Shown piece after piece: positions 1 through 64,000 of a DNA stretch of 64,000 bases; positions within the stretch are counted from its first letter, which is position 1, and each line of letters opens with the position of its first letter. The stretch comes from Dyella nitratireducens. GTDB taxonomy: Bacteria > Pseudomonadota > Gammaproteobacteria > Xanthomonadales > Rhodanobacteraceae. A program made the position numbers and the translations under genes. The notes under the pieces are model-generated. The model was not told the origin of the DNA and did not search any database. It saw only the letters and a program-made list of their open reading frames with translations. The DNA lies in assembly GCF_014642835.1 (NCBI RefSeq), contig NZ_BMJA01000001.1:688540-752539 (forward strand), in the 5' to 3' direction.

Positions 1-1
1 T

Positions 2-538
2 TTGCGCGTGGTGATTCCCGCCGCGAATTCGCGCGCACTCGCCACGCTCAAGGCCATGCTTGCGCATGGGCCGCATGATGATGCTTCACCCATTCTGCTT
101 GACGGTCACGCGCACGAAGCCATGCTCGCCGCCGACGTCGTGCTGCTCGCGTCAGGCACGGCAACGCTGGAAACCATGCTCGCCAAGCGACCGATGGTGG
201 TGGGCTATCGCGTGTCGCCCTTGAGCTATCGCATCGCGCGCCTGTTCAACATGCTCAAGACCGATGTGTACGCCCTGCCCAACATCCTTGCTCGCGCTTG
301 CGGCATGGGCAAAGACGCCTTGCTCGCGCCCGAACTGATGCAGGACGACTTCACGGCAGAAAAGCTGACGCATGCCACGCTGCAATTGTTCCGTGACAGC
401 GAACGGCGCGGCGCCATCGTCGCAGCGTTCGAGCAACTGCATGAAGCCCTGCGTGGCCATCTGCCCGGCCATGCCGGCGACCACGCAGCCGCGTCGATCG
501 TTGAATTGATCGACGACACGGCTACGATAAAACGCTGA
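2..538 (+). CDS. lpxB: Lipid-A-disaccharide synthase, C-terminal part (5' end outside window)
   Basis: This is the C-terminal ~178 residues of a GT19-family glycosyltransferase. LpxB condenses UDP-2,3-diacylglucosamine with lipid X to make the disaccharide core of lipid A at the inner face of the cytoplasmic membrane. The visible part holds the family's nucleotide-sugar-binding half: an '[18 protein letters not shown]' stretch followed by '[18 protein letters not shown]', both typical of LpxB. The gene is open at the left edge, so the true start is not in the window. rnhB follows after 17 bases, as in the usual gammaproteobacterial lpx-rnhB-dnaE order. The identification is from family memory of these motifs and from the neighbours. 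Confidence 0.93.
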
Positions 539-555
539 GACTTGGATCGCTCGAG

Positions 556-1176
556 ATGGAACTTGTCGAAGCCGCAAACGAAACAGTCATCCAGCAAGCA
601 CTCGTCGCAGGCGTGGACGAAGCCGGCCGCGGCCCGCTGGCTGGGCCCGTGGTTGTCGCTGCTGTCATCCTCAACAAGCGCCGCCGCATCAAGGGCCTGG
701 ACGATTCCAAGAAACTCAGCGAGGCAAAACGCGAAGCGCTCTTCCCGCTGATCGTGGAGCGCGCGCTGGCGTATAGCGTGATCGTGGTCGAGCGAGAAGA
801 AATCGATCGTATCAACATCTTCCAAGCCACCATGGTGGGCATGACGCGCGCATTGCGCGGCCTGACCCCGGCCGCCACCGAAGCGCTGATCGACGGCAAC
901 CAATTGCCCAAGGACCTGCCCTGCCCAGCGCGCGCCATCATCGGCGGCGACGCACTGGAGCCGTCGATCAGTGCAGCATCGATCCTGGCCAAGGTCAGCC
1001 GGGATCGCTTGATGGTGGCGATGGATGCGCACTACCCCGGTTATGGCTTCGCCGAGCACAAGGGCTATTCCACGCCCGGCCATCTCGCCGCACTGCAGCG
1101 GCTAGGCCCTTGCACTGAACATCGACGCAGCTTTGCACCGGTCAAGCTGTTGCTGGATCAAGGACAATTGTTCTAA
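556..1176 (+). CDS. rnhB: Ribonuclease HII
   Basis: 206 residues, the normal length for RNase HII, which cuts the RNA strand of RNA-DNA hybrids and nicks 5' of single ribonucleotides in DNA. The N-terminal '[14 protein letters not shown]' motif carries the catalytic Asp-Glu pair. '[21 protein letters not shown]' further on supplies another conserved acidic residue and the [12 protein letters not shown] signature. The ATG start at 556 is 17 bases after lpxB and leaves a short leader before the first conserved block. It is probably co-transcribed with lpxB, and dnaE follows about 100 bases later. Confidence 0.96.
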
Positions 1177-1283
1177 GCGGGAAGCAAGAATCGTAAGGGC
1201 GCGATACCGATTCAAGCCACCTGTCAATGCTTGCCCGCACCCGGCAGGCTCGCTAGGCTGAGCCATTGCTTCGCGTGCGAGCC

Positions 1284-4200
1284 ATGTCCGTCCGTTTCGC
1301 TCATCTGCATCTGCACAGCGAATATTCGCTGGTCGACTCGACCATCCGCATCAAAGCGCTGGTGGCTGCTTCCGTGCAGGCCGGTGCGCCTGCTGTCGCA
1401 CTCACCGATGAGTGCAACATGTTCGCGCTGGTGAAGTTCTACAAGGCATGCAGCGCGGCGGGCATCAAGCCGATCGGCGGATGCGACCTGTGGATCAGTT
1501 CCCCGGACGATCCCCGCCCCTGGCGCATGACTGTGCTGTGCCAGAACCGCGACGGCTATCTCAACCTCTCCCGCCTGGTTTCCCGCGCTTGGCGCGAAGG
1601 CCAGCAAGGTGGCCGTGCGCTGGTTGACGCAGCGTGGCTCACGCCAACTGCGACAGATGGCCTGATCGCTTTGCTGGGGCGCGAAAGCGAAGCGGCCCGC
1701 ATCGCCGTCAACCAGGGTACGGATACGGCCGCGCCACGCTTGCAAACACTGACGCAACTGTTTCCCGATCGCCTGTACCTGGAACTCACCCGTTGCGGCC
1801 GCGAAGGCGAGGAAACGTGGAACAACGCCGCGTTAACCCTGGCCACCGGACTCGATCTGCCAGTGGTCGCCAGCAACGACGTACGCTTCGTAAAACAGGA
1901 CGACTTCGAGGCGCACGAAGCGCGCGTCTGCATTCACCAAGGCCGCGTGCTGGCCGATCCAAAGCGCCCGCGCGACTACAGCGACCAGCAATATCTAAAA
2001 ACGCCGGAGCAGATGGCCGAGTTGTTCGCGGACATCCCCGAAGCACTGGAAAACACGATCGAGCTGGCCAAGCGTTGCAACCTGGAACTCTCGTTCGGCA
2101 CCTATTACCTGCCGAACTTCCCGGTGCCAGAGGGCCACGATCTCGACAGCTACATCCGCGAAACCGCACGCGAAGGGTTGAAGGAACGCCTCGCCCAAGC
2201 ACCTTTGGCAGATGGCTACACACTTGCCGATTACGAAGCGCGCCTGGAGCGCGAGCTGGACGTGATCAACAAGATGGGCTTCCCCGGCTACTTCCTGATC
2301 GTGGCGGACTTCATCAACTGGGGGAAGCAGAACGGCATCCCGGTCGGTCCTGGCCGCGGTTCGGGCGCCGGCTCGCTGGTAGCGTGGGTGCTGAAGATCA
2401 CCGACCTCGATCCGCTGCAGTTCAACCTGCTGTTCGAGCGATTCTTGAATCCCGAACGCGTATCGATGCCGGACTTCGACATCGACTTCTGCATGGATCG
2501 CCGCGACGAGGTGATCGACTACGTCGCGCGCAAATACGGCCGCGACCACGTCAGCCAGATCATCACCTACGGCTCGATGGCCGCGAAGGCGGTGCTGCGC
2601 GACTCCGGCCGCGTGCTCGGCATGGGCTACAACGCGGTCGACAAGATCGCCAAGCTGATTCCTGCACGCCCACTTGATCTCACTCTCTCCTGCGCACTCG
2701 GCCGCTCGGAGAAAGCGCAGAAAGAACCCGACCGCGTGGTGAAGGAGTTCTGCGATCTGTACGAGCAGGACGAAGAAGCCAAGACACTGATCGACCTGGC
2801 GCTGAAACTGGAAAGCCTCACGCGCAACGCCGGCAAGCACGCCGGTGGCGTGGTGATCGGCCCGAAACCGCTTACCGAATTCGCACCGCTGTACTGTGAA
2901 CCGGGCGGCACCGGCGTGGTGACGCAGTACGACAAGGACGACGTCGAAGCCGTCGGCTTGGTGAAGTTCGACTTCCTTGGCCTGCGCACGCTCACCATCA
3001 TCGATTGGGCGGTGAAGGCGATCAACGCGCGCCGTGCGCAAAGCGGCGAAGAGCCGCTGGACATTGCCGCCCTGCCGCTCGATGACGTACCGACCTACGA
3101 GCTGTTGAAACGCGCGCAGACTGTCGCGGTATTCCAGCTCGAATCCTCCGGCATGCAACGCATGCTCAAGGATGCAAAGCCCGACCGCTTCGAAGACATC
3201 ATCGCGCTGGTGGCGTTGTATCGCCCGGGTCCGATGGACCTGATTCCCAGCTTCGTCGCACGCAAGCACGGCCGCGAGGACGTGATCTATCCCGATCCAC
3301 GCGTCGAGCCGATCCTGAAAGAGACCTACGGCATCATGGTCTACCAGGAACAGGTGATGCAGATGGCGCAGATCGTCGGCGGCTACTCGCTGGGCGGCGC
3401 CGACCTGCTGCGCCGCGCGATGGGCAAGAAGAAAGTCGAGGAAATGGCGAAGGAGCGCGCCAAGTTCCGCGAAGGCGCGGCCAAGGACGGGCTGAGTGGC
3501 GAGAAAGCCGATGCCATCTTCGACGACATGGAAAAGTTCGCCGGCTACGGCTTCAACAAGTCACATGCTGCCGCCTATGCCGTGGTGTCGTACCAGACGG
3601 CGTGGCTGAAGGCGCACTACCCCGCCGAATTCATGGCCGCGACCATCTCGTCGGACATGGACAATACCGACAAGGTGGTGATCTTCCTCGACGAATCGCG
3701 TGCGATCGGCTTGAAGGTCCTGCCGCCGGACGTCAACGCTTCGGAATTCATGTTCGAAGCGGTGGAACCCGACGAGCCTTCTTCGTCCGGACGCCAAGGC
3801 GTTCGGACGATCCGCTACGGCCTCGGCGCGATCAAAGGCGTGGGCCAAGGCGCTTGCGAAGCCATCGCCGAGGAACGCAAGAAAGGCGGCGCGTACAAGG
3901 ATCTGGCGGACTTCTGCCGCCGCGTCGATCCCACCAAGCTCAATCGCCGCGTACTGGAAGCCCTGATTCTCTCCGGTTCACTGGACGCCCTGGCACCTAC
4001 CCGCGCCAGCCTGATGGTGCAACTGCCGGATGCCATCAAGGCAGCAGAACAGCATCTGCGTGATCGCCAGTCCGGCCAGAACGACATGTTCGGCGCAATG
4101 ATGGGCGCCGTCGCGCCAGTGGTACAGATCAACCTGCCCACCGCGCCCGAATGGCCGCTGGAGCAAAAACTGCAAGGTGAGCGCGACACGCTCGGGCATT

Positions 4201-4853
4201 ACCTCTCCGGCCATCCCACCGACCCCTGGCGCGAAGAACTGGCCCAGCTCTCCACCTGCCCGCTCGGTGAGATCGTCGACCGCTACCAGCCGCCGCGCCC
4301 ACGCAAGAACGACGGCGACGACAACCGTTTCCGTCGTGGTCCCGATACGCCCTGGACCGTCGCCGGCATGGTGGTAGCCGTGCGCAAGCGCGGCGATAGC
4401 GATGCTTTCGTGCGCCTGGAAGACAGCACCGGCAGCATCGAAGTGAGCTTCTTCGGCGAGCTGTACCAGCAAGTCGCCCCCCTACTGACCCGCGACGAGC
4501 TGATCGTGGTCGAAGGTGGTCTGCGCATCGACGAATTCTCCGGCGGCGGCTTCCAGGTGCGTGCCCGCAGCGCCATGTCCATGGCCGATGCCTGCCGCCG
4601 CTACGCGCGCTTGCTGCGCGTCAAGGTCAACGGCATCGGCCCCGATTTCATCAACCAGTTCCGCCAAGCCCTCGCCGGCCATCGCGGTGGCAATGCGAGC
4701 GTACTGCTCAGCGGCTACCACAACGCCATTGCGCAGGCGGACTTCGAGTTCGGGCAGGAGTGGAAGGTGCACGCCATCCCCGAGTTGCTGCGCGCCATAC
4801 GTGGGATGCCCGGTGTACTGGGGGCAGGCGTGCGCATCATTAGGGCCGAATAG
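1284..4853 (+). CDS. dnaE: DNA polymerase III alpha subunit
   Basis: Replicative polymerase catalytic subunit of 1189 residues. The ATG at 1284 is preferred over an upstream TTG (1266) because it places the PHP-domain motif 'FAHLHLHSEYSLVD' right at the N-terminus, as in other DnaE proteins. The polymerase active site is clear: 'GPGRGSGAGSLV' followed by 'PDFDIDF' with Asp397, Asp399 and Asp401, aligning with the E. coli 401/403 acidic pair region. Helix-hairpin-helix and OB-fold regions follow, the latter around 'VAGMVVAVRKRGDSDAFV', before the tau/epsilon-binding C-terminus. In many gammaproteobacteria accA is the next gene; here a toxin-antitoxin pair sits between them. Confidence 0.97.
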   Translation: MSVRFAHLHLHSEYSLVDSTIRIKALVAASVQAGAPAVALTDECNMFALVKFYKACSAAGIKPIGGCDLWISSPDDPRPWRMTVLCQNRDGYLNLSRLVSRAWREGQQGGRALVDAAWLTPTATDGLIALLGRESEAARIAVNQGTDTAAPRLQTLTQLFPDRLYLELTRCGREGEETWNNAALTLATGLDLPVVASNDVRFVKQDDFEAHEARVCIHQGRVLADPKRPRDYSDQQYLKTPEQMAELFADIPEALENTIELAKRCNLELSFGTYYLPNFPVPEGHDLDSYIRETAREGLKERLAQAPLADGYTLADYEARLERELDVINKMGFPGYFLIVADFINWGKQNGIPVGPGRGSGAGSLVAWVLKITDLDPLQFNLLFERFLNPERVSMPDFDIDFCMDRRDEVIDYVARKYGRDHVSQIITYGSMAAKAVLRDSGRVLGMGYNAVDKIAKLIPARPLDLTLSCALGRSEKAQKEPDRVVKEFCDLYEQDEEAKTLIDLALKLESLTRNAGKHAGGVVIGPKPLTEFAPLYCEPGGTGVVTQYDKDDVEAVGLVKFDFLGLRTLTIIDWAVKAINARRAQSGEEPLDIAALPLDDVPTYELLKRAQTVAVFQLESSGMQRMLKDAKPDRFEDIIALVALYRPGPMDLIPSFVARKHGREDVIYPDPRVEPILKETYGIMVYQEQVMQMAQIVGGYSLGGADLLRRAMGKKKVEEMAKERAKFREGAAKDGLSGEKADAIFDDMEKFAGYGFNKSHAAAYAVVSYQTAWLKAHYPAEFMAATISSDMDNTDKVVIFLDESRAIGLKVLPPDVNASEFMFEAVEPDEPSSSGRQGVRTIRYGLGAIKGVGQGACEAIAEERKKGGAYKDLADFCRRVDPTKLNRRVLEALILSGSLDALAPTRASLMVQLPDAIKAAEQHLRDRQSGQNDMFGAMMGAVAPVVQINLPTAPEWPLEQKLQGERDTLGHYLSGHPTDPWREELAQLSTCPLGEIVDRYQPPRPRKNDGDDNRFRRGPDTPWTVAGMVVAVRKRGDSDAFVRLEDSTGSIEVSFFGELYQQVAPLLTRDELIVVEGGLRIDEFSGGGFQVRARSAMSMADACRRYARLLRVKVNGIGPDFINQFRQALAGHRGGNASVLLSGYHNAIAQADFEFGQEWKVHAIPELLRAIRGMPGVLGAGVRIIRAE

Positions 4854-4864
4854 GCATGCAAGGC

Positions 4865-4897
4865 TGTACTGACAATGTCAGTACAAAATGTTAGGAT
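4865..4897 (+). promoter_or_regulatory. Promoter with palindromic operator for the toxin-antitoxin pair
   Basis: A perfect inverted repeat lies at 4865-4885 (arms TGTACTGACA and TGTCAGTACA with a 1-base centre). It overlaps a good promoter: -35 CTGACA at 4869-4874, a 17-base spacer, and -10 TAGGAT at 4892-4897. A strong ribosome site GGAGG (4911-4915) lies 8 bases before the antitoxin ATG. The operator covers the -35 box and spacer, as expected for autorepression by an antitoxin or an antitoxin-toxin complex. The repeat and spacing are read directly; the repressor identity is inferred. Confidence 0.75.
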
Positions 4898-4923
4898 AGC
4901 CTCTGCCACAGGAGGTTACGATC

Positions 4924-5693
<770 letters not shown>

Positions 5694-5763
5694 AGAATCG
5701 GCGCATCCAAGCCCCGTTGGTCACCCCATACGCCCCCGTTCCCGCCCCGTCACGCACCCCGGG

Positions 5764-5769
5764 TATACT
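5764..5769 (+). promoter_or_regulatory. Candidate accA promoter -10 box
   Basis: TATACT at 5764-5769 lies 30 bases before the accA start in an otherwise GC-rich 106-base gap after the toxin gene. No convincing -35 box is seen at the right spacing. It would give accA its own promoter independent of dnaE and the toxin operon. This is a weak call from one hexamer only. Confidence 0.35.
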
Positions 5770-5799
5770 GCCCCGCTTCTGTGCCACGTAAGTGACCGA

Positions 5800-6756
5800 A
5801 TGAACCCGAATTTCCTCGATTTCGAACAACCGATTGCTGAGCTGGAGGCCAAGATCGAGGAGCTGCGGCATGCCAGCTCCGGCCAGGCGTTCAACATCGA
5901 CGAGGAAGTCGCCCGGCTGCGCGAGAAGCTCAAGCTGAAGACGGCGGATATCTTCCGCACCCTCACGCCCTGGCAGGTCACGCAGCTGTCGCGCCACCCC
6001 GCTCGCCCTTACACGCTCGATTACATCGGCGTGATGTGCGAGGAATTCCATGAGCTGGCAGGCGATCGTGCCTATGCCGATGATGCAGCCATCGTAGGCG
6101 GAATCGGGCGCATCAACGGCCGCCCGGTGGTGATCATTGGTCATCAGAAGGCACGCGACACCAAGGGCAAGATCCGCCGCAATTTCGGCATGCCTCGCCC
6201 CGAGGGTTACCGCAAGGCATTGCGCCTGATGAAGATGGCGGAGCGATTCAAGATTCCGCTGCTGACCTTGATCGATACGGCCGGTGCCTATCCCGGCGTC
6301 GGCGCCGAAGAGCGCGGCCAGAGCGAAGCCATCGCGCGCAACCTGCTGGAGATGGCCGAGCTGAAGGTGCCGATCATCTGCACCATTATCGGCGAAGGTG
6401 GCTCAGGCGGTGCGCTGGCGATCGGCGTGGGTGACCGCACGGTCATGCTGCAATACTCCACCTACTCCGTCATCACGCCGGAAGGTTGTGCATCGATTCT
6501 ATGGAAGAGCGCCGAGCGCGCCAAAGATGCCGCCGAGGCGCTGGGCATGACCGCGCCCCGCCTGCTGGAACTCGGCCTGATCGACAAGATGGTGCGTGAA
6601 CCGCTGGGCGGTGCTCATCGCAATCCGCATTCCATGGCGGTGCGCCTGAAAGCAGTGCTGCTCAACGAGCTGGACAAACTCGAAAGCATTCCGACACCGG
6701 AATTGCTCGAGCAGCGTTACCGCCGCCTGCGCAGTTACGGCGCGTATAGCGAGTAA
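5800..6756 (+). CDS. accA: Acetyl-CoA carboxylase carboxyltransferase subunit alpha
   Basis: 318 residues, the standard length. AccA pairs with AccD to transfer the carboxyl group from carboxybiotin to acetyl-CoA, making malonyl-CoA for fatty-acid synthesis in the cytoplasm. It begins with the family's '[18 protein letters not shown]' start and contains '[23 protein letters not shown]' and '[15 protein letters not shown]', the crotonase-fold oxyanion/CoA regions, plus '[14 protein letters not shown]'. The ATG at 5800 matches the family N-terminus. The gene after it encodes a VOC protein, recalling the E. coli accA-yaeR-tilS neighbourhood. Confidence 0.97.
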
Positions 6757-6767
6757 GTGACTGTGCC

Positions 6768-7154
6768 ATGGCAGGTGTGCAGGGCATCGATCACGTCAAT
6801 CTCAGCGCACCCGCCGAGCTGCTGGAGCGGGTGCGCCAGTTCTACGTAGACATCATCGGCCTGCACGAAGGACCGCGTCCCACGTTCCGCTCCGGTTCGC
6901 GCGGCTACTGGCTTTATGCCGGCGCCGAACCAGTCATGCATCTCACCTCACGCGGTGGCGGCGAGGCGGCTGCGCAAGCCACGGGATGGCTGGATCATAT
7001 TGCCTTTGCCTGCGCAGGCCTTCCTGCCATGCGGGCCAAGCTTGATGCAGCCGGCGTTCCCTATCGCATCGATGTCGTGGACATGCCGCCGCAGGTGCAA
7101 CTGTTTCTCACTGATCCGGCCGGCGTCGGGGTGGAATTGAATTTCCGCGGCTAG
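6768..7154 (+). CDS. VOC (glyoxalase/bleomycin-resistance fold) family protein
   Basis: 128 residues with one complete VOC domain: 'GIDHVNLSAPAELLERVRQFYVDIIGL' at the start, 'LDHIAFACAGLPAMRAKLDAAGV' in the middle and 'QVQLFLTDPAGVGVELNF' at the end. Metal-ligand positions are available (His in 'IDHV' and 'LDHI', Glu in 'GVELNF'). The substrate is unknown: family members include glyoxalase, dioxygenases and resistance proteins. The start is 11 bases after accA, so it probably belongs to the same transcript. The position between accA and the tilS side matches the E. coli yaeR context. Confidence 0.85.
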   Translation: MAGVQGIDHVNLSAPAELLERVRQFYVDIIGLHEGPRPTFRSGSRGYWLYAGAEPVMHLTSRGGGEAAAQATGWLDHIAFACAGLPAMRAKLDAAGVPYRIDVVDMPPQVQLFLTDPAGVGVELNFRG

Positions 7155-7221
7155 GAATGACTGGCAGCCTTTCGTTTTTTGCTGAAGAATCGCGTTGGGG
7201 TTCCATCAAAGCGATTCGTCC

Positions 7222-8760
7222 ATGCAGGCTCATGCTCTTTTGCGCCGCGCCATCGTGGCAGCGGCAATCATCTTTGCGGCCCAGGTTTCGGCACAGGCCG
7301 TACCATTGCGAGCGAATACCGCCGAAGCACACACCGCCAAAGCTTTTGAAACCGCACGCCAGCAAGGTCCGCTGGCCCTGCATGCATTTCTAGCCGAAAT
7401 GCCTAAAGGCGGCGACCTGCATAACCATCTCAGCGGCGCGGTGTATGCCGAATCATGGATCGCCGACGCCGCCACCGATGGGCTATGCGTGGACATCTCC
7501 ACATCAAGCCTGATCGACAAACACGATGCCAGCGCTCCGAACTGCGGAACCGGCCGCCGCCCTGCTGCCGATGCACTGAGCGACCAGCACTTCTACGACA
7601 CGCTGGTAGACGCCTTCTCCATGCGCAGCTTCGTGCCTGCCAACGGCCACTCCGGCCACGACCAGTTCTTCGATAGCTTCCGTCGCTTCGATGCGGTGAC
7701 ACCGCAGTTGCATATGGGCGACTGGCTCAACGAAGTCAGCACACGCGCTGCCGCACAGAACGAGCAATACCTAGAACTGATGGTGACGCCCCCCTTTGCG
7801 CATGCCAGGGAACTCGCCCGCACCTTGGGCTGGCACGACGACTTCGATGTCATGCGCAAGCAATTGCTCGCGCATGGCCTGAAAGACGAAATCGCTACGG
7901 ACGAGCAACTGCTTACGCAAGCGCTGGCCGAACGTAAACGCCAGCAACACTGTGACAGCGCCCAGGCCGATGCTGCTTGCACCATGCAGATCCGTTTCCT
8001 CTACCAGGTACTGCGTGGCGCGCCACCCGAGCGCGTGTTTGCGCAAACCCTGCTTGGCTTCGAGCTGGCGTCTGTCGATCCGCGTTGGGTCGGCATCAAC
8101 TTCGTCATGCCCGAAGACGGCTACTTGTCGATGCGCGACTACACGCTGCAGATGCGCATGCTCGACTACCTCCATCGCCTGTATCCGACGGTGCATATCA
8201 GCCTGCATGCCGGCGAACTGGCGCCTGGCCTGGTGCCGCCGGATGGCCTGCGCTTCCATATCCGCCAGGCGGTGGAAATCGGTCACGCCGAACGCATTGG
8301 CCACGGTGTCGACGTGATGTACGAAGATCGCCCCGAACAACTGCTGGAAGAAATGGCCAAACGCCACGTGATGGTGGAGATCAACCTCACCAGCAACGAC
8401 GTGATCCTCGGCGTACGCGGCGCCGACCATCCCTTGCCGATCTACCTCAAGCATGGCGTGCCGGTGGCGCTGTCCACCGACGACGAAGGCGTTTCGCGCA
8501 TCGATCTCACCCACGAATACGTGCGCGCCGCCGAAGACTTCAGCCTGGACTATCCCACGCTGAAACAGATGGCGCGCAACAGCCTTACCTACAGTTTCCT
8601 CCCTGGCGAAAGCCTGTGGACGTCCAAAGGCTGCCAAGGGCAGCCGCTCGGCAGTGACCACCCCAACGCCATTTGCCGGCAATTGCTCAGCGATAGCGAG
8701 AAAGCCGCTGCGCAATGGGAACTGGAGCGACGCCTGAGCGCCTTTGAGAGGGCGCACTGA
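7222..8760 (+). CDS. Exported adenosine-deaminase-like amidohydrolase
   Basis: 512 residues from the ATG at 7222, chosen because it begins a classic signal peptide (short basic start, hydrophobic 'AIVAAAIIFAAQVSAQA'). Deaminase metal-site motifs follow in order: 'GGDLHNHLSGAVY' (His67, His69), 'HAGE', 'GHGVDVMY' and 'STDDEGVSR', which match the Zn ligands and catalytic Glu/His/Asp of the adenosine deaminase superfamily. It is longer than cytoplasmic Add (~340 residues) and carries an insert in the first half, more like secreted ADGF-type proteins. The likely reaction is deamination of adenosine or a related nucleoside in the periplasm or outside the cell. Substrate specificity is not provable here. 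Confidence 0.85.
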   Translation: MQAHALLRRAIVAAAIIFAAQVSAQAVPLRANTAEAHTAKAFETARQQGPLALHAFLAEMPKGGDLHNHLSGAVYAESWIADAATDGLCVDISTSSLIDKHDASAPNCGTGRRPAADALSDQHFYDTLVDAFSMRSFVPANGHSGHDQFFDSFRRFDAVTPQLHMGDWLNEVSTRAAAQNEQYLELMVTPPFAHARELARTLGWHDDFDVMRKQLLAHGLKDEIATDEQLLTQALAERKRQQHCDSAQADAACTMQIRFLYQVLRGAPPERVFAQTLLGFELASVDPRWVGINFVMPEDGYLSMRDYTLQMRMLDYLHRLYPTVHISLHAGELAPGLVPPDGLRFHIRQAVEIGHAERIGHGVDVMYEDRPEQLLEEMAKRHVMVEINLTSNDVILGVRGADHPLPIYLKHGVPVALSTDDEGVSRIDLTHEYVRAAEDFSLDYPTLKQMARNSLTYSFLPGESLWTSKGCQGQPLGSDHPNAICRQLLSDSEKAAAQWELERRLSAFERAH

Positions 8761-8766
8761 ACTCGC

Positions 8767-8836
8767 AGGTTGGGGGGCAAACCCCAACATCGCGATCTGC
8801 AACGGCATGGCAATGTTGGGGTTTGCGCCCCAACCT
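8767..8836. repeat. REP-like palindromic doublet (copy 1)
   Basis: Two 24-base arms at 8767-8790 and 8813-8836 are reverse complements with one mismatch, separated by 22 bases. Each arm itself contains a GTTGGGG...CCCCAAC hairpin. The same core recurs at 45098-45163 and 47951-47984. It sits between the converging ends of the deaminase gene and the small minus-strand gene, so it may also act as a bidirectional terminator or mRNA stabiliser. Confidence 0.85.
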
Positions 8837-8862
8837 ACCCTGAGCTGTGATGAAAGAGACGG

Positions 8863-9093
8863 CTAAGGAAAAACGGCACGCCACACCGTGCGCTCACCGT
8901 AACAGCGCGAAACGATAACCCGCTCCTTCTCCAGCAACGCCAGAGCCCGCTCGATCAACTCTCGGGAGGGTGTCACCCCTTGGGGCCGCAGCCACCATTG
9001 CTCGATACCCTCCACGGTATCGGCGCACTCCGGATGGTCGGCCAGAAAGGCCGCAATCGCGTCGGCAACGGCACGCTCGGAATAACCGGTCAC
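8863..9093 (-). CDS. Small hypothetical protein coupled to the sigma-54 activator
   Basis: A 76-residue product from a GTG at 9093, 13 bases after the stop of the upstream activator gene, preceded by a GGGG stretch that could serve as ribosome site. The frame stays open upstream inside the activator gene, but that part reads as shadow sequence. The sequence shows 'ADTVEGIEQWWL' and a helix-strand pattern ending in 'ERVIVSRCYGERTVWRAVF', compatible with a small winged-helix fold. No function is recognised. Tight coupling to the activator suggests a partner or modulator role, but that is inference. Confidence 0.55.
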   Translation of the reverse strand: MTGYSERAVADAIAAFLADHPECADTVEGIEQWWLRPQGVTPSRELIERALALLEKERVIVSRCYGERTVWRAVFP

Positions 9094-9106
9094 AAAACGC
9101 CCCGCC

Positions 9107-10105
9107 TCAAGGACCAGTTGAATCTTGCTCTCGTTCGGCCTGATTGGCGAGATGATACTTATGTACCAGTTTGCTGAATGCGCTACGGTCCTGTCCGGCC
9201 ATGCGTGCAGCGCGGGAAATATTACCCTGCGCCCGGTCCAGCATCGTCTGTACAAAACGGCGTTCGAACTCCGCGATCGTTTTCGCCTTGGCCTGCTTGA
9301 ACCCCCCGCCTTGCGTGACAACCGCATCCTGCGCCAGCTTTCGGTCACAAGGCAGGAAGGCGTTCAATACCTCATCGTCGCACAGCAGGTATTCGCGCTG
9401 GATGAAATGCTCCAACTCCCGCACATTGCCCGGCCAGGTGTAGCGCTCAAGCCCTGCCAATAGATCTGGATGAAAGCATTTCCTTGGCGTGTCGCCGTGA
9501 TATTGCTGATTGAGCCGCTCCAGAAACACCCTGGCCAGCTCGACCACGTCTCGGCCACGTTCGCGCAAAGGCGGCATGACCAACGGCATCACCATCAATC
9601 GATAGAGCAGATCGCGCCGAAAGTGCCGTGTTTCGACCAATTGTTCCAGGTTCGCATTGCTGGCCGCGATCAGACGCACGTTGGTTCGCCGCGTCTGCGT
9701 ACCGCCCACACGGCGGTACGTGCCATCCTGCAAAAAACGCAACAGCGCAGCCTGCGCTTTCAGTGACAAGGTATCCACCTCATCCAGGAACAAAGTGCCG
9801 CCTTCGGCCTCGCTGATCAATCCGGGCGCCGACTGCCGCGCATCGGTAAATGCGCCACGCTCGTGACCAAACAATTCGCTCTCCACCAGTGACTCAGCCA
9901 ACGCGCCACAGTTCACAGGGATAAAAGGACGATTAGCACGACCACTCAGGTAATGCACTGCGCGCGCGCCAAGCTCCTTGCCGGTACCAGTCTCGCCGCC
10001 AATCAGCACGGTGACGTCGAATCTCGCAATACGACGGATCTGCGCTCGCACATGAGCGAACTGCGGTGAAGAACCAAGCAGGTTTAACTCCAATGCATCG
10101 CCCAT
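9107..10105 (-). CDS. PspF-like sigma-54-dependent transcription activator lacking a sensor domain
   Basis: 332 residues from the ATG at 10105; the upstream extension is not conserved-looking. It consists of an AAA+ sigma-54 activation domain and a C-terminal Fis-type helix-turn-helix ('GNISRAARMAGQDRSAFSKLVHKYH'). Walker A is GETGTGKE (37-44) and Walker B is TLFLDE (104-109). The sigma-54-contacting loop reads GAFTDA (84-89) instead of the usual GAFTGA. There is no receiver, GAF or PAS domain, so control must come from a binding partner or from expression level, as with PspF. Given the T6SS cluster and a sigma-54-like promoter upstream of tssBC, this is the obvious candidate activator of that operon (inference). 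Confidence 0.9.
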   Translation of the reverse strand: MGDALELNLLGSSPQFAHVRAQIRRIARFDVTVLIGGETGTGKELGARAVHYLSGRANRPFIPVNCGALAESLVESELFGHERGAFTDARQSAPGLISEAEGGTLFLDEVDTLSLKAQAALLRFLQDGTYRRVGGTQTRRTNVRLIAASNANLEQLVETRHFRRDLLYRLMVMPLVMPPLRERGRDVVELARVFLERLNQQYHGDTPRKCFHPDLLAGLERYTWPGNVRELEHFIQREYLLCDDEVLNAFLPCDRKLAQDAVVTQGGGFKQAKAKTIAEFERRFVQTMLDRAQGNISRAARMAGQDRSAFSKLVHKYHLANQAEREQDSTGP

Positions 10106-10341
10106 GAGCACCTCCAACTGTGAAGGGCAAAGCCGAAGCAACGGAGACACACGCACTTGCCATGCGCAAACATGGCGCTGACATGACAACTGATGTGCAC
10201 TACCCCCGTTCCTAGGAGAGGGAATGTAGTCCCGTTTCCATGCCCATCGCAATATCCCTGCGAAGTATTACTCTAAGCAAAGATTTATATCGCGCAACAT
10301 CACGCTAAATAGACATCCATTGTGATAATGGGCCGCGTCGC

Positions 10342-10836
10342 ATGCTCAAACGATTGGGTTATTTGCTGCTGATTGCACTGGCCTTTGCGGTCGGCACGCA
10401 GGCACCCGCGGATTGGCGTCAATTCATTGGCATGCAAGCCACGCAGATTCAACGCTTGTCCAGTGTAACGTGGTCGAAATATGCATCGAAATATGTGCGT
10501 ACACCTGCGAGCCAAGACAGCCTGGTTGTTGCCACGCAAGTAGCATCGCCCAAGATCCCCGAAGGACAACCCATCTACGCGCTACAACTAGGCGAATTCA
10601 TTGATGACATCCAGGCGTCGGTTGCCATGCAGCGCTACGCTGCTGCAGCACGCACTCTGGATCTGCCCATGACTACGCTGGCCGTGATCGACTCCAACAA
10701 GGATCCATGGACCGTGCTGGCGATCGGTCAATTTCCCAGCCAAGATGCCGCCGAACAGGCCGCAGCACGCGTGCAGGCAGCAGTGGGCCTGGAAAGCACG
10801 CCGGTCATCAAACTACCCGCCAAACCCGCGTCGTAG
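10342..10836 (+). CDS. Membrane-anchored SPOR-like protein
   Basis: 164 residues with an N-terminal hydrophobic segment ('LGYLLLIALAFAVGTQA') acting as signal or anchor. A C-terminal SPOR-like repeat pair follows: 'YALQLGEFIDDIQASVAMQRYAAA' and 'WTVLAIGQFPSQDAAEQAAARVQ'. SPOR domains bind denuded peptidoglycan glycan strands at division sites, so a cell-envelope role is likely. The gene is divergent from the sigma-54 activator with a 236-base gap. Its end overlaps the opposite-strand DUF6150 gene by 24 bases. No specific family name is recognised. Confidence 0.65.
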   Translation: MLKRLGYLLLIALAFAVGTQAPADWRQFIGMQATQIQRLSSVTWSKYASKYVRTPASQDSLVVATQVASPKIPEGQPIYALQLGEFIDDIQASVAMQRYAAAARTLDLPMTTLAVIDSNKDPWTVLAIGQFPSQDAAEQAAARVQAAVGLESTPVIKLPAKPAS

Positions 10837-11112
10837 GAACAGGCCGCGCTTTGCACGCTCAGGATCACGCCAACCCGCTTCGCCGTAATCATCGACGAAA
10901 CACACCAAAACTTGCGCCATGCCGATGCTGCAAAAATAAACCCAGCTTGTTGCATCAAAGCGATTGCGCGTGATGAACCAAAGCGCATCGCCCCGTGCCA
11001 GACCCCAGCTGCTGACACGGTGTATCCATAAATCGGCTTGGCCGCGATCGTTGACCAGGGCCACGCGGATATCCGCCTCGCCCATGGTCTGTGTTTGATA
11101 GATGCGCGCCAT
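10813..11112 (-). CDS. DUF6150 family protein
   Basis: 99 residues from the ATG at 11112 ('MARIYQTQTMGEADIRVALV'); the upstream open frame is rejected because similarity to the remembered family begins here. The sequence 'RVSSWGLARGDALWFITRNRFDATSWVYFC' followed by 'AQVLVCFVDDYGEAGW' is characteristic of this small uncharacterised family. No catalytic motif, signal peptide or membrane segment is visible. The function is unknown. The 3' end overlaps the convergent SPOR-like gene. Confidence 0.75.
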   Translation of the reverse strand: MARIYQTQTMGEADIRVALVNDRGQADLWIHRVSSWGLARGDALWFITRNRFDATSWVYFCSIGMAQVLVCFVDDYGEAGWRDPERAKRGLFLRRGFGG

Positions 11113-11205
11113 GCAATGCTCCGAAAAAGATCGGCCGATGCAGCCTATCACTGGCCGGCGTATGATCCCGTCACCGCCAGCTATTCGCGCCATGTCTTAT
11201 CGGAT

Positions 11206-11589
11206 ATGAAAACGCCAAAGCAACCCAGCGGACGTTCCCCCTACGAGCGCGTTTCAGTACTCAAGCTATCAGGCTCCAGCCGTCCCGTGCTCGGGCTATC
11301 GCGACCCGAACGAGATGAACGCCGCGCACGCGCCGTGCTGCGTTGGGGACACCCAAAGAACCCGGCGCAACCCAAGCCGCCCGCCACTATCGACACACCT
11401 CTGCCACCACGCCTGCAGACCCTGCTGTCATATAGCGTTGATCAAACCCTGCGGCAGCAGCTCAACAGCGGCCTTGGCCCTATGCCGGCTTCGCGCAAGC
11501 AGTCGATGGAAATCATTCAAGCAACAGTGGATATTGATGCATCAGGGTGTATATGCATCAAGATAATAAGTATTAACGAAGACGAATAA
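11206..11589 (+). CDS. Hypothetical protein, weakly supported
   Basis: A 127-residue frame from ATG 11206, preceded by no clear ribosome site. It is rich in Arg, Pro and Ser in the first half ('SRPERDERRARAVLRWGHPKNPAQPKPP'), with a short strand-rich end ('MEIIQATVDIDASGCICIKIISI'). It lies at the edge where composition becomes more AT-rich. I recognise no family. It could be a real small gene of the cargo segment or a chance frame. Confidence 0.35.
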   Translation: MKTPKQPSGRSPYERVSVLKLSGSSRPVLGLSRPERDERRARAVLRWGHPKNPAQPKPPATIDTPLPPRLQTLLSYSVDQTLRQQLNSGLGPMPASRKQSMEIIQATVDIDASGCICIKIISINEDE

Positions 11590-11707
11590 GCCTCGCAAAA
11601 TAGTCTTTCTGATTAACGCCGCCTACTTCGCGTAAGCGAGTCGATCACGGGACGTCATAAGCATCACACACTCAAGTAAGTACGACTCCTACCGGAACTC
11701 GGCTTCG

Positions 11708-13426
11708 CTATTTGTTCGTCTTTTTAAAATCACTTACGACCTTTCTTTTATTAGAAAAACTAGAAAGATGTTCACGCAAAATTGGTTTGGACATCTTCAC
11801 TACCCCGCTCTTCTTTCGGTAGAGAAACTGCACTGAGTCGGCTGGAAAATCCCCCCTTTCAGCCGCAAATTCTGCAAGCGCACTCCTGCTTGTTTTGTAA
11901 TCGTGCCCTCCGCTGATCAAATCAAACACAAGACGCTGCTCAGTACCTTCCGGCATCTGCTGCCGGCGCTTGGCGATCTCGTGCTTGATGTCATCGTAGT
12001 AGGTGGTCGAAACCGTCCCTTGGATAGTCTTTTCCAGATATGCAACCGGCGCCATACGGGGAACCTTGAGATCAAACGCGATCAACTTTCCATCGTCGCG
12101 CCGCTGGGCCACCCAGTCCGGGAACGTTCCACCCTGCCATTCCACAGGGGAGTCTCTTTCTTTCTTCAGAGGCTGCTGTTCAACGACCTTGCCATCAATA
12201 TTTCGCTTCAGCAGTCGTCCCTTATACAGAGGTTCAAGCGCGACACCCCGGGACTGGTAACCGTGCATGTTGGTCCGAATCAAGGCCGGACTGAACGATG
12301 TTCCATCATCAGGATCACGCTCGCGTTGAAGAAACGCCAAGTTTTCCCTGTTCGCATGCCCCTGGCTCTGCGCGTTGGCACTGAGTTTGCGAGTGTCCAA
12401 CTCGCTGAGCGCCTTGATGGAAAACCGTGACGCATCGCGGGTACGTCTTTCCACGCTACCGGGTTTATGTGTGCGCTTGTTCTCATCGCCGTATATCTCA
12501 TGCTCGTCGTTTTCCCTGTAAAACAACCCGGTACCGAAGCGCGGTTGCTTGGCGAACCACGACAGCGGCCGGGAGAAACGATGCGTGCTAGCGATGCTGC
12601 TGTCGGGATCGCTCAAGCGCTTCGACTTGTTGAGCCGTTCCCATGCGACCCTATCCAGGTCTGCTCCCGAATGCGGCGCCGATGTCGATGCCGAGGAGGT
12701 AGTGGCTATGTGCTGCGGTACGGCATAGGAAGACGGCGTGACGAGGTCCAATGGAATCGAAGCTGCGGTAAAAGATGCCGAGCGGCTCCGGGAGCTTGCT
12801 CCCTGGTCCTGCAGCGGCAAAAAGAGTGTGTGTGACGGAAGCGGATGAGGTTCATCTTGATGCTGCAACGATGAAAACGCCTGAAAATGCTGTGCCGTCG
12901 ACGATCGTCCGAGGGAAAGTGAGCGCTCGTCAGATGGCGAGGACGAAAAATCAGGAGCATGGACGCTCTGCAACGAACTGGACGGAGGCCGGTGCTGTTG
13001 GGAAAAGGACAGCGGCCCATGCGGCGATGGGTGAGACGCTGGACCGGGTAGATCCGAAAGCGCATCGGAGGCGTGCTCACGCTTCAGCGACTTTCGTTCG
13101 TCGGCCAAAGATGGCGGCGACTCGACCACCGGGTTTGTTGAAATAAGGGGAGGATACCGGCTTGTACTTGTCATGGAAGAGGAAGCCGTTCCTCTCGTAA
13201 AACTTAGCCTTGCCGGCTGGCGCGGGCGATGCGCAAGCGAATCGTCGACATCCTCGATCGGATCGTCCACAAGCTCGCCGCGCACCACGTGCTGAGAGTG
13301 ATTGCCTCTGCGCTGACGAGTTGTAGCCGGCTCCCAGACATCTTCGATCGGATCCTCCGCAAGCTCACGACTTGCACCGGATGACAGTCGATTTTGGCGC
13401 TTTCGCGAATTATTGAAACTTGCCAT
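11708..13426 (-). CDS. Putative effector: disordered Ser/Pro-rich protein with C-terminal PD-(D/E)XK nuclease motif
   Basis: 572 residues from the ATG at 13426. Residues 1 to ~300 are extremely rich in Ser, Pro, His and Arg and look disordered. They contain a duplicated motif ELxxDPIEDV at 21-30 and 51-60, exactly 30 residues apart. The C-terminal part is folded-looking and shows 'FPDWV' (Pro436, Asp437), then 'LIAFDLKVP' with Asp452-x-Lys454. This is the spacing and hydrophobic context of a PD-(D/E)XK nuclease active site. There is no signal peptide or membrane segment. The gene is the last of a minus-strand series behind the T6SS cluster and lies in more AT-rich DNA, fitting a transferred secreted toxin. 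The nuclease call is motif-based only; delivery by T6SS is inferred from position. Confidence 0.6.
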   Translation of the reverse strand: MASFNNSRKRQNRLSSGASRELAEDPIEDVWEPATTRQRRGNHSQHVVRGELVDDPIEDVDDSLAHRPRQPARLSFTRGTASSSMTSTSRYPPLISTNPVVESPPSLADERKSLKREHASDALSDLPGPASHPSPHGPLSFSQQHRPPSSSLQSVHAPDFSSSPSDERSLSLGRSSTAQHFQAFSSLQHQDEPHPLPSHTLFLPLQDQGASSRSRSASFTAASIPLDLVTPSSYAVPQHIATTSSASTSAPHSGADLDRVAWERLNKSKRLSDPDSSIASTHRFSRPLSWFAKQPRFGTGLFYRENDEHEIYGDENKRTHKPGSVERRTRDASRFSIKALSELDTRKLSANAQSQGHANRENLAFLQRERDPDDGTSFSPALIRTNMHGYQSRGVALEPLYKGRLLKRNIDGKVVEQQPLKKERDSPVEWQGGTFPDWVAQRRDDGKLIAFDLKVPRMAPVAYLEKTIQGTVSTTYYDDIKHEIAKRRQQMPEGTEQRLVFDLISGGHDYKTSRSALAEFAAERGDFPADSVQFLYRKKSGVVKMSKPILREHLSSFSNKRKVVSDFKKTNK

Positions 13427-13689
13427 GGGCCATGATTCCTGAAACTGGTCTTGTAAGGTCCAACATGGACTGACACGACATGAGACTGACAATCAAGATC
13501 AACACCGCCGGGGGAACCCAAAAAAAGCCCGGGATTAGAGCGCAGCAGCCTCAAGGGCAACGTGTACTTTTCCCAAGAAAATCAACATAACTTTATCCTG
13601 GCGCACAGATCCTCGACGATCGATGGTCCAGAAAAACATCACTCGATGGACGCTTACTTCGACCCTGGTTTGCATTTATGCCACGCCAA

Positions 13690-14157
13690 CTATTTGTATC
13701 GGGTGTGCGGATTACTGCGAAGATCACGATAAATTTGATTAACCCTTCCACGCAGTCCGTGCAATGCGCCTGCACCCACGACCGTACCAGCACTGGGATG
13801 CGTCAAGTACGCTTTTCCTTGGGGAGCATGCGCATCAAAAGTGGCTTCAAAATGATGATAGCCTTCGATCGGCCTACGCGTTCCGCCGAGCTGCCTCCTC
13901 AGATCGCGGAACTCCTGTCGGGTCATACCTTTTGTAAATTGGCTTCGAAAGCTGCGCTGGGCAGCTTTTGTCGAGAAAAACGCATGCGACGTATGTTTTT
14001 TAATTTTCTGGATCAGAGGTCCCTTTTTATGGACCTGCCGCAACCTTCCAGAACCGTGTGAGGTTCTGAAATACAAAGTGGGCGAGCCGCGCTTAGGGTC
14101 CAAGGTTGCGAAGCGCAGATTATCAGCGGTGTACACGCGATCCGGATGGTGTGGCAT
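13690..14157 (-). CDS. Basic hypothetical protein of the cargo segment
   Basis: 155 residues from the ATG at 14157, supported by an AGGAG ribosome site about 7 bases upstream. The protein is strongly basic ('RLRQVHKKGPLIQKIKKHTSHAFF') and contains 'GYHHFEATFDAH' and 'GTVVGAGALHGLRGRVNQIYRDL' near the end. The His-rich stretch could be part of a metal or nuclease site, but nothing is conclusive. No signal peptide or transmembrane helix is seen. Its neighbours are the nuclease-like gene 263 bases downstream and another orphan gene upstream. Function unknown. Confidence 0.55.
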   Translation of the reverse strand: MPHHPDRVYTADNLRFATLDPKRGSPTLYFRTSHGSGRLRQVHKKGPLIQKIKKHTSHAFFSTKAAQRSFRSQFTKGMTRQEFRDLRRQLGGTRRPIEGYHHFEATFDAHAPQGKAYLTHPSAGTVVGAGALHGLRGRVNQIYRDLRSNPHTRYK

Positions 14158-14300
14158 TGCAGCTCTCCTCATTCGCCTGGTTCGATGATGGAATCCAACC
14201 GCTCGTGCGGCAGGACCTGATACCGTCTGCATTGAATGTGCACGGTAACTTAGGCAGTAACTCAAAATGAAAATTTACGCGGCATAAGTCATCAACGCCT

Positions 14301-15113
14301 TTACAACGCCTTGAACTTGGCGGCCCAACCTCCTGGAACAGGTCCTAGGCCATGCTTGGCGAACTTGCGCTGTACATATTTATTGATACTTTTCAGGTCA
14401 GACTTTCCTTTCGCCTCGGCTCGCTTCGCTGCCATCACGGCAGCACTCATACGAGAATCCGCGATCTGCTTGAGCAGTGCAGGTTTTCCTTTCTTGCGCA
14501 TCTTTTCGGTGGTATCCAGCTGCGGGAACTTGTCCGTCAAATGCGCACCAACGCTCTTCATGTTCAAATTTTTACCTTGATTCTTAGCCTTCCATTTGAG
14601 CGCAAGCGCTTCAGCCACAATGCCTGTTCCAGCGTCGTATTTGGGCAAGCCCATCGACTCCTTGCCAAGTGCAGTGAAACTTTCGTTCACCCGCAGCAAT
14701 GTGGCCGTGAGTTGTGCATGGAAGGTATAGCTCTTGTGATGCTGCCAGCGTCCCTTTCCGGGTTTCGGGCGCGGCGCATTCCTTCCACCGGTTACCAGTG
14801 CCTTATTGGCCCGGCTGAGGTCGGAATCGCTGCTCAACGCCGGGAATAGCTCTGTGTACTTGGTACTCATTACCTCGGAAGGTTTGGCGACGATCTGCTG
14901 CCAATAGGTGTCCTGTTTGGGCGCAATCTGTGTATTGAAGCCCTCGTAAACACCAAAGTTGCTTCCGCCCGGTTGCACCAGGAACGGTTGCGATTCCTGT
15001 GAAGCCTGCCGAGCCGCCTCCAGGGTCAGCACACGCTTTGGCTTGATGGGATGAAAGGCACCACTTAAGTCCGGCTCGATGGCACTGGCTTTGCGCTTCT
15101 TGCTGGTTGACAT
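14301..15113 (-). CDS. Basic hypothetical protein with Lys/Arg-rich N-terminus
   Basis: 270 residues. It opens with a cluster of basic residues (KKRK at 5-8, then 'PIKPKRVL') that would read as a nuclear-localisation-like signal in a eukaryotic cell but is equally compatible with nucleic-acid binding. The C-terminal third is a run of Lys/Arg/Ala-rich helices ('AAVMAAKRAEAKGKSDLKSINKYVQRKF'). No catalytic motif, signal peptide or membrane segment is seen. It lies 143 bases upstream of the 155-residue basic gene on the same strand and 140 bases after the GNAT-fusion gene. A secreted substrate or a DNA-binding accessory protein are both possible; I do not recognise the family. Confidence 0.55.
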   Translation of the reverse strand: MSTSKKRKASAIEPDLSGAFHPIKPKRVLTLEAARQASQESQPFLVQPGGSNFGVYEGFNTQIAPKQDTYWQQIVAKPSEVMSTKYTELFPALSSDSDLSRANKALVTGGRNAPRPKPGKGRWQHHKSYTFHAQLTATLLRVNESFTALGKESMGLPKYDAGTGIVAEALALKWKAKNQGKNLNMKSVGAHLTDKFPQLDTTEKMRKKGKPALLKQIADSRMSAAVMAAKRAEAKGKSDLKSINKYVQRKFAKHGLGPVPGGWAAKFKAL

Positions 15114-15253
15114 GATTTATCCCTCGTGCAACACGTAGAAAACCGGGTCCAGGATCACTTTTCATTGGAAGATCAACACGACTTTGAGAAAGATCCAGCG
15201 ACAGTCGTTAGCCCAAGAAAATCCGCATTGATCGTCAAACGTGCGATCCGACC

Positions 15254-17476
15254 CTAATTTCGAATCGCATCTTTATTCAGGTTTAGGAAATTCAGCACGT
15301 CATCGCAGGATGATGTTGGTGCCCACTCCTCGCACGGCAGCTCAGCGAGCGCGATGGGTGATTTATTGGCGACAAGCAAAGCTTTCAGACCTTCACGCCA
15401 TATGTCCCAAGATCTCGAACAGGACGTCTCATCTCGTACAAAGAAGAGCAAATCATCATCGGGCGACATCGCCCGCAGAGGCAGCGGTCTAAACCCCAGT
15501 GCACGCAAAGCGTCCATCGAACGATGGTTGGCTTGATAGACAGAGGTGAATAGCCGCCGCAATCCAAGCCGCTCCGCCTGCCGACTTAGAAGACGCCCGG
15601 CGCGCCTGCCGAAGCCTTCACCCTGATGCGCGCCACCGATCCAGAAATAGAAATAGCCGTCCTCGCCGTGGATTTGTACGCTGACCACCCCGATCAATCC
15701 TGTCTCGATGTGCATCAATGCGTAGGTGGCGCGTCCAGCCTCCTGCGACTGCTCCACAATCCACTCACGTGCCGCCTCGGGTGTCTCCATGTCTGGCAAT
15801 CGCGTCAGCTCACCGATTTGCGGATCGCGGTATTGCTCGTACAGCTCTTGCGCATGGCTTTCGTCCAGCGGCACCAAGCAAAGCTCGACGTCACATGCGC
15901 TTTCGGTGTGATACCAGCCGAGCGAATCCCAGCGCGCCATCCGCCACTGCAAATCACTACGCAATACATCGGCGTTCGGATCGTCGAGACCCTCCAGACA
16001 TGACAGCGCGAGATCGAGTCGGCCACCCCGGGCGTAACACCGTGCCACGCAGACCCAGTTTCGTTCATGCTCGAATATGGTTCTGGCAATATCCAACCGC
16101 CCAAGCTGGACGGCAAATACAGCCATGTTGTGTCGGAGGTCGGCCTCATCATCACCATGCGGGCAGACCCGCCAGGCATATTCGATGGCATCACCCCAAT
16201 AGCTGCGTTCTGCATCGGTAAATTCAGGAGGATGTTCCTGCCAGGCGGCTAGCGTCGCATACAGCACGCGCGGATCGTGATAGCTGCTGCGTAGCAAAGC
16301 GAGATGCAGCGAAGCAGGGCTTGCTGGCGTCAAGGCGCAGGCCAGTGTTTCCAGTTGCATGGCATCGTCAGGCTGAAAAAGCCGTAGATGATCGACGACT
16401 TTCAAGTGGTCATCGTGCGCGACTCGAATAGCGTCGTGGCGCCAAATCGCCTGCACGACCATGCCATCCTCGTGTGGTTGTCCATGCCAGCACCATGCGC
16501 CTTGCCTAGCCTGATCGTAAGCGATGGCATGAAAATTCACGGGAATAGGTTGTGCTTCATACGACCATGTGGATGGTGGCGACATGGCGCCGAAGCGCAG
16601 TTGCTTTTCGTCGATGACCCCTTGATCCACGGCGAGCCAAAGGAAACGGCCGCGGGTCAGCTCTGCGATGTGTTGCAGTGCACGAAGACCGATATCTGGG
16701 ATCAGCACACAGCTATTGCTTAGCGTGCGTAGATAGCGTTGCCGTAACAGGGCTGGGCAATGGGGATCGTCGTCGGTAATGGCTTGCCAGTCGTATTCGA
16801 GTTCGCAGCCGCTCTCATCTTCCACAGTGACATGCATGCAGCCTTCCAGCCATTGGCCGTCGTGCACCGCACGCAGTTGCCCCGGAAAGGCTTGCAGGTA
16901 GTTCAACGCAAGGACGATGACGGGGTTGGCGGTTTCATGCCAGCGATAAGCGTGATGGTTACTCGGACGCGGGACGTGATCGTCCAGGGGAGACCACGAG
17001 ATGGTGTCGAAGTGTTCGTCGTCGACTTGAAGCTCACTGCTGCCTGGTGCGATGCAGGCGAGATAACGAATTGTCCATGGCCGCATGGAGGCACTCGAAG
17101 CTGGCCTGTCATCATTCGCGTCGAACGGCCCCTCATCCCGCTCCTCTCCCTGGACAGGAGCGCGAGTTAGGAAGCTGGCCAGATGATGGCGCAGCGCACG
17201 TAGAAGCAGACGTGCGAGATGACCGCCATCGGGCGCAAGGTCGATGACATAAAGCGGCTGAGATGGGTCGAGTTGACCCACGGCATAAGCAGCCCGCCAA
17301 CTCGTGATGATGGCTTGCGCCCAGGCGTCCGCGAGGCCGGGGCTCGCATATCTGTCCGCGCAACATATCGGCGCTCGCGTACTGGCGGCGAAACTGGCAA
17401 AGGATTCCGACGTGACACGATCGATGGCAACGAACTCGGATGCGGCCAAAGCTTGTTGGCTAGCTAGATCTTGCAT
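15254..17476 (-). CDS. Methyltransferase-like / helical repeat / GNAT acetyltransferase fusion protein
   Basis: 740 residues in three regions. The first (~50-320) resembles a SAM-dependent methyltransferase of the MidA/NDUFAF7 type: a glycine-containing strand-loop 'LYVIDLAPDGGHLARLLLRAL' and later 'NPVIVLALNYLQAFPGQLRAV'. The middle (~380-540) is made of TPR-like helix pairs ('LGRLDIARTIFEHERNWVCVARCYARGGRLDLALSCL'). The end (~555-690) is a complete GNAT domain with the acetyl-CoA loop 'HQGEGFGRRAGRL' and 'NHRSMDALRALGFRPL'. A perfect ribosome site AAGGAGGT (17483-17490) sits 6 bases before the ATG, so it is strongly translated even though it is last in the T6SS run. It could modify a secreted protein or a T6SS component, or be cargo. 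The methyltransferase part is the less certain assignment. Confidence 0.7.
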   Translation of the reverse strand: MQDLASQQALAASEFVAIDRVTSESFASFAASTRAPICCADRYASPGLADAWAQAIITSWRAAYAVGQLDPSQPLYVIDLAPDGGHLARLLLRALRHHLASFLTRAPVQGEERDEGPFDANDDRPASSASMRPWTIRYLACIAPGSSELQVDDEHFDTISWSPLDDHVPRPSNHHAYRWHETANPVIVLALNYLQAFPGQLRAVHDGQWLEGCMHVTVEDESGCELEYDWQAITDDDPHCPALLRQRYLRTLSNSCVLIPDIGLRALQHIAELTRGRFLWLAVDQGVIDEKQLRFGAMSPPSTWSYEAQPIPVNFHAIAYDQARQGAWCWHGQPHEDGMVVQAIWRHDAIRVAHDDHLKVVDHLRLFQPDDAMQLETLACALTPASPASLHLALLRSSYHDPRVLYATLAAWQEHPPEFTDAERSYWGDAIEYAWRVCPHGDDEADLRHNMAVFAVQLGRLDIARTIFEHERNWVCVARCYARGGRLDLALSCLEGLDDPNADVLRSDLQWRMARWDSLGWYHTESACDVELCLVPLDESHAQELYEQYRDPQIGELTRLPDMETPEAAREWIVEQSQEAGRATYALMHIETGLIGVVSVQIHGEDGYFYFWIGGAHQGEGFGRRAGRLLSRQAERLGLRRLFTSVYQANHRSMDALRALGFRPLPLRAMSPDDDLLFFVRDETSCSRSWDIWREGLKALLVANKSPIALAELPCEEWAPTSSCDDVLNFLNLNKDAIRN

Positions 17477-17533
17477 GAAAGCACCTCCTTATACCGTTTA
17501 CGTTTTTGCGTGTGACGGTGCATGCCCTACGCC

Positions 17534-18673
17534 CTATACGTCGTTTGCTGTGCCAGACGATGAATCCCCAAACAGATCCGCCACGCTGATCTGCCCGTTG
17601 TTCTTCGCATACAACTCTTTGTACAGTTCTGCCGCATCCATGCCGCCCCACGCTACCGCGCGGCGCAACAGATACGGCACAGGACTATGCGGTTCGATGC
17701 GTGCAAGAAATTCGGCGATGTCGGCCAGTACGCGATAGGCACGATCGCGATCGTTTAAATCGTTTTCGACGTCGGACGCTTCCGCATCATCGTCATCGGC
17801 CTGTCCGGCGATCGGCGGCCTGGGCAATGACGCCTCACGCCTGCTCAGTTCCGCACGTATAGGCGCGTGCACGCTGGTCAACAGTGCGTCGAGCTTGCTC
17901 AGCGTGGGGGCTTCCTGCGCAAGCTGCCGGCGCAAGCATTGCTCGAAAGCTTCGATGGCACGATGTGCCGCCATCAATTCGGCATGGCGTTCGCGCAATT
18001 CGCTCGAGCGCGCCGATGCCAGCAACTTGTGCAGATCGTCCAGCGTGGCGGCTTCTTCCGCTTCGGGCGGCAGTTCGCCGTTGGCGGCGCTCAGTCGTTC
18101 GTAGTGATGGGCCAGCTCCCAATCCGACCAGCTGGCGGATTGCTCGTCCTCGCCGACCAGGGGTACCAGCGACAGCGTGCGTAGCAGTTTTTCATTGACC
18201 CAACGCACGATGTTGATGCGCGCGTCGAAATCACCATGATCGCCTTGCGGATGCAGACCATCCCAGCAGGTTTCGCACAGGCCTTGCATCAGTGCGATGC
18301 ATGGCGCAATGGCGGCATAGCCGCGCTGCTGAATTTCCGCCTCCAGCAGCCACGAAGCCAATTGCAGATCTTTCGCGCTACCGGCCAGGATGTCGCCGAT
18401 CAACCTCGAGACTTTGGGCCAGTTGGCACGTTTCAGTTCGACGGCCCATGAGCCCATCGGCAGACTGGCGTCGTCGCCTCTCCGCGCTTGTTCCACCATG
18501 CGATACATCATGCTGCCGCGCACCGGCAGGCCCGCAGGGGCAACGGCGTCGATGGGGGCGAGCAAGCGCGCCAGCGATGTGCCCAGATGTGCTTCGAAAT
18601 AGCCGTTGTCGTCGAAGACCATGGCGGTCTCCGGCGGCGCGGTATCGTTTTGCATGACGGCCGGCTTGTTCAT
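17534..18673 (-). CDS. tssA: Type VI secretion system protein TssA
   Basis: 379 residues with an ImpA-type N-terminal domain ('VRGSMMYRMVEQARRGDDASLPMG', 'ANWPKVSRLIGDILAGSAKDLQLASWLLEA'), the hallmark of TssA. TssA caps the growing sheath and coordinates assembly of baseplate, tube and sheath. The C-terminal half is helical, with a conserved-looking 'RAYRVLADIAEFLARIEPHSPVPYLLRRAVAWG' block as in TssA C-terminal domains. The start lies 3 bases after the tssM stop, indicating one transcript. It is the last core T6SS gene of the cluster. Confidence 0.9.
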   Translation of the reverse strand: MNKPAVMQNDTAPPETAMVFDDNGYFEAHLGTSLARLLAPIDAVAPAGLPVRGSMMYRMVEQARRGDDASLPMGSWAVELKRANWPKVSRLIGDILAGSAKDLQLASWLLEAEIQQRGYAAIAPCIALMQGLCETCWDGLHPQGDHGDFDARINIVRWVNEKLLRTLSLVPLVGEDEQSASWSDWELAHHYERLSAANGELPPEAEEAATLDDLHKLLASARSSELRERHAELMAAHRAIEAFEQCLRRQLAQEAPTLSKLDALLTSVHAPIRAELSRREASLPRPPIAGQADDDDAEASDVENDLNDRDRAYRVLADIAEFLARIEPHSPVPYLLRRAVAWGGMDAAELYKELYAKNNGQISVADLFGDSSSGTANDV

Positions 18674-18676
18674 GCG

Positions 18677-21600
18677 TCACTGCTCCGTGGGCGCCAAGCG
18701 TGGAAAATCCGGCACGGTCAGGGCCACCATTGCCTTGCTGGCGGGATCGCGCGCAGACGCTTTCAACGTCAGATAGAACTGCGCCTTGCCGGTACCAGAC
18801 GGCGCGCCGGCACCTGCGGGTTGCTGCACAGGCACTTGGAACTGCAACAGCTGCTGTGCGGGATCGAGTGCGTTCGTACTCGCACTGGATTTATGCAGAT
18901 CACACAAACGCAACAGCGCCCATGCGCCACTGACCTGGAACTCGCTGTGATAGCCGCTTACATGCAGATCGGATTGATTGGCATCGGGCAATGGCTTGTA
19001 GCGCGACAGATCCGCCCATTGCAGATCCAGCGCGACCGGATCACCAACATTCCAGTTCACCGTGGTGGCAGTACCCGGCCAGCTGGCGCTGCTGTTGCCT
19101 GCTTGCAAGGTCCAGTGAATCATTTGGTTGCTATAAGGCGAATCAGCCGGCAAGGCACGGAAGCCTACGTCCAGCGATATCGGCGCACTTTGTGGTGCAG
19201 CAAGCAGGTTGCCGGCGAAGAAAGCCTGCACTGCATCCAGCTGATTGATGAAGCTTCTAATGCGCGACGCCTCCGCGCTCTTGGTGCTGGCGAGCCAGTT
19301 CTCCAGGGTGGGTTTTTCATTGGCGTAGTAGACAAAAAAAGCTTTCACTACCGCCGGGGATACATCCAGCGCATCGGGTGGACCAAACGGATAGCGTCCA
19401 GCCAGCTGGCTGTTGAACAAGGTGGAGATGCGCACGAAGTGCAGCGCGGCGTCGCTGTCGCTATTGCCCATGCATGCCATCTGCGCCGTGCGCAGCGTCG
19501 CCATGCGGCGCTCGGAAAACAGATCATTGCCCGCTTGCGCGGGCACGTAAGCATTCAAGGCACTGGCGCAATTGTCGTAACTCATCGCCCCCAACTGCTT
19601 CAGGAAGAAGTCGTTGATCTGCGCTACCTGCCCCGCCGGATCGGCGAACTGCAACTGACGGTTGAGTTCAGCGATCGTGTTGGCCCAATACACGCCGGAC
19701 TGCGAGTTGCTGCGGCGACTGTCGTCGACACCATCCGAATTCTTCAGCAAGGTCACGAATGGCGCCGCGTAGCCTGCCAACACTTGCGCACGCGACAGCT
19801 GCCGGTTGAGATATGACTGCAAGACCGGCGCGCTACCCAGGTCGAACACCGGCGTGCCGCCGTCTTGCTGAGTCAGTATCGACGGATCGTACAGATGGCT
19901 TGATGCTGCCAGCCCCGAAATATCCAGCAGCATGTCGGCAGCGTAGTTACGCCCACACTGGTCCATCTCGCCGGCCAAATCATTCATGCCAAGCTGGCGC
20001 ATGCGCCGCAGAGATTCCAGGTAAGGCCCAATCGCTTGCGCAAAGTTGGCGCTTTCGGTGGCGAGCATCTGCTCCAGTGGCGATGTCGCGTCCAGGCCAG
20101 TATCAAGACTGACATCCATGTGCGTGCGCTGATTGCGTGCCAGGCTGTCGGCCAATGCCAGCTTCAACTGGCTGCGCGCCAACCGGTCAAATAGTGGCCG
20201 ATTATCCGCGGAAGTATTCAAGGGGCTGATATTGCGTTCGGCCGCGAACACCAGGTACTGGCGCATTTGCGTGGACAGCTCGCCAAAGGTGTCGCTGCGC
20301 CAGCCACTGGCACCGCCGTTGCAGTGATACGGCTGCGGCGAAGACAACTGCATATAGCCCAGATTGACCAGCGCCGTGAGTCCGCTGGCTTCTGCGGACA
20401 ACCCGGGATCGATGCCCTCCAACTGCTGCGTGTCTGAATTCACCACGAACAGGGCTCCATAGGGTGGCAGCGATGCGCTGCGCAAGATATTCACCGCAGG
20501 CAGGTAGCACTCTTGCGTGCTGAAGCGATCCAGACCGGCGCGCAGGCTGGGATCGTAATGATGCGTATTGATCAGTACATCCAGCTCCGACTTCAAGGTG
20601 CGCGCGACGAATGAGCAGGGGTTCAAGGTGGGCGTGGAGGTCAGCCACGAGCCGCGTATCCAATCCATCCATGCATTGAACCGGTGCAGCTGCGGAAGTA
20701 TCGGTGGCTTGTCTTCCTGTAACGCAGCCAATAGCGGAATGCCAGCCTTCAGCCGTTGCAGCAGCAGTTGCCGTGACTGCAGGGCCAACATGTTCAATTC
20801 GCGGATCACCCGCGCACGACGCTCCGCCGTCATCCGCGGCGGATCAGGGTAGCTGGCTTTCACCAAAGCATCAGCAAGGATGTTATTGCTGGTAAGCAGA
20901 GGCGAAGGCAAAGGCTTGCCGTAGATGTAGTCGGCCAGCTCGCTGAAATCCTCCAGCATGCGCTGGCGGTCGAGCTCCGAACCCGTGCGTGACACATATG
21001 CGAAGCGATCCAGCTGGTCTTCCAGATTGACCAGATCAGCCAGCAATTGCCTTACCTGGTTCAGCAACCGCAGGTCCGCCGTGGCCGGCGCCTCATCATC
21101 ACTGCCGGTCTGCAACGTCACCGACGACAACGCATCGATCTGCTTTTCCAGGCTACATGCCATCGATGGCAGGATCACCTTCCGCAGCGCCTGCGCAGCA
21201 ACTACATCGCGAATGCCCTGGTTGACCCTGCGATCCACCCATGACAGTGGAATCGCCAGATAGCGCGTGCGCGTGTCCAGCGAGGCTACCTCTTCCATCA
21301 ACGGATAGACATCGTCCTTGCTCAGGCAGCCAAGCTGCGCCAGGCGCCTGCTGCTCACCGACACGTCGACGATAGTGTCATGCAAGACCTGGGCTTGTGC
21401 ATTCACCCGCGCCGCGGTCCAGGGCAAGGCAATCGCCAGTACGGCAGCAGTCCCGATCAGGCCCAGTTGCAAACGGCGGATCAGCTGGTTGCGCAACAAC
21501 AACCCTTTTTGCGTGCGCTGTGCGAGTCGCTGCTCGGCAAACACTTTCTGCGCCATCAGTTGTTCGACGAAGGCGACATCCTTGCGCGCTGCCGGCACCT

Positions 21601-22615
21601 GACTCTCGGTGGCGTGAAGGCCGACGACGCCGGTGAAATAGATACCGCGGCAAAACGCGCGCGTTTCATAGGCGTCCGTGCGAAACAGCTCGCCCAGAAA
21701 AGTATTCAGTGGCGGTAACAGTCCGCGCATATACAGCGGGAACAGAAAGAAATTGTCCGCATCGTCGATGGTGTCGCGCTGCGTGGCTGCCTCCAGCACT
21801 AAGGCACGGAACCCATCGATGAGCCGGTCGAACGCCTTGCCCACCCATTCGGCGGGGGTGCCGTTGTCATCGATGGTGGGGCTGGACCAGCCCACGATCT
21901 CGCGATAACGCGACTCCGGCTGCGCCCGCCAGAACGCATCGAAACCCTGCACGGCATCGCAATGGCTGACCACCACATACACCGGCAACGCGAACGCATA
22001 GGCATCCTGTAATTCGCACAGACGTGCAAAGGCGTGCTGCCCCATCGCTTTCCACTGCGCCTGACCGGCGGCAAGCAGCCGCGCAACGGAGATCACCCAG
22101 ACCACGCCATCCAGGGCGCGGTCGGGACGCAGGCTGTCGATATCGGCCAGCAGGTTGGGCCAGCGCGCATCGCTGGCCGCGCCGGGTTCGCCGATCGTGC
22201 CTTGTGGATCGATCAGGATGCCGCGTTGAAGAAAATGGCATGTCGCATCGGGCAAGACGGCACGCAACCAATCTTCTTGCTTGGTATTGCGCTGCAGGCG
22301 TGCGTGCTGCAGGGATTCAGGAATCGATGCGGCGAGACTGCTTTTGCCATCGCCGGGAAAGCCCATCAGCAATAGCCAAGAGCTTTGGTAGCGCCAGTCG
22401 CGGCGGGCGATCAGATAACGCCAGCCACGGTCGATCAGGCGCCAGGCGTTATGGATGATGGTGCGCAGCCGCTGCCAGAAGTCACTCACGTCCTTGGCGG
22501 TGGGACGCGGGAGCCGTTTGATGCCGTCGCGGAGCAGCTTGAGGCTGCGCTGGGGCAGCACCGGCACCAGGACAATGGTAGCGAGCAACAGCAATGTCAG
22601 CGCAAGAATGATCAT
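18677..22615 (-). CDS. tssM: Type VI secretion system membrane protein TssM (IcmF family)
   Basis: 1312 residues, within the normal TssM size. An N-terminal hydrophobic helix ('ILALTLLLLATIVLVPVLP') is followed by a cytoplasmic domain with Walker A 'GFPGDGKSS'. Another transmembrane helix follows near residue 390 ('LGLIGTAAVLAIALPWTAA'), then a long periplasmic domain that contacts TssJ. TssM with TssL and TssJ forms the trans-envelope channel. The intact P-loop suggests the ATPase-type subgroup. It is flanked by tssL upstream and tssA downstream with almost no spacing. Confidence 0.95.
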   Translation of the reverse strand: MIILALTLLLLATIVLVPVLPQRSLKLLRDGIKRLPRPTAKDVSDFWQRLRTIIHNAWRLIDRGWRYLIARRDWRYQSSWLLLMGFPGDGKSSLAASIPESLQHARLQRNTKQEDWLRAVLPDATCHFLQRGILIDPQGTIGEPGAASDARWPNLLADIDSLRPDRALDGVVWVISVARLLAAGQAQWKAMGQHAFARLCELQDAYAFALPVYVVVSHCDAVQGFDAFWRAQPESRYREIVGWSSPTIDDNGTPAEWVGKAFDRLIDGFRALVLEAATQRDTIDDADNFFLFPLYMRGLLPPLNTFLGELFRTDAYETRAFCRGIYFTGVVGLHATESQVPAARKDVAFVEQLMAQKVFAEQRLAQRTQKGLLLRNQLIRRLQLGLIGTAAVLAIALPWTAARVNAQAQVLHDTIVDVSVSSRRLAQLGCLSKDDVYPLMEEVASLDTRTRYLAIPLSWVDRRVNQGIRDVVAAQALRKVILPSMACSLEKQIDALSSVTLQTGSDDEAPATADLRLLNQVRQLLADLVNLEDQLDRFAYVSRTGSELDRQRMLEDFSELADYIYGKPLPSPLLTSNNILADALVKASYPDPPRMTAERRARVIRELNMLALQSRQLLLQRLKAGIPLLAALQEDKPPILPQLHRFNAWMDWIRGSWLTSTPTLNPCSFVARTLKSELDVLINTHHYDPSLRAGLDRFSTQECYLPAVNILRSASLPPYGALFVVNSDTQQLEGIDPGLSAEASGLTALVNLGYMQLSSPQPYHCNGGASGWRSDTFGELSTQMRQYLVFAAERNISPLNTSADNRPLFDRLARSQLKLALADSLARNQRTHMDVSLDTGLDATSPLEQMLATESANFAQAIGPYLESLRRMRQLGMNDLAGEMDQCGRNYAADMLLDISGLAASSHLYDPSILTQQDGGTPVFDLGSAPVLQSYLNRQLSRAQVLAGYAAPFVTLLKNSDGVDDSRRSNSQSGVYWANTIAELNRQLQFADPAGQVAQINDFFLKQLGAMSYDNCASALNAYVPAQAGNDLFSERRMATLRTAQMACMGNSDSDAALHFVRISTLFNSQLAGRYPFGPPDALDVSPAVVKAFFVYYANEKPTLENWLASTKSAEASRIRSFINQLDAVQAFFAGNLLAAPQSAPISLDVGFRALPADSPYSNQMIHWTLQAGNSSASWPGTATTVNWNVGDPVALDLQWADLSRYKPLPDANQSDLHVSGYHSEFQVSGAWALLRLCDLHKSSASTNALDPAQQLLQFQVPVQQPAGAGAPSGTGKAQFYLTLKASARDPASKAMVALTVPDFPRLAPTEQ

Positions 22616-22648
22616 GGCGCTAGGTGGCGTGCCGGCAGAAAGGCGCGC

Positions 22649-23407
22649 TCATGTCGTGCTCCCGATCACGTTGAGCAGCGACCACGTCAGCATCAGCCAC
22701 AACAGCGACGACAGGATCAGGTAGGCCACCGTGCCATAGGCCGCCCAGCGCAGCCACGGCGTCAATGCCGTGCGGGTGTTGTCGCGGTCATTCACTACGG
22801 TGTACTGGTAAGCCTGCGCGAACATGCGGCCGGTGTCGCCATCCAGCTTGCGTCCGCTGGCAAGCGGATACAGCTTGGTACGACAAGCGCGCAGCGCCGC
22901 CTGCCCTTCCATACCGCGATACATGCCCTGGAACCCAAGCTGCAGGGCCAGCAGATAGACCGCAGCCAGATCAGCGTCCAACGACGTGCGTTCGCGAATG
23001 CCCAGTTGCTCCCGCACATAATCGAAAAATTTCCGTCCCGCGATGCGCGTACCGGCGACCGCATGCTCCAGCAAATATTCGGGCCAGTATTCCGCCGATG
23101 GCCAGGACAGGTTGAGAATGAAAATCTCGTCCGCCAATGCCACCATCGCATAACGCGTGCGGCGATAGATCTCCATCTCCGCATCAGTGGCCTGCGCGGC
23201 GATGTCGTGCGAAAGTTTGTCGATGATCGCCCTCAACCGTTGCGAAATGCGCTCGGCAAGCTCCTGCGGTTCGATCGTCGCGTAGGGTTCACCCGGTTGC
23301 AGCAGGCGCACCACATCCTTGTTCTTGATCGCCAGCTTCAGCCGCGCCACCTCTTCGTAGAACGTGCCAAAACAGGTCAGAACGCGCGGCGATTCCGTCC
23401 CGGCCAT
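22649..23407 (-). CDS. tssL: Type VI secretion system membrane protein TssL (DotU/IcmH family)
   Basis: 252 residues from the ATG at 23407, which overlaps the tssK stop (TGATG); a GTG one codon earlier is possible. The cytoplasmic DotU domain is recognisable ('RYAMVALADEIFILNLSWPSAEYW', 'ILEHAVAGTRIAGRKFFD'-type block). The single C-terminal transmembrane helix is 'AAYGTVAYLILSSLLWLMLTW'. There is no OmpA-like peptidoglycan-binding extension, so anchoring to the wall must come from another protein. TssL links the membrane complex to the TssK baseplate. The gene is translationally coupled to tssK. Confidence 0.94.
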   Translation of the reverse strand: MAGTESPRVLTCFGTFYEEVARLKLAIKNKDVVRLLQPGEPYATIEPQELAERISQRLRAIIDKLSHDIAAQATDAEMEIYRRTRYAMVALADEIFILNLSWPSAEYWPEYLLEHAVAGTRIAGRKFFDYVREQLGIRERTSLDADLAAVYLLALQLGFQGMYRGMEGQAALRACRTKLYPLASGRKLDGDTGRMFAQAYQYTVVNDRDNTRTALTPWLRWAAYGTVAYLILSSLLWLMLTWSLLNVIGSTT

Positions 23408-24819
23408 CACGCGCTCCCCTGGGTGCGCTGCTGCGTGCGCGGCAAATACAGCGTGATGCCGGCTGGAACGTTGTCGTCAGGTTCACCCAGGATCACCAGC
23501 ATGGCGCCGTCCATGATCAATGGGCGCTTGGTCTGCGCATCCACCTCGATGCTGCCGTTCTCGATTTCGTATACATAGGCGCCGGGCCGCAGGTTGAGCG
23601 CCGTCACCGTGGCGGCATTGGCCGCCTGCGGTGTGGCACCAGGGAAGCGGCGGCGCACCAGCAGATAGATCAAATCCTCGGTGGCGGTGCGTGCGCCGCT
23701 CAGCCATTGGTTCAAATGGCTGCCGTTCTGTCCTTGGCGCGGACGCAGCTCGATCAGCAGTTTGTCGGTTGCTATACCGGATGGGAGCTGGCAGCGGAAA
23801 CCTGCGGCGCCCACCTGCTCGAAATCGATCGCGGTGTAGCCGGCATTCAAGCGCGCCAACTGCTTCTGCACATAGTCGATGCCGATACGGAATGCCGGCA
23901 TGCATTGCTCGTGCGCATAGGCAGCCAGCGCGGGCGGCGGCTCGGCGCTGGCGACGGCGGCGGTCAACCCCACCAACTGCGCCAACGCCTTGTACAAATC
24001 ATAAGGATGCGTGATGTCGGCCTGCAGCAGCACGTCGAACAGCGGCATGCCCGCTACCAGCTGACGCGCCGCCATGACTTGCGGATTGGCATCGCCCGTG
24101 AAACGCGCATCACTGCGGTCGGTGAGACGAAGCCCCAGCAATTCGCGGTATTTGATCCAGACCGCTTCGGAAAGCTTTTTCAGCAAGACGTGCAAACCGC
24201 TTTCGCCTTGAAAGGCACAGGCAGCCATGCGCAGCATGGGCGGGTGATAATCCGTCAGATGCACGCCGCGCGCGTCACCTTGCAGTTCCAGTAGCGGCAT
24301 GGCGCAGTAGCTGCGCGCCACTGCTTCACCTGCAACCAGGCTGATGCACGGACGCAAGCGGTCCACCGCGATATCGTCGCCACCGGTCGTTTCGTCCGCC
24401 TCCAGTTGCCCCTGCTCAACGGTGTAACGCTGCATATCGCCGATATTGCTGGCCGCGCCTTTGCCGCGCACCGGAACGCGCAGTTGCACGAATACCTTCT
24501 TCTCGGTATTCCAATCGTGCCTGGACAAATCCAACGTCAACGGCTGCGGCGCGTAATGGCCGGGATATTCCACCAGCAAGCCGTCCGGCATCACGCAACG
24601 CAGGCGATCGATGATCACCTTGCCCTTCACCAGTTCCGTGGCATCCACCGCCATGTCCAGCACGCCCCAGCACCAGGGCTGCAACACCGACATGTAGTGA
24701 TGCAGCAACCGTCCCCAGTAAATATCGTTTTGCTGGAAATGTTGCGGCGACAGCAACATGCCTTCCGACCACGAAATCGCTTCGGGAAACAAAGGCGGAT
24801 TGTCGGGCAACATGTTCAT
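23407..24819 (-). CDS. tssK: Type VI secretion system baseplate protein TssK
   Basis: 470 residues, the usual TssK length. The start 'PEAISWSEGMLLSPQHFQQNDIYW' is the family signature. TssK is the trimeric adaptor that docks the baseplate wedges (TssE, TssF, TssG) on TssL/TssM. The middle contains 'PCISLVAGEAVARSYCAMPLLEL' and the C-terminal head domain ends near 'RPLIMDGAMLVILGEPDDNVPAGI'. It begins 4 bases after tssJ ends and its stop overlaps the tssL start, consistent with coupled translation in one operon. Confidence 0.95.
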   Translation of the reverse strand: MNMLPDNPPLFPEAISWSEGMLLSPQHFQQNDIYWGRLLHHYMSVLQPWCWGVLDMAVDATELVKGKVIIDRLRCVMPDGLLVEYPGHYAPQPLTLDLSRHDWNTEKKVFVQLRVPVRGKGAASNIGDMQRYTVEQGQLEADETTGGDDIAVDRLRPCISLVAGEAVARSYCAMPLLELQGDARGVHLTDYHPPMLRMAACAFQGESGLHVLLKKLSEAVWIKYRELLGLRLTDRSDARFTGDANPQVMAARQLVAGMPLFDVLLQADITHPYDLYKALAQLVGLTAAVASAEPPPALAAYAHEQCMPAFRIGIDYVQKQLARLNAGYTAIDFEQVGAAGFRCQLPSGIATDKLLIELRPRQGQNGSHLNQWLSGARTATEDLIYLLVRRRFPGATPQAANAATVTALNLRPGAYVYEIENGSIEVDAQTKRPLIMDGAMLVILGEPDDNVPAGITLYLPRTQQRTQGSA

Positions 24820-24823
24820 GGCG

Positions 24824-25297
24824 CTACCTGCCCTCGCTGATTTGAATTTGCGCGGCGGCCAGCCAGATCACCGCATGGCGGTATTGGGTGATGTCGAACC
24901 GCGCCTGGCCGTCGGCGGATAGATAGTCAGCAAAGCCATACACCGCCGCAGCGTCGCCGGCACGCTTTGGCAACGACACCGGCACGACGACGGTGGCGGG
25001 TGGCACCTGCAAGGACACCACGTCGACCGATTTCCCCAGGCCATTGAGCAGCGCCGCTTTTTGCGCAAACCATTCCGGCCCCGTCTTGGGCAATAACGCG
25101 ATGCTGTTTTTGTCATAGACGAAAACCAGATCCAGCGCCGTCGCCGAATCGAGATTGGCACCGGGTGGCGCGGCCACACGCACGCTGGACAGGCTGGTAG
25201 TGGGTGCGCGCCATGGATTCAATTTCTTGACCATGCTGCACGACGTCGCGAGCGCGAGCGCCATCAGCAATACAAAGCCGGCGCGCAAGCCGGACAT
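24824..25297 (-). CDS. tssJ: Type VI secretion system outer-membrane lipoprotein TssJ
   Basis: 157 residues with a lipoprotein signal peptide: hydrophobic 'FVLLMALALATSC' with the lipobox cysteine at residue 20. The mature part has the TssJ/SciN beta-sandwich pattern, including 'ALDLVFVYDKNSIALLPKTGPEWF' and 'VVSLQVPPATVVVPVSLP'. TssJ anchors the TssM periplasmic domain to the outer membrane. The ATG at 25297 overlaps the stop of the PAAR-like gene (TGATG); a TTG one codon earlier is less likely. Position between the spike genes and tssK supports the call. Confidence 0.93.
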   Translation of the reverse strand: MSGLRAGFVLLMALALATSCSMVKKLNPWRAPTTSLSSVRVAAPPGANLDSATALDLVFVYDKNSIALLPKTGPEWFAQKAALLNGLGKSVDVVSLQVPPATVVVPVSLPKRAGDAAAVYGFADYLSADGQARFDITQYRHAVIWLAAAQIQISEGR

Positions 25298-25695
25298 CAA
25301 CGCATCACCAGTACCGTCGGCTGCGCTGGGGTGAGCGCAACACCAACGATATTCGGCAACAAACCATTCTGGCCAAACACGCTGGCCAGGTGCGTGGCCG
25401 GCATGCCGCCCACGAAAACCGCAAAGCTGCCCAGGATGCCGCGAAACGGCCCCATCACCAGATGCGATACCACCCCGCCCTCCACGCCGGCGTTGTCGCC
25501 ATTGCTCATGCTGCCGATGGTGACGATGTTTTCCGCCAGGCCGCCGCAGATGATCACCTGGAATTGCGCGGGAATGTCCATGGTGGACAACGCGATGTTG
25601 GGGAAAGGCATGGGCACCGGTACACCGAGCACAGGCACAAAGCAGACGTCGGGGAAGGCGAAGATGAGCACGGCCAGGATGGTGTTGATGGGCAT
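25297..25695 (-). CDS. DUF4150 PAAR-like spike-tip protein
   Basis: 132 residues from the ATG at 25695 ('MPINTILAVLIFAFPDVCFVP'), preferred over an upstream TTG because DUF4150 proteins begin this way. The family is PAAR-like and is thought to cap the VgrG trimer and carry or recruit effectors. Conserved features are the 'PMPFPNIA' stretch, 'SNGDNAGVEGGVVSH' and the closing 'NIVGVALTPAQPTVLV'. No C-terminal toxin domain is attached. It is grouped with DUF3540 and DUF2169 genes, a recurrent trio near VgrG. The stop overlaps the tssJ start. Confidence 0.85.
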   Translation of the reverse strand: MPINTILAVLIFAFPDVCFVPVLGVPVPMPFPNIALSTMDIPAQFQVIICGGLAENIVTIGSMSNGDNAGVEGGVVSHLVMGPFRGILGSFAVFVGGMPATHLASVFGQNGLLPNIVGVALTPAQPTVLVMR

Positions 25696-25769
25696 GAGTG
25701 GTTGTCCGTTTTTCAATCAGGTGTGTGTTGCCTGCCTCTTCGCTCGAAAGCGAAGACAGTGCGCATTTG

Positions 25770-26324
25770 CTATCCCAAACTCACCCGCTCTGCATCAATC
25801 TTGGCGTCCTGCCTTGCGGTTACGATGGCGTGCTCCCCATGTAGCCGCAGCAATTGCCGCGCATCGAGCAGAAACCGATCCACCTGCCCCACGCAGTTTC
25901 GCGCGGTGTGCACCAGCGATTCGACTGCACTGGTGAACACATCACGTGCGCGCAAGGACAGCGCACCTTGCGCGGCGGTGATCTCCACCTCATGCGCTGC
26001 ACGCAAGGCAATCGTCTGCGTTGCCGCGACATCGACCCGGCTCTGGCGGATCGACAAGCTGTCCGCGCCCGGCACTGTCAGCGTGGCGTTGTGCCGTTCG
26101 GTACGCGCAAGCACATGCAGCACGTAATGGCTTTCATCGGCCATGCACACCAGCAGCACGCGGTCGCCAGGCTGGGGTGTGATCAAACACGACGTGGCCT
26201 GCCGCGCGGAACGTCCGTCATCAAGGCGCCAATGATCATCACTCAGCGCTTCGTGGATCACGGCTTCAGATAGTTGCGGGCTGTTGCGCTGGCGCGTCAG
26301 GCTGCGGCGAGAGGTGGCAAACAT
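25770..26324 (-). CDS. DUF3540 T6SS-associated protein
   Basis: 184 residues. An AAGGAG site sits 8-9 bases before the ATG at 26324, which is preferred over the ATG two codons earlier that is too close to it. The sequence contains 'PQPGDRVLLVC', alternating strands around 'LSIRQSRVDVAATQTIALRAAHEVEITA', and a helical end 'VGQVDRFLLDARQLLRLHGEHAIVTARQDAKIDAERV'. This resembles the C-terminal DUF2345-like strand repeats of VgrG proteins. DUF3540 proteins occur with DUF2169 and DUF4150 in T6SS loci and probably act in effector loading or spike assembly; the mechanism is unknown. Confidence 0.75.
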   Translation of the reverse strand: MFATSRRSLTRQRNSPQLSEAVIHEALSDDHWRLDDGRSARQATSCLITPQPGDRVLLVCMADESHYVLHVLARTERHNATLTVPGADSLSIRQSRVDVAATQTIALRAAHEVEITAAQGALSLRARDVFTSAVESLVHTARNCVGQVDRFLLDARQLLRLHGEHAIVTARQDAKIDAERVSLG

Positions 26325-26342
26325 AGTCATATCTCCTTGAAT

Positions 26343-27431
26343 TCAAGAAAGAGCGAGGGCTCGGCGCTCGGCCAGCAACCGTGCAGATGAAGTGCCGCGC
26401 AAACGTTTTCGCCGCGACAGAAACAAATTCACCCAACGGAAACGGGTGTTATGCCAGCTGCCATAAGCCAGATCGGCGCGACCGAAATTGACGCGGTGCC
26501 CGCTGGCATGATCGAAGTGCGCATAGCGCAACAAGGCGCGCGAAAAATCCACCTTGCTGAAACGTGCGTGGCTCCACACGCTTTGATTGGCCAGCGCACC
26601 TGACAAGTCGACGTTTTTCAGCGTCACCGATGACGCATTCAGGTTTTCGCAACGCAGGCTGCGCGCGTCAACGTGCTCCAACGTTGCTTCCAACAACAAG
26701 GCACTCGACAGATCGGCACCACGCAATTGCGTGTGCAGAAAGCGGGCCTGGCGGCAATTGCTTTCGCGTAAATCCGCATCGCGCAGGTCGGTAGCGACAA
26801 AGCTCGCCCCATCGAGCTGGCAGCGGCGCAAGTTCAGCGCACGCAGATCCATGCCGTCGAAACAGGCTTTATGCAGCACGCAGGCTTCGGCGCTGAAGCC
26901 GTTTAGACGCAAGCCGCGGAAATCTACCCCAGGCAAGGCCGATTGCGACAGTTTGGCGTCTTCCAGGTTGACGCCGCCGAGCTGGCAGGAGCCGATCATG
27001 CATCGATGCCAGCTGCTGCGCGCCAGCGTGGCTGCACTGAGGTCGCAGCTGTGCAGGATGGTCATCGACAGGGCTGCATCCTGCCAGGCGCTATGCGTGA
27101 GCTTGCATTCGGCCAGTGCGGATCGCTCGACACGTGCGCCATGCCAGCGAGTACCACTGAGATCGCAACGGGTAAAGGTACAGCTGTCGAGGTTTGCGCC
27201 ATCCAGATTCGCACCGCTCAGGTCGCAATCGATAAAGCTCAAGGCCTGCAACTGGCTGCCGCGCAAAACGGCGCCACGCCATACGACGTTGCAGAACACC
27301 AATGGCTCAATGGTGCGACCGCTGCCGTCCAGTGCAGCCAGATCTACATCCTGCACCGGGCGACGGAGGCGCCGCAGGTGTTCGATGTCGGCCCAGCTAC
27401 CGATCGAGTGCCGATCACACGTCATGCTCAT
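26343..27431 (-). CDS. Pentapeptide-repeat protein of the T6SS cluster
   Basis: 362 residues from the ATG at 27431, which overlaps the upstream stop by 4 bases (ATGA). Most of the protein is pentapeptide repeats of the A(D/N)LxX type, for example 'LSGANLDGANLDSCTFTRCDLSGTRW' and 'ADLRESNCRQARF', predicted to fold as a right-handed quadrilateral beta-helix. It has no signal peptide. It is translationally coupled to a DUF2169 protein that itself ends in pentapeptide repeats, so the two probably form a long rod-like complex. Similar proteins accompany VgrG/DUF2169 sets and may serve as effector adaptors (inference). Confidence 0.85.
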   Translation of the reverse strand: MSMTCDRHSIGSWADIEHLRRLRRPVQDVDLAALDGSGRTIEPLVFCNVVWRGAVLRGSQLQALSFIDCDLSGANLDGANLDSCTFTRCDLSGTRWHGARVERSALAECKLTHSAWQDAALSMTILHSCDLSAATLARSSWHRCMIGSCQLGGVNLEDAKLSQSALPGVDFRGLRLNGFSAEACVLHKACFDGMDLRALNLRRCQLDGASFVATDLRDADLRESNCRQARFLHTQLRGADLSSALLLEATLEHVDARSLRCENLNASSVTLKNVDLSGALANQSVWSHARFSKVDFSRALLRYAHFDHASGHRVNFGRADLAYGSWHNTRFRWVNLFLSRRKRLRGTSSARLLAERRALALS

Positions 27432-30016
27432 GACCGCAACCTCCTGCCCGGCTCGATCCGGATGCCATCCAGTCGTGCCCGCTCGAAACGCGCGTCGCCG
27501 CATTCGGCTTGCACAAAGTTGGCGCGCCGCAAGTCCGCGCCACGAAAATCGGCACGATGGCAACTGGCCTGAAAAAAGTCGGCGGACTCCGCATGGCAAC
27601 CGCTCAACACACCGCCCATGAACAGTGAGCGGTAGAACAACGTGCGCTCCAACACGGCATCCGTCAGACGCGTGCCACTGAAGTCACATGAACGGAATTC
27701 GCCATGACTGAGATTCGCCTCGCTCAGCGTGGCGTCGCGCCAGCTGCTGTGTTCGGCATTCATGTGACTGAGATCGGCGCGGCGCCAGTCGGCGCTGCCG
27801 CCCGCCTGCACACGGTTCAACACCGCACCGCTCCAAACACTGCCGGCGAGGCAGCTTTCCATCAGCACGCTGCGCGTCAAGGCGGCTTCCTGCCACTCGC
27901 TGGCGCCGAAAGCCGAACCCAATGCGATCGTTTGCCGCCATACGGTGTTCGACCAACGGCTGCCATCGGCCTTGGCGTGCAGCAATACGCTGTCGGTCAA
28001 GGTGGTGCGACTCAGATTCGCGCCAGTCAGCTGGATGTTCGGCGCGATCCATTGCTCGAAGCGCGCGCCACTCAGATCGGCCTGGTTCCAGTCGGCATCG
28101 GACGCTTGCACACGGTGAAAACTCGCGCCACAAAATACTGCGCGACGTGCGCGTGTTCCGCACAGATTGGCGCCGTCAAGGCGCGCGGAAGCACCATGCA
28201 CATCATCGAGCGTTGCGCCGGTCAAGGCCACTTCGCTGAGGTCGGCACCATCGAGCCTGGCGCCGCTCAAGTCGGAGGATTCCAGCAACGCACCGCGCAG
28301 ATCCGCACCGGATAGTTCCGCGCCACGCAAATTGGCACCGGCCAGATCACAACCATGCAGGGATGCGCCTTCGCGCACGCGCGACAGCACCCATTGGCCG
28401 ATCGCTGCCGCCGCTTCCGGCGACAATGGTGCTACGGGCGCCGTGGGTTGCGGCGCGGCCAGTCGCGCACGGCGCTGCAAGTCGTGCAGGGATTCGATGG
28501 TGGCAGCAGGTACCGCATGCTTCGCACTGAATTCAGCGAGGCTGGCGATGTGCGGATTACGGCCACTGGCACGCGCGAGTGCTTCTTCTACCGTGGCGGT
28601 GGAGGCCGATGCCGGAACCTGCAGGTGAACAAGCTTGGCCTTGGCTTCTTCCTGATGCTTTTCCGCCATGGCCTTGGCATGCGCGATGATGGCGTCGGCG
28701 CTGTCGAGCATGGCGCCCAGGTCAAAATCTCCGCGCTGCATGGCCGCGTTCGATGGCACGGCCAGTTCCGGCATATCCGATACAGGTGCGCTGGGCAGTT
28801 CCATGCCGGTGCTGGCTTTGAAGTCCTCTGCCAGCGCCGCGTTGAAATCGGCGTGCTCGGCGTCGCGCTGCGCACGCTCCTGCTGATCTTCTTGTGCACG
28901 AGCCGCGCGCAAGGCGGCATTGGGTTCCGGCGTCAACTGCGCTTCGTTGAACACATGCCGGATCGCGGTATCGCGATTGGAGCGCAAAGCCAGCACTTCA
29001 CCGTAATGTTTGAGCGAGCGCGGCGGGTCGGCAGGATGTTCGTAACCGACCATCAGCGCATCCACATCCAATGCCAGGCTGTCTTCCACATCCACTTCGC
29101 CTCGATGGATGGCGATGCCCAGTTCGACGTCGGGGAAAAACCACACGGTATCGAATGCGAGTGGCACTTCGTCAATCGCATCAGCTGCCATGCCTTGCCG
29201 ATGCACGAAGGCACGCGCACGAATTTCCGGTAAATGACCGTCGATCACCGGCTGGCTTGGATGCATGCCTTCCAGGCGATAGGCCTCGCCACCGTGAAAA
29301 TGACCGGCAATGCGTTGATCGCAGGGCGCGGCACCAAAAAACTCCGGATTCGTGTCATTCGCAAGACCGGAACATCCTTCCATGCGCCAGCGCCATCCGT
29401 ACGTACCCGCCCAGCGGCGCCTCGGTTGCCAGCTCACGTCCACCGAACCGAAGCCTGCCGGGGTGTAACGACGCAGGCGGCTACGCACGGGATGAGCTGG
29501 ATCTTCCACATTTGGCATCATCAGGGGCCTGCGTGAAAACAAGCCCGCGAAAGGATTGCGCGTATAACCAATGCCCTCCGGGTTGCCCGGATGGTGCGGC
29601 CCACCAAAGGCGCGGTTCCACACCAGCGGCATGCTGGTGAACGGCGCAGCTCTGGCATTGCGGAACCACGGTAAAAAACCATCGAACCATCGACGATCGC
29701 CGATGACACGCAAGCGCTTGTCGATACTGCCCAGTTTCAGTCGTACGTCTTGTTGCGTCGCGGCCAGACCACCCTTGGCGTAAGCGCTGCCTGCCAGCAA
29801 CACCTCGCCACGTGCCTTGGGCATCAGCTCATCCAGCGCACGGCCATGGGGCAAGGCCGCCATCACCTTGCGCCATTGCAAGCTGTCGCGCAGCAAGGTT
29901 TCGGCACGCCCGCCCAGTTGGAAGAACGCTGCGGTGATCACCAACAGGCGATGGCGCCCTTGCCAGCGATAGGGGCGATGCATCAGCCCAAGCGTCATGG
30001 GTTTGATGATCTTCAT
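27428..30016 (-). CDS. DUF2169 protein with C-terminal pentapeptide repeats
   Basis: 862 residues. The N-terminal ~370 residues are a DUF2169 domain ('DVRLKLGSIDKRLRVIGDRRWFD', 'MPLVWNRAFGG', 'HPGNPEGIGY'), found in T6SS loci and implicated as a chaperone that loads effectors onto VgrG/PAAR. A less ordered Ala/Gln/Glu-rich middle (~380-560) follows. From ~570 to the end are pentapeptide repeats ('GCDLAGANLRGAELSGADLRGALL'). It starts 7 bases after vgrG stops and overlaps the next pentapeptide gene by 4 bases. The fusion with a repeat rod suggests a scaffold between chaperone and effector. Confidence 0.88.
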   Translation of the reverse strand: MKIIKPMTLGLMHRPYRWQGRHRLLVITAAFFQLGGRAETLLRDSLQWRKVMAALPHGRALDELMPKARGEVLLAGSAYAKGGLAATQQDVRLKLGSIDKRLRVIGDRRWFDGFLPWFRNARAAPFTSMPLVWNRAFGGPHHPGNPEGIGYTRNPFAGLFSRRPLMMPNVEDPAHPVRSRLRRYTPAGFGSVDVSWQPRRRWAGTYGWRWRMEGCSGLANDTNPEFFGAAPCDQRIAGHFHGGEAYRLEGMHPSQPVIDGHLPEIRARAFVHRQGMAADAIDEVPLAFDTVWFFPDVELGIAIHRGEVDVEDSLALDVDALMVGYEHPADPPRSLKHYGEVLALRSNRDTAIRHVFNEAQLTPEPNAALRAARAQEDQQERAQRDAEHADFNAALAEDFKASTGMELPSAPVSDMPELAVPSNAAMQRGDFDLGAMLDSADAIIAHAKAMAEKHQEEAKAKLVHLQVPASASTATVEEALARASGRNPHIASLAEFSAKHAVPAATIESLHDLQRRARLAAPQPTAPVAPLSPEAAAAIGQWVLSRVREGASLHGCDLAGANLRGAELSGADLRGALLESSDLSGARLDGADLSEVALTGATLDDVHGASARLDGANLCGTRARRAVFCGASFHRVQASDADWNQADLSGARFEQWIAPNIQLTGANLSRTTLTDSVLLHAKADGSRWSNTVWRQTIALGSAFGASEWQEAALTRSVLMESCLAGSVWSGAVLNRVQAGGSADWRRADLSHMNAEHSSWRDATLSEANLSHGEFRSCDFSGTRLTDAVLERTLFYRSLFMGGVLSGCHAESADFFQASCHRADFRGADLRRANFVQAECGDARFERARLDGIRIEPGRRLRS

Positions 30017-30023
30017 GCGTGCC

Positions 30024-32957
30024 TCATAAGAAAATGCGAAGCGCAGGAATGACGACCGCCAGTTCCTCGAGCGTCATCTTTCCGCGAGCTGGCGAAATAT
30101 CGATATCCCCACCGGCAGCGCGGTAGGTCAGGCTGATGCCGGCACCAACAACCGAGATCTTGCTGTCAGCGCCTGTAATGCTTATTTCCGAACTCGCGCC
30201 GCTCACCGAAATCGAGCTGTTTACCCCGGTGATATTCGTGCGCTGCGTGGCACCGGTAATGCTCGTATCGACACTCGCCCCGACGATATTGGTCTGCGCC
30301 ACTGCGCCGGTGATCGACGTAACGGCGCTGGTGCCAGTGATAGTCGTCTGAGTGTTGCTGCCATAAGTAGCGGTGGTGGTTTCCGAGCCGACGTTGGTGG
30401 TATTGCTGACGGTGCCTTGCGTGGTGGTGTTGGTCACGCTGGTCGCGTTGGTGGTCGTCGTCACCGTCCCTTGCGTGATGTCATTGGTTTCGCTGTCCAC
30501 CTTGGTGGTGTTGTTCACCGTACCTTGCGTGGTGGTATTGGTGACCGTGCCCTGTTGGGTGACATTGGTCTCGGTGCTCACCGTCGTGGTGTTGCTCACC
30601 GTGCCCTGCGTAGTGGTGTTGGTAACGGTGTCTGCCGTCGTCGTGGTGGTGACAGCACCCTGGTTCACCACATTGGTCTCAGTACCCACCGTCGTGGTGT
30701 TGTTCACCACACCCTGGGTGGTGATATTGGTAACGGCGCCCTGCGTCGTGGTAGAGGTCACCGTGCCCTGTTGCACCACGTTCGTTTCGATATCGGTGGT
30801 GGTGGTATTGCTCACCGTACCTTGCGTGGTGACGTTGGTGACGGTGCCTTGCGTGGTGGTAGTGGTCACCGTGCCCTGCTGCACCAGATTGGTTTCGGTA
30901 CCTACCGTCGTGGTGTTGCTGACGATGCCCTGCGTCGTGACATTGGCCACCACGTTGTCAGTCGATGTGCTGTTGACGATATTGCGGGTGGAGATGGATG
31001 TAGCGGTGCCACTGACGGTTTCCTCGCTGAAACTGTCGACGATGGTCGAGTAATTGGTGCTTTGGGTCAGCGTGCTCTTGCTCCAGGAAATTTCGCCCTG
31101 GTGCGTGCTGTAGGTCTTGCCGATGGTTTCGCTGGTGCTGAGCATGCCGCCATAGCCCGCGACCGCGGAGGCATAGCTGTAATTGCCGCCCAGGGTGTAA
31201 CTGCAATCGATGAACTGGCCGGTGTCGTAGGCATCGCTCACCTTGGCGATGGCCGCATCCAGGTCGAACGGCGTCGTGCGGCCGAAGCGGATGTTCTTGG
31301 TATCGGCGTAAGTGGTGGAATAACTGCTACCGACATGGGTGTTCGCCGTCCATCCCGAAGGTGTGACCGTCATCGTGCCGTTGGCTTGCACGATCTGCTG
31401 GATTTCCGGCAGTTCTGATTCGTCCTGCGCGCGCGCCACCAACACGGTGACGCCGATTTCCGGCACGGTCTGCATGCCCGCACCTAGCTTCACCCATACC
31501 GGCTTGCTGCTGCCGCCTGGCGTGGAGAACTGCACGTACACGCCTTTGGCATGCAGGTCGCGCGGGTTGGCAGTACTGTCGCTGTAGACACTGGACTCGG
31601 GATCGAAATTGCTGGGTTCGTAGTAGCGCCAATCAGCCGGGCGCTGCCCTTCGATATCCACCACCCGGGCCAGGATCACACCTTGTTGCGTATCGGAGAC
31701 CGAAAACGGCGTAAGCATGCCGGCCGCATCGGTGGCTTCGAAGGTATTGGTGTAGCCGCCATCCGCGCTGGCTTTGTGTTGCACCTTGCTCAGCACGAAG
31801 GGTTTGCCCTCCAGGCTGGGACGCACCGGCGAAGGCTGCATGCCGGCACCCATTTCGCCGCTGAGCGTGAACTGATAACCGACGCGAAAGCCCGTGCAGG
31901 TGCTGCTGCCGGAGAGCTGCCGCGCCGACGTGGCCAGGCAGGACGCGGTGCGCTTCATGTAGTCCTGCGTCTCCGCACTGTCCATGCCGTATTGGTAGGT
32001 GCGATACAGGTTGAACGGCAGCTCGCCAGTATCGGTAGGGATCAGCGCGCCATACGTCTGGAAACTTGGCACCGGATCCATGTTCCAGGCGCTTTCCTGA
32101 TACACGAACGAGGTGTTGATGCCGCTGCTGGTCATCGACTGCTGATAGCTGTACTGGAACACCACGTCGTTCTGGTGCTGGCCCAGTTCTTCCAGCGTGG
32201 TGTGGGTATAGCGTAGCGGTCGGTTGCCGAATGCCTTCGGATACGCGGGCCGGTTGGCGAACACCACGGTATGGCGATTGCCGGTGTGCGTGACGTAGTA
32301 ATAGATGTGCGCCTTGGACATCATGCGCTGCAGGAACTCGTAATCGCTCTCGCCAGCCTGCAGCCAATCCTGCACCCGCGTCACGGCCAAGTCGTCGCTG
32401 CCGGAAACCGCATCCAGCGAACAGGCGATGTAATGCTCGCGCATCAGGTTGGCGATCACGTCGCACACGCTCATCTGCGCGTGCACGCAGTAGCGATTGG
32501 TGAGCGTGAGCTTCCACAGTGCGGGTTTCATGCCGAGGCGGTACACGCCCGGCTCATCCATGGCAAACGAACTGACGATGCCGTTGTAGAGCGTCATATC
32601 GGGTGCAGCGCCGGTACGCAGTGCCTGCATGAAGCGTGCAGCGGCATCGGGTTGGCTGACCTTGGTGGGATCGTTGACGCCAACGGTGACCGGCCGGCCG
32701 ATCACCTGTTCAAAACTCAGCGGGCGTCCACTCTGTGGTGCAGTATTGCCGCGCAACTGCAATTGATAGTCAAAAGGCTGCGATACGTTCTCCTCGCCTT
32801 CGAAGGAAAGCAGGCGGAACGTTTCATCGCCAAGCCAGGTATTGCTGCTGATGCAGATGCCGCAATGCAGGTAGAGCAAGGGCGAATCAGATTTGCCCGC
32901 CTGACCGATGGGCGCAATCGCGGTGCGGCCGACCGTATCGGGGACGATGGCGCTCAT
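30024..32957 (-). CDS. vgrG: VgrG spike protein with long nonapeptide-repeat tail
   Basis: 977 residues from the ATG at 32957 (overlaps the tssG stop, ATGA). The first ~450 residues are the gp27-like base ('LSFEGEENVSQPFDYQLQL', 'GESDYEFLQRMMSKAHIYYYV'). The gp5-like OB fold follows ('GVYVQFSTPGGSSKPVWVKLGAGMQTVPEIGVTVLVA'). The tail is unusual: 21 units of 9 residues of the type GTVTNTTTQ at 677-865, then 8 units of the type TSITGAxxx at 871-942. These presumably form an extended trimeric beta-helical needle. No toxin domain is seen at the end, so effectors are probably carried by the DUF4150/DUF2169 partners. VgrG forms the puncturing tip on the Hcp tube. Confidence 0.93.
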   Translation of the reverse strand: MSAIVPDTVGRTAIAPIGQAGKSDSPLLYLHCGICISSNTWLGDETFRLLSFEGEENVSQPFDYQLQLRGNTAPQSGRPLSFEQVIGRPVTVGVNDPTKVSQPDAAARFMQALRTGAAPDMTLYNGIVSSFAMDEPGVYRLGMKPALWKLTLTNRYCVHAQMSVCDVIANLMREHYIACSLDAVSGSDDLAVTRVQDWLQAGESDYEFLQRMMSKAHIYYYVTHTGNRHTVVFANRPAYPKAFGNRPLRYTHTTLEELGQHQNDVVFQYSYQQSMTSSGINTSFVYQESAWNMDPVPSFQTYGALIPTDTGELPFNLYRTYQYGMDSAETQDYMKRTASCLATSARQLSGSSTCTGFRVGYQFTLSGEMGAGMQPSPVRPSLEGKPFVLSKVQHKASADGGYTNTFEATDAAGMLTPFSVSDTQQGVILARVVDIEGQRPADWRYYEPSNFDPESSVYSDSTANPRDLHAKGVYVQFSTPGGSSKPVWVKLGAGMQTVPEIGVTVLVARAQDESELPEIQQIVQANGTMTVTPSGWTANTHVGSSYSTTYADTKNIRFGRTTPFDLDAAIAKVSDAYDTGQFIDCSYTLGGNYSYASAVAGYGGMLSTSETIGKTYSTHQGEISWSKSTLTQSTNYSTIVDSFSEETVSGTATSISTRNIVNSTSTDNVVANVTTQGIVSNTTTVGTETNLVQQGTVTTTTTQGTVTNVTTQGTVSNTTTTDIETNVVQQGTVTSTTTQGAVTNITTQGVVNNTTTVGTETNVVNQGAVTTTTTADTVTNTTTQGTVSNTTTVSTETNVTQQGTVTNTTTQGTVNNTTKVDSETNDITQGTVTTTTNATSVTNTTTQGTVSNTTNVGSETTTATYGSNTQTTITGTSAVTSITGAVAQTNIVGASVDTSITGATQRTNITGVNSSISVSGASSEISITGADSKISVVGAGISLTYRAAGGDIDISPARGKMTLEELAVVIPALRIFL
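30132..30929. repeat. Tandem 27-bp coding repeats in vgrG (108-bp higher-order unit)
   Basis: In-frame tandem repeats encode nonapeptides of the VgrG tail. At 30363-30929 there are 21 Thr/Asn/Val-rich units. Every fourth unit carries the variant xxETNVxQQ, giving a 36-residue (108-bp) super-repeat; one super-repeat is short by a single unit. At 30132-30347 there are 8 Ile/Thr/Gly-rich units with the same 9-residue period. Confidence 0.85.
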
Positions 32958-34081
32958 GCTGCCTCCACCATCGCATCCGCCGTGATCGTGAAACGCACCT
33001 GCCGCAGCGCCTGTGGCCGGCCACGCAGCCACGCCGTCTGCCCTAATCGCAAGCCATGGCTGCCAAAGCCCGCAACGGGACGTGGACGCCACAATGCGGA
33101 CGCAGGAATACCCGCTTCGTCCACGCCGATCGTCACCACGACGTCGACTTGACGATCGAACAGGTAGTGCAGCATCGCGGCGAAATTCCGGTAGGCGCGG
33201 CCAAATCGGCTGCCAGCATTCAGGCCGTGCGTGCGATCGGGCAGCAGGCTGCACAAGCGCTCATACGGCACCGGGCCGATCGCCAGCCCCACCGCAGCAT
33301 GATTGACCCATACGCGGCGCCCCAAGGGCGCCGTACGCAGATGGCGCCGTCCCAGCAAAGTGCAGTCACGCGCATCGATCGTGCGCCATGCACCCAACAA
33401 CGGTTCGATCGTCACCGCCATGCCCAGATAAATACGCAACACGATCAAGGCTTGCGTCACACTGCGGCGTTTGTCGGCCATCAAACCGCACAACGCCAGC
33501 AAGGCGCGCCTTGGCATGGGCACACGTTGGGCCAGGATGCGCGCACCCTCTCCCTCGAACGCGGCCAGGCCCATCAACGCACCGGCCGCCTCGGCACAGC
33601 GCGTGTATTCGGGACGCAAGGCATCGAAGGCGGGCACACTGCCCGCTTTCAATTCGTAGCGCAGGACGCCGAGACGATGATTGAAGAGGTCGAGAAACTC
33701 GGCCATGGCCGTTTCACGCACGCCAAGCTGCCGCCGCACCCATTCCGTATAACTGTCCGGCAAGGGACCGAGCACACCGGCCAAAGTGAAATTGGTGACG
33801 TACAAGTCGGTGCGCTGCCTGGACTGCTCGCGTCCGGGACGCACCGGCAAACGCATGCGTCCTGCAGAAATTTCACTGCCGGGAAAAGCCGGTGACAACT
33901 CGCCGCGAAAACGCAGTTGCGGGCTGACTTCGCGCACGCCATGCTCGATGGTGTAAGGCGTCACACCCGAGCCGGATGGCCAGGACTGCAAGCGCACCCA
34001 TTGGAAGAAATCGAAGCTCGCTGGACGCCGCGCGAGCCGTTGGCTTAAAGCTTCGCCCGTGCGCCAGTCAGCGGTGGCCAT
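32954..34081 (-). CDS. tssG: Type VI secretion system baseplate protein TssG
   Basis: 375 residues with the TssG (VasB/ImpH) pattern: 'FDFFQWVRLQSW' near the start, 'LYVTNFTLAGVLGPLPDSYTEWV' and 'EFLDLFNHRLGVLRYE', all family landmarks. TssG forms baseplate wedges with two TssF and one TssE around the VgrG hub. Its beginning overlaps the tssF end by 37 bases and its stop overlaps the vgrG start (ATGA). This compact packing indicates coupled translation. Confidence 0.95.
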   Translation of the reverse strand: MATADWRTGEALSQRLARRPASFDFFQWVRLQSWPSGSGVTPYTIEHGVREVSPQLRFRGELSPAFPGSEISAGRMRLPVRPGREQSRQRTDLYVTNFTLAGVLGPLPDSYTEWVRRQLGVRETAMAEFLDLFNHRLGVLRYELKAGSVPAFDALRPEYTRCAEAAGALMGLAAFEGEGARILAQRVPMPRRALLALCGLMADKRRSVTQALIVLRIYLGMAVTIEPLLGAWRTIDARDCTLLGRRHLRTAPLGRRVWVNHAAVGLAIGPVPYERLCSLLPDRTHGLNAGSRFGRAYRNFAAMLHYLFDRQVDVVVTIGVDEAGIPASALWRPRPVAGFGSHGLRLGQTAWLRGRPQALRQVRFTITADAMVEAA

Positions 34082-35871
34082 GATTTCAGCTCCCCTTGTT
34101 GATCGGAGGATTCGAGCGTCAGTTCAACGACGGTATGGGTCTCCGCATACAAAGACAGGAAACGATGCAGCACGCTGCCGAACAACACGGCGCTGCCACC
34201 CTCGAAATGCCCAAGATCCACCTGCGCGCGCACCTCGATGCAATCGGCAAAGCCTCGCCATGCCTCGCGGCGCGGCATGCGCCGCTGTACGCGACGGCTG
34301 GTCAGTGCGCGCAATCCGTCGATCTGGCGGTAACCCGTGGTACTGGCTGGTCCCACATGCAGTCGCAGCATGTTCTTCAACACCGGAGGGCCGCGTTCGC
34401 CATCGATCAGCGACAGGTGATTCAGGCACAACTGCGATACCAGCGCCCAGGGACGATCGCCCACCATCTGCGGCGGCTGGTTCGGCGTGGGCTTGCTCGC
34501 CGCAATCAGCATCGACACGGGGCCTGCGCCTTCCAGATACAAGGTGCTGCCCAGCTGCAGCTGGGAAGGCAGGCGCCGATTGGTGCACAAGGCACTGCCG
34601 CCAATCATTTCCTCGGCCGGCAAGCTGAGGTCGAAATTCGGATCGAGAAACGACACATACGTTTCGGTGCCGTGCACCGCGCCGGTCTGGTTGACCTCGC
34701 GACGCGTAGCGTAGAAGTAATCCAGCTTTTCCATCTGCTGCATGTCATCCAGCGAAAAATACGGCGCGATTGGACGCGGACTGCGATCCGGGCGGATCGA
34801 GACCAGTTCCTCCAGGCTGTGGATTTCGCAATAGCGATGGTTTACCTGATCACCGGCAAGCCGATATTCGTAATGTTGCTGATCGAGCACGAAAGGCTCG
34901 ATGCGCTGCGGATACAGGTTGATCAACGGCACGCAATTCAAGCGCAACAGCTCGCGGTCAAGCGGATTCTGCTTCGGTGCCGGCGTATCCAGCAGAAACA
35001 GCAATTCGAATTGTTTGCCTACGCCCGACCAGTCCAATCCGTCCACTTCGAAGAACAGGAACTTCTGCGGAAAAACGAAATATTCCTGCACCAGGCGGTA
35101 GCCAGGATGGGTCAAGGGATGCGTGCCCAGCATCGCCTCGTCATCTTCGAACCCACACCAGCGCAGCCGGTCGGCATCGATGTAGCGCAATTCGCCGCTT
35201 TCCGGCACGCGCAAGGCCATGCGCACCAGATGTGTCGACAAGGCGTCATAGAATGCATAGGCGTGTTTGTGCTCGGCATGAATGCAGAAACGCAGAGAAG
35301 GCATTTTCATCGCATGCGCCGGATCCTTGCCCTGGCATTCGATGACCGCTCGCGCGATGGACAAGGTGCGCGTATCGCTACGCTGCAAGGGAAAGGTATT
35401 GGCACCAACCATCGTCAGCTCGGTCAGCTTCAAGGGCCACAGCGGCGTATCGCAGCTGGTGCGAAAGCGGCAACGCATCTGTTGTCCGAGATCATTGGTG
35501 GCCATCGCGTAAACGTGGCGCCCACGCTCCAGGGTCACGCCGTGCATGAAATTTGCACCTTCCGGACGCACTTCGATCTCGGCCAGCAGCATCGATGGCA
35601 ATGGCGCTTCCAGATGCGGATACAACAAGCCAAGCAGCGCATTGGGCAATACCGCTTGATCCATTTCCAATTGATAGCGCAAACGTCCGGCCATCCACGC
35701 GAACGATTGCAGCAGCATATCCACCTGTGGATCGCTGCTGCGTCCGCCGCTCAGTTCCAGGTTCTTCGCCACCGCGGGATACGCTTGGCCAAACTCCACC
35801 GCCTCGGTGCGCAGCGCAGCCATCTCCTGTTCGAACCACATTTTCAAGCGTGGCGCAGCGGCGTTGTTCAT
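34045..35871 (-). CDS. tssF: Type VI secretion system baseplate protein TssF
   Basis: 608 residues, normal for TssF (VasA/ImpG). Typical blocks are 'WFEQEMAALRTEAVEFGQAYPAVAKNLEL' at the start, 'DPQVDMLLQSFAWMAGRLRYQLEMD', and 'LLYPHLEAPLPSMLLAEIEV' soon after. It is a core wedge protein of the baseplate that contacts TssG, TssK and VgrG. The start overlaps the tssE stop by 4 bases. Nothing is truncated or missing. Confidence 0.96.
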   Translation of the reverse strand: MNNAAAPRLKMWFEQEMAALRTEAVEFGQAYPAVAKNLELSGGRSSDPQVDMLLQSFAWMAGRLRYQLEMDQAVLPNALLGLLYPHLEAPLPSMLLAEIEVRPEGANFMHGVTLERGRHVYAMATNDLGQQMRCRFRTSCDTPLWPLKLTELTMVGANTFPLQRSDTRTLSIARAVIECQGKDPAHAMKMPSLRFCIHAEHKHAYAFYDALSTHLVRMALRVPESGELRYIDADRLRWCGFEDDEAMLGTHPLTHPGYRLVQEYFVFPQKFLFFEVDGLDWSGVGKQFELLFLLDTPAPKQNPLDRELLRLNCVPLINLYPQRIEPFVLDQQHYEYRLAGDQVNHRYCEIHSLEELVSIRPDRSPRPIAPYFSLDDMQQMEKLDYFYATRREVNQTGAVHGTETYVSFLDPNFDLSLPAEEMIGGSALCTNRRLPSQLQLGSTLYLEGAGPVSMLIAASKPTPNQPPQMVGDRPWALVSQLCLNHLSLIDGERGPPVLKNMLRLHVGPASTTGYRQIDGLRALTSRRVQRRMPRREAWRGFADCIEVRAQVDLGHFEGGSAVLFGSVLHRFLSLYAETHTVVELTLESSDQQGELKSWPPLTGARAKL

Positions 35872-36218
35872 GCGACGGCCCCCTGCATCGGCAATTCAAA
35901 GCGGAATGCGTGATTTTCGGCCTCTTGCTGCAGGCGTCCGGTAACCACCAAGGTACGTCCGCTCGGCTGCCATTCCAATTTCAGATCACTCAAACGGGGT
36001 TCGTATTGGGCAATCGCACTGGCCAAAGCCGCGCCATAGCGCTCCTGATCACGCAGGCCGGTGCCGAAATCGACGATCGCAGGCATGCCGAAGTCGCACA
36101 CATGCACACCGCCACGCGCGACATAAGGACGGCATTCCACCAAGCGCTGGATCTGCGCGGCAACATGATCGGCCAATGTGATCTGCGGGCTTTGAAGTCG
36201 TTCTAACAGAAAGGGCAT
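35868..36218 (-). CDS. tssE: Type VI secretion system baseplate protein TssE (gp25-like)
   Basis: 116 residues. TssE is the gp25 lysozyme-like wedge component that nucleates sheath polymerisation. The sequence shows 'LLERLQSPQITLADHVAAQIQRLVECRP', 'GMPAIVDFGTGLRDQERYGAALASAIAQYEPRL', where the Glu-Pro-Arg is the highly conserved EPR motif of gp25 proteins. It is somewhat shorter than many TssE proteins, mostly at the N-terminus. The start is 54 bases after hcp ends and the stop overlaps tssF. Confidence 0.93.
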   Translation of the reverse strand: MPFLLERLQSPQITLADHVAAQIQRLVECRPYVARGGVHVCDFGMPAIVDFGTGLRDQERYGAALASAIAQYEPRLSDLKLEWQPSGRTLVVTGRLQQEAENHAFRFELPMQGAVA

Positions 36219-36272
36219 GGGATCACCGATATGTCACTGCTCGCTCCAGGATGGGGGAGCCAAAGCCAAGCG

Positions 36273-36839
36273 TTACGACGTGAACTGCCCGATCGGCCGG
36301 TTTCTCGCCACGCTCCAACCCGCGAGCATGTTGCCGGCAGAATCGGTTTGCGCGTTCTGCACGGTGTAGGTCCACAACACTTCCGTGAAGTTGAGCTTGA
36401 ACTGCTCGGTGGGCATATCGTCGGCGTTGGTCTGGAATTGGATTTCGCTGATGATCGCGTCACGCAATTCCATGGTGAGGATATTGGCGGTGTTCTTGCC
36501 GGAGTTGCGCGCGATATAGATCTTGGTGGGTTTGTCCTTGCCCTTGCCCAACGGTTCGGCACGCAAGCAGTAGTCGTACAGCTTGACCGAGGTCTTATCC
36601 ACGTATTTGACGCAGGTGAATTCGGTAATGATCGGGCGGCCCGACGTACGCGCCGAATTGCTGACATCGGTGGTTATCTGCTGTTGCATGCCCTGGTGCA
36701 CGGACAACAGCTCCATGCATTGACCCAGTTTCAATATCTGATCACGCCATTGGTCGTCGATCAGGCTGCCGCCCGACTGCCAGTTATTGGGCGAACCAAA
36801 AATCGCAGGGTCGCCGGGTTGCAAAAGTATCAGGTCCAT
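36273..36839 (-). CDS. hcp: Hcp tube protein (TssD)
   Basis: 188 residues, slightly longer than the classic ~165-172. Hcp hexamers stack to form the inner tube expelled by the sheath and can carry small effectors. Recognisable elements are 'SGRPIITEFTCVKYVDKTSVKLYDYCLRAEPLGKG', 'ILTMELRDAIISEIQ' and 'EQFKLNFTEVLWTYTV', matching the Hcp beta-barrel pattern. There is no signal peptide. It sits directly after the sheath gene (39 bases), the usual tssB-tssC-hcp order. Confidence 0.92.
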   Translation of the reverse strand: MDLILLQPGDPAIFGSPNNWQSGGSLIDDQWRDQILKLGQCMELLSVHQGMQQQITTDVSNSARTSGRPIITEFTCVKYVDKTSVKLYDYCLRAEPLGKGKDKPTKIYIARNSGKNTANILTMELRDAIISEIQFQTNADDMPTEQFKLNFTEVLWTYTVQNAQTDSAGNMLAGWSVARNRPIGQFTS

Positions 36840-36878
36840 ATTCGCTCCTGTGATCTGTTAGCCGTGGCCGATGCGTGC

Positions 36879-39242
36879 TCAGGCCGCTGGCAGATCCGCC
36901 ACAAGGCGAATCGAGGTGGTGAGTTCTTCGAGCTGAAAATGCGGTTTGATGAATACTGTCGCTTTGTACGCGCCGGGGGAGCCTGGCACCTCGGTAACGT
37001 TGATTTGCGCAGCGCGCAGCGGATAGCTGGCCTTGACCTCCTGCGATGCGTTGTCGTCCAGCAGGATGTACTGGGCGATCCAGGTGTTGAGATACGCTTC
37101 GATATTGCCGCGCGTGAGAAACGCGCCGATCTTCTTGCGCATGATCACCTTGATGTAATGCGCAAAGCGCGACGCGGCGAGGATGTAAGGCAGCATCGCC
37201 GACAGCTTGGCATTGGCATTGGCTTCGTCGCTGATGTACTGGCGCGGCTGGTTGGTGGTCTGCCCGCCAAAGAACGCCGCCTGGCCGGTACCCTTGCAAT
37301 TGCACAGCGAGATAAAGCCGAGATCGTTCAGTTCTTTCTCGCGGCGATCGGTGATCGAAACCTCCGTGGGGCAGATCATGTTCACCATGTCTGCATCGTC
37401 CCGATAGGTGTACACCGGCAGGCCGTCGACCAGGCCACCACCTTCTACACCGCGGATGGCCGCGGTCCAGTGATAGAGCGCGAACGCATGGGTGATGCGT
37501 TCGGCCAGCACATAGGCAGCATTGCCCCACAGGAAATTATTGTGCTCGGGGCCGTTGTCGCCCGTCACGGTTTCCTCGTATTTCACGCCTTCTGCGGGCC
37601 GCGAATCCTTGCCGTAGGGGAGGCGCATCAACGCATGCGGCAAGGTCAGCGCCACATAGCGCGAATCCTCGCTGCCGCGGAATTCCGTCCATTGCGCCAG
37701 TTCCGGCGATTCGAACAGCTGGCCCAGATCGCGCGGCTTGGCCAGCTTGTCGAAACTATCCAGGCCAAACAAACCCGGCGAGGCCGCTGCGATAAACGGC
37801 GCATGAGCTGATGCCGCCACCTGAGTCATCTTGCTGAGCAGCGACATATGGTTGGGCGAATGATCGAATTCGTAGCCACCTACCAGCAGGCTGTAGGGGG
37901 AACCGCCATAAGTGCCGAACTCAGCCTCGTAAATCATTTTGAAAATGCAGCTTTGATCAAAATCCGCTGCTTTTTCCAGTTCCTTGCGCAAATCGTCCAT
38001 GGTCGTGTTGAACACGCGCAGCTTCAGCAGCTTGCCGCTTTCTGTACGCGACACCAGGTAAAACAAACCGCGCCAGGTCGCCTCCAAATCCTTGAATGCT
38101 GATGCATGCATGATCGCGTCGAGCTGCACCCCGATCTGCACGTCGATGCCGCCAGCGCGCTCGTCGATCATGCCGCTCACGCCCAGCGCAACACTGTCGA
38201 GTTCCTTGGCGCCCATCGGCACGATGATTTCATTGGTGAAGCGCCCCACCAGACGGCGTGCCTTGGACAAGGGATCGATCGCGATATACGCCTGCATGCG
38301 ATCCGTGGCCGCCTGGGCAGTGCTGTCCATCAGCTTCTTGGCCGCATCGGCTTGCGATTGCGCCAACAACAACGCCGTGTCCGCATCGTTCTTGGCTTTC
38401 TGTGCCGCGACCAGCGCTTTATTTGCATCGGCGATCGCCTGGTCTCCCGAAGCGCTCTTCGCGTTGTCGCCAGCGGAAGTCAGTGCTGTGGCTGCACTCT
38501 GCACAGTTTGCTTCGCCGTATCTAAGGCGCTTGCCGCGGCATCGTTATCTTTCTTGGCCTTGTCGGCGGCCTGTGCGGCAGCATCGGCAACGTCCTTGGC
38601 CGCGCTCGCCATCGCAGCGTTGCCCGCCATTTGCGCGGCCAACAAAGTCACCAAGGCAACGGATACATCCTTGCCGGCGCTCGGCAATGGCGCCACCGCG
38701 CTGGGATCGAGCGAGACCTTGACCCAGTCGGACGGCATCTGCGTGGAAAACGCGCTCTTCAACGCGCCGATCGCCTCAGCATCGAGCAAGGAACCGTCCA
38801 GCACGGATGCCAGCGAATCATTGCATTCGGCCATCGATTGCAAGGCACGCAGATCAGCGCGTGCGTCGTAACGCTGCTTGAGGCTGTCGACCTTGTTGAC
38901 GATGGCCAACGGCTCGAAATCGGAAAGGCTGCCAAACTGCATCGGCCCATTGAGCTTTTTGCCGCCGCCGGCGATCAGGTCGGGGATGCCGTCGAGCTTC
39001 ATCGTCGGCGTGCATTCGGCGAGCACTTTGTCGAACGACTCGCTGTCTATGTCGCGCATGCGGCGATCCTTCATCGCCGGCAGCACACCTGCATCCACCT
39101 GCCCCGAAAGATCGGCAAAGATGCCCACGATGAAAGCCAGCTCCACTTTCTCGATCGCATCACCGGTTTCGACATCGTAGGTAATGCGTACGCGCGGCGG
39201 CCTTACGCGCAGCAGCTTTTTCTGGATGCTTTCGACGGTCAT
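36879..39242 (-). CDS. tssBC: Fused type VI sheath protein TssB-TssC
   Basis: One uninterrupted frame of 787 residues contains both sheath subunits, normally separate genes. The ATG at 39242 has a GAGG site 8 bases upstream. Residues 1-150 are TssB/VipA: 'PPRVRITYDVETGDAIEKVELAF', 'RMRDIDSESFDKVLAE', 'SDFEPLAIVNKVDSLKQRYDARADL'. Residues ~150-317 are a linker, Ala/Lys/Asp-rich and coiled-coil-like from ~195 ('ALDTAKQTVQSAATALTSAGDNAK'). Residues ~318-787 are TssC/VipB: 'LEATWRGLFYLVSRTESGKLLKLRVFN', 'YGGSPYSLLVGGYEFDHSP', 'VIMRKKIGAFLTRGNIEAYLNTWI'. The contractile sheath is built from TssB-TssC heterodimers in a 1:1 ratio, so a fusion would fix stoichiometry. No separate tssB or tssC and no clpV gene is found in the window. 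Confidence 0.93.
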   Translation of the reverse strand: MTVESIQKKLLRVRPPRVRITYDVETGDAIEKVELAFIVGIFADLSGQVDAGVLPAMKDRRMRDIDSESFDKVLAECTPTMKLDGIPDLIAGGGKKLNGPMQFGSLSDFEPLAIVNKVDSLKQRYDARADLRALQSMAECNDSLASVLDGSLLDAEAIGALKSAFSTQMPSDWVKVSLDPSAVAPLPSAGKDVSVALVTLLAAQMAGNAAMASAAKDVADAAAQAADKAKKDNDAAASALDTAKQTVQSAATALTSAGDNAKSASGDQAIADANKALVAAQKAKNDADTALLLAQSQADAAKKLMDSTAQAATDRMQAYIAIDPLSKARRLVGRFTNEIIVPMGAKELDSVALGVSGMIDERAGGIDVQIGVQLDAIMHASAFKDLEATWRGLFYLVSRTESGKLLKLRVFNTTMDDLRKELEKAADFDQSCIFKMIYEAEFGTYGGSPYSLLVGGYEFDHSPNHMSLLSKMTQVAASAHAPFIAAASPGLFGLDSFDKLAKPRDLGQLFESPELAQWTEFRGSEDSRYVALTLPHALMRLPYGKDSRPAEGVKYEETVTGDNGPEHNNFLWGNAAYVLAERITHAFALYHWTAAIRGVEGGGLVDGLPVYTYRDDADMVNMICPTEVSITDRREKELNDLGFISLCNCKGTGQAAFFGGQTTNQPRQYISDEANANAKLSAMLPYILAASRFAHYIKVIMRKKIGAFLTRGNIEAYLNTWIAQYILLDDNASQEVKASYPLRAAQINVTEVPGSPGAYKATVFIKPHFQLEELTTSIRLVADLPAA

Positions 39243-39313
39243 GGACGAGCCTCGCTGAGATGGCGGCAACCTGGATTCGATCGAACAATGTGCACGCGTT
39301 GCGGAATAGACGA

Positions 39314-39329
39314 ATCAAGAGCCGTGCCA
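39314..39329 (-). promoter_or_regulatory. Candidate sigma-54 promoter for the T6SS operon
   Basis: Read on the minus strand the sequence is TGGCACGGCTCTTGAT. It matches the sigma-54 consensus TGGCACG-N4-TTGCW with a perfect -24 box and correct GG-N10 spacing, but -12 reads GA instead of GC. It lies 72 bases upstream of the tssBC start codon, so transcription would begin around 39302. A sigma-54 activator gene is present at the other end of the locus. Confidence 0.55.
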
Positions 39330-39381
39330 AGTCGACAACTCATTGAATTCCGGTACATTCGCGATCAAAAGGCCAGCTTGA

Positions 39382-39394
39382 ACTCGCAGCGAGT
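39382..39394. promoter_or_regulatory. Palindrome, possible activator-binding site upstream of tssBC
   Basis: ACTCGC-A-GCGAGT is a perfect inverted repeat located about 53 bases upstream of the -24 box of the candidate sigma-54 promoter. Enhancer sites for sigma-54 activators are usually 80-150 bases upstream of the start site; this one is at about -80 to -92. Function is inferred from position only. Confidence 0.3.
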
Positions 39395-39562
39395 GAGTGG
39401 TTTTCCACCCGCTTCGCGGGCTAGCCAAATGCAACGGACCGCAAGCAGCGGCCATTTCCTTCAACCGTGTGTATGGCCACACGGGGCGGGAAGAAAATCA
39501 CACGGCTGGGCGGAGGCCGGGCCGCCGTTCCGACACCCCTGCGCACACATACGCCGCACTGC

Positions 39563-39586
39563 CGGGATTTGCCCTCCAACCTACGA
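39563..39586. repeat. Decayed half of a REP-like element
   Basis: The end of this stretch (TTTGC followed by CCAACCTACGA) matches the right arm of the intact copy at 45139-45163 with a few substitutions. The partner arm is not recognisable. It probably marks an eroded member of the same repeat family. Confidence 0.45.
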
Positions 39587-39630
39587 CCTGAGGCACACTT
39601 ATCCGGTCCTTTCAATCGCAGGAGGCCATC

Positions 39631-40380
39631 ATGGCCAGCGACAGCACCAAGCTCGCCGTCTTGATCGATGCCGACAACACCCAGCCGGCCATCGCAGACG
39701 GTCTGCTGGCCGAGGTGGCCAAGTACGGCACCGCCCATGTGAAGCGCGCTTACGGCGATTGGACCGGCAATCAGCTGAAGAGCTGGAAAGAACAACTGCT
39801 CACGCAGTCGATCCAGCCGATCCAACAATTCAGTTACACCAGCGGCAAGAACGCCACCGACTCGGCGATGATCATCGATGCGATGGATTTGCTCTATTCC
39901 GGCCGCTTCGATGGCTTTTGTATTGTCTCCAGCGACAGCGACTTCACCCGGCTGGCGGCGCGCATTCGCGAATCGGGCCTGATCGTGTACGGCTTTGGTG
40001 CACGCAAAACGCCCGAGCCATTCGTTGCTGCGTGCGACAAGTTCATTTACACCGAAATCCTCACGTCCAAGCCGGACGAAGAACAGCCATTGCAACCGCG
40101 CTCGCCGGCACAGTTGAAGAAGGATGCCGGCCTGATCAACCTGCTGCGCAACGCCATCGACGCCGCATCCGACGACGAAGGCTGGGCAGGGCTGGGCGGC
40201 GTAGGTTCGATCATCACCAAGCAGCGGCCGAATTTCGACTCCCGTAGTCATGGTTATGGAAAGCTGAGCGACCTGATCGCTGCGATCGACCTGTTCGAGT
40301 TGGATCGGCGCAGTCCAGGCGAAGGTCGTCCCAAGGCCATCTACGTGCGCAATAAACGGAAACCGGTGGCTCGTGGCTAG
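39631..40380 (+). CDS. NYN-domain (LabA/DUF88-type) putative ribonuclease
   Basis: 249 residues with a PIN-like NYN domain: 'LAVLIDADNTQPAI' (Asp13, Asp15), 'KNATDSAMIIDAMDLLYSG' and 'FCIVSSDSDFTRLAARIRESG', which supply the cluster of acidic residues expected for metal-dependent RNA cleavage. The C-terminal third ('LINLLRNAIDAASDDEGWAGLGGVGSIITKQRPNF' and 'YGKLSDLIAAIDLFEL') looks like an OST-HTH/LOTUS RNA-binding domain. A strong GGAGG site precedes the ATG. It overlaps tilS by 8 bases, so the two are co-translated. It is divergent from the T6SS operon and may be backbone rather than island. Confidence 0.88.
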   Translation: MASDSTKLAVLIDADNTQPAIADGLLAEVAKYGTAHVKRAYGDWTGNQLKSWKEQLLTQSIQPIQQFSYTSGKNATDSAMIIDAMDLLYSGRFDGFCIVSSDSDFTRLAARIRESGLIVYGFGARKTPEPFVAACDKFIYTEILTSKPDEEQPLQPRSPAQLKKDAGLINLLRNAIDAASDDEGWAGLGGVGSIITKQRPNFDSRSHGYGKLSDLIAAIDLFELDRRSPGEGRPKAIYVRNKRKPVARG

Positions 40381-41677
40381 CGAATCAACTCTGCCCAGCA
40401 TCTTGCAACACGCGCTGCGTATGCAGCCGGAAGGAGCACTTTGCATCGCCTACAGCGGCGGCCCCGATTCCACTGCCCTGCTGCATGCCCTGGCGCATCT
40501 GCCCGAAGCGCGCCTCCGCGGCGTGCGCGCCACGCATGTGGATCACGGCCTGCATGCAGACAGCGCACGTTGGGCTGCGCATTGCCGTGCGTTCTGCGCA
40601 GCGCTGGGGCTTGCATGCGACGTGCACGTAGCGAAAGTAGATCGTTCCGGCGGTATCGGCCTGGAAGCGGCTGCACGGCACGCGCGCTATGCCATCTTCG
40701 CCGAGTACTTACATGCGAATGAGCGACTAGTCTTCGGCCATCATCAGGATGATCAGGCGGAAACCGTACTGCTGAAACTGCTTCGCGGCGCAGGGCCGGA
40801 AGGATTGGGCGGCATGCGTGCAGAACGCCCGCTCGGACGTGGCATGGTATGGCGGCCGCTACTCGACATGCCGCGACAGGTGCTACGTGATTACGTCGAA
40901 GCACACGACCTGCCCTGCATCCACGATCCATCGAATGATGATCGGCAGCTCGCACGCAATCATCTTCGCCATGAAGTCATGCCATTGCTAAAAACACATT
41001 GGCCGCAAGCGACAATCTCCATCACACACAGCGCGATGCTCTGCCGTGCCGCCGCCGATACGCTGCAACAGGATTGGCTGGCTGCCTTTGAAGAACTGCG
41101 CGACGACACTACCAATAGTCTCGACGCTCGCGGCTGGCTCGCCTTGCCTTCTGCGCTGCGCGATCCGCTACTTGCACATTGGCTGCACGCGCAAGGACTC
41201 ACCGCGCCTACAACAGCGCAGCGTCAACAGATTGAAAGACAGTGCACAGCACAGGATGGCCAACTGCCATGCATCCAATGGCCCGGTACCGAAGTGCACG
41301 TGTGGAAGCATCGCCTGTGGGCGGTGGCGCCGCGCAAGCTGCCTGAGGCGCAAACGGAACTGTCTTGGCAAGGCGAACCGCTGGCGCTGCCCGATGGCGG
41401 CACGCTGACGCTGGAACCTGCCTCGCAGCTTCCGGTTTCCCTGATGGTGCGCTGGCGGCGCGGCGGCGAGCGCATCAAGCCCGCAGGGGACCGTCATACA
41501 CGCGATCTGCGCGCGCTATTCCAAAGCGGGGCGATTCCGCCATGGCAGCGGGACTGCTGTCCGCTGTTGTACGAGGATGATCAACTCATCGCCGTTGCAG
41601 ATCGCTGGTTGAGTGCGCGCGCCGTAGCAGTCTTCAACGAAGCGGGAGCAAGGCCGCGTTGGCGACCTGGACCCTAA
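40373..41677 (+). CDS. tilS: tRNA(Ile)-lysidine synthase
   Basis: 434 residues from a GTG start at 40373 inside the end of the NYN gene. TilS adds lysine to C34 of the AUA-decoding tRNA-Ile using ATP. The PP-loop 'AYSGGPDSTALLHAL' (SGGPDS at 28-33) and 'FGHHQDDQAETVLLKLLRGAGPEGLGGM' are the N-terminal-domain signatures. The C-terminal TilS domain is seen in 'RWRRGGERIKPAGDRHTRDLRALFQSGAIPPWQRD'. It is an essential backbone gene marking the right boundary of the T6SS insertion. Confidence 0.97.
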   Translation: MASESTLPSILQHALRMQPEGALCIAYSGGPDSTALLHALAHLPEARLRGVRATHVDHGLHADSARWAAHCRAFCAALGLACDVHVAKVDRSGGIGLEAAARHARYAIFAEYLHANERLVFGHHQDDQAETVLLKLLRGAGPEGLGGMRAERPLGRGMVWRPLLDMPRQVLRDYVEAHDLPCIHDPSNDDRQLARNHLRHEVMPLLKTHWPQATISITHSAMLCRAAADTLQQDWLAAFEELRDDTTNSLDARGWLALPSALRDPLLAHWLHAQGLTAPTTAQRQQIERQCTAQDGQLPCIQWPGTEVHVWKHRLWAVAPRKLPEAQTELSWQGEPLALPDGGTLTLEPASQLPVSLMVRWRRGGERIKPAGDRHTRDLRALFQSGAIPPWQRDCCPLLYEDDQLIAVADRWLSARAVAVFNEAGARPRWRPGP

Positions 41678-41679
41678 CG

Positions 41680-41983
41680 TCAGGAACGTGATTCGATAGA
41701 AAACATGGGACGGTACGACGGCCGCGTCGACAAACGTCCTACGGGCAACGGTATGTCATCGTCGATCGGCAAAATCCAGTTGTCCCGCAGCAACCGCTGC
41801 CAGCACGATCGACGCTTCCGTCATTGCGAGTTGCGCGCCGATGCAAACGTGTGGCCCAATCCCGAAAGGCTGACAATCGAACTGTTCGGGTTTGGGACCG
41901 CGGATAAAATGCCACGGATCAAGGCGGTACGGGGTCACAGTTTTTGCCCTATGCCGCAAAATGGCAACACGCGCCTGATACGT
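41680..41983 (-). pseudogene. Cytochrome P450 C-terminal remnant, frameshifted
   Basis: On the minus strand the reading PFGIGPHVCIGAQLA is an unmistakable P450 haem-thiolate loop (F-G-x-G-x-H-x-C-x-G-x-x-L-A), preceded by 'RLDPWHFIRGPKPEQFD'. That frame stops at 41756. A shift of one base near 41765 restores a typical P450 C-terminal tail ('LPVGRLSTRPSYRP') running to a TGA at 41680-41682. Upstream the frame is closed by a TAA at 41984-41986, so the N-terminal ~300 residues are missing. It is a broken fragment, overlapped at its 5' side by the start region of the MFS gene on the other strand. Confidence 0.8.
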
Positions 41984-42018
41984 TTATTCATTCACTGAGG
42001 CCATCGACAACCGTTCCT

Positions 42019-43329
42019 GTGCAACTCGTCTACCGTCATTTCATTTGGCGCTATGCGTTGGCTCATTACGGGAAGAGTTTGTTCTGGTATACGAGCGAGT
42101 TGCTCTTTCCTTTTTATCTGACGGAAATCGGCCTGTTCAGCGGATGGGCCATGGGCCTGGTGATCGGCGCCAGCCTGGTATTCAGCGTTCTGGCGGATCT
42201 TGTCGTGGGGTGGCTGGGCAGGCGCTGCTTGTCCAGCGCGCGTCGCGCCGGACAGTGTCAGATCATCGGCGCTTCGTTGAGTGTTATCTCGATCTTGAGC
42301 TTCTTTGCTTGCGTGTGGACGCCATCGGCAGAGCGTGTCGCCTATGCCTTGGTGGCATTGTTATGTTTCCGCTTCACTTATGCGCTGTATGACATTGCGC
42401 AAGATGTGCTGGTCAATCTGGCGACAAACGGACGTAACCAGCGCTCGCATCTGACCGGCGTGCATTTCAGCTTCAGCGGTATCGCATCCATCACGGTGGC
42501 GACGCTGGTGACACCGATGGTCGCCATGCATGACGGCAAGGCGCATAGCGGATTTTTCATGCTGGCGGCGCTGCTTTCCGTCGGCGCATTGGCGTCGTCC
42601 TTGCAGCTTGGCCGCTATCTGAGGTGGTCCGACGCGGCACGAAGCGAACCTGCGCGGGTATCGAGTCCGCATCAAGACACGACACCGCCGATGTTCTACT
42701 TCGTAATGACGTTCCTGTTGTCGCTATGCGGTCCGATGTTTGCGAAAGTTGCGCCGTACTATGGCGCCTATGCCATGCATCACCGGTTTGCGGGAACCAT
42801 CATGATCTCCCTCTACTCGCTGGGTGTTGTGCTGGCTTTTCCGCTGTTCGCCAGCCTTGTGCACCGGATGCACCGCATGCTGATCATGGTTCGCGCTGCG
42901 CTTTGCATGGTGGCTGTAAGCATCGTCATCATGAGCGCGGCGCAACTTGACGCATACGTACTTTACGGCGCTGCATTCGCATTGGGCATATCGTGGGGCA
43001 TGCTCGGCATTCTGTGTTGGTCAGGATTTGCCGATGCGGTGTCGCGCAAGCAGACACGCGCCGTGAGTTTCGACTATGCGCAATTCCTGGCGTCGGCCAA
43101 GGCTGGGCTGCTGCTCGCAGTGATCCTGATCGGCGCGACGCTTTCGTCGCTGGATTACAAATCCACCCAGGCGCAGGACCTGCTGCCCTTGATGGCCACG
43201 CCGTCAATCGTGGCCGGCGTGGCCCTGTTGCTGATGTGCTGGAACCGTCGCCTGGCAACGCGCGCCACCGGATCGATCGGCATGGCACATCACCAGGCGC
43301 GGCTCGTCAACGCGAGTTACGACTCCTGA
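42019..43329 (+). CDS. MFS transporter (GPH/MFS_2-like)
   Basis: About 436 residues with ~12 hydrophobic helices. The start is uncertain: GTG at 42019 ('VQLVYRHFIWRYALAHYGKSLFWY') looks like the natural N-terminus, whereas the longer in-frame start at 41944 would run through the P450 remnant region. Landmarks are 'FPFYLTEIGLFSGWAMGLVIG', 'CFRFTYALYDIAQDVLVNLA' and 'SHLTGVHFSFSGIASI', reminiscent of cation-symporter (GPH) transporters. The substrate is unknown. It converges with the next MFS gene with a 13-base overlap. Confidence 0.8.
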   Translation: MQLVYRHFIWRYALAHYGKSLFWYTSELLFPFYLTEIGLFSGWAMGLVIGASLVFSVLADLVVGWLGRRCLSSARRAGQCQIIGASLSVISILSFFACVWTPSAERVAYALVALLCFRFTYALYDIAQDVLVNLATNGRNQRSHLTGVHFSFSGIASITVATLVTPMVAMHDGKAHSGFFMLAALLSVGALASSLQLGRYLRWSDAARSEPARVSSPHQDTTPPMFYFVMTFLLSLCGPMFAKVAPYYGAYAMHHRFAGTIMISLYSLGVVLAFPLFASLVHRMHRMLIMVRAALCMVAVSIVIMSAAQLDAYVLYGAAFALGISWGMLGILCWSGFADAVSRKQTRAVSFDYAQFLASAKAGLLLAVILIGATLSSLDYKSTQAQDLLPLMATPSIVAGVALLLMCWNRRLATRATGSIGMAHHQARLVNASYDS

Positions 43330-44612
43330 CTGACCTTGTTTTCCATGGACTGCGCAGACGCTGCAGCGGCCGCACCCATCACCCTGCGATTAACGAAATA
43401 CATCAGCACGAACGACGCCAGCGTGGTGCACACCAGGATGTCGCCCAGCACGTCGAAATGCCGCAGCCTGCCGTCACCCAACTGCACCACCACCATGCCG
43501 CCGAGCATGGCAGCAAGTCCCCCAGACATCTGCTGCAGCGACGAACTGATCGACATATAGGCGCCGCGATCAGCTGGCTTTGGCAAAGCGGACATCAAGG
43601 CCGATGACGAAATGATGCGCGAGAAGATACCGATCTGCAGCAACGCACTGATCGTGATCAAGGTCCACAGCGGCACGTTGGACAACCGCGTATAGATCAG
43701 CACCATGATGATCGTCACCACGCAACCGAAGGCGAACACACGAAACTTGCCGAAAGCATCGCTTGCCTTGCCAAGCAATGGCCCCATCACCGCCGACACC
43801 AAACCCGTTATCAGATACACCACCGACAACATCTCGATCGGAATGCCGACGTTGTGCACCACGAACAAGGTGGAATACGGCATCAGCAAAAAGCCGCCCA
43901 TGGTCAGCAGCGCCGTAGTGATGAAGCCGATCAGATAGGAACGGGTGCTCAAGGTATGCAGCAGGTGATGCAGCGGTTTCTTGTCCGGACGCAGCGCCAG
44001 ATGTGCATTGACCGGGCGCAGGCGCCCGATGATGGTGCCACCGACCACCGTGCATACCACCACGATCAGGAAAAACGGCGAGTTCCAACCCCAATGGGCA
44101 GACAGCCACAAACTCAGCGGTAGGCCGAGCACTGTGCTGGCCGCGAATGCCGATTGGATGAAACCCATCACGCGTCCACGCATGGCCAGCGGGAACAGAT
44201 CGGTAACGATGGCCATGGACGCCGCACCCACCACGCCGGCGAACAAGCCGGTGAACATGCGCGCCAGCAGCAGCAACACGTAGGTGTGAGCGAGCGCGCA
44301 AAACAAGGTGCCGAGCATGAAGCCGGCATAGAAAACCAGCAGGAGTTTTTTACGGTCGAACCGGTCGGCAAAGCCTGCCGCCAGAATGCCCGACACCGCT
44401 GCGGCAAATGCATAAGCCGAAACCACGTCGCCGAATTGTGCCGGCGTGATGTGCAGGGCCGGCACGACCAGCGCACCCAACGGCGCCAGCAACATGAAGT
44501 CCAGCACGATGGTGAACTGCAGGAAAGCCAGCACGGCCACCACGAATTTTTGGTAACCGGAAAAGCCCATGCCGCCTGATTCGGCGGCACGCGAGGGCGA
44601 GGCAGTAGTCAC
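43317..44612 (-). CDS. MFS transporter, drug/metabolite efflux type
   Basis: 431 residues from a GTG at 44612, supported by AGGAG 6 bases upstream. Twelve-helix MFS protein with motif A-like 'GFADRFDRKKLLLVFYAGFMLGTLFCALA' between helices 2 and 3, typical of DHA1-type proton-coupled efflux pumps. Further helices include 'LLLLARMFTGLFAGVVGAASMAIV'. The substrate is unknown. A promoter covered by a perfect 20-base palindrome lies 55-80 bases upstream, so the gene is probably repressed until an inducer binds a regulator encoded elsewhere. Confidence 0.88.
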   Translation of the reverse strand: MTTASPSRAAESGGMGFSGYQKFVVAVLAFLQFTIVLDFMLLAPLGALVVPALHITPAQFGDVVSAYAFAAAVSGILAAGFADRFDRKKLLLVFYAGFMLGTLFCALAHTYVLLLLARMFTGLFAGVVGAASMAIVTDLFPLAMRGRVMGFIQSAFAASTVLGLPLSLWLSAHWGWNSPFFLIVVVCTVVGGTIIGRLRPVNAHLALRPDKKPLHHLLHTLSTRSYLIGFITTALLTMGGFLLMPYSTLFVVHNVGIPIEMLSVVYLITGLVSAVMGPLLGKASDAFGKFRVFAFGCVVTIIMVLIYTRLSNVPLWTLITISALLQIGIFSRIISSSALMSALPKPADRGAYMSISSSLQQMSGGLAAMLGGMVVVQLGDGRLRHFDVLGDILVCTTLASFVLMYFVNRRVMGAAAAASAQSMENKVSQES

Positions 44613-44666
44613 AGAAGACTCCTAGGGCGAACCTTCCCAAGGTTCACGCGGATGCGGGGATGTCGC

Positions 44667-44695
44667 AGGATACGATTTCGATATATCGAAATCAA
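44667..44695 (-). promoter_or_regulatory. MFS promoter overlapped by a perfect 20-bp palindromic operator
   Basis: The palindrome GATTTCGATATATCGAAATC occupies 44674-44693. On the minus strand -35 TTGATT (44690-44695), a 17-base spacer and -10 TATCCT (44667-44672) make a plausible sigma-70 promoter, with the palindrome filling the spacer. The regulator is not in the window. Confidence 0.7.
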
Positions 44696-44827
44696 GCCTT
44701 TTCTGGCAGGTCGAACCAACAAACTTCTGCATCGAGCGTCATGTGCTCGACACAATTGTCCTGTTGCATCACGAGAGCCCGCTGCGGCGATTGATTCCGC
44801 CTTTGCGCTGCGTTAGCGTTGCCCGCC

Positions 44828-45085
44828 ATGGTCAAGCCCACTTCTGCTCCCGCTGAAACGCCTCCGGTTGCCGACTTCGAGCATTCACTGGATGAGCTCG
44901 AACAACTGGTGGCACGTATGGAAGGGGGCGAGATGAGCCTGGATGAATCGCTCAGCGCTTTCGAACGCGGTATCGGCCTCTATCGCCACTGCCAGCAGGC
45001 GCTCGACCAAGCCGAATTGCGCGTACGCCTGCTGCTTGATCCGGATGCGCCGGATAAAGCCGAGCCGTTCGAGCCGGAAGCCTGA
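44828..45085 (+). CDS. xseB: Exodeoxyribonuclease VII small subunit
   Basis: 85 residues from the ATG at 44828 (a TTG three codons earlier is less likely). XseB binds several copies to XseA to make the enzyme that degrades single-stranded DNA from either end. The family core is clear: '[50 protein letters not shown]', a helical hairpin. In many gammaproteobacteria it precedes ispA and dxs, but here a REP doublet and a convergent gene follow. Confidence 0.93.
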
Positions 45086-45097
45086 ATCACATGTCTT

Positions 45098-45163
45098 CGT
45101 AGGTTGGGGTGCAAACCCCAACGTTTGCCTGTCCCGCTGTTGGGGTTTGCACCCCAACCTACG
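45098..45163. repeat. REP-like palindromic doublet (copy 2, perfect arms)
   Basis: Arms of 25 bases at 45098-45122 and 45139-45163 are perfect reverse complements separated by 16 bases. It lies between the convergent ends of xseB and the DUF4870 gene, 12 bases after the xseB stop, so it could double as a bidirectional terminator. The core GTAGGTTGGGGT is shared with the other copies. Confidence 0.9.
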
Positions 45164-45178
45164 ATCGCGATAGCTGGC

Positions 45179-45613
45179 TTACTTGATCAACCGAAGCGTG
45201 AACGGATAACGGTAACGCACGCCTTCATTGGCCTTCACGCCAGCGATGATCGTCAGCACCAGCCATCCGATGCCGATAATCACCCAAAGTGGAATCGCGA
45301 TGATCAGGCCAATCCCGAACGTAATGGCCGACAGCACCAACAACACCAGGGTGGCGATCGCCACGGAGATGTTGAAATTCAAGGCTTCCTTGGCCTGATC
45401 GGCGACGAAAGGCATGGTGTCTTTCTTCACCAGCCAGATCACCAGCGGGCCGATGAAACAGCCCCAGCCGGCACCCAGCGAGGCGGTGAGCAAAGCACCC
45501 AGCAAGGCTGAGAGATGCGCAAACATCGCCCAGGTACGCTCTTCGGCAGGAATGTCGCCACCGATGTGCTCGCTCGGTGGAGGCGGTACAACGGACTCGG
45601 GCGGAACGCTCAT
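45179..45613 (-). CDS. DUF4870 (Tic20-like) membrane protein
   Basis: 144 residues from the ATG at 45613, placed 6 bases after GGAG; the ATG two codons earlier overlaps the ribosome site. A proline-rich N-terminal tail ('PPESVVPPPPSEHIGGD') precedes the DUF4870 core: 'WAMFAHLSALLGALL', 'GPLVIWLVKKDTMPFVADQAKEALNFNISV' and a final long hydrophobic region. Three to four transmembrane helices are expected in the inner membrane. The function of the family is unknown despite structural likeness to chloroplast Tic20. Confidence 0.85.
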   Translation of the reverse strand: MSVPPESVVPPPPSEHIGGDIPAEERTWAMFAHLSALLGALLTASLGAGWGCFIGPLVIWLVKKDTMPFVADQAKEALNFNISVAIATLVLLVLSAITFGIGLIIAIPLWVIIGIGWLVLTIIAGVKANEGVRYRYPFTLRLIK

Positions 45614-45704
45614 AAGCATCTCCTTTCAAGTCGTGCAAACGCCGGCCCATGCCGGTGAAAACATCCTAGCAGGGTGCGCAGGAACTTGCTGCGCAGCTTT
45701 TGGC

Positions 45705-47075
45705 CTACTCGCCCGCGATCGTCATGCGGTCGATCAGAATCGAACCAGTGAGCAAATGTGATCGCTTGTCCACGTCGCCACCCACGGCCACGATGCCCGT
45801 GTACATATCGCGCAAGTTGGCAGCGATAGTGATTTCTTCTACCGGATAGGCGATTTCGCCGTTTTCCACCCAGAAGCCCGCCGCACCGCGCGAATAGTCG
45901 CCAGTGATGGTGTTGACGCCCTGCCCCATCACTTCAGTGACAAGCAAACCGGTACCAAGCCGGCGCAACATGCTGTTGAAGTCGTCCGCCGCGCCGCCAT
46001 CGGCGTGTCCTGGTTCGACTATCAGGTTGTGAATGCCACCGGCATTCCCGGTGGATTCCAACCCGAGCTTGCGTGCCGAGTAGCTACCCAGGACATAGCG
46101 TGCGAGCACGCCGTTTTCGATTAGCGTGCTATCGCGCGTCGCAACGCCTTCGGCATCGAACGCGCCCGAGCCCTGTCCGCGCTGCAGATGCGGATACTCC
46201 ACGATATTCAACCATGTGGGCATGATTTGCTTGCCGGCATGATCCAGCAGAAAGCTTGCGCGACGATACAGCGCGCCACCGCTTACCGCGCCGATCAGGT
46301 GACCGATCAGCCCTCGCGCGATCTCCGGTGAGAACAGCACCGCCGATTGCCGCGTCGACAAACGCCGCGCGCCCAGGCGGGCAAGCGTACGTTCGGCGGC
46401 CTTGTCACCCAGCACCCGCGCGCTCATGAAATCGCCAGCGCTACGCACACTGTCGTACCAGTAATCGCGCTGCATGCCTGCTTCGTCCCCCGCGATCAGC
46501 GCTACCGACAGCGAATGCCGCGTACCGCGCTCACGCCCTACGAAGCCATGCGAGTTGGCGTAAACGGACACGCTCTCGCCCATCTGTACGCTGGCGCCAT
46601 CGGAATTGGTGATACCGGCATGGGCGCGTCCAGCCGCTTCAATCTCCTGGCCCAATGCAATGGCCTGCGGCGTGTCGATGGCCCACGGATGCCATAGGTC
46701 GAGATCGGGAAACTGCGTGGCCATACGCGCAGCATCGGCAAGGCCGGACGCTTCGTCTTCTTCCGTGTACTGCGCAATGGCGCAAGCCTGATCCAGGGTC
46801 GCCTGGATGGAATCCGCATTCAGGTCGGCGGTGCTGGCCGAACCCTTGCGCTTGCCGAAATAGACGGTGAGGCCAAAGCCGCGGTCGCGCGTGTGTTCGA
46901 CCGTTTCCACCTCGCCCAGGCGCACGTTGATGTTGAGGCCGGTATCGATGCTGGCCGACACCTCCGCCTGGCTGGCGCCAGCGGCGCGGGCGCGGCGGAT
47001 CACATCTTCGGCCAGCTCGGCCAACCGGTCGAGTTCACGCTGGCTTGCGTCCTGGCTGATGGCAACATCGCTCAC
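45705..47075 (-). CDS. pmbA: TldE/PmbA metalloprotease subunit
   Basis: 456 residues, the usual PmbA length, from a GTG at 47075. It forms a heterodimer with TldD that processes peptide antibiotics such as microcin B17 and degrades unfolded peptides. PmbA lacks the metal motif and contributes to the substrate channel. Landmarks are 'TVYFGKRKGSASTADLNADSIQATLDQAC', 'DGASVQMGESVSVYANSHGFVG' and 'GIHNLIVEPGHADGGAADDFNSML'. The partner tldD lies 1 kb away on the same strand, separated by two plus-strand genes. Confidence 0.95.
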   Translation of the reverse strand: MSDVAISQDASQRELDRLAELAEDVIRRARAAGASQAEVSASIDTGLNINVRLGEVETVEHTRDRGFGLTVYFGKRKGSASTADLNADSIQATLDQACAIAQYTEEDEASGLADAARMATQFPDLDLWHPWAIDTPQAIALGQEIEAAGRAHAGITNSDGASVQMGESVSVYANSHGFVGRERGTRHSLSVALIAGDEAGMQRDYWYDSVRSAGDFMSARVLGDKAAERTLARLGARRLSTRQSAVLFSPEIARGLIGHLIGAVSGGALYRRASFLLDHAGKQIMPTWLNIVEYPHLQRGQGSGAFDAEGVATRDSTLIENGVLARYVLGSYSARKLGLESTGNAGGIHNLIVEPGHADGGAADDFNSMLRRLGTGLLVTEVMGQGVNTITGDYSRGAAGFWVENGEIAYPVEEITIAANLRDMYTGIVAVGGDVDKRSHLLTGSILIDRMTIAGE

Positions 47076-47182
47076 TTAGGGCTTCCTATGGGGCTCGTGG
47101 ATACAATGGGCAAAGGTGGGGCCGCCTGGACCCATTGCCAATACCAGACATCAAACACCGAAGGTTGCCATAGGAGCGGCCC

Positions 47183-47434
47183 ATGTCCATAGCCACCGGC
47201 ATCTATCGTCACTACAAAGGCCAGAGTTACCGCGTGATCGGCACCGCCCGGCACAGCGAAACCATGGAGGAGCTGGTCGTCTACCAGGCGCTGTACGGCG
47301 ACCACAGCCTGTGGGTACGGCCGGCCGCCATGTTCGCCGAAACGGTAGAGCTGGAGGGCGAACCCATTCCCCGCTTCGCCCTGGTCGAAGCCACGCCGCC
47401 CGAATTTCCCCAGTCTGACCGGAATACGCTGTGA
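47183..47434 (+). CDS. DUF1653 family protein
   Basis: 83 residues. '[50 protein letters not shown]' covers the entire DUF1653 fold, a small SH3-like barrel common in bacteria. The function is unknown. A GTGA overlap couples it to darP, so the pair is co-translated. It is divergent from pmbA with a 107-base gap. Confidence 0.9.
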
Positions 47435-47955
47435 ACCGCACTTACACTGACGATCCCGACCACGACTACGGCCCTACCCGCACGCAACAGCGGCGCGACG
47501 CCTTGGCCGTGCTGTCGCTCGCCTCGCAACTGGCGGATATGCCGCCGGCCAAGCTTGTCCGCGCAAACCTGCCGGACGACGTGCTGCGCGAAATCGACAA
47601 CCTGCGACGCATCACTTCGCATATCGCCCGCAAACGCCAGCTTGGTTTTCTTGCCAAGGTGATGCGGCGCCACGACGACGAGGCGTTTGATGGCGCCCGC
47701 GCATTGCTCGGCGAAAATCGCGAACAGCAACGTAAAGAAACCGCTGCCATGCATCGCGTGGAAGCGCTGCGTGAGCGCTTGCTGGACAGTGACGACGCAC
47801 TGCAGGAATTGATCGACCAGCATCCCGACATCGATCGTCAGCACTTGCGTTCGTTGATTCGCCAGGCGCGCATCGAGCGCGATGCGAACAAATCACCGCG
47901 AGCGTATCGAGAGATTTTTCAGTTGCTGAAGATGCTAAACGAAGACGATGCGTAG
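47431..47955 (+). CDS. darP: Dual-action ribosomal maturation protein DarP (YjgA)
   Basis: 174 residues from a GTG at 47431. DarP associates with late 50S precursors and promotes peptidyl-transferase-centre maturation. The family signature is seen in 'SKTQRRRDA'-like '[46 protein letters not shown]', then 'RRQL'-type '[19 protein letters not shown]', and the C-terminal '[30 protein letters not shown]'. It is a conserved neighbour of pmbA and tldD in this group. Its stop codon overlaps the start of a REP copy. Confidence 0.93.
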
Positions 47956-47984
47956 GTTGGGGTGAGCGAACGCGAACCCCAACA
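47951..47984. repeat. REP-like single palindrome (copy 3)
   Basis: A single unit: GTTGGGGT and ACCCCAAC form an 8-bp stem around a 13-base loop rich in GCGAA. It begins on the last codons of darP and lies between darP and the convergent tldD. The loop differs from the doublet copies, where GCAA replaces it, suggesting two subtypes. Confidence 0.8.
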
Positions 47985-48016
47985 TCGCCATGTGCATCAC
48001 CAGGCGCACAACCTGT

Positions 48017-49456
48017 TCATGACGCCGTACCACCCACCGTCATGCTTTCTACGCGCAGCGTCGGCTGTCCCACACCTACCGGCACACTTTGACCGTCCTT
48101 ACCGCACACGCCGATGCCTTCATCGAGTGCGAGATCGTTACCGATCATCGATACGCGCGTGAGCACATCCGGGCCGCTGCCGATCAGGGTGGCGCCTTTT
48201 ACCGGGGTGGTGACCTTGCCATCTTCGATCAGGTAGGCCTCGCTGGCGGAGAACACGAACTTGCCGTTGGTGATGTCCACCTGGCCACCGCCGAAATTCA
48301 CGGCATACAAGCCTTTCTTCACCGAACGGATGATTTCCTGCGGATCATGCTGGCCGGCCAGCATGTAGGTGTTGGTCATGCGCGGCATCGGCAATTGCGC
48401 GAAGGATTCGCGGCGACCGTTACCGGTGGGCGCCATGCCCATCAGGCGCGCGTTGAGCTTGTCTTGCATGTAGCCCCTTAGGATGCCGTCCTCGATCAGC
48501 GTGGTGCACGAGGTAGGCGTACCCTCGTCGTCCACGGTCAGCGAACCACGGCGGCCGGGCAAGGTGCCGTCATCGACCACAGTGACACCGGGTGCCGCGA
48601 CGCGCTGGCCGATGCGACCGGCGAAAGCAGAGCTGCCCTTGCGATTGAAGTCGCCCTCCAGGCCATGGCCAATCGCCTCGTGCAACAGCACGCCAGGCCA
48701 GCCGGGACCGAGCACCACCGTCATCATGCCAGCGGGCGCATCGACGGCATCCAGGTTTACCAATGCCTGGCGCACGGCTTCATCCGCAAACGCCTTGGCA
48801 CGCCCATTTTCGAGCAATTCGCGATAACCGTAGCGACCACCGCCACCGGCATAACCCTGCTCACGGCGACCGTTCTGCTCGACGATCACCTGCACGGACA
48901 GCCGCACCAGTGGACGTACATCGGCGGCCAAGGTGCCGTCGGAACCGGCGATCAGCACGGTATCGAGCGTGGCGTTGATGCTTACGATCACCTGCTTTAC
49001 GCGCGGATCGCGTGAACGCGCATAGGCGTCCACTTCGCGCAGCACGGCAATCTTGTCCGGGTTGGGCAGGCTTTCTACCGGATCGATCGCGGGATAAAGC
49101 GGCTTCACCCCATGTAACGCCAGCGGCTTGCCCGCGCCGTTGCCGCCTTGCGCGATGGCGCGCGCAGCCTTGGATGCCTCCAGCAACTGCGGCAGGACGA
49201 TTTCATCGGAATAGGCAAAGCCGGTCTTTTCGCCACTGATCGCGCGTACACCTACGCCTTGCTCGATAGAGTGGGTACCGTCCTTGACGATACCTTCTTC
49301 CAGCGCCCAGGACTCGCTGCGTGAATGCTGAAAATAAAGATCAGCGGCATCGATGGCCGGTCCCATCAGCTGCGTGAACACGCGTTCGAGATCGCCGGTG
49401 GCCAGGCCGCCGGGAGTGAGCAAGCGGCGTTCGGCCTGGGCGATAAGGGTGCTCAT
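48017..49456 (-). CDS. tldD: TldD metalloprotease
   Basis: 479 residues from the ATG at 49456; a longer open frame into yhdP is shadow. TldD provides the zinc site of the TldD/TldE protease: '[14 protein letters not shown]' with HEAIGH at 259-264. Further landmarks are '[32 protein letters not shown]' at the start and '[29 protein letters not shown]' at the end, both strongly conserved. It lies 73 bases downstream of yhdP, as in E. coli (rng-yhdP-tldD). Confidence 0.97.
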
Positions 49457-49529
49457 GCGATGACTACCGTGATGGTGAGTGAATAACCGAAGTATGGGCG
49501 ATTCCCGGCGCTTAAAGAGCAGCCAGGCG

Positions 49530-52500
49530 TTAGGGATGCTGCAGCGCGCTGGGTGTGGAGGAAGCAGGCGCCGGCGCAGGTTTTGTGTCAGCTGGCGCAT
49601 CCGATGCTGAACTGGCCGGTGCCGGCGCGCTTGGCTGACTGTCGCCGGCCGAGGTGAACACCGGTTTATCCCAGCTGCCGGTGATGTGATAGCGCTTGAT
49701 GGCGACGTGATTGAGCCCCTTGCCCAGCACGGTCTGTACGGCCAGACCTGCGGCCGCCCCGATCGGTCCGGCCACCACTGCGCCCACCACCGGCAGGCTG
49801 TTGCCAATATGGGGAATCACCACCATCTGCTGGTCGTAATCCCGACGACGCAGACCGGTACGGCCTTTGACGCTGATCTCCGCGGCAGATCCATGGATTT
49901 TCAGGTTATCGGTGTAAGCATTGCCGTTGCTCAGCTTGAAGTCGCCCTTGATCAAGTCGAAGCCGAAGCCCTTGCCGAACACGTCGTTGAAATCAAATGA
50001 CAAGCGGCGCGGCAATTCCGCGATGGATGCCAGTCCAAACAGACGCCCGACACCGGGCGATGCCTTTGGAATGCTGCCGTTGGTGACGTCCACAGCGAGC
50101 GTGCCGTCCATGTTGCCCAGCTCGAAGGCCCATGGGCCGCCGGGCCAGGTGGCATTGAGCTGCGCGCGCGTCTTGCCGCCATCGAAAATGCCGGCAAAAC
50201 CGAACGCAGTCAGCATCTCGCCCAGATTATTCGCATTGAAATCCACCTGCAGATGCGTGCTGCTCTTGGTCGGCGCACCGTTCCAATCGCCACTGCCGCT
50301 GACCTGCACGCTGTGCGATTGCGTGGAAAGCTGATCGATGTGCATGCCATCGGGCGTGGGCCAGGTTTCCAAACGCGCTTCGCCGAGCTTGGCATCATCC
50401 AGGCGCAAGTCGTGCACCCAGAAATGCAGCGGCGCGATGGTACGTGGATCGATGCCCGTATTGCCCGGATCGGTCACTGGTGGCGTCGCTTCACCCGGCT
50501 TGTTGGCGAGCGTCGGTTCCTTGGGCCAGTACATGCGCTGCAGGCGTGCGGTGATGCCGCGTTTGTTCAGATCCACCGTCGGCACACTGAAGTGACCGGC
50601 GGCGGAAGCGCTATCGACGTCAAGCTCCAGCGTGTCCGCCTTGGGCGCGGCAGTGACATGCATATGTGCAAAATCGCGGCCGAACACTTCGGCGTGCTCG
50701 GTATTTACGTCGATACTTTCCAGACTCAGGCCGTTGCCGCTGGCGCCGCCGGCGATCGATTGCTTCACCCAGCCCGTGACATCCAACTCCGGCGCATCAC
50801 CGCGAATGCGCATGCCCTTGGCTGGCAACGTGTCGACGTCAGGCATTTGATCGCCGAAGGCAAACGTCGCCGCCAACGGCGACGCCTCACCGTTCGGCAA
50901 GCGCAGCCGCCCCCGCGCGACCGATCCGAGCTCCACCTGCATTTGCGTGCCTGCTGTCGGCAAACCCAGCGTGACATGCATGGGCAGCGTGCTGTCCGCA
51001 GGCTTGTTCAACGGCACCGGAAAATTCAGCGCGACGCCAGATAGCGGCGAATCGATGCTGATCGTTTGGACGTCCGAACTGCCGTTGTCGCCGTGCGCAA
51101 GCTGATAGGCAATGGCGAACTGGCTGCGTCCGTCGGCGATGTCACCCAGCCATTTCAGCTGCGGATAATCTCGCAGCAATTCCGGCACGGTGTAGTTGCC
51201 GTCGAGCTTGGCGGCCAAGACGACATTGGGGTCGCCAGTAGCGCCTGCGATCGCAAGATCCACTTGCGTCGGCTCTCCGTGGAAACCGCCGGAAAGCGGT
51301 CCGGCATGAAATCCGTGCCCGTCGAACGTGGCTGGGCCATTGAGCTTGTCGAGCTGCAACTTCCACTCCGGCGCATTCAAATCAACGTCTTTGAATTGCG
51401 CGGTGCCATCGAGCAGGAAGTTGTGCATCTCGTGGGTCGGCAGCGACAGGTGGAAATCGAAGTTGCCCGTACCACCCAGTTGGAGTTTGGCAAGCACGTC
51501 AGCATGCTTGTTCCCGATCGGGCTGTTGCTGACGAAGTTAAGCAAATCGGAGGCATTCCCCTCGCCACTGACATTGAGATCGAGCGTGGTGTGCGCAAGC
51601 TCCGGAATCACCGCCACTGCACGCGTCACCTTGGTGCTCATCGATTCGCCGGTGGCTTCCACCAGCATGCCTGCGTCGATGAAATTGGCGGTGGCCTGCA
51701 CGTGTTCGGCCGCCGGCCAGCTCTTGCCGTACTGCAGTGTGAGGTCGCTGATATCGGCGCGCGCCTCGAAGCGGCCTTCATTGTGATGGAACGGCCAGTT
51801 CGCAAGACTGCCGCGCACCAGCACGGCCGCATCATCGATATGGCCGGACACGAATGCCTGATCCAGCCACGCAATGGCATGCGGGTTCAAGGAATCGATC
51901 GGCCAGAACAACTTGGCCGCCGTGATGTCGGCGTGTGTGAGCGCGAGATAGACATCGAGAAACGGCCGACCGCCCGCACTCGGCAGATCAATTTCTCCCT
52001 GCGCGTTTCCGCCGTAGCCTTGGCCTTCGAAGTCCATGCCCGCGATGCCGATATGCGTGGCGTCTTCATCACGCCACGCTGCCATCGTGCCGCCCAATCG
52101 GCTCATGACAAAGGGCGTGCGGAACGTGTGTGGATAGTTGATGGTGGTGCTCTGCGTCGGCAATTCCAGCGACACGGCTTCCGCATCGCCACGCACTTCA
52201 CCTTGCAGATGGTCCAAACCCGGCAGCTTGCCGACGGTCGTGATGCCGAGATTGTCGAACACGGCGTCCAAGGTATTCAGCCCTGCCGCAGCGCTCCAGT
52301 GGAAGTCGGCGTGTTCGATCTGGCCATGCGGCGCGCCTGCACCCAGCCATTGGGCCAGCCCCGGCGACAGGCCCGGCTTCAAGCCGAGCCATGGCATCAG
52401 CGGCGCCAGCTGCAACTTGCTGGCCACGGCACGGATATCGGATTGCGGCGTGCCGAAGTGATTCACGTCCACACGCATCGCACCGCCGTCATGATCAGCC

Positions 52501-53417
52501 CAACGCACGGCATAACCACTGTCGCGGCGGTTGAGTTCGGCCACTCCATTCAATTGTGCGACGTTCACCTTGACGCCAGCTGGATTGCTGACGACAAGAT
52601 TTTGCAGATTGAGTTGAAACAGATCGCGCACGATCTGGTTCTCATGCCAATCCATCCACACGGCGATATCGCCACGGCCGCTGTCGATGGTGTAGCCGCC
52701 CATGTCGAACCCGGCAACCAGGCCGTGCAGATCGGCGTTCTGCGTGGCCATCCAGAACTTGCCGCTCGCACCATCATCGCGGAACAAGCCGGCGGCGCTC
52801 AGCACACCGGTCGCACCGATCCTGTGGACGCGCGCGCCTACGCGAATATGGCTGCCTTGATGCGTGAGGCGAAGCTGTTCGGCCAGCAGCGTGTAGCGTT
52901 CATTGATGAGCTGGTCATCAATATTGACACGCAAATTGTCCAGCCATAGCTCGACGGATAGATGGCCAAACGAAATATGCTGCTGCTCTGCACTGCCAGC
53001 TTTGCCGAAGCCGTTGACATGCCAGCGTCCATCGGCATCGCGTGTGATGTCCAGTTCCAGATTGCTGGCCTGCATGTTCAACAAATGTCGCGAAGGAAAC
53101 AGCCAGCCGCCAAAATCCAGTTTCAGATCCACCTCCGGCACCTGAAACGGGGTACTGCCCGCCTCGCCGGGACCGAAGGTGACGTTGTGCATGATGAAGC
53201 GCGGGCCAGAAGGTTCCCAGCGGCCTTGCATCGACACGAAGGTTACCGGCCGCTGCAACTTGGCGCTCAGCTCCTGCGCCACCCATTCCGGATGTTTCGC
53301 CAGCAGCGGCAGCAGCACCTGTGCCAAGGCGGCCGTAAGGGCGAGCGCGATCACCGCTACGCCAACCGTCCAACCGAGCGCACGCGTCACGCGATGTGTC
53401 CAAGCTTGCGACTGCAT
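49530..53417 (-). CDS. yhdP: AsmA-like envelope protein YhdP
   Basis: 1295 residues, in the family range. A single N-terminal transmembrane helix ('[25 protein letters not shown]') anchors a huge periplasmic domain built of beta-strands (DUF3971 and AsmA C-terminal regions). YhdP, with TamB and YdbH, is implicated in moving phospholipids from the inner to the outer membrane. Landmarks are '[22 protein letters not shown]'-type strands and the end '[47 protein letters not shown]'. A low-complexity Ala/Pro/Ser tail closes the protein. It follows rng after 36 bases. Confidence 0.94.
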
Positions 53418-53453
53418 GCTTACCGAGCACCTAGTGCAGGTTCTGCGCCTGCT

Positions 53454-54956
53454 TCAAAGAAGTACAACATCGAACTGTTCCTGCGAGTAATGCTCCTCGG
53501 CTTGAAAACGTATGCTCTTGGAGATGAATTCTTCCAGCTCGGCCACGGCTGCCGATTCTTCCTCGAGAATACGGCCGACCACCTTGGGGCTGGCCATCAC
53601 CAGCAGCTTCTGTGCGTTGAACTGTCGCACGGCGCGGGTGATCTCGCGGAAAATTTCGTAGGTGACAGTTTCGGCGGTTTTCACGGTGCCGCGCCCCATG
53701 CATGCAGGACAGGGTTCACACAGTTGGCGCTCCAGGCTTTCGGTGGTGCGCTTGCGCGTCATCTCAACCAGGCCAAGCGGCGACATCGGGTACACGGTGG
53801 TCTTGGCATGATCACGGGCGAGGCCTTTCTCGAGCATGCGGATGACCTGACGCTTGTGCTCTTCATCGGTCATGTCGATGAAATCGATGATAATGATGCC
53901 GCCAAGGTTGCGCAGCCGCAGCTGACGCGCGGCCGCTTGTGCGGCTTCCAGATTGGTTCGATAAACGGTCTCCTCCAGATTCCGTGTACCGAGATAGCCG
54001 CCGGTGTTGACGTCGATGGTGGTCATCGCCTCCGTCTGGTCGACGATCAGATAGCCACCTGATTTCAGCGGTACTTCCTTGCGCAATGCACGCTGGATTT
54101 CGTCTTCCACGCCGTACAGGTCGAAGATCGGCCGCTCGCCGGAGTAATGTTCGATACGATCGTCCAGGCTCGGCATGAACTTGTGCACGAACTTGGCGAC
54201 CTTTTCGTAAGTTTCGCGCGAGTCCACGCGCACCTTTTCGATGTCGTCATTGAGCAGGTCGCGCAAGGCACGCAGCGGCAGCGCGAGTTCTTCGTAAACA
54301 CGATCGCCTACCTTGGCCTTCGCAATATTTTCCTGCACGACGCGCCAGACCTTGCCGAGGTAGGTGACGTCGAACGCCAGCGATTCGGCGGACTGACCTT
54401 CCGCGTTGGTGCGCACGATGTAACCGAGGCGGGGAGGGCTGGATGCGTCTTCACCGATCAGGGAGGTCAACACCTCTTTAAGTCGTTGCCGCTCGTTGTC
54501 GTCCTCAATGCGGGTAGAGATGCCCAGCGTGCGCGCGTGCGGCAGCAACACCAGGTAGCGGGAAGGAATCGACAAGTGCGTGGACAGCCGCGCGCCTTTG
54601 GTGCCGATAGGGTCCTTTACCACCTGCACGACGATTTCCTGGCCCTCGTGCACCAGCTCGCTGATCGACGGCATATGGCCGTTGCTGGCGCCGTTGCCGG
54701 TGCTCACTTCCGCCGCCTCCGGCAGCGGTGGGCGCACGATGTCCGAAGCGTGCAGGAAAGCCGCCCGCTCCAGGCCGATGTCCACGAACACCGCCTGCAT
54801 GCCCGGCATGACTCGCTGTACCCGTCCCTTGTAGACATTGCCGACGTACCCGCGACGGGACGCCCGCTCGACATGCAGTTCCTGCAGCATGCCGTTCTCC
54901 ACCACGCCGACCCGGGTCTCGCGTGGGGTCATATTGATCAGGATTTCTTCGCTCAC
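53454..54956 (-). CDS. rng: Ribonuclease G
   Basis: 500 residues from the GTG at 54956 ('SEEILINMTPRETRVGVVENG'), the canonical RNase G beginning; a long upstream open frame is ignored. RNase G matures the 5' end of 16S rRNA and takes part in mRNA decay. An S1-type RNA-binding domain ('GNVYKGRVQRVMPGMQAVFVDIGLERAAFLH') is interrupted by a ~25-residue low-complexity insert. Catalytic acidic residues follow in 'TIDVNTGGYLG' and 'IIIDFIDM'. The zinc-link-like cysteines are in 'CEPCPACMGRG'. There is no RNase E-type scaffold tail. The order rng-yhdP-tldD is conserved with E. coli. Confidence 0.95.
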   Translation of the reverse strand: MSEEILINMTPRETRVGVVENGMLQELHVERASRRGYVGNVYKGRVQRVMPGMQAVFVDIGLERAAFLHASDIVRPPLPEAAEVSTGNGASNGHMPSISELVHEGQEIVVQVVKDPIGTKGARLSTHLSIPSRYLVLLPHARTLGISTRIEDDNERQRLKEVLTSLIGEDASSPPRLGYIVRTNAEGQSAESLAFDVTYLGKVWRVVQENIAKAKVGDRVYEELALPLRALRDLLNDDIEKVRVDSRETYEKVAKFVHKFMPSLDDRIEHYSGERPIFDLYGVEDEIQRALRKEVPLKSGGYLIVDQTEAMTTIDVNTGGYLGTRNLEETVYRTNLEAAQAAARQLRLRNLGGIIIIDFIDMTDEEHKRQVIRMLEKGLARDHAKTTVYPMSPLGLVEMTRKRTTESLERQLCEPCPACMGRGTVKTAETVTYEIFREITRAVRQFNAQKLLVMASPKVVGRILEEESAAVAELEEFISKSIRFQAEEHYSQEQFDVVLL

Positions 54957-55061
54957 GGAATTCCCCAAAGCATCCAGGCATTTATAGCGGTTACTTGTGA
55001 GAACTGTCGATGTGCAGCGCACGTCTCCTGCTGTACTGCCGAGTTCGGTAAAGTGGCCGCC

Positions 55062-55598
55062 ATGCGCCTGTCCAAAGCCATTCCGACCCCCTCTGACAGC
55101 CCGATCCTTCCCGATGTTCTGCGCCCCGGTCTGCGGTTGGTGTTCTGCGGCACCGCGGCCGGCAAACGGTCTGCCCAGGAAAGGGCCTACTACGCCCATC
55201 CGGGCAACATGTTCTGGCGCGCGCTGTTTCAGGCCGGGCTCACACCGCGGCGGCTGACGCCCCAGGAATTTCCCCTGCTGCCCGAATTTGGCATCGGCCT
55301 GACCGATCTGGCCAAGCGCCACATGGGCAACGACGACGAATTGCCTCGGGACGCGTTTGACGTTCCCGGGCTGCTGGTCAAGATCGAGCAGTACGCTCCG
55401 GAGGTGTTGGCCTTCACCAGCAAGCATGCGGCGCGCGCGGTGCTCGGTGCCGGTATCGGCTATGGATTGCAGCATCGTGCATTCGGCACGACCAAGGTGT
55501 TTGTGTTGCCATCGCCATCCGGACAGGCGCGCGGACATTGGGACCTTGCTCCATGGATCACGTTGGCTGCACACGTCACGCGGACACGTGAACCGTAA
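55062..55598 (+). CDS. mug: G/U mismatch-specific DNA glycosylase (Mug/TDG family)
   Basis: 178 residues from ATG 55062; the much longer open frame upstream is antisense to rng. Mug removes uracil or thymine opposite guanine and etheno-cytosine. The family active-site region appears as 'LVFCGTAAGKRSAQERAYYAHPGNMFWRAL'. The usual Mug motif is GINPG followed by a similar 'YAxPGNRFW', so the Asn position is replaced by Ala here. 'FGIGLTDLAKR' and 'VFVLPSPSGQAR' (intercalation loop region) support the call. The altered GTAAGK motif is also seen in other thymine-glycosylase-like subgroups, so exact specificity is uncertain. Confidence 0.85.
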   Translation: MRLSKAIPTPSDSPILPDVLRPGLRLVFCGTAAGKRSAQERAYYAHPGNMFWRALFQAGLTPRRLTPQEFPLLPEFGIGLTDLAKRHMGNDDELPRDAFDVPGLLVKIEQYAPEVLAFTSKHAARAVLGAGIGYGLQHRAFGTTKVFVLPSPSGQARGHWDLAPWITLAAHVTRTREP

Positions 55599-55781
55599 TG
55601 ATCCGCGAATCGTGCAAATGCATGCCTGACATCGCCACGCGCTTGTAAGCAAACGTTTCGCGATTCGCCACGCATCAGCGCAATTACGTGCGGAAACATG
55701 CATTGCCTCCGGCATATGGTTGCCATCAGGAAAATTGTCTAGGCTACTATTTTCCTGGCAACCTCTTATAGTCAGTCGATA

Positions 55782-55799
55782 CAAACGGACGTCCGTTTG
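55782..55799. promoter_or_regulatory. TetR-type operator upstream of the RND efflux genes
   Basis: CAAACGGACGTCCGTTTG is a perfect 18-base palindrome 25 bases before the RND permease start. The CAAACG/CGTTTG arms are typical of TetR/AcrR-family operators that control efflux pumps. No TetR gene is in the window. Confidence 0.7.
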
Positions 55800-55824
55800 G
55801 CGAGGCTGATGGAAAGCATCGGTT

Positions 55825-58800
55825 ATGTGGATCGTCAAAATCGCGCTCGAGCGGCCGCTTACCTTTATCGTTCTGGCGCTGCTGCTGCTGATCCTTGGCC
55901 CGCTGGCGATCTTGCGCACGCCGGTGGATATCTTTCCCAATATCGATATCCCCGTGGTTTCCGTGGTGTGGAATTACACCGGCCTGCCCGCGGATGACAT
56001 GAATAACCGCATCATCACCGGTTACGAGCGCGCGCTGACCACCACCGTCAACGATATCGAACACACCGAAACGCAATCGCTCAATGGCGTTGGCCTGGTG
56101 AAGGTGTATTTCCAGCCCAACGTGAAGATCGACATGGCCGTGGCGCAGGTCACCGCGATTTCGCAGACGGTGCTGCGTTCAATGCCACAGGGCACCAATC
56201 CACCGCTGATCCTGGTGTACAACGCATCCACTGTGCCGGTGCTGCAGTTCGCGCTGTCGTCGAAGGAGCTGTCGGAAACCACGATCTTCGACGATGCCAA
56301 CCAGATCGTACGCACCTTCATTACCTCAGTACGCGGCGCCGCCACGCCCTACCCTTATGGCGGCAAGCAGCGACAGGTGCAGGTCGATCTCAATCCACAG
56401 GCGTTGCTGGCGCATGGTTTGTCGCCCAGCGATGTCGTGGCGGCGATCGGCGCGCAGAACCTGATCTTGCCAGCCGGTACGGAAAAGATCGGCGAGACCG
56501 AATACAGCGTCAAGTTGAACGGCAGTCCGCAGCAGATTGATGAACTGAACAACGCACCGATTCGCACCGCCAACGGCATCACCACCTATGTCCGCGACGT
56601 GGCGCACGTGCACGACGGCTCGCCGCCACAGACCAATATCGTGCGCGTGAACGGCCAGCGCGCCGTGCTCATGTCGATCCTGAAAATCGGCGATGCGTCG
56701 ACGCTGGATATCGTGGATACGCTCAAGGCCTCGCTGCCGGCGATCCGCGCCGCCGTTCCGCAAAGTCTGGAAATCAACGCACTTTCCGATCAGTCGCTGT
56801 TCGTACGCGCGGCTATCTCCGGCGTGATTCGCGAAGGTGTTATCGCCGCCGGTCTGACTGGCTTGATGATCTTGCTGTTCCTGGGCTCATGGCGCTCGAC
56901 GCTGATCATTGCGATCTCGATTCCGCTATCGATTCTGGCCTCGATCATCGCGCTGTCGGCCCTGGGCCAGACGATCAACATCATGACGCTGGGCGGTCTG
57001 GCGCTGGCCGTGGGTATTCTGGTCGACGATGCCACCGTGACGATCGAGAACATCAACTCACATCTGGAGGAAGGCAAAGAGGTCTACGACGCCATCATGG
57101 AAGGCGCGCACCAGATTGCGGTGCCGGCGTTCGTGTCGACCTTGTCCATCTGCATTGTGTTCGTGCCAATTTTCTTCCTGGGTGGTGTAGCGAAGTATCT
57201 GTTCGCACCGCTGGCCGAGGCGGTGGTGTTCGCCATGCTGGCGTCGTACGTGCTGTCGCGAACGCTGGTGCCGACGCTGTCGCTGTTCTGGTTGAAGAAG
57301 CACGATCACAACAAGCAGGCGAATGGCCCGTTGAGTGGCTTCCAGCTCGCCTTCGAGCGCCGCTTCGAACGCTTGCGCGAAGGTTATCGCGGTGCGCTGG
57401 AAACGACAGAGCGCCATCGCGGGTTGTTTGCCATTCTGTTCTTCGCCAGCTGTGCGTTGTCTGTCGGCCTGCTGGTGCCATGGCTTGGCCGCGACTTTTT
57501 CCCCTACGTGGATGGTGGACAGATCAAGCTGCATTTTCGTGCGCCGGTTGGCCTGCGTATTGAGGAGACGGCACGCCTTGCCGACGGCATCGAGGACGTG
57601 ATCCGCGACACGATCCCGAAGCAAGAACTGGCTAGCATCGTCGATACCTTGGGCATTCCTTACAGCGGCATCAACCTTTCCTATAGCAATACGGGCGTGG
57701 TGGGTACCTCGGACGGCGACATCTTTGTAACGCTCAACGAAGATCATCACCCCACCATCGATTACGTGCGCAGCCTGCGGCGACAGCTTGCACAGAAATA
57801 TCCGGGCGTGATCTTTTCGTTCCTGCCGGCAGATATGGTCGGGCAGATTCTGAATTTCGGCGCACCGGCGCCGATCGACGTGGAGGTGTCCAGCCATGAC
57901 GCGAACGCCTCAGCGAAAGTCGCCAAGGAGCTTTACGGTGATTTGCTGACGGTTCCCGGTTTGGTCGACTTGCGCATCCAGCAGGCGTTGAACCTGCCGC
58001 AGATCAACGTGAATGTGGATCGCACGCGCGCCAGCCTGGTCGGCCTGACCACGCAGGACGTGGCGAGCAATCTGCTAACCGCGCTGGCTGGCTCCTCGCA
58101 AGTCAATCCTACCTTCTGGGTCGACCCGAAAACCGGCATCAGTTACAGCATTGCCACGCAAACACCGCAATATCGCATCGATACGTTGCAGGAGTTGAAA
58201 AACCTGCCGATCCGAAGCACCAGCGGCAGCGTGGCGAGTAGCAGCTCGTCGGGTGGCTCGACGGTCAGCCAGACGTTGCAGAATCTCGCTGATTTCTCGC
58301 GCAGCGATGGGCCGGCGATCGTTACGCATTACAGCACGCGGCCGACCATGGATTTGTATGCTTCGGTCGATCGCACTGACCTCGGCAGCGTGGCCAGTGA
58401 CGTGCAACGCGTGGTGGCCGAGCATTCCAAGCATTTGCCGCGCGACGTGAACATCGATATACGCGGCCAGGTGCAGACCATGCAATCTTCCTACAAAGGT
58501 TTGCTTGGCGGACTGCTGTTTGCGATCGTGCTGGTGTATTTGCTGATCGTGGTGAATTTCCAAAGCTGGCTGGATCCGCTGATCATCATCGCGGCGCTGC
58601 CGGCGGCCTTGGCGGGCTTGGTGTGGATGCTATTCCTCACGGGCACCCCGCTGTCGGTGCCGGCGCTGATGGGCGCGATCATGTGCATGGGTGTGGCAAC
58701 GGCCAACTCGATTCTCGTGATCAGCTTTGCGCGCGAGCGGCTGGCGCATCATGACGATCCGGTACAAGCAGCCATCGAGGCAGGTTTCCAGCGCTTTCGC

Positions 58801-59010
58801 CCGGTGTTGATGACGGCGCTGGCGATGATCATCGGCATGGTGCCGATGGCGCTGGGCCTGGGTGAAGGCGGCGAGCAGAACGCGCCGCTGGGCCGCGCCG
58901 TGATCGGCGGCCTGCTGCTCGCTACGGCTGCCACTTTGTTCTTCGTACCTACTTTTTTCAGCTTGATGCATCGCAGCCACAAGGCCGACCGTGATGCAGC
59001 AACCGCGTGA
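55825..59010 (+). CDS. RND efflux transporter permease subunit
   Basis: 1061 residues with the full AcrB/HAE1-like layout. TM1 is 'PLTFIVLALLLLILGPLAI', followed by 'RTPVDIFPNIDIPVVSVVWNYTGLPADDM', the family signature. A first periplasmic loop, a helix cluster with 'GLALAVGILVDDATVTIENI' (the charged Asp-Asp proton relay pair in TM4) and a second half of similar layout follow. It expels hydrophobic compounds using the proton gradient. A Ser/Gly-rich insert ('SSSSSGGSTVSQT' region) lies in the second periplasmic part. The permease precedes its adaptor, the reverse of the usual order. Confidence 0.95.
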   Translation: MWIVKIALERPLTFIVLALLLLILGPLAILRTPVDIFPNIDIPVVSVVWNYTGLPADDMNNRIITGYERALTTTVNDIEHTETQSLNGVGLVKVYFQPNVKIDMAVAQVTAISQTVLRSMPQGTNPPLILVYNASTVPVLQFALSSKELSETTIFDDANQIVRTFITSVRGAATPYPYGGKQRQVQVDLNPQALLAHGLSPSDVVAAIGAQNLILPAGTEKIGETEYSVKLNGSPQQIDELNNAPIRTANGITTYVRDVAHVHDGSPPQTNIVRVNGQRAVLMSILKIGDASTLDIVDTLKASLPAIRAAVPQSLEINALSDQSLFVRAAISGVIREGVIAAGLTGLMILLFLGSWRSTLIIAISIPLSILASIIALSALGQTINIMTLGGLALAVGILVDDATVTIENINSHLEEGKEVYDAIMEGAHQIAVPAFVSTLSICIVFVPIFFLGGVAKYLFAPLAEAVVFAMLASYVLSRTLVPTLSLFWLKKHDHNKQANGPLSGFQLAFERRFERLREGYRGALETTERHRGLFAILFFASCALSVGLLVPWLGRDFFPYVDGGQIKLHFRAPVGLRIEETARLADGIEDVIRDTIPKQELASIVDTLGIPYSGINLSYSNTGVVGTSDGDIFVTLNEDHHPTIDYVRSLRRQLAQKYPGVIFSFLPADMVGQILNFGAPAPIDVEVSSHDANASAKVAKELYGDLLTVPGLVDLRIQQALNLPQINVNVDRTRASLVGLTTQDVASNLLTALAGSSQVNPTFWVDPKTGISYSIATQTPQYRIDTLQELKNLPIRSTSGSVASSSSSGGSTVSQTLQNLADFSRSDGPAIVTHYSTRPTMDLYASVDRTDLGSVASDVQRVVAEHSKHLPRDVNIDIRGQVQTMQSSYKGLLGGLLFAIVLVYLLIVVNFQSWLDPLIIIAALPAALAGLVWMLFLTGTPLSVPALMGAIMCMGVATANSILVISFARERLAHHDDPVQAAIEAGFQRFRPVLMTALAMIIGMVPMALGLGEGGEQNAPLGRAVIGGLLLATAATLFFVPTFFSLMHRSHKADRDAATA

Positions 59011-59020
59011 GAGCACGAAC

Positions 59021-60202
59021 ATGTCTAGTGCAAATGTTTCGCACCGCCCCAGTCAGCCGTCACATGGCGCACGGCTCGTGCTTATCGGGCTCGGGGTCGT
59101 GCTGGTCGTGCTGGGTGCTATTGGCATCGTCAAGCGCGTGCATGCGCGACATGAACTGACCGAAGACACGGACCGCAATGCCGTCGCCACCGTAGCCACG
59201 ATCACGCCCAACGCCTCACCCAAGGATCAAGGCCTGACCTTGCCAGGCACCGTCGCTTCCTGGCAGGACGCGCAGGTATATGCACGCACGACCGGCTACG
59301 TGGCCAAGTGGTATGTCGATATCGGCGCCAACGTGAAGAAGGGCCAGCGTTTGGCCGACTTGGATACGCCGGACGTCGACAATCAGCTGTTGCAAGGCAA
59401 GGCGCAGATGCGTACCGATCAGGCCAATGAGGCGTTTGCGAAAGTGACCGCCGACCGCTATGCGAAACTGGCGACGCAAGGGTTGATCGCGCAGCAGACG
59501 GCTGATCAGTATCTGGCGCAGTACAAGGCGGATGTCGCGACCGTGCAGGCAGATCAGGCGAACGTGGCGCGCTTGCAGAACCTGGAAGATTTCAAATACA
59601 TCGACGCGCCCTACGATGGCATCGTTACGCAGCGCAATCTCAACATCGGCGCATTGGTGGATGCGGGTTCCACCGGCAGCAATCTATTTGTGATTGCCGA
59701 CACCAGCAAGCTGCGCGTCTATGTGGATGTACCGGAAACGTATGCCGCCAGCGTGCATGTCGGCATGCCTGCCGACGTCAGCTTGAATACTTACGGCGCC
59801 AAGCCGATCACCGGGACGGTGGCACGCACCGCTGATGCGCTTGATCCGAGCACTCGCACGCTGCGTACGGAAATCGATGTTGATAACAACGAGCTGCAAC
59901 TGGTGCCAGGTGTTTATGCCAACGTGAAATTGCAGGTATCCACGGCCACGCGCAACTACGTCGTTCCCGCGAACGTGCTGCTGTTCCGCTCCGAAGGTTT
60001 GCGTGTTGCATTGATCGACGGGCAGCAGCGTGTGCATCTGCAGCCGGTAACGCTGGGGCGTGATTTCGGCAGCACAGTGGAGATCACCGAGGGACTGACC
60101 GATGGCGATCGCATCGTACTAAGCCCGCCGGATTCGTTGTACGAAGACCAGCAGGTGAAGGTCGTCGAGCCGAATAAAGCGCAGAAGCAGCGCATGCCTT
60201 GA
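59021..60202 (+). CDS. RND efflux periplasmic adaptor (membrane-fusion protein)
   Basis: 393 residues from ATG 59021; an ATG at 58994 overlapping the permease end is also possible. An N-terminal anchor helix 'LVLIGLGVVLVVLGAIGIV' precedes the adaptor domains: a split lipoyl domain ('VYARTTGYVAKWYVDIGANVKKGQRLADLDTP' and 'YIDAPYDGIVTQRNLNIGALVDAG'), an alpha-helical hairpin between them, and beta-barrel and membrane-proximal domains. It links the permease to an outer-membrane channel, but no channel gene follows in this window. Its stop lies 4 bases from the convergent cytochrome gene. Confidence 0.93.
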   Translation: MSSANVSHRPSQPSHGARLVLIGLGVVLVVLGAIGIVKRVHARHELTEDTDRNAVATVATITPNASPKDQGLTLPGTVASWQDAQVYARTTGYVAKWYVDIGANVKKGQRLADLDTPDVDNQLLQGKAQMRTDQANEAFAKVTADRYAKLATQGLIAQQTADQYLAQYKADVATVQADQANVARLQNLEDFKYIDAPYDGIVTQRNLNIGALVDAGSTGSNLFVIADTSKLRVYVDVPETYAASVHVGMPADVSLNTYGAKPITGTVARTADALDPSTRTLRTEIDVDNNELQLVPGVYANVKLQVSTATRNYVVPANVLLFRSEGLRVALIDGQQRVHLQPVTLGRDFGSTVEITEGLTDGDRIVLSPPDSLYEDQQVKVVEPNKAQKQRMP

Positions 60203-60206
60203 GAAT

Positions 60207-61499
60207 TCAATCGATCGGCGTATGCCGATACGTGGCCACATCGCGCTCCTGCACTGCCGAAGCATGATTCGACCAGGCATGGCGAATGTAGGTGACCACG
60301 GCAGCCACATCCGCATCACTTAACTGCTGCGCATACGGCGGCATGGAATAGGGCCGGGGATTGCAGACAGTCACCGGCGGAAATCCGCCCAGCAATACCA
60401 CGCGCGTCGCATTGATGCCGGTGGGCTCTACAACGGATGCATTGCCATCCAAAGGGGGATAGACGCCCGGCACACCCGCGCCATCCTTGCCATGGCAATT
60501 CGCACAGCGCTCGGTGTAGACGGCATTGCCGCGATCGATGAGCGACTGGCTGTCGAAACTTGCCGGCATCGGTGCCGGCGTGGCGCGCGCCGGCAGGGAT
60601 AGCAAATAGTCGGCGATGGCTTGCAGATCATCATCGCGCAGGTATTGCGTGCTGCTGGCCACCACGTCCGCCATGGGGCCAACCGCCGCGCTTTTTAATG
60701 ACTGCCCTTTCTTCAGCACGTCGATAATGTCCTGCCGGCCCCAGCCTTGCAGGCCACCGTTGGTCTTCGTGCTCAAGTCTGGCGCATACCAGTCCTGCTC
60801 CGGAATCTGTCCACCCGACAAGGTTGCACGAGCCTCCAGGCCGCCCCATGCGCCACGCGCGGCGTGGCATTCGTTACAGTGCCCAAGCCCCTGCACCAGA
60901 TACGCGCCACGATTCCAGGATGCCGATTGCGAAGCATTGGGCTGATAGACACCCGCTTTGAAATACACCGCGCGCCATGCGGCGAGTGTGCTGCGTACGT
61001 TGTAGGGGAAACGCAGTTCCAGTGCGGCATTCGCTTCGTGCACAGGTGGTAGCGAACGCAGGTAAGCGAAGATGGCGATGGCATCGTCACGCGTAACGTT
61101 GGTGAACGAGGTATACGAAAATGCTGGATAGAGCGGCTCGCCGCTGCGCCCGATGCCATCGTGCAGAGCACGCCAGAAATCGTTGAAGTTCCAATTACCG
61201 ATGCCTGTTTGCGTATCCGGCGTGATATTGGGCGCGGGGATATTGCCGAACGGCGTGGGCAGCATGCGGCCGCCCGCATACGCGTGGCCAGCGCGTGCGG
61301 TGTGGCAGGAGCCACAATCGCCGGCCGTGGCCAGATAGCGGCCCTTGGCAATCACGCCTGGATCCTTGAGCATGGCCGCGATCGCCGGATCTTCCTGAGA
61401 GGCCGTCGCCGGCGAATGCCGCTGCGACAGCCACCATCCACCGGCCAGCACAATTACCAGCAACACGATGGGGATCCATAACCAACGCAATGGCTTCAT
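60207..61499 (-). CDS. Membrane-anchored tri-haem cytochrome c
   Basis: 430 residues from ATG 61499. One N-terminal anchor helix ('WLWIPIVLLVIVLAGGWWLS') is followed by three haem-binding CxxCH motifs: CGSCH (62-66), CNECH in the middle, CANCH near the end. This is the layout of the cytochrome subunit of membrane alcohol or sugar dehydrogenases (AdhB/GdhC-type), which pass electrons to ubiquinone or an oxidase. No dehydrogenase gene is adjacent. It overlaps the next upstream cytochrome gene by 4 bases (ATGA). Confidence 0.92.
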   Translation of the reverse strand: MKPLRWLWIPIVLLVIVLAGGWWLSQRHSPATASQEDPAIAAMLKDPGVIAKGRYLATAGDCGSCHTARAGHAYAGGRMLPTPFGNIPAPNITPDTQTGIGNWNFNDFWRALHDGIGRSGEPLYPAFSYTSFTNVTRDDAIAIFAYLRSLPPVHEANAALELRFPYNVRSTLAAWRAVYFKAGVYQPNASQSASWNRGAYLVQGLGHCNECHAARGAWGGLEARATLSGGQIPEQDWYAPDLSTKTNGGLQGWGRQDIIDVLKKGQSLKSAAVGPMADVVASSTQYLRDDDLQAIADYLLSLPARATPAPMPASFDSQSLIDRGNAVYTERCANCHGKDGAGVPGVYPPLDGNASVVEPTGINATRVVLLGGFPPVTVCNPRPYSMPPYAQQLSDADVAAVVTYIRHAWSNHASAVQERDVATYRHTPID

Positions 61500-62209
61500 G
61501 CGCCGTCCCCCTGTGCTTGCAACACCCCGCAACGCAAGGGCGGTGTGATCGAACCTGCGGGTTGCGGATGCGTGTCAGCGGGTACCTCCTGGTTCGCCAG
61601 CCATGCCGAGACGGCCGTGATGTCGGCAGGTGCGAGGCGATTGGCGATCTGCGCCATGCAATCGGGGGCAGCGGAGGCACGTGTACCCGTTCGCCACGAA
61701 CCTAGCTGCGAACTGATGTAGTCGTAAGGCAGGCCGACCAGCCCCGGTACCGAAGGCTCGGTGCCGGTCAGCTGCTTACCGTGGCAAGCCTGGCATGGCG
61801 GCACCTGGCGCGCGGGATCGCCGGCAGTAACCAGTTGCTCGCCCCGCTGCAGCATCGATGGGGCCAAGGCGGGTACCGGTTTGCGTTCGTACGGCACTTG
61901 CTGTGCGGCGAAGTACGCCGCGATCTCATGCATGTATTCCGGGGTCAGCAAACGCACGGTGTATTCCATCGGCGCGTATTTGCGCACTCCGCGCTGGAAG
62001 TTCTGGATCTGCAGGGCGAGATAGCCGGCGGGCTTGCCGGCCAAGCGTGGAAAGAAACCGCTGCCTGAAGAGCCCTCGCCATGCACACCGTGGCAGGTGG
62101 TACATGCTGCGATGCGTTGCTGCAGCGTGTCAGGCACCGAAGCCTGATCGGCATGTGCAAGCACACTGCAAAGCAGCAAGGCGAACGGGATTGTCCATCG
62201 CATACACAT
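61496..62209 (-). CDS. Exported di-haem cytochrome c (c4-like)
   Basis: 237 residues from ATG 62209 (a second ATG lies two codons later). A signal peptide 'WTIPFALLLCSVLAHA' is followed by two cytochrome c domains with CTTCH and CQACH, the c4-like tandem arrangement. Methionine ligand candidates are present ('APMEYTVRLLTPEYMHEIAAYFA'). It probably shuttles electrons in the periplasm to or from the tri-haem partner encoded in the same transcript. The donor is unknown. Confidence 0.9.
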   Translation of the reverse strand: MCMRWTIPFALLLCSVLAHADQASVPDTLQQRIAACTTCHGVHGEGSSGSGFFPRLAGKPAGYLALQIQNFQRGVRKYAPMEYTVRLLTPEYMHEIAAYFAAQQVPYERKPVPALAPSMLQRGEQLVTAGDPARQVPPCQACHGKQLTGTEPSVPGLVGLPYDYISSQLGSWRTGTRASAAPDCMAQIANRLAPADITAVSAWLANQEVPADTHPQPAGSITPPLRCGVLQAQGDGA

Positions 62210-62315
62210 CGACCGGCCCCTGGCACCCATGCCAGAAGTATAGGAGCAGCGCGTGCGCCATCCGTGACGCCTGCGGTTATGCTGCGGCATCACGCCACGC
62301 CCGGAGGTTGTCGCC

Positions 62316-63929
62316 ATGCTTCACCCATCGCTGTTGTGTGCCGCACTCACGCTTGTCGTTCTGCCCTCCGCGCCACTTTTTGCCCAGGACAACGATATAG
62401 CTTGGCAAAGCGTGACCGAACTGCAGCAACAGATGGATGCCGGCAAGCTCACCAGCAAGATCCTGGTGCAGGACGATATGGCGCGCATCCACACGATCGA
62501 TCAGGCTGGCCCCAGCTTGCGCTCGGTATTGCAGTTGAATCCGGATGCCACGCAGATCGCGGCAAAGCTGGATACAAAACGCACGTCTTCGCATGGTCCG
62601 CTATATGGCATTCCGGTGCTGCTGAAGGACAACATCGATACCGGCGACCACACGCTGACCACCGCCGGTTCACTGGCATTGGTGAGCGCGCCGGCACCAC
62701 GGGACGCTGCACTGGTGACCCGCCTGCGCAAGGCTGGCGCGGTGATTCTGGGCAAGACCAATTTGAGCGAGTGGGCGGATTTTCGCTCCGCCCATGCCAG
62801 CAGTGGATGGACGGGTCGTGGCGGGCAAACGCGCAATCCGTATGCGCTGGATCGCAATCCTTGCGGTTCGAGTTCGGGTTCCGCCGTAGCTGTGGCGGCG
62901 GGTCTGGTGCCGGTCGCCGTGGGCACGGAAACGGATGGATCGATCATCTGCCCGGCTTCGATGAATGGCATCGTCGGTATCAAGCCGACGCTAGGGCTGG
63001 TCAGCCGCAGCGGCATTATTCCGATCAGCCACAACCAGGACACGGCCGGCCCGATGGCGCGCAACGTTACCGATGCAGCGATCTTGCTCACGGCGTTGGC
63101 AGGCAGCGATCCACGCGATCCCGCTACTGCGGATGCGGATAAACACGCCACCGACTACACGCGCTTCCTCGATCCCAACGGCTTGCGCGGCAAGCGTATC
63201 GGCGTGGTGCGGCAGTTGGCGGGCAATGAACCCAATGCCGATCGCGTGCTGGATGAAGCGATTGCGGCGATGAAGGCACAAGGCGCCATCATCGTGGATC
63301 CGGTCACGCTGCCGCATCTGGCTGAACTTGGCGATCCGGAAATGACCGTGATGCTGTATGACTTCAAACATGATCTCAACGCGTACTTGGCTGGACGCAC
63401 AGGGCTGCAGGTGAAAACGCTCGCAGACTTGATTGCCTTCGACAAACAGGAAGCTGCGCGTGAGATGCCCTGGTTCGGCCAAGACCTGTTCGAACAAGCG
63501 CAAGCCAAGGGACCACGGACCGACCAGGCCTATGTGGATGCATTGAACAAGGCGAAGCAGTTGTCGGGACCGCAAGGTATTGATGCGGCGCTGCAGGCCA
63601 ATCATCTGGATGCCTTGCTCTCACCGTCGTGGGGACCGGCGTATCTCACGGATTTGGTGCTTGGCGATCACATTGTGAGCGGCAATCCGACCATTGGTGG
63701 CGCATCGCAGCCGGCTGCGGTGGCGGGGTATCCGTCGATAACCGTACCTGCAGGATGGGCGCATGGTTTGCCGGTCGGCATCGTGTTTTTCGGCGCCCAA
63801 TGGAGCGAGCCGACGTTGATTTCGATCGCGTATGGTTTTGAGCAGCACACGCACGCATGGCAACCACCCAGGTTTTTGCCGACAGTAGACGCCGATTCGT
63901 ATGCGCCGGTGCCTGCGCAGAGTCATTGA
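62316..63929 (+). CDS. Exported amidase-signature family hydrolase
   Basis: 537 residues. A signal peptide ('LCAALTLVVLPSAPLFAQ') precedes an amidase-signature domain with the Ser-cisSer-Lys triad: Lys in 'PVLLKDNIDTGD', the middle Ser in 'NPCGSSSGSAVAVAAG', and the nucleophilic Ser in 'GTETDGSIICPAS'. The family hydrolyses amide bonds (amidase, peptide amidase, 6-aminohexanoate hydrolase). Export suggests action on external amides or peptides. It is divergent from the cytochrome pair with a 106-base gap. The C-terminus is complete at 63929; the remaining 71 bases of the window hold nothing I can identify. Confidence 0.9.
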   Translation: MLHPSLLCAALTLVVLPSAPLFAQDNDIAWQSVTELQQQMDAGKLTSKILVQDDMARIHTIDQAGPSLRSVLQLNPDATQIAAKLDTKRTSSHGPLYGIPVLLKDNIDTGDHTLTTAGSLALVSAPAPRDAALVTRLRKAGAVILGKTNLSEWADFRSAHASSGWTGRGGQTRNPYALDRNPCGSSSGSAVAVAAGLVPVAVGTETDGSIICPASMNGIVGIKPTLGLVSRSGIIPISHNQDTAGPMARNVTDAAILLTALAGSDPRDPATADADKHATDYTRFLDPNGLRGKRIGVVRQLAGNEPNADRVLDEAIAAMKAQGAIIVDPVTLPHLAELGDPEMTVMLYDFKHDLNAYLAGRTGLQVKTLADLIAFDKQEAAREMPWFGQDLFEQAQAKGPRTDQAYVDALNKAKQLSGPQGIDAALQANHLDALLSPSWGPAYLTDLVLGDHIVSGNPTIGGASQPAAVAGYPSITVPAGWAHGLPVGIVFFGAQWSEPTLISIAYGFEQHTHAWQPPRFLPTVDADSYAPVPAQSH

Positions 63930-64000
63930 ATGAGCATCGGGTTGGCCGAAAGCTGCTCGCTTCGGCCAGCCTCATCGCATAACGTGGCGCCTCCTTCTCG

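What the first reader, a model, noticed from the sequence alone, without database searches (positions are those of the whole stretch)
36879..39242. Natural fusion of the T6SS sheath subunits TssB and TssC in one gene
A single 787-residue frame joins a complete TssB (about 1-150) to a complete TssC (about 318-787) through an Ala-rich, coiled-coil-like linker of ~165 residues. TssB and TssC are normally separate genes. In V. cholerae the N-terminal helix of TssC (VipB) is the ClpV docking site, and here that N-terminus is internal. A fused subunit would fix 1:1 stoichiometry and could change contraction, sheath stability and recycling. The linker must run on the sheath surface or in its lumen, a new structural element. 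I know of engineered VipA-VipB fusions but cannot recall a described natural one.
Basis: partly seen in the sequence, partly recalled or inferred. Interest (0 to 1): 0.9.

Follow-up and report, generated by a model that had tools for sequence, protein, structure and literature searches.

The report
Fused two-part sheath of bacterial harpoon
In a branch of type VI secretion systems (contractile bacterial harpoons), the two proteins that normally build the contractile sheath are made as one chain, and the same gene clusters lack ClpV, the motor protein that normally takes the used sheath apart.

Summary
Window 36879-39242 (minus strand) is one 787-aa frame: TssB (residues 7-165), an Ala-rich linker, TssC (306-785), both over curated cut-offs. 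It is no assembly join: 39 of 80 related loci have both domains in one frame. In a 97-row tree, 42 fused rows plus one split over contigs form one clade (SH-aLRT 100); three other fused rows fall elsewhere. New here: these clusters have no ClpV, the sheath-recycling ATPase. Of 45 fused genomes searched, 30 have no ClpV over cut-off; the other 15 also carry a separate tssB. In the phylum sample 94 of 101 genomes with only separate tssB have one. A LLDxII-type ClpV-docking motif is in 50 of 74 separate TssC and 0 of 44 fused. The linker is predicted as a long helical hairpin; by homology it lies on the outer surface. Most likely a single-chain, ClpV-independent sheath; how it is recycled is unknown, and the fusion-ClpV link rests on few independent events. 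No earlier description was found in the held library.

The parts
36879..39242 (-). tssBC: single gene for a 787-aa TssB-linker-TssC sheath protein
   Evidence: translation; Pfam and NCBIfam hits above cut-offs; conserved frame
38748..39242 (-). TssB part, residues 1-165
   Evidence: PF05591 12-164; TIGR03358 7-165
38289..38747 (-). linker, residues 166-318, 47 Ala of 153
   Evidence: from the end of the TssB match; composition and heptads; dN/dS 0.12-0.37 in four pairs
38277..38675 (-). predicted helical hairpin within the linker: helices 190-204, 206-263 and 267-322
   Evidence: AlphaFold2 model, pLDDT 92-98 in the ten-residue blocks 191-320; Ala heptads on both long helices
36882..38288 (-). 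TssC part, residues 319-787 (family match from 306)
   Evidence: TIGR03355 306-785; PF05943; PF18945
36273..36839 (-). Hcp (TssD)
   Evidence: PF05638 70.6 bits over cut-off; TIGR03344 below its cut-off
35868..36218 (-). TssE-like
   Evidence: PF04965 and TIGR03357 matches below curated cut-offs; position in the operon
34045..35871 (-). TssF
   Evidence: PF05947 521.7 bits
32954..34081 (-). TssG
   Evidence: PF06996 161.6 bits
30024..33254 (-). VgrG (TssI); the listed start overlaps tssG, true start probably downstream
   Evidence: PF05954 119.8 bits
27428..30016 (-). DUF2169 plus pentapeptide-repeat protein (TvpAB-like spike chaperone)
   Evidence: PF09937, PF00805; Tvp naming from passages of PMC13373197
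26343..27599 (-). pentapeptide-repeat protein (TvpB-like)
   Evidence: PF13599, PF00805
25770..26330 (-). DUF3540 (TvpC-like)
   Evidence: PF12059 104.5 bits
25297..25716 (-). PAAR-like spike tip
   Evidence: PF13665 100.8 bits
24824..25300 (-). probable TssJ lipoprotein
   Evidence: no Pfam or NCBIfam match; lies next to tssK here and in relatives; lipobox-like LATSC near the N-terminus by eye
23407..24819 (-). TssK
   Evidence: PF05936, TIGR03353 208 bits
22649..23410 (-). TssL (DotU)
   Evidence: PF09850 85.5 bits over cut-off; TIGR03349 below cut-off
18677..22615 (-). TssM (IcmF), divergent
   Evidence: PF14331 155.6 bits; TIGR03348 below cut-off
17534..18673 (-). TssA
   Evidence: PF06812; TIGR03363 217 bits, over cut-off

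Best explanation
The gene encodes a single-chain type VI sheath protomer. TssB and TssC are joined C-terminus to N-terminus at the place where, in known sheaths, both ends meet in outer-surface domain 3, so one chain can fold into the usual heterodimer without rearrangement. In the window's lineage the junction carries an inserted alanine-heptad helical hairpin of about 130 residues that projects from, or packs on, the outer surface. The fusion belongs to a T6SS lineage whose clusters keep the other core genes but have no ClpV and no LLDxII-type ClpV-docking motif. The sheath therefore assembles and contracts without ClpV-based recycling. Shown: the fusion, its spread, one main origin on the tree, the missing ClpV and motif. 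Predicted: hairpin fold and position. Inferred: that the protein forms a working sheath, and that loss of ClpV made the fusion tolerable.
For: Both domains over curated cut-offs in one frame. 39 of 80 related loci fused in one frame. One clade of 42 fused rows plus L063, support 100. No ClpV by BLAST in the DNA held around the fused loci, up to 10 kb a side and often less. Of 45 fused genomes searched, 30 have no TIGR03345 match over cut-off. Of the 27 of these with no separate tssB hit and no ClpV fragment, 23 show a full-length ClpB-level match, so the search worked there. Controls with only separate tssB: 94 of 101 in the phylum sample by the listed rows and 10 of 10 tested in the order sample, out of about 110 there (two of these are shared). 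Motif L[LIV]Dx[IVL][IVLM]: 50 of 74 separate, 0 of 44 fused; a looser pattern 62 of 74 and 2 of 44. The linker is coding and constrained. Invariant Ala in one heptad phase, 7 of 9, p about 3e-5, or 3e-4 if drawn from the window's alanines only. Model pLDDT 83.6, pTM 0.79, hairpin blocks 92-98, ends 1-26 and 770-787 mostly below 50 as expected of arms that pair with neighbours. A short-linker relative is modelled with the same two domains, pTM 0.85, pLDDT 93-97 through the junction and no hairpin. Foldseek finds solved TssC sheath subunits first.
Against: No expression, sheath or secretion data. The link between fusion and ClpV loss rests on few events: only 2 independent pairs on starred branches, which cannot reach significance. 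Separate-gene systems without ClpV exist (L069, L071, L132, L133), so ClpV loss does not require fusion, and 7 of the 101 phylum controls also lack an over-cut-off ClpV. The docking motif is also missing in 24 of 74 separate proteins, the genome's own second TssC among them. Some fused genomes are incomplete MAGs; 4 of the 27 (G427, G430, G834, G836) lack a full ClpB match too. The hairpin is a prediction for one monomer; long Ala-rich helices are easily predicted with high confidence, no pair error was shown and no ring was modelled.
Confidence: 0.74

Rival explanations
1. The fused sheath is still actively recycled, by the general disaggregase ClpB (or another Hsp100) in place of ClpV, as in Francisella.
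For: 23 of the 27 fused-only genomes show a full ClpB-level match. ClpB disassembles the ClpV-less Francisella sheath (passages of PMC5481754).
Against: A ClpB-level match is also listed in most ordinary genomes searched, so its presence says little. No adaptor or new AAA+ disassembly gene was seen in the operons looked at.
Confidence: 0.4
2. The sheath is not actively recycled: after firing it is left, degraded or falls apart by itself, and the surface hairpin or the covalent join tunes this stability.
For: No ClpV and no LLDxII-type motif. Contractile phages and pyocins do not recycle their sheaths, and pyocin sheaths lack domain 3 (passages of PMC5807055).
Against: Helices at the domain-3 positions are kept in the models. 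No kinetic data.
Confidence: 0.3
3. The ClpV of the genome's second, ordinary T6SS serves the fused sheath in trans.
For: The window genome and 14 other fused genomes carry an over-cut-off ClpV with another system, and G424 carries a ClpV fragment.
Against: 27 fused-only genomes have none; the docking motif is absent; ClpV-TssC pairs are cognate-specific in EAEC (passages of PMC5048182).
Confidence: 0.08
4. Assembly artefact, or a degenerate read-through of two genes.
For: None found.
Against: Both domains in one frame in 39 of 80 loci from many assemblies. Purifying selection on the linker. The neighbouring core genes are open.
Confidence: 0.01
5. The chain is cut after translation, or TssC is also made from an internal start, so the working sheath is made of two proteins as usual.
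For: Not excluded by sequence; an in-frame ATG at residue 205 is invariant in the 13 aligned close relatives.
Against: In the window gene no Shine-Dalgarno-like site was found before in-frame starts at residues 200-358; AGGA precedes only TTG197 and GTG198. Some relatives join the domains with almost no extra sequence, leaving little room for a start or cleavable spacer.
Confidence: 0.1

Closest known systems
Canonical T6SS sheath TssB/TssC (VipA/VipB), closest solved: Azotobacter vinelandii sheath 9n4v
   Same: Both domains and the TssC fold (9n4v_A 58% identity by Foldseek; E 3.4e-177 by sequence); tssB before tssC as in the separate-gene relatives
   Different: Two genes there, one here; free TssC N-terminus there; ClpV recycling in the canonical system
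Francisella-type T6SS (IglA/IglB, ClpB-recycled)
   Same: No ClpV; a ClpB available
   Different: IglA and IglB are separate chains (3j9o_A and 3j9o_B); sequence only distantly similar (E 2e-62 for TssC)
Single-chain phage, pyocin and eCIS sheaths
   Same: One chain per protomer; weak fold match (T4 sheath E 3.4e-5)
   Different: Here the chain is a fusion of TssB and TssC with T6SS-type domain-3 helices, in a nearly complete T6SS operon
Class III Tvp spike cassette of Serratia marcescens (VgrG, DUF2169-pentapeptide, DUF3540, PAAR)
   Same: Same set of spike accessory genes beside the window's vgrG (class definition from passages)
   Different: It concerns the spike, not the sheath; five marine-type gammaproteobacterial fused clusters show no such genes next to tssG

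Membership tests
TssB (contractile sheath small subunit) | match to TIGR03358 / PF05591 over curated cut-off | tested here: met
   107.6 bits (cut-off 97.25) and 113.4 (cut-off 24)
TssC (contractile sheath large subunit) | match to TIGR03355 / PF05943 / PF18945 over curated cut-off | tested here: met
   594, 384 and 150 bits
Canonical T6SS | tssB and tssC as separate genes | tested here: not met
   one 787-aa frame; the second T6SS of the same genome meets it
Canonical T6SS | ClpV (TssH) in the cluster | tested here: not met
   no TIGR03345 match in the window; the only over-cut-off ClpV of the genome is at C2:860402, about 8 kb from the separate tssB
Canonical T6SS | TssC N-terminal ClpV-docking helix (LLDEII type, V. 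cholerae mode) | tested here: not met
   motif absent in 44 of 44 fused proteins tested, out of 46 rows; not universal among separate ones (50 of 74)
Canonical T6SS | baseplate, tube, spike and TssA genes | tested here: met
   TssA, F, G, K, Hcp and VgrG over Pfam cut-offs; TssE below cut-off
Canonical T6SS | membrane complex TssJ, TssL, TssM | tested here: inconclusive
   TssL and TssM over Pfam cut-offs, below NCBIfam cut-offs; TssJ only by position and a lipobox-like motif
Canonical T6SS | assembles a contractile sheath and secretes Hcp | not testable with these tools
   needs experiment
Francisella-type T6SS | Francisella-type gene set and ClpB-dependent sheath disassembly | not tested
   only similarity to IglA and IglB was seen

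The most novel reading that the evidence does not exclude
A coherent, apparently undescribed class of T6SS in which the sheath protomer has returned to a single chain and dedicated ClpV recycling was lost in its ancestor. These harpoons fire with no dedicated disassembly ATPase, being single-use or self-disassembling, and the former ClpV dock has become a free surface site where lineages insert helical structures of very different length.
Probability: 0.35. Interest if true: 0.85.

Novelty: new variant of a known kind. Interest (0 to 1): 0.73.

Why it matters
Sheath recycling by ClpV is taken as a defining advantage of T6SS over phage tails. A lineage that fused the two sheath proteins and has no ClpV is a natural experiment on whether such recycling is needed, and on why TssB and TssC are separate elsewhere. 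It gives a single-gene sheath, handy for structural work and engineering of contractile tubes, and a new surface element to study. Searches that require clpV, or separate tssB and tssC genes, would miss or misread these systems.

Tried and rejected
Rejected: assembly join or pseudogene. Lumenal linker (homology to a solved sheath). One-off oddity. A hidden ClpV in the operon: BLAST with the genome's own ClpV and ClpB found none in the DNA held around the fused loci (for short contigs this is only a few kb), and tiling of six fused loci showed no substitute. One upstream gene shared by three marine clusters looks like a sigma-54-type regulator by eye, not a disaggregase. Led nowhere: independent-pairs test, too few events. 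VIA-align library not available. Model coordinates were not among the files I saw, so the distance between the TssB and TssC ends was not measured. Natural fusion in print: the listings showed no such report. One search matched 106 papers, of which 20 were listed and few opened. Passages of Boyer 2009 (PMC2660368) and of the Xanthomonadales T6SS review (PMC6653060) do not mention it. Most subscription papers are not in this library.

Weak points of counts. The regular expression dropped 2 of 46 fused rows (L068, L078), whose anchor motif was not found; 30 of the 74 separate rows come from one order. L063 was counted as fused because its TssB lies on another contig in a 426-aa frame. In one search the listed rows give 76 of 80 genomes over cut-off, the tool's own tally says 78; I use 76 (G694, G775, G593 and G799 show only a ClpB-level best E), hence 94 of 101; with 78 it would be 96. 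G424 is counted among the 30 without an over-cut-off ClpV but carries a ClpV fragment and a separate tssB. In one search, 16 separate rows of unknown ClpV state and L063 and L092 were dropped, and fused loci in multi-system genomes were scored as without ClpV by distance. The split of the linker at residue 268 was chosen after looking at the alignment. The scan used patterns from the linker as well as from the domains, so its 39 of 80 is not an unbiased frequency. The order sample gives 11 of 121 T6SS-bearing genomes with a fused frame, the phylum sample 4 of 105, the window's own included in both.

Full report
Observation. The minus-strand frame at 36879-39242 translates to 787 aa without an internal stop. 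Pfam and NCBIfam place TssB at residues 7-165 and TssC at 306-785, all over curated cut-offs. The surrounding genes on the same strand are hcp, a tssE-like gene, tssF, tssG, vgrG, a spike-chaperone set (DUF2169-pentapeptide, pentapeptide, DUF3540, PAAR-like), a probable tssJ, tssK, tssL, tssM and tssA. Every core T6SS gene is accounted for except clpV, with less certainty for tssE and tssJ. The spike set matches what the Tvp authors call class III (passages of PMC13373197).

The same genome. A second T6SS lies on contig C2 with separate tssB (C2:852265), tssC (C2:852946) and the genome's only ClpV over cut-off (C2:860402).

Spread. Of 398 genomes drawn from the same order, 121 have TssB and 11 of these show it in a frame of 789 aa or more, each confirmed as fused from its sequence. 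Of 397 drawn from the phylum, 105 have TssB and 4 show a fused frame, the window's own included. A scan of one genome per species with the protein gave 80 loci, of which 39 hold both domains in one frame. By record title these include Dyella, Oleiagrimonas, Rhodanobacter, Luteibacter, Chitiniphilus, Trinickia, Robbsia, Rhodocyclaceae, several marine-type gammaproteobacteria and one SAR324 MAG. That scan is not an unbiased frequency.

Origin. A tree of TssB and TssC cores without the linker (97 rows, 45 fused) puts 42 fused rows and L063 in one clade with SH-aLRT 100. L063's contig starts inside the gene, and its TssB is on another contig in a 426-aa frame. Three fused rows (L067, L102, L123) fall elsewhere; with L063 left uncounted, 4 changes of state are needed, and 1 without these three. 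So there is one main and up to three further fusions. The search was a quick one and several end branches are long.

ClpV. Among 45 fused genomes searched with TIGR03345, 30 have no match over cut-off. The other 15, and also G424 with a ClpV fragment below cut-off, all carry a separate tssB. Where fused gene and ClpV share a contig they lie far apart (G402, 95 kb; G615, 63 kb; G415, 327 kb) and the ClpV sits near a separate tssB. No ClpV was found by BLAST in the DNA held around the fused loci, though for short contigs this is only a few kb. Of the 30, G424, G297 and G835 also show a separate tssB, the last two at contig ends, leaving 27 fused-only genomes. Of these, 23 show one full ClpB-level match, so detection worked. 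The eleven fused-only genomes of the order and phylum samples are at least 90% complete and none has ClpV. Controls with separate tssB only: 94 of 101 in the phylum sample by listed rows (2 of 2, 16 of 19, 76 of 80, where the tool's tally says 78), and 10 of 10 tested in the order sample. A Fisher test of 0 of 11 against 94 of 101 gives p about 6e-11, but this ignores kinship. With kinship considered there are only 2 independent pairs on starred branches, mostly in the expected direction and none against, and no significance is possible. Four separate-gene rows on the tree also lack ClpV.

Docking motif. [quoted passage not shown] cholerae (passages of PMC4239648 and PMC5048182). A motif of that type is in 50 of 74 separate TssC and 0 of 44 fused ones; a looser pattern is in 62 and 2. 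In short-linker marine fusions the helix region is still recognisable by eye but altered; in the window's clade it is replaced by the linker.

Linker. Between anchor positions 150 and 358 of the window protein, 39 fused proteins have 49 to 363 residues (median 110, window 208). The shortest are no longer than the free ends of separate proteins put together, so a long linker is not needed for fusion. The window's clade (13 sequences) has an Ala-rich linker with invariant alanines in a heptad: 7 of 9 in one phase before residue 268 and 3 of 3 in another after it (p about 3e-5 and 0.01; 3e-4 and 0.04 if drawn from the window's alanines; split chosen after inspection). AlphaFold2, given 69 sequences, predicts helices 206-263 and 267-322 with a short turn between, at pLDDT 92-98. 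The turn agrees with the change of heptad phase. A short-linker relative is modelled without the hairpin and otherwise with a similar order of helices. The linker evolves faster than the domains but under purifying selection.

Position. In the Pseudomonas sheath a TssB helix near the C-terminus and two TssC helices near the N-terminus form outer-layer domain 3, and the untraced ends lie at the outer extremity (passages of PMC5807055). Joining them is therefore topologically simple, and the hairpin should lie outside. This rests on homology and a monomer model; Foldseek confirms the TssC sheath fold.

Mechanism. Most likely the protein is a single-chain protomer that assembles around Hcp as usual, with the flexible arms 1-26 and 770-787 linking neighbours. 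The lineage has no ClpV recycling. Whether ClpB takes over, as in Francisella (passages of PMC5481754), or whether the sheath is single-use, cannot be told from sequence. I favour ClpB slightly, because a ClpB is nearly always available and firing without any turnover would be costly; this is inference.

Novelty. The listings of searches in the held library showed no natural TssB-TssC fusion, and passages of two surveys that could have reported it (PMC2660368, PMC6653060) do not mention one. It is a new variant of a known kind.

Noticed in passing
window 25297-33254: VgrG of up to 1076 aa with DUF2169-pentapeptide, pentapeptide, DUF3540 and PAAR-like genes: a class III Tvp-like spike cassette built into the main T6SS operon; five gammaproteobacterial fused clusters (L087, L089, L103, L107, L110) run from tssG straight to tssJ-K-L-M.
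   Followed up: partly
L069, L071 (an acidobacterial and an unclassified MAG), L132, L133 (unnamed 1.2-1.4 Mb genomes): T6SS with separate tssB and tssC but no ClpV over cut-off in the genome.
   Followed up: partly
L067, L102, L123: Fused TssBC outside the main clade, two of them among alphaproteobacterial-type sequences: possible independent fusions.
   Followed up: partly
L057, L060, L078: Fusions with 287-363 residues between the anchor positions in Rhodoferax, Roseateles and Oxalobacteraceae MAGs, apparently lengthened independently of the Dyella clade.
   Followed up: partly
L107:8266-9402, L087:7968-9314, L110:6170-7450: A shared gene upstream of tssBC in three clusters that looks by eye like a sigma-54-dependent activator.
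   Followed up: no
L124 (G297, contig end): A very divergent separate tssB/tssC at a contig end in a genome with a fused system and no ClpV over cut-off.
   Followed up: no
G099, G209, G124, G149 and others: Weak but over-cut-off TssB matches (profile positions about 20-122) inside frames of about 490-600 aa in two families of the order; the nature of these proteins is unknown to me.
   Followed up: no
L128 (G790): A tssB match in a 142-aa frame, no TssC hit by BLAST in 20 kb, and a ClpV match cut to a 500-aa frame: looks like a decaying T6SS.
   Followed up: no
window 15254-17476 and 39631-40380: A 740-aa protein with a GNAT domain downstream of tssA, and a divergently oriented NYN/OST-HTH (LOTUS) protein beside tssBC.
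   Followed up: no
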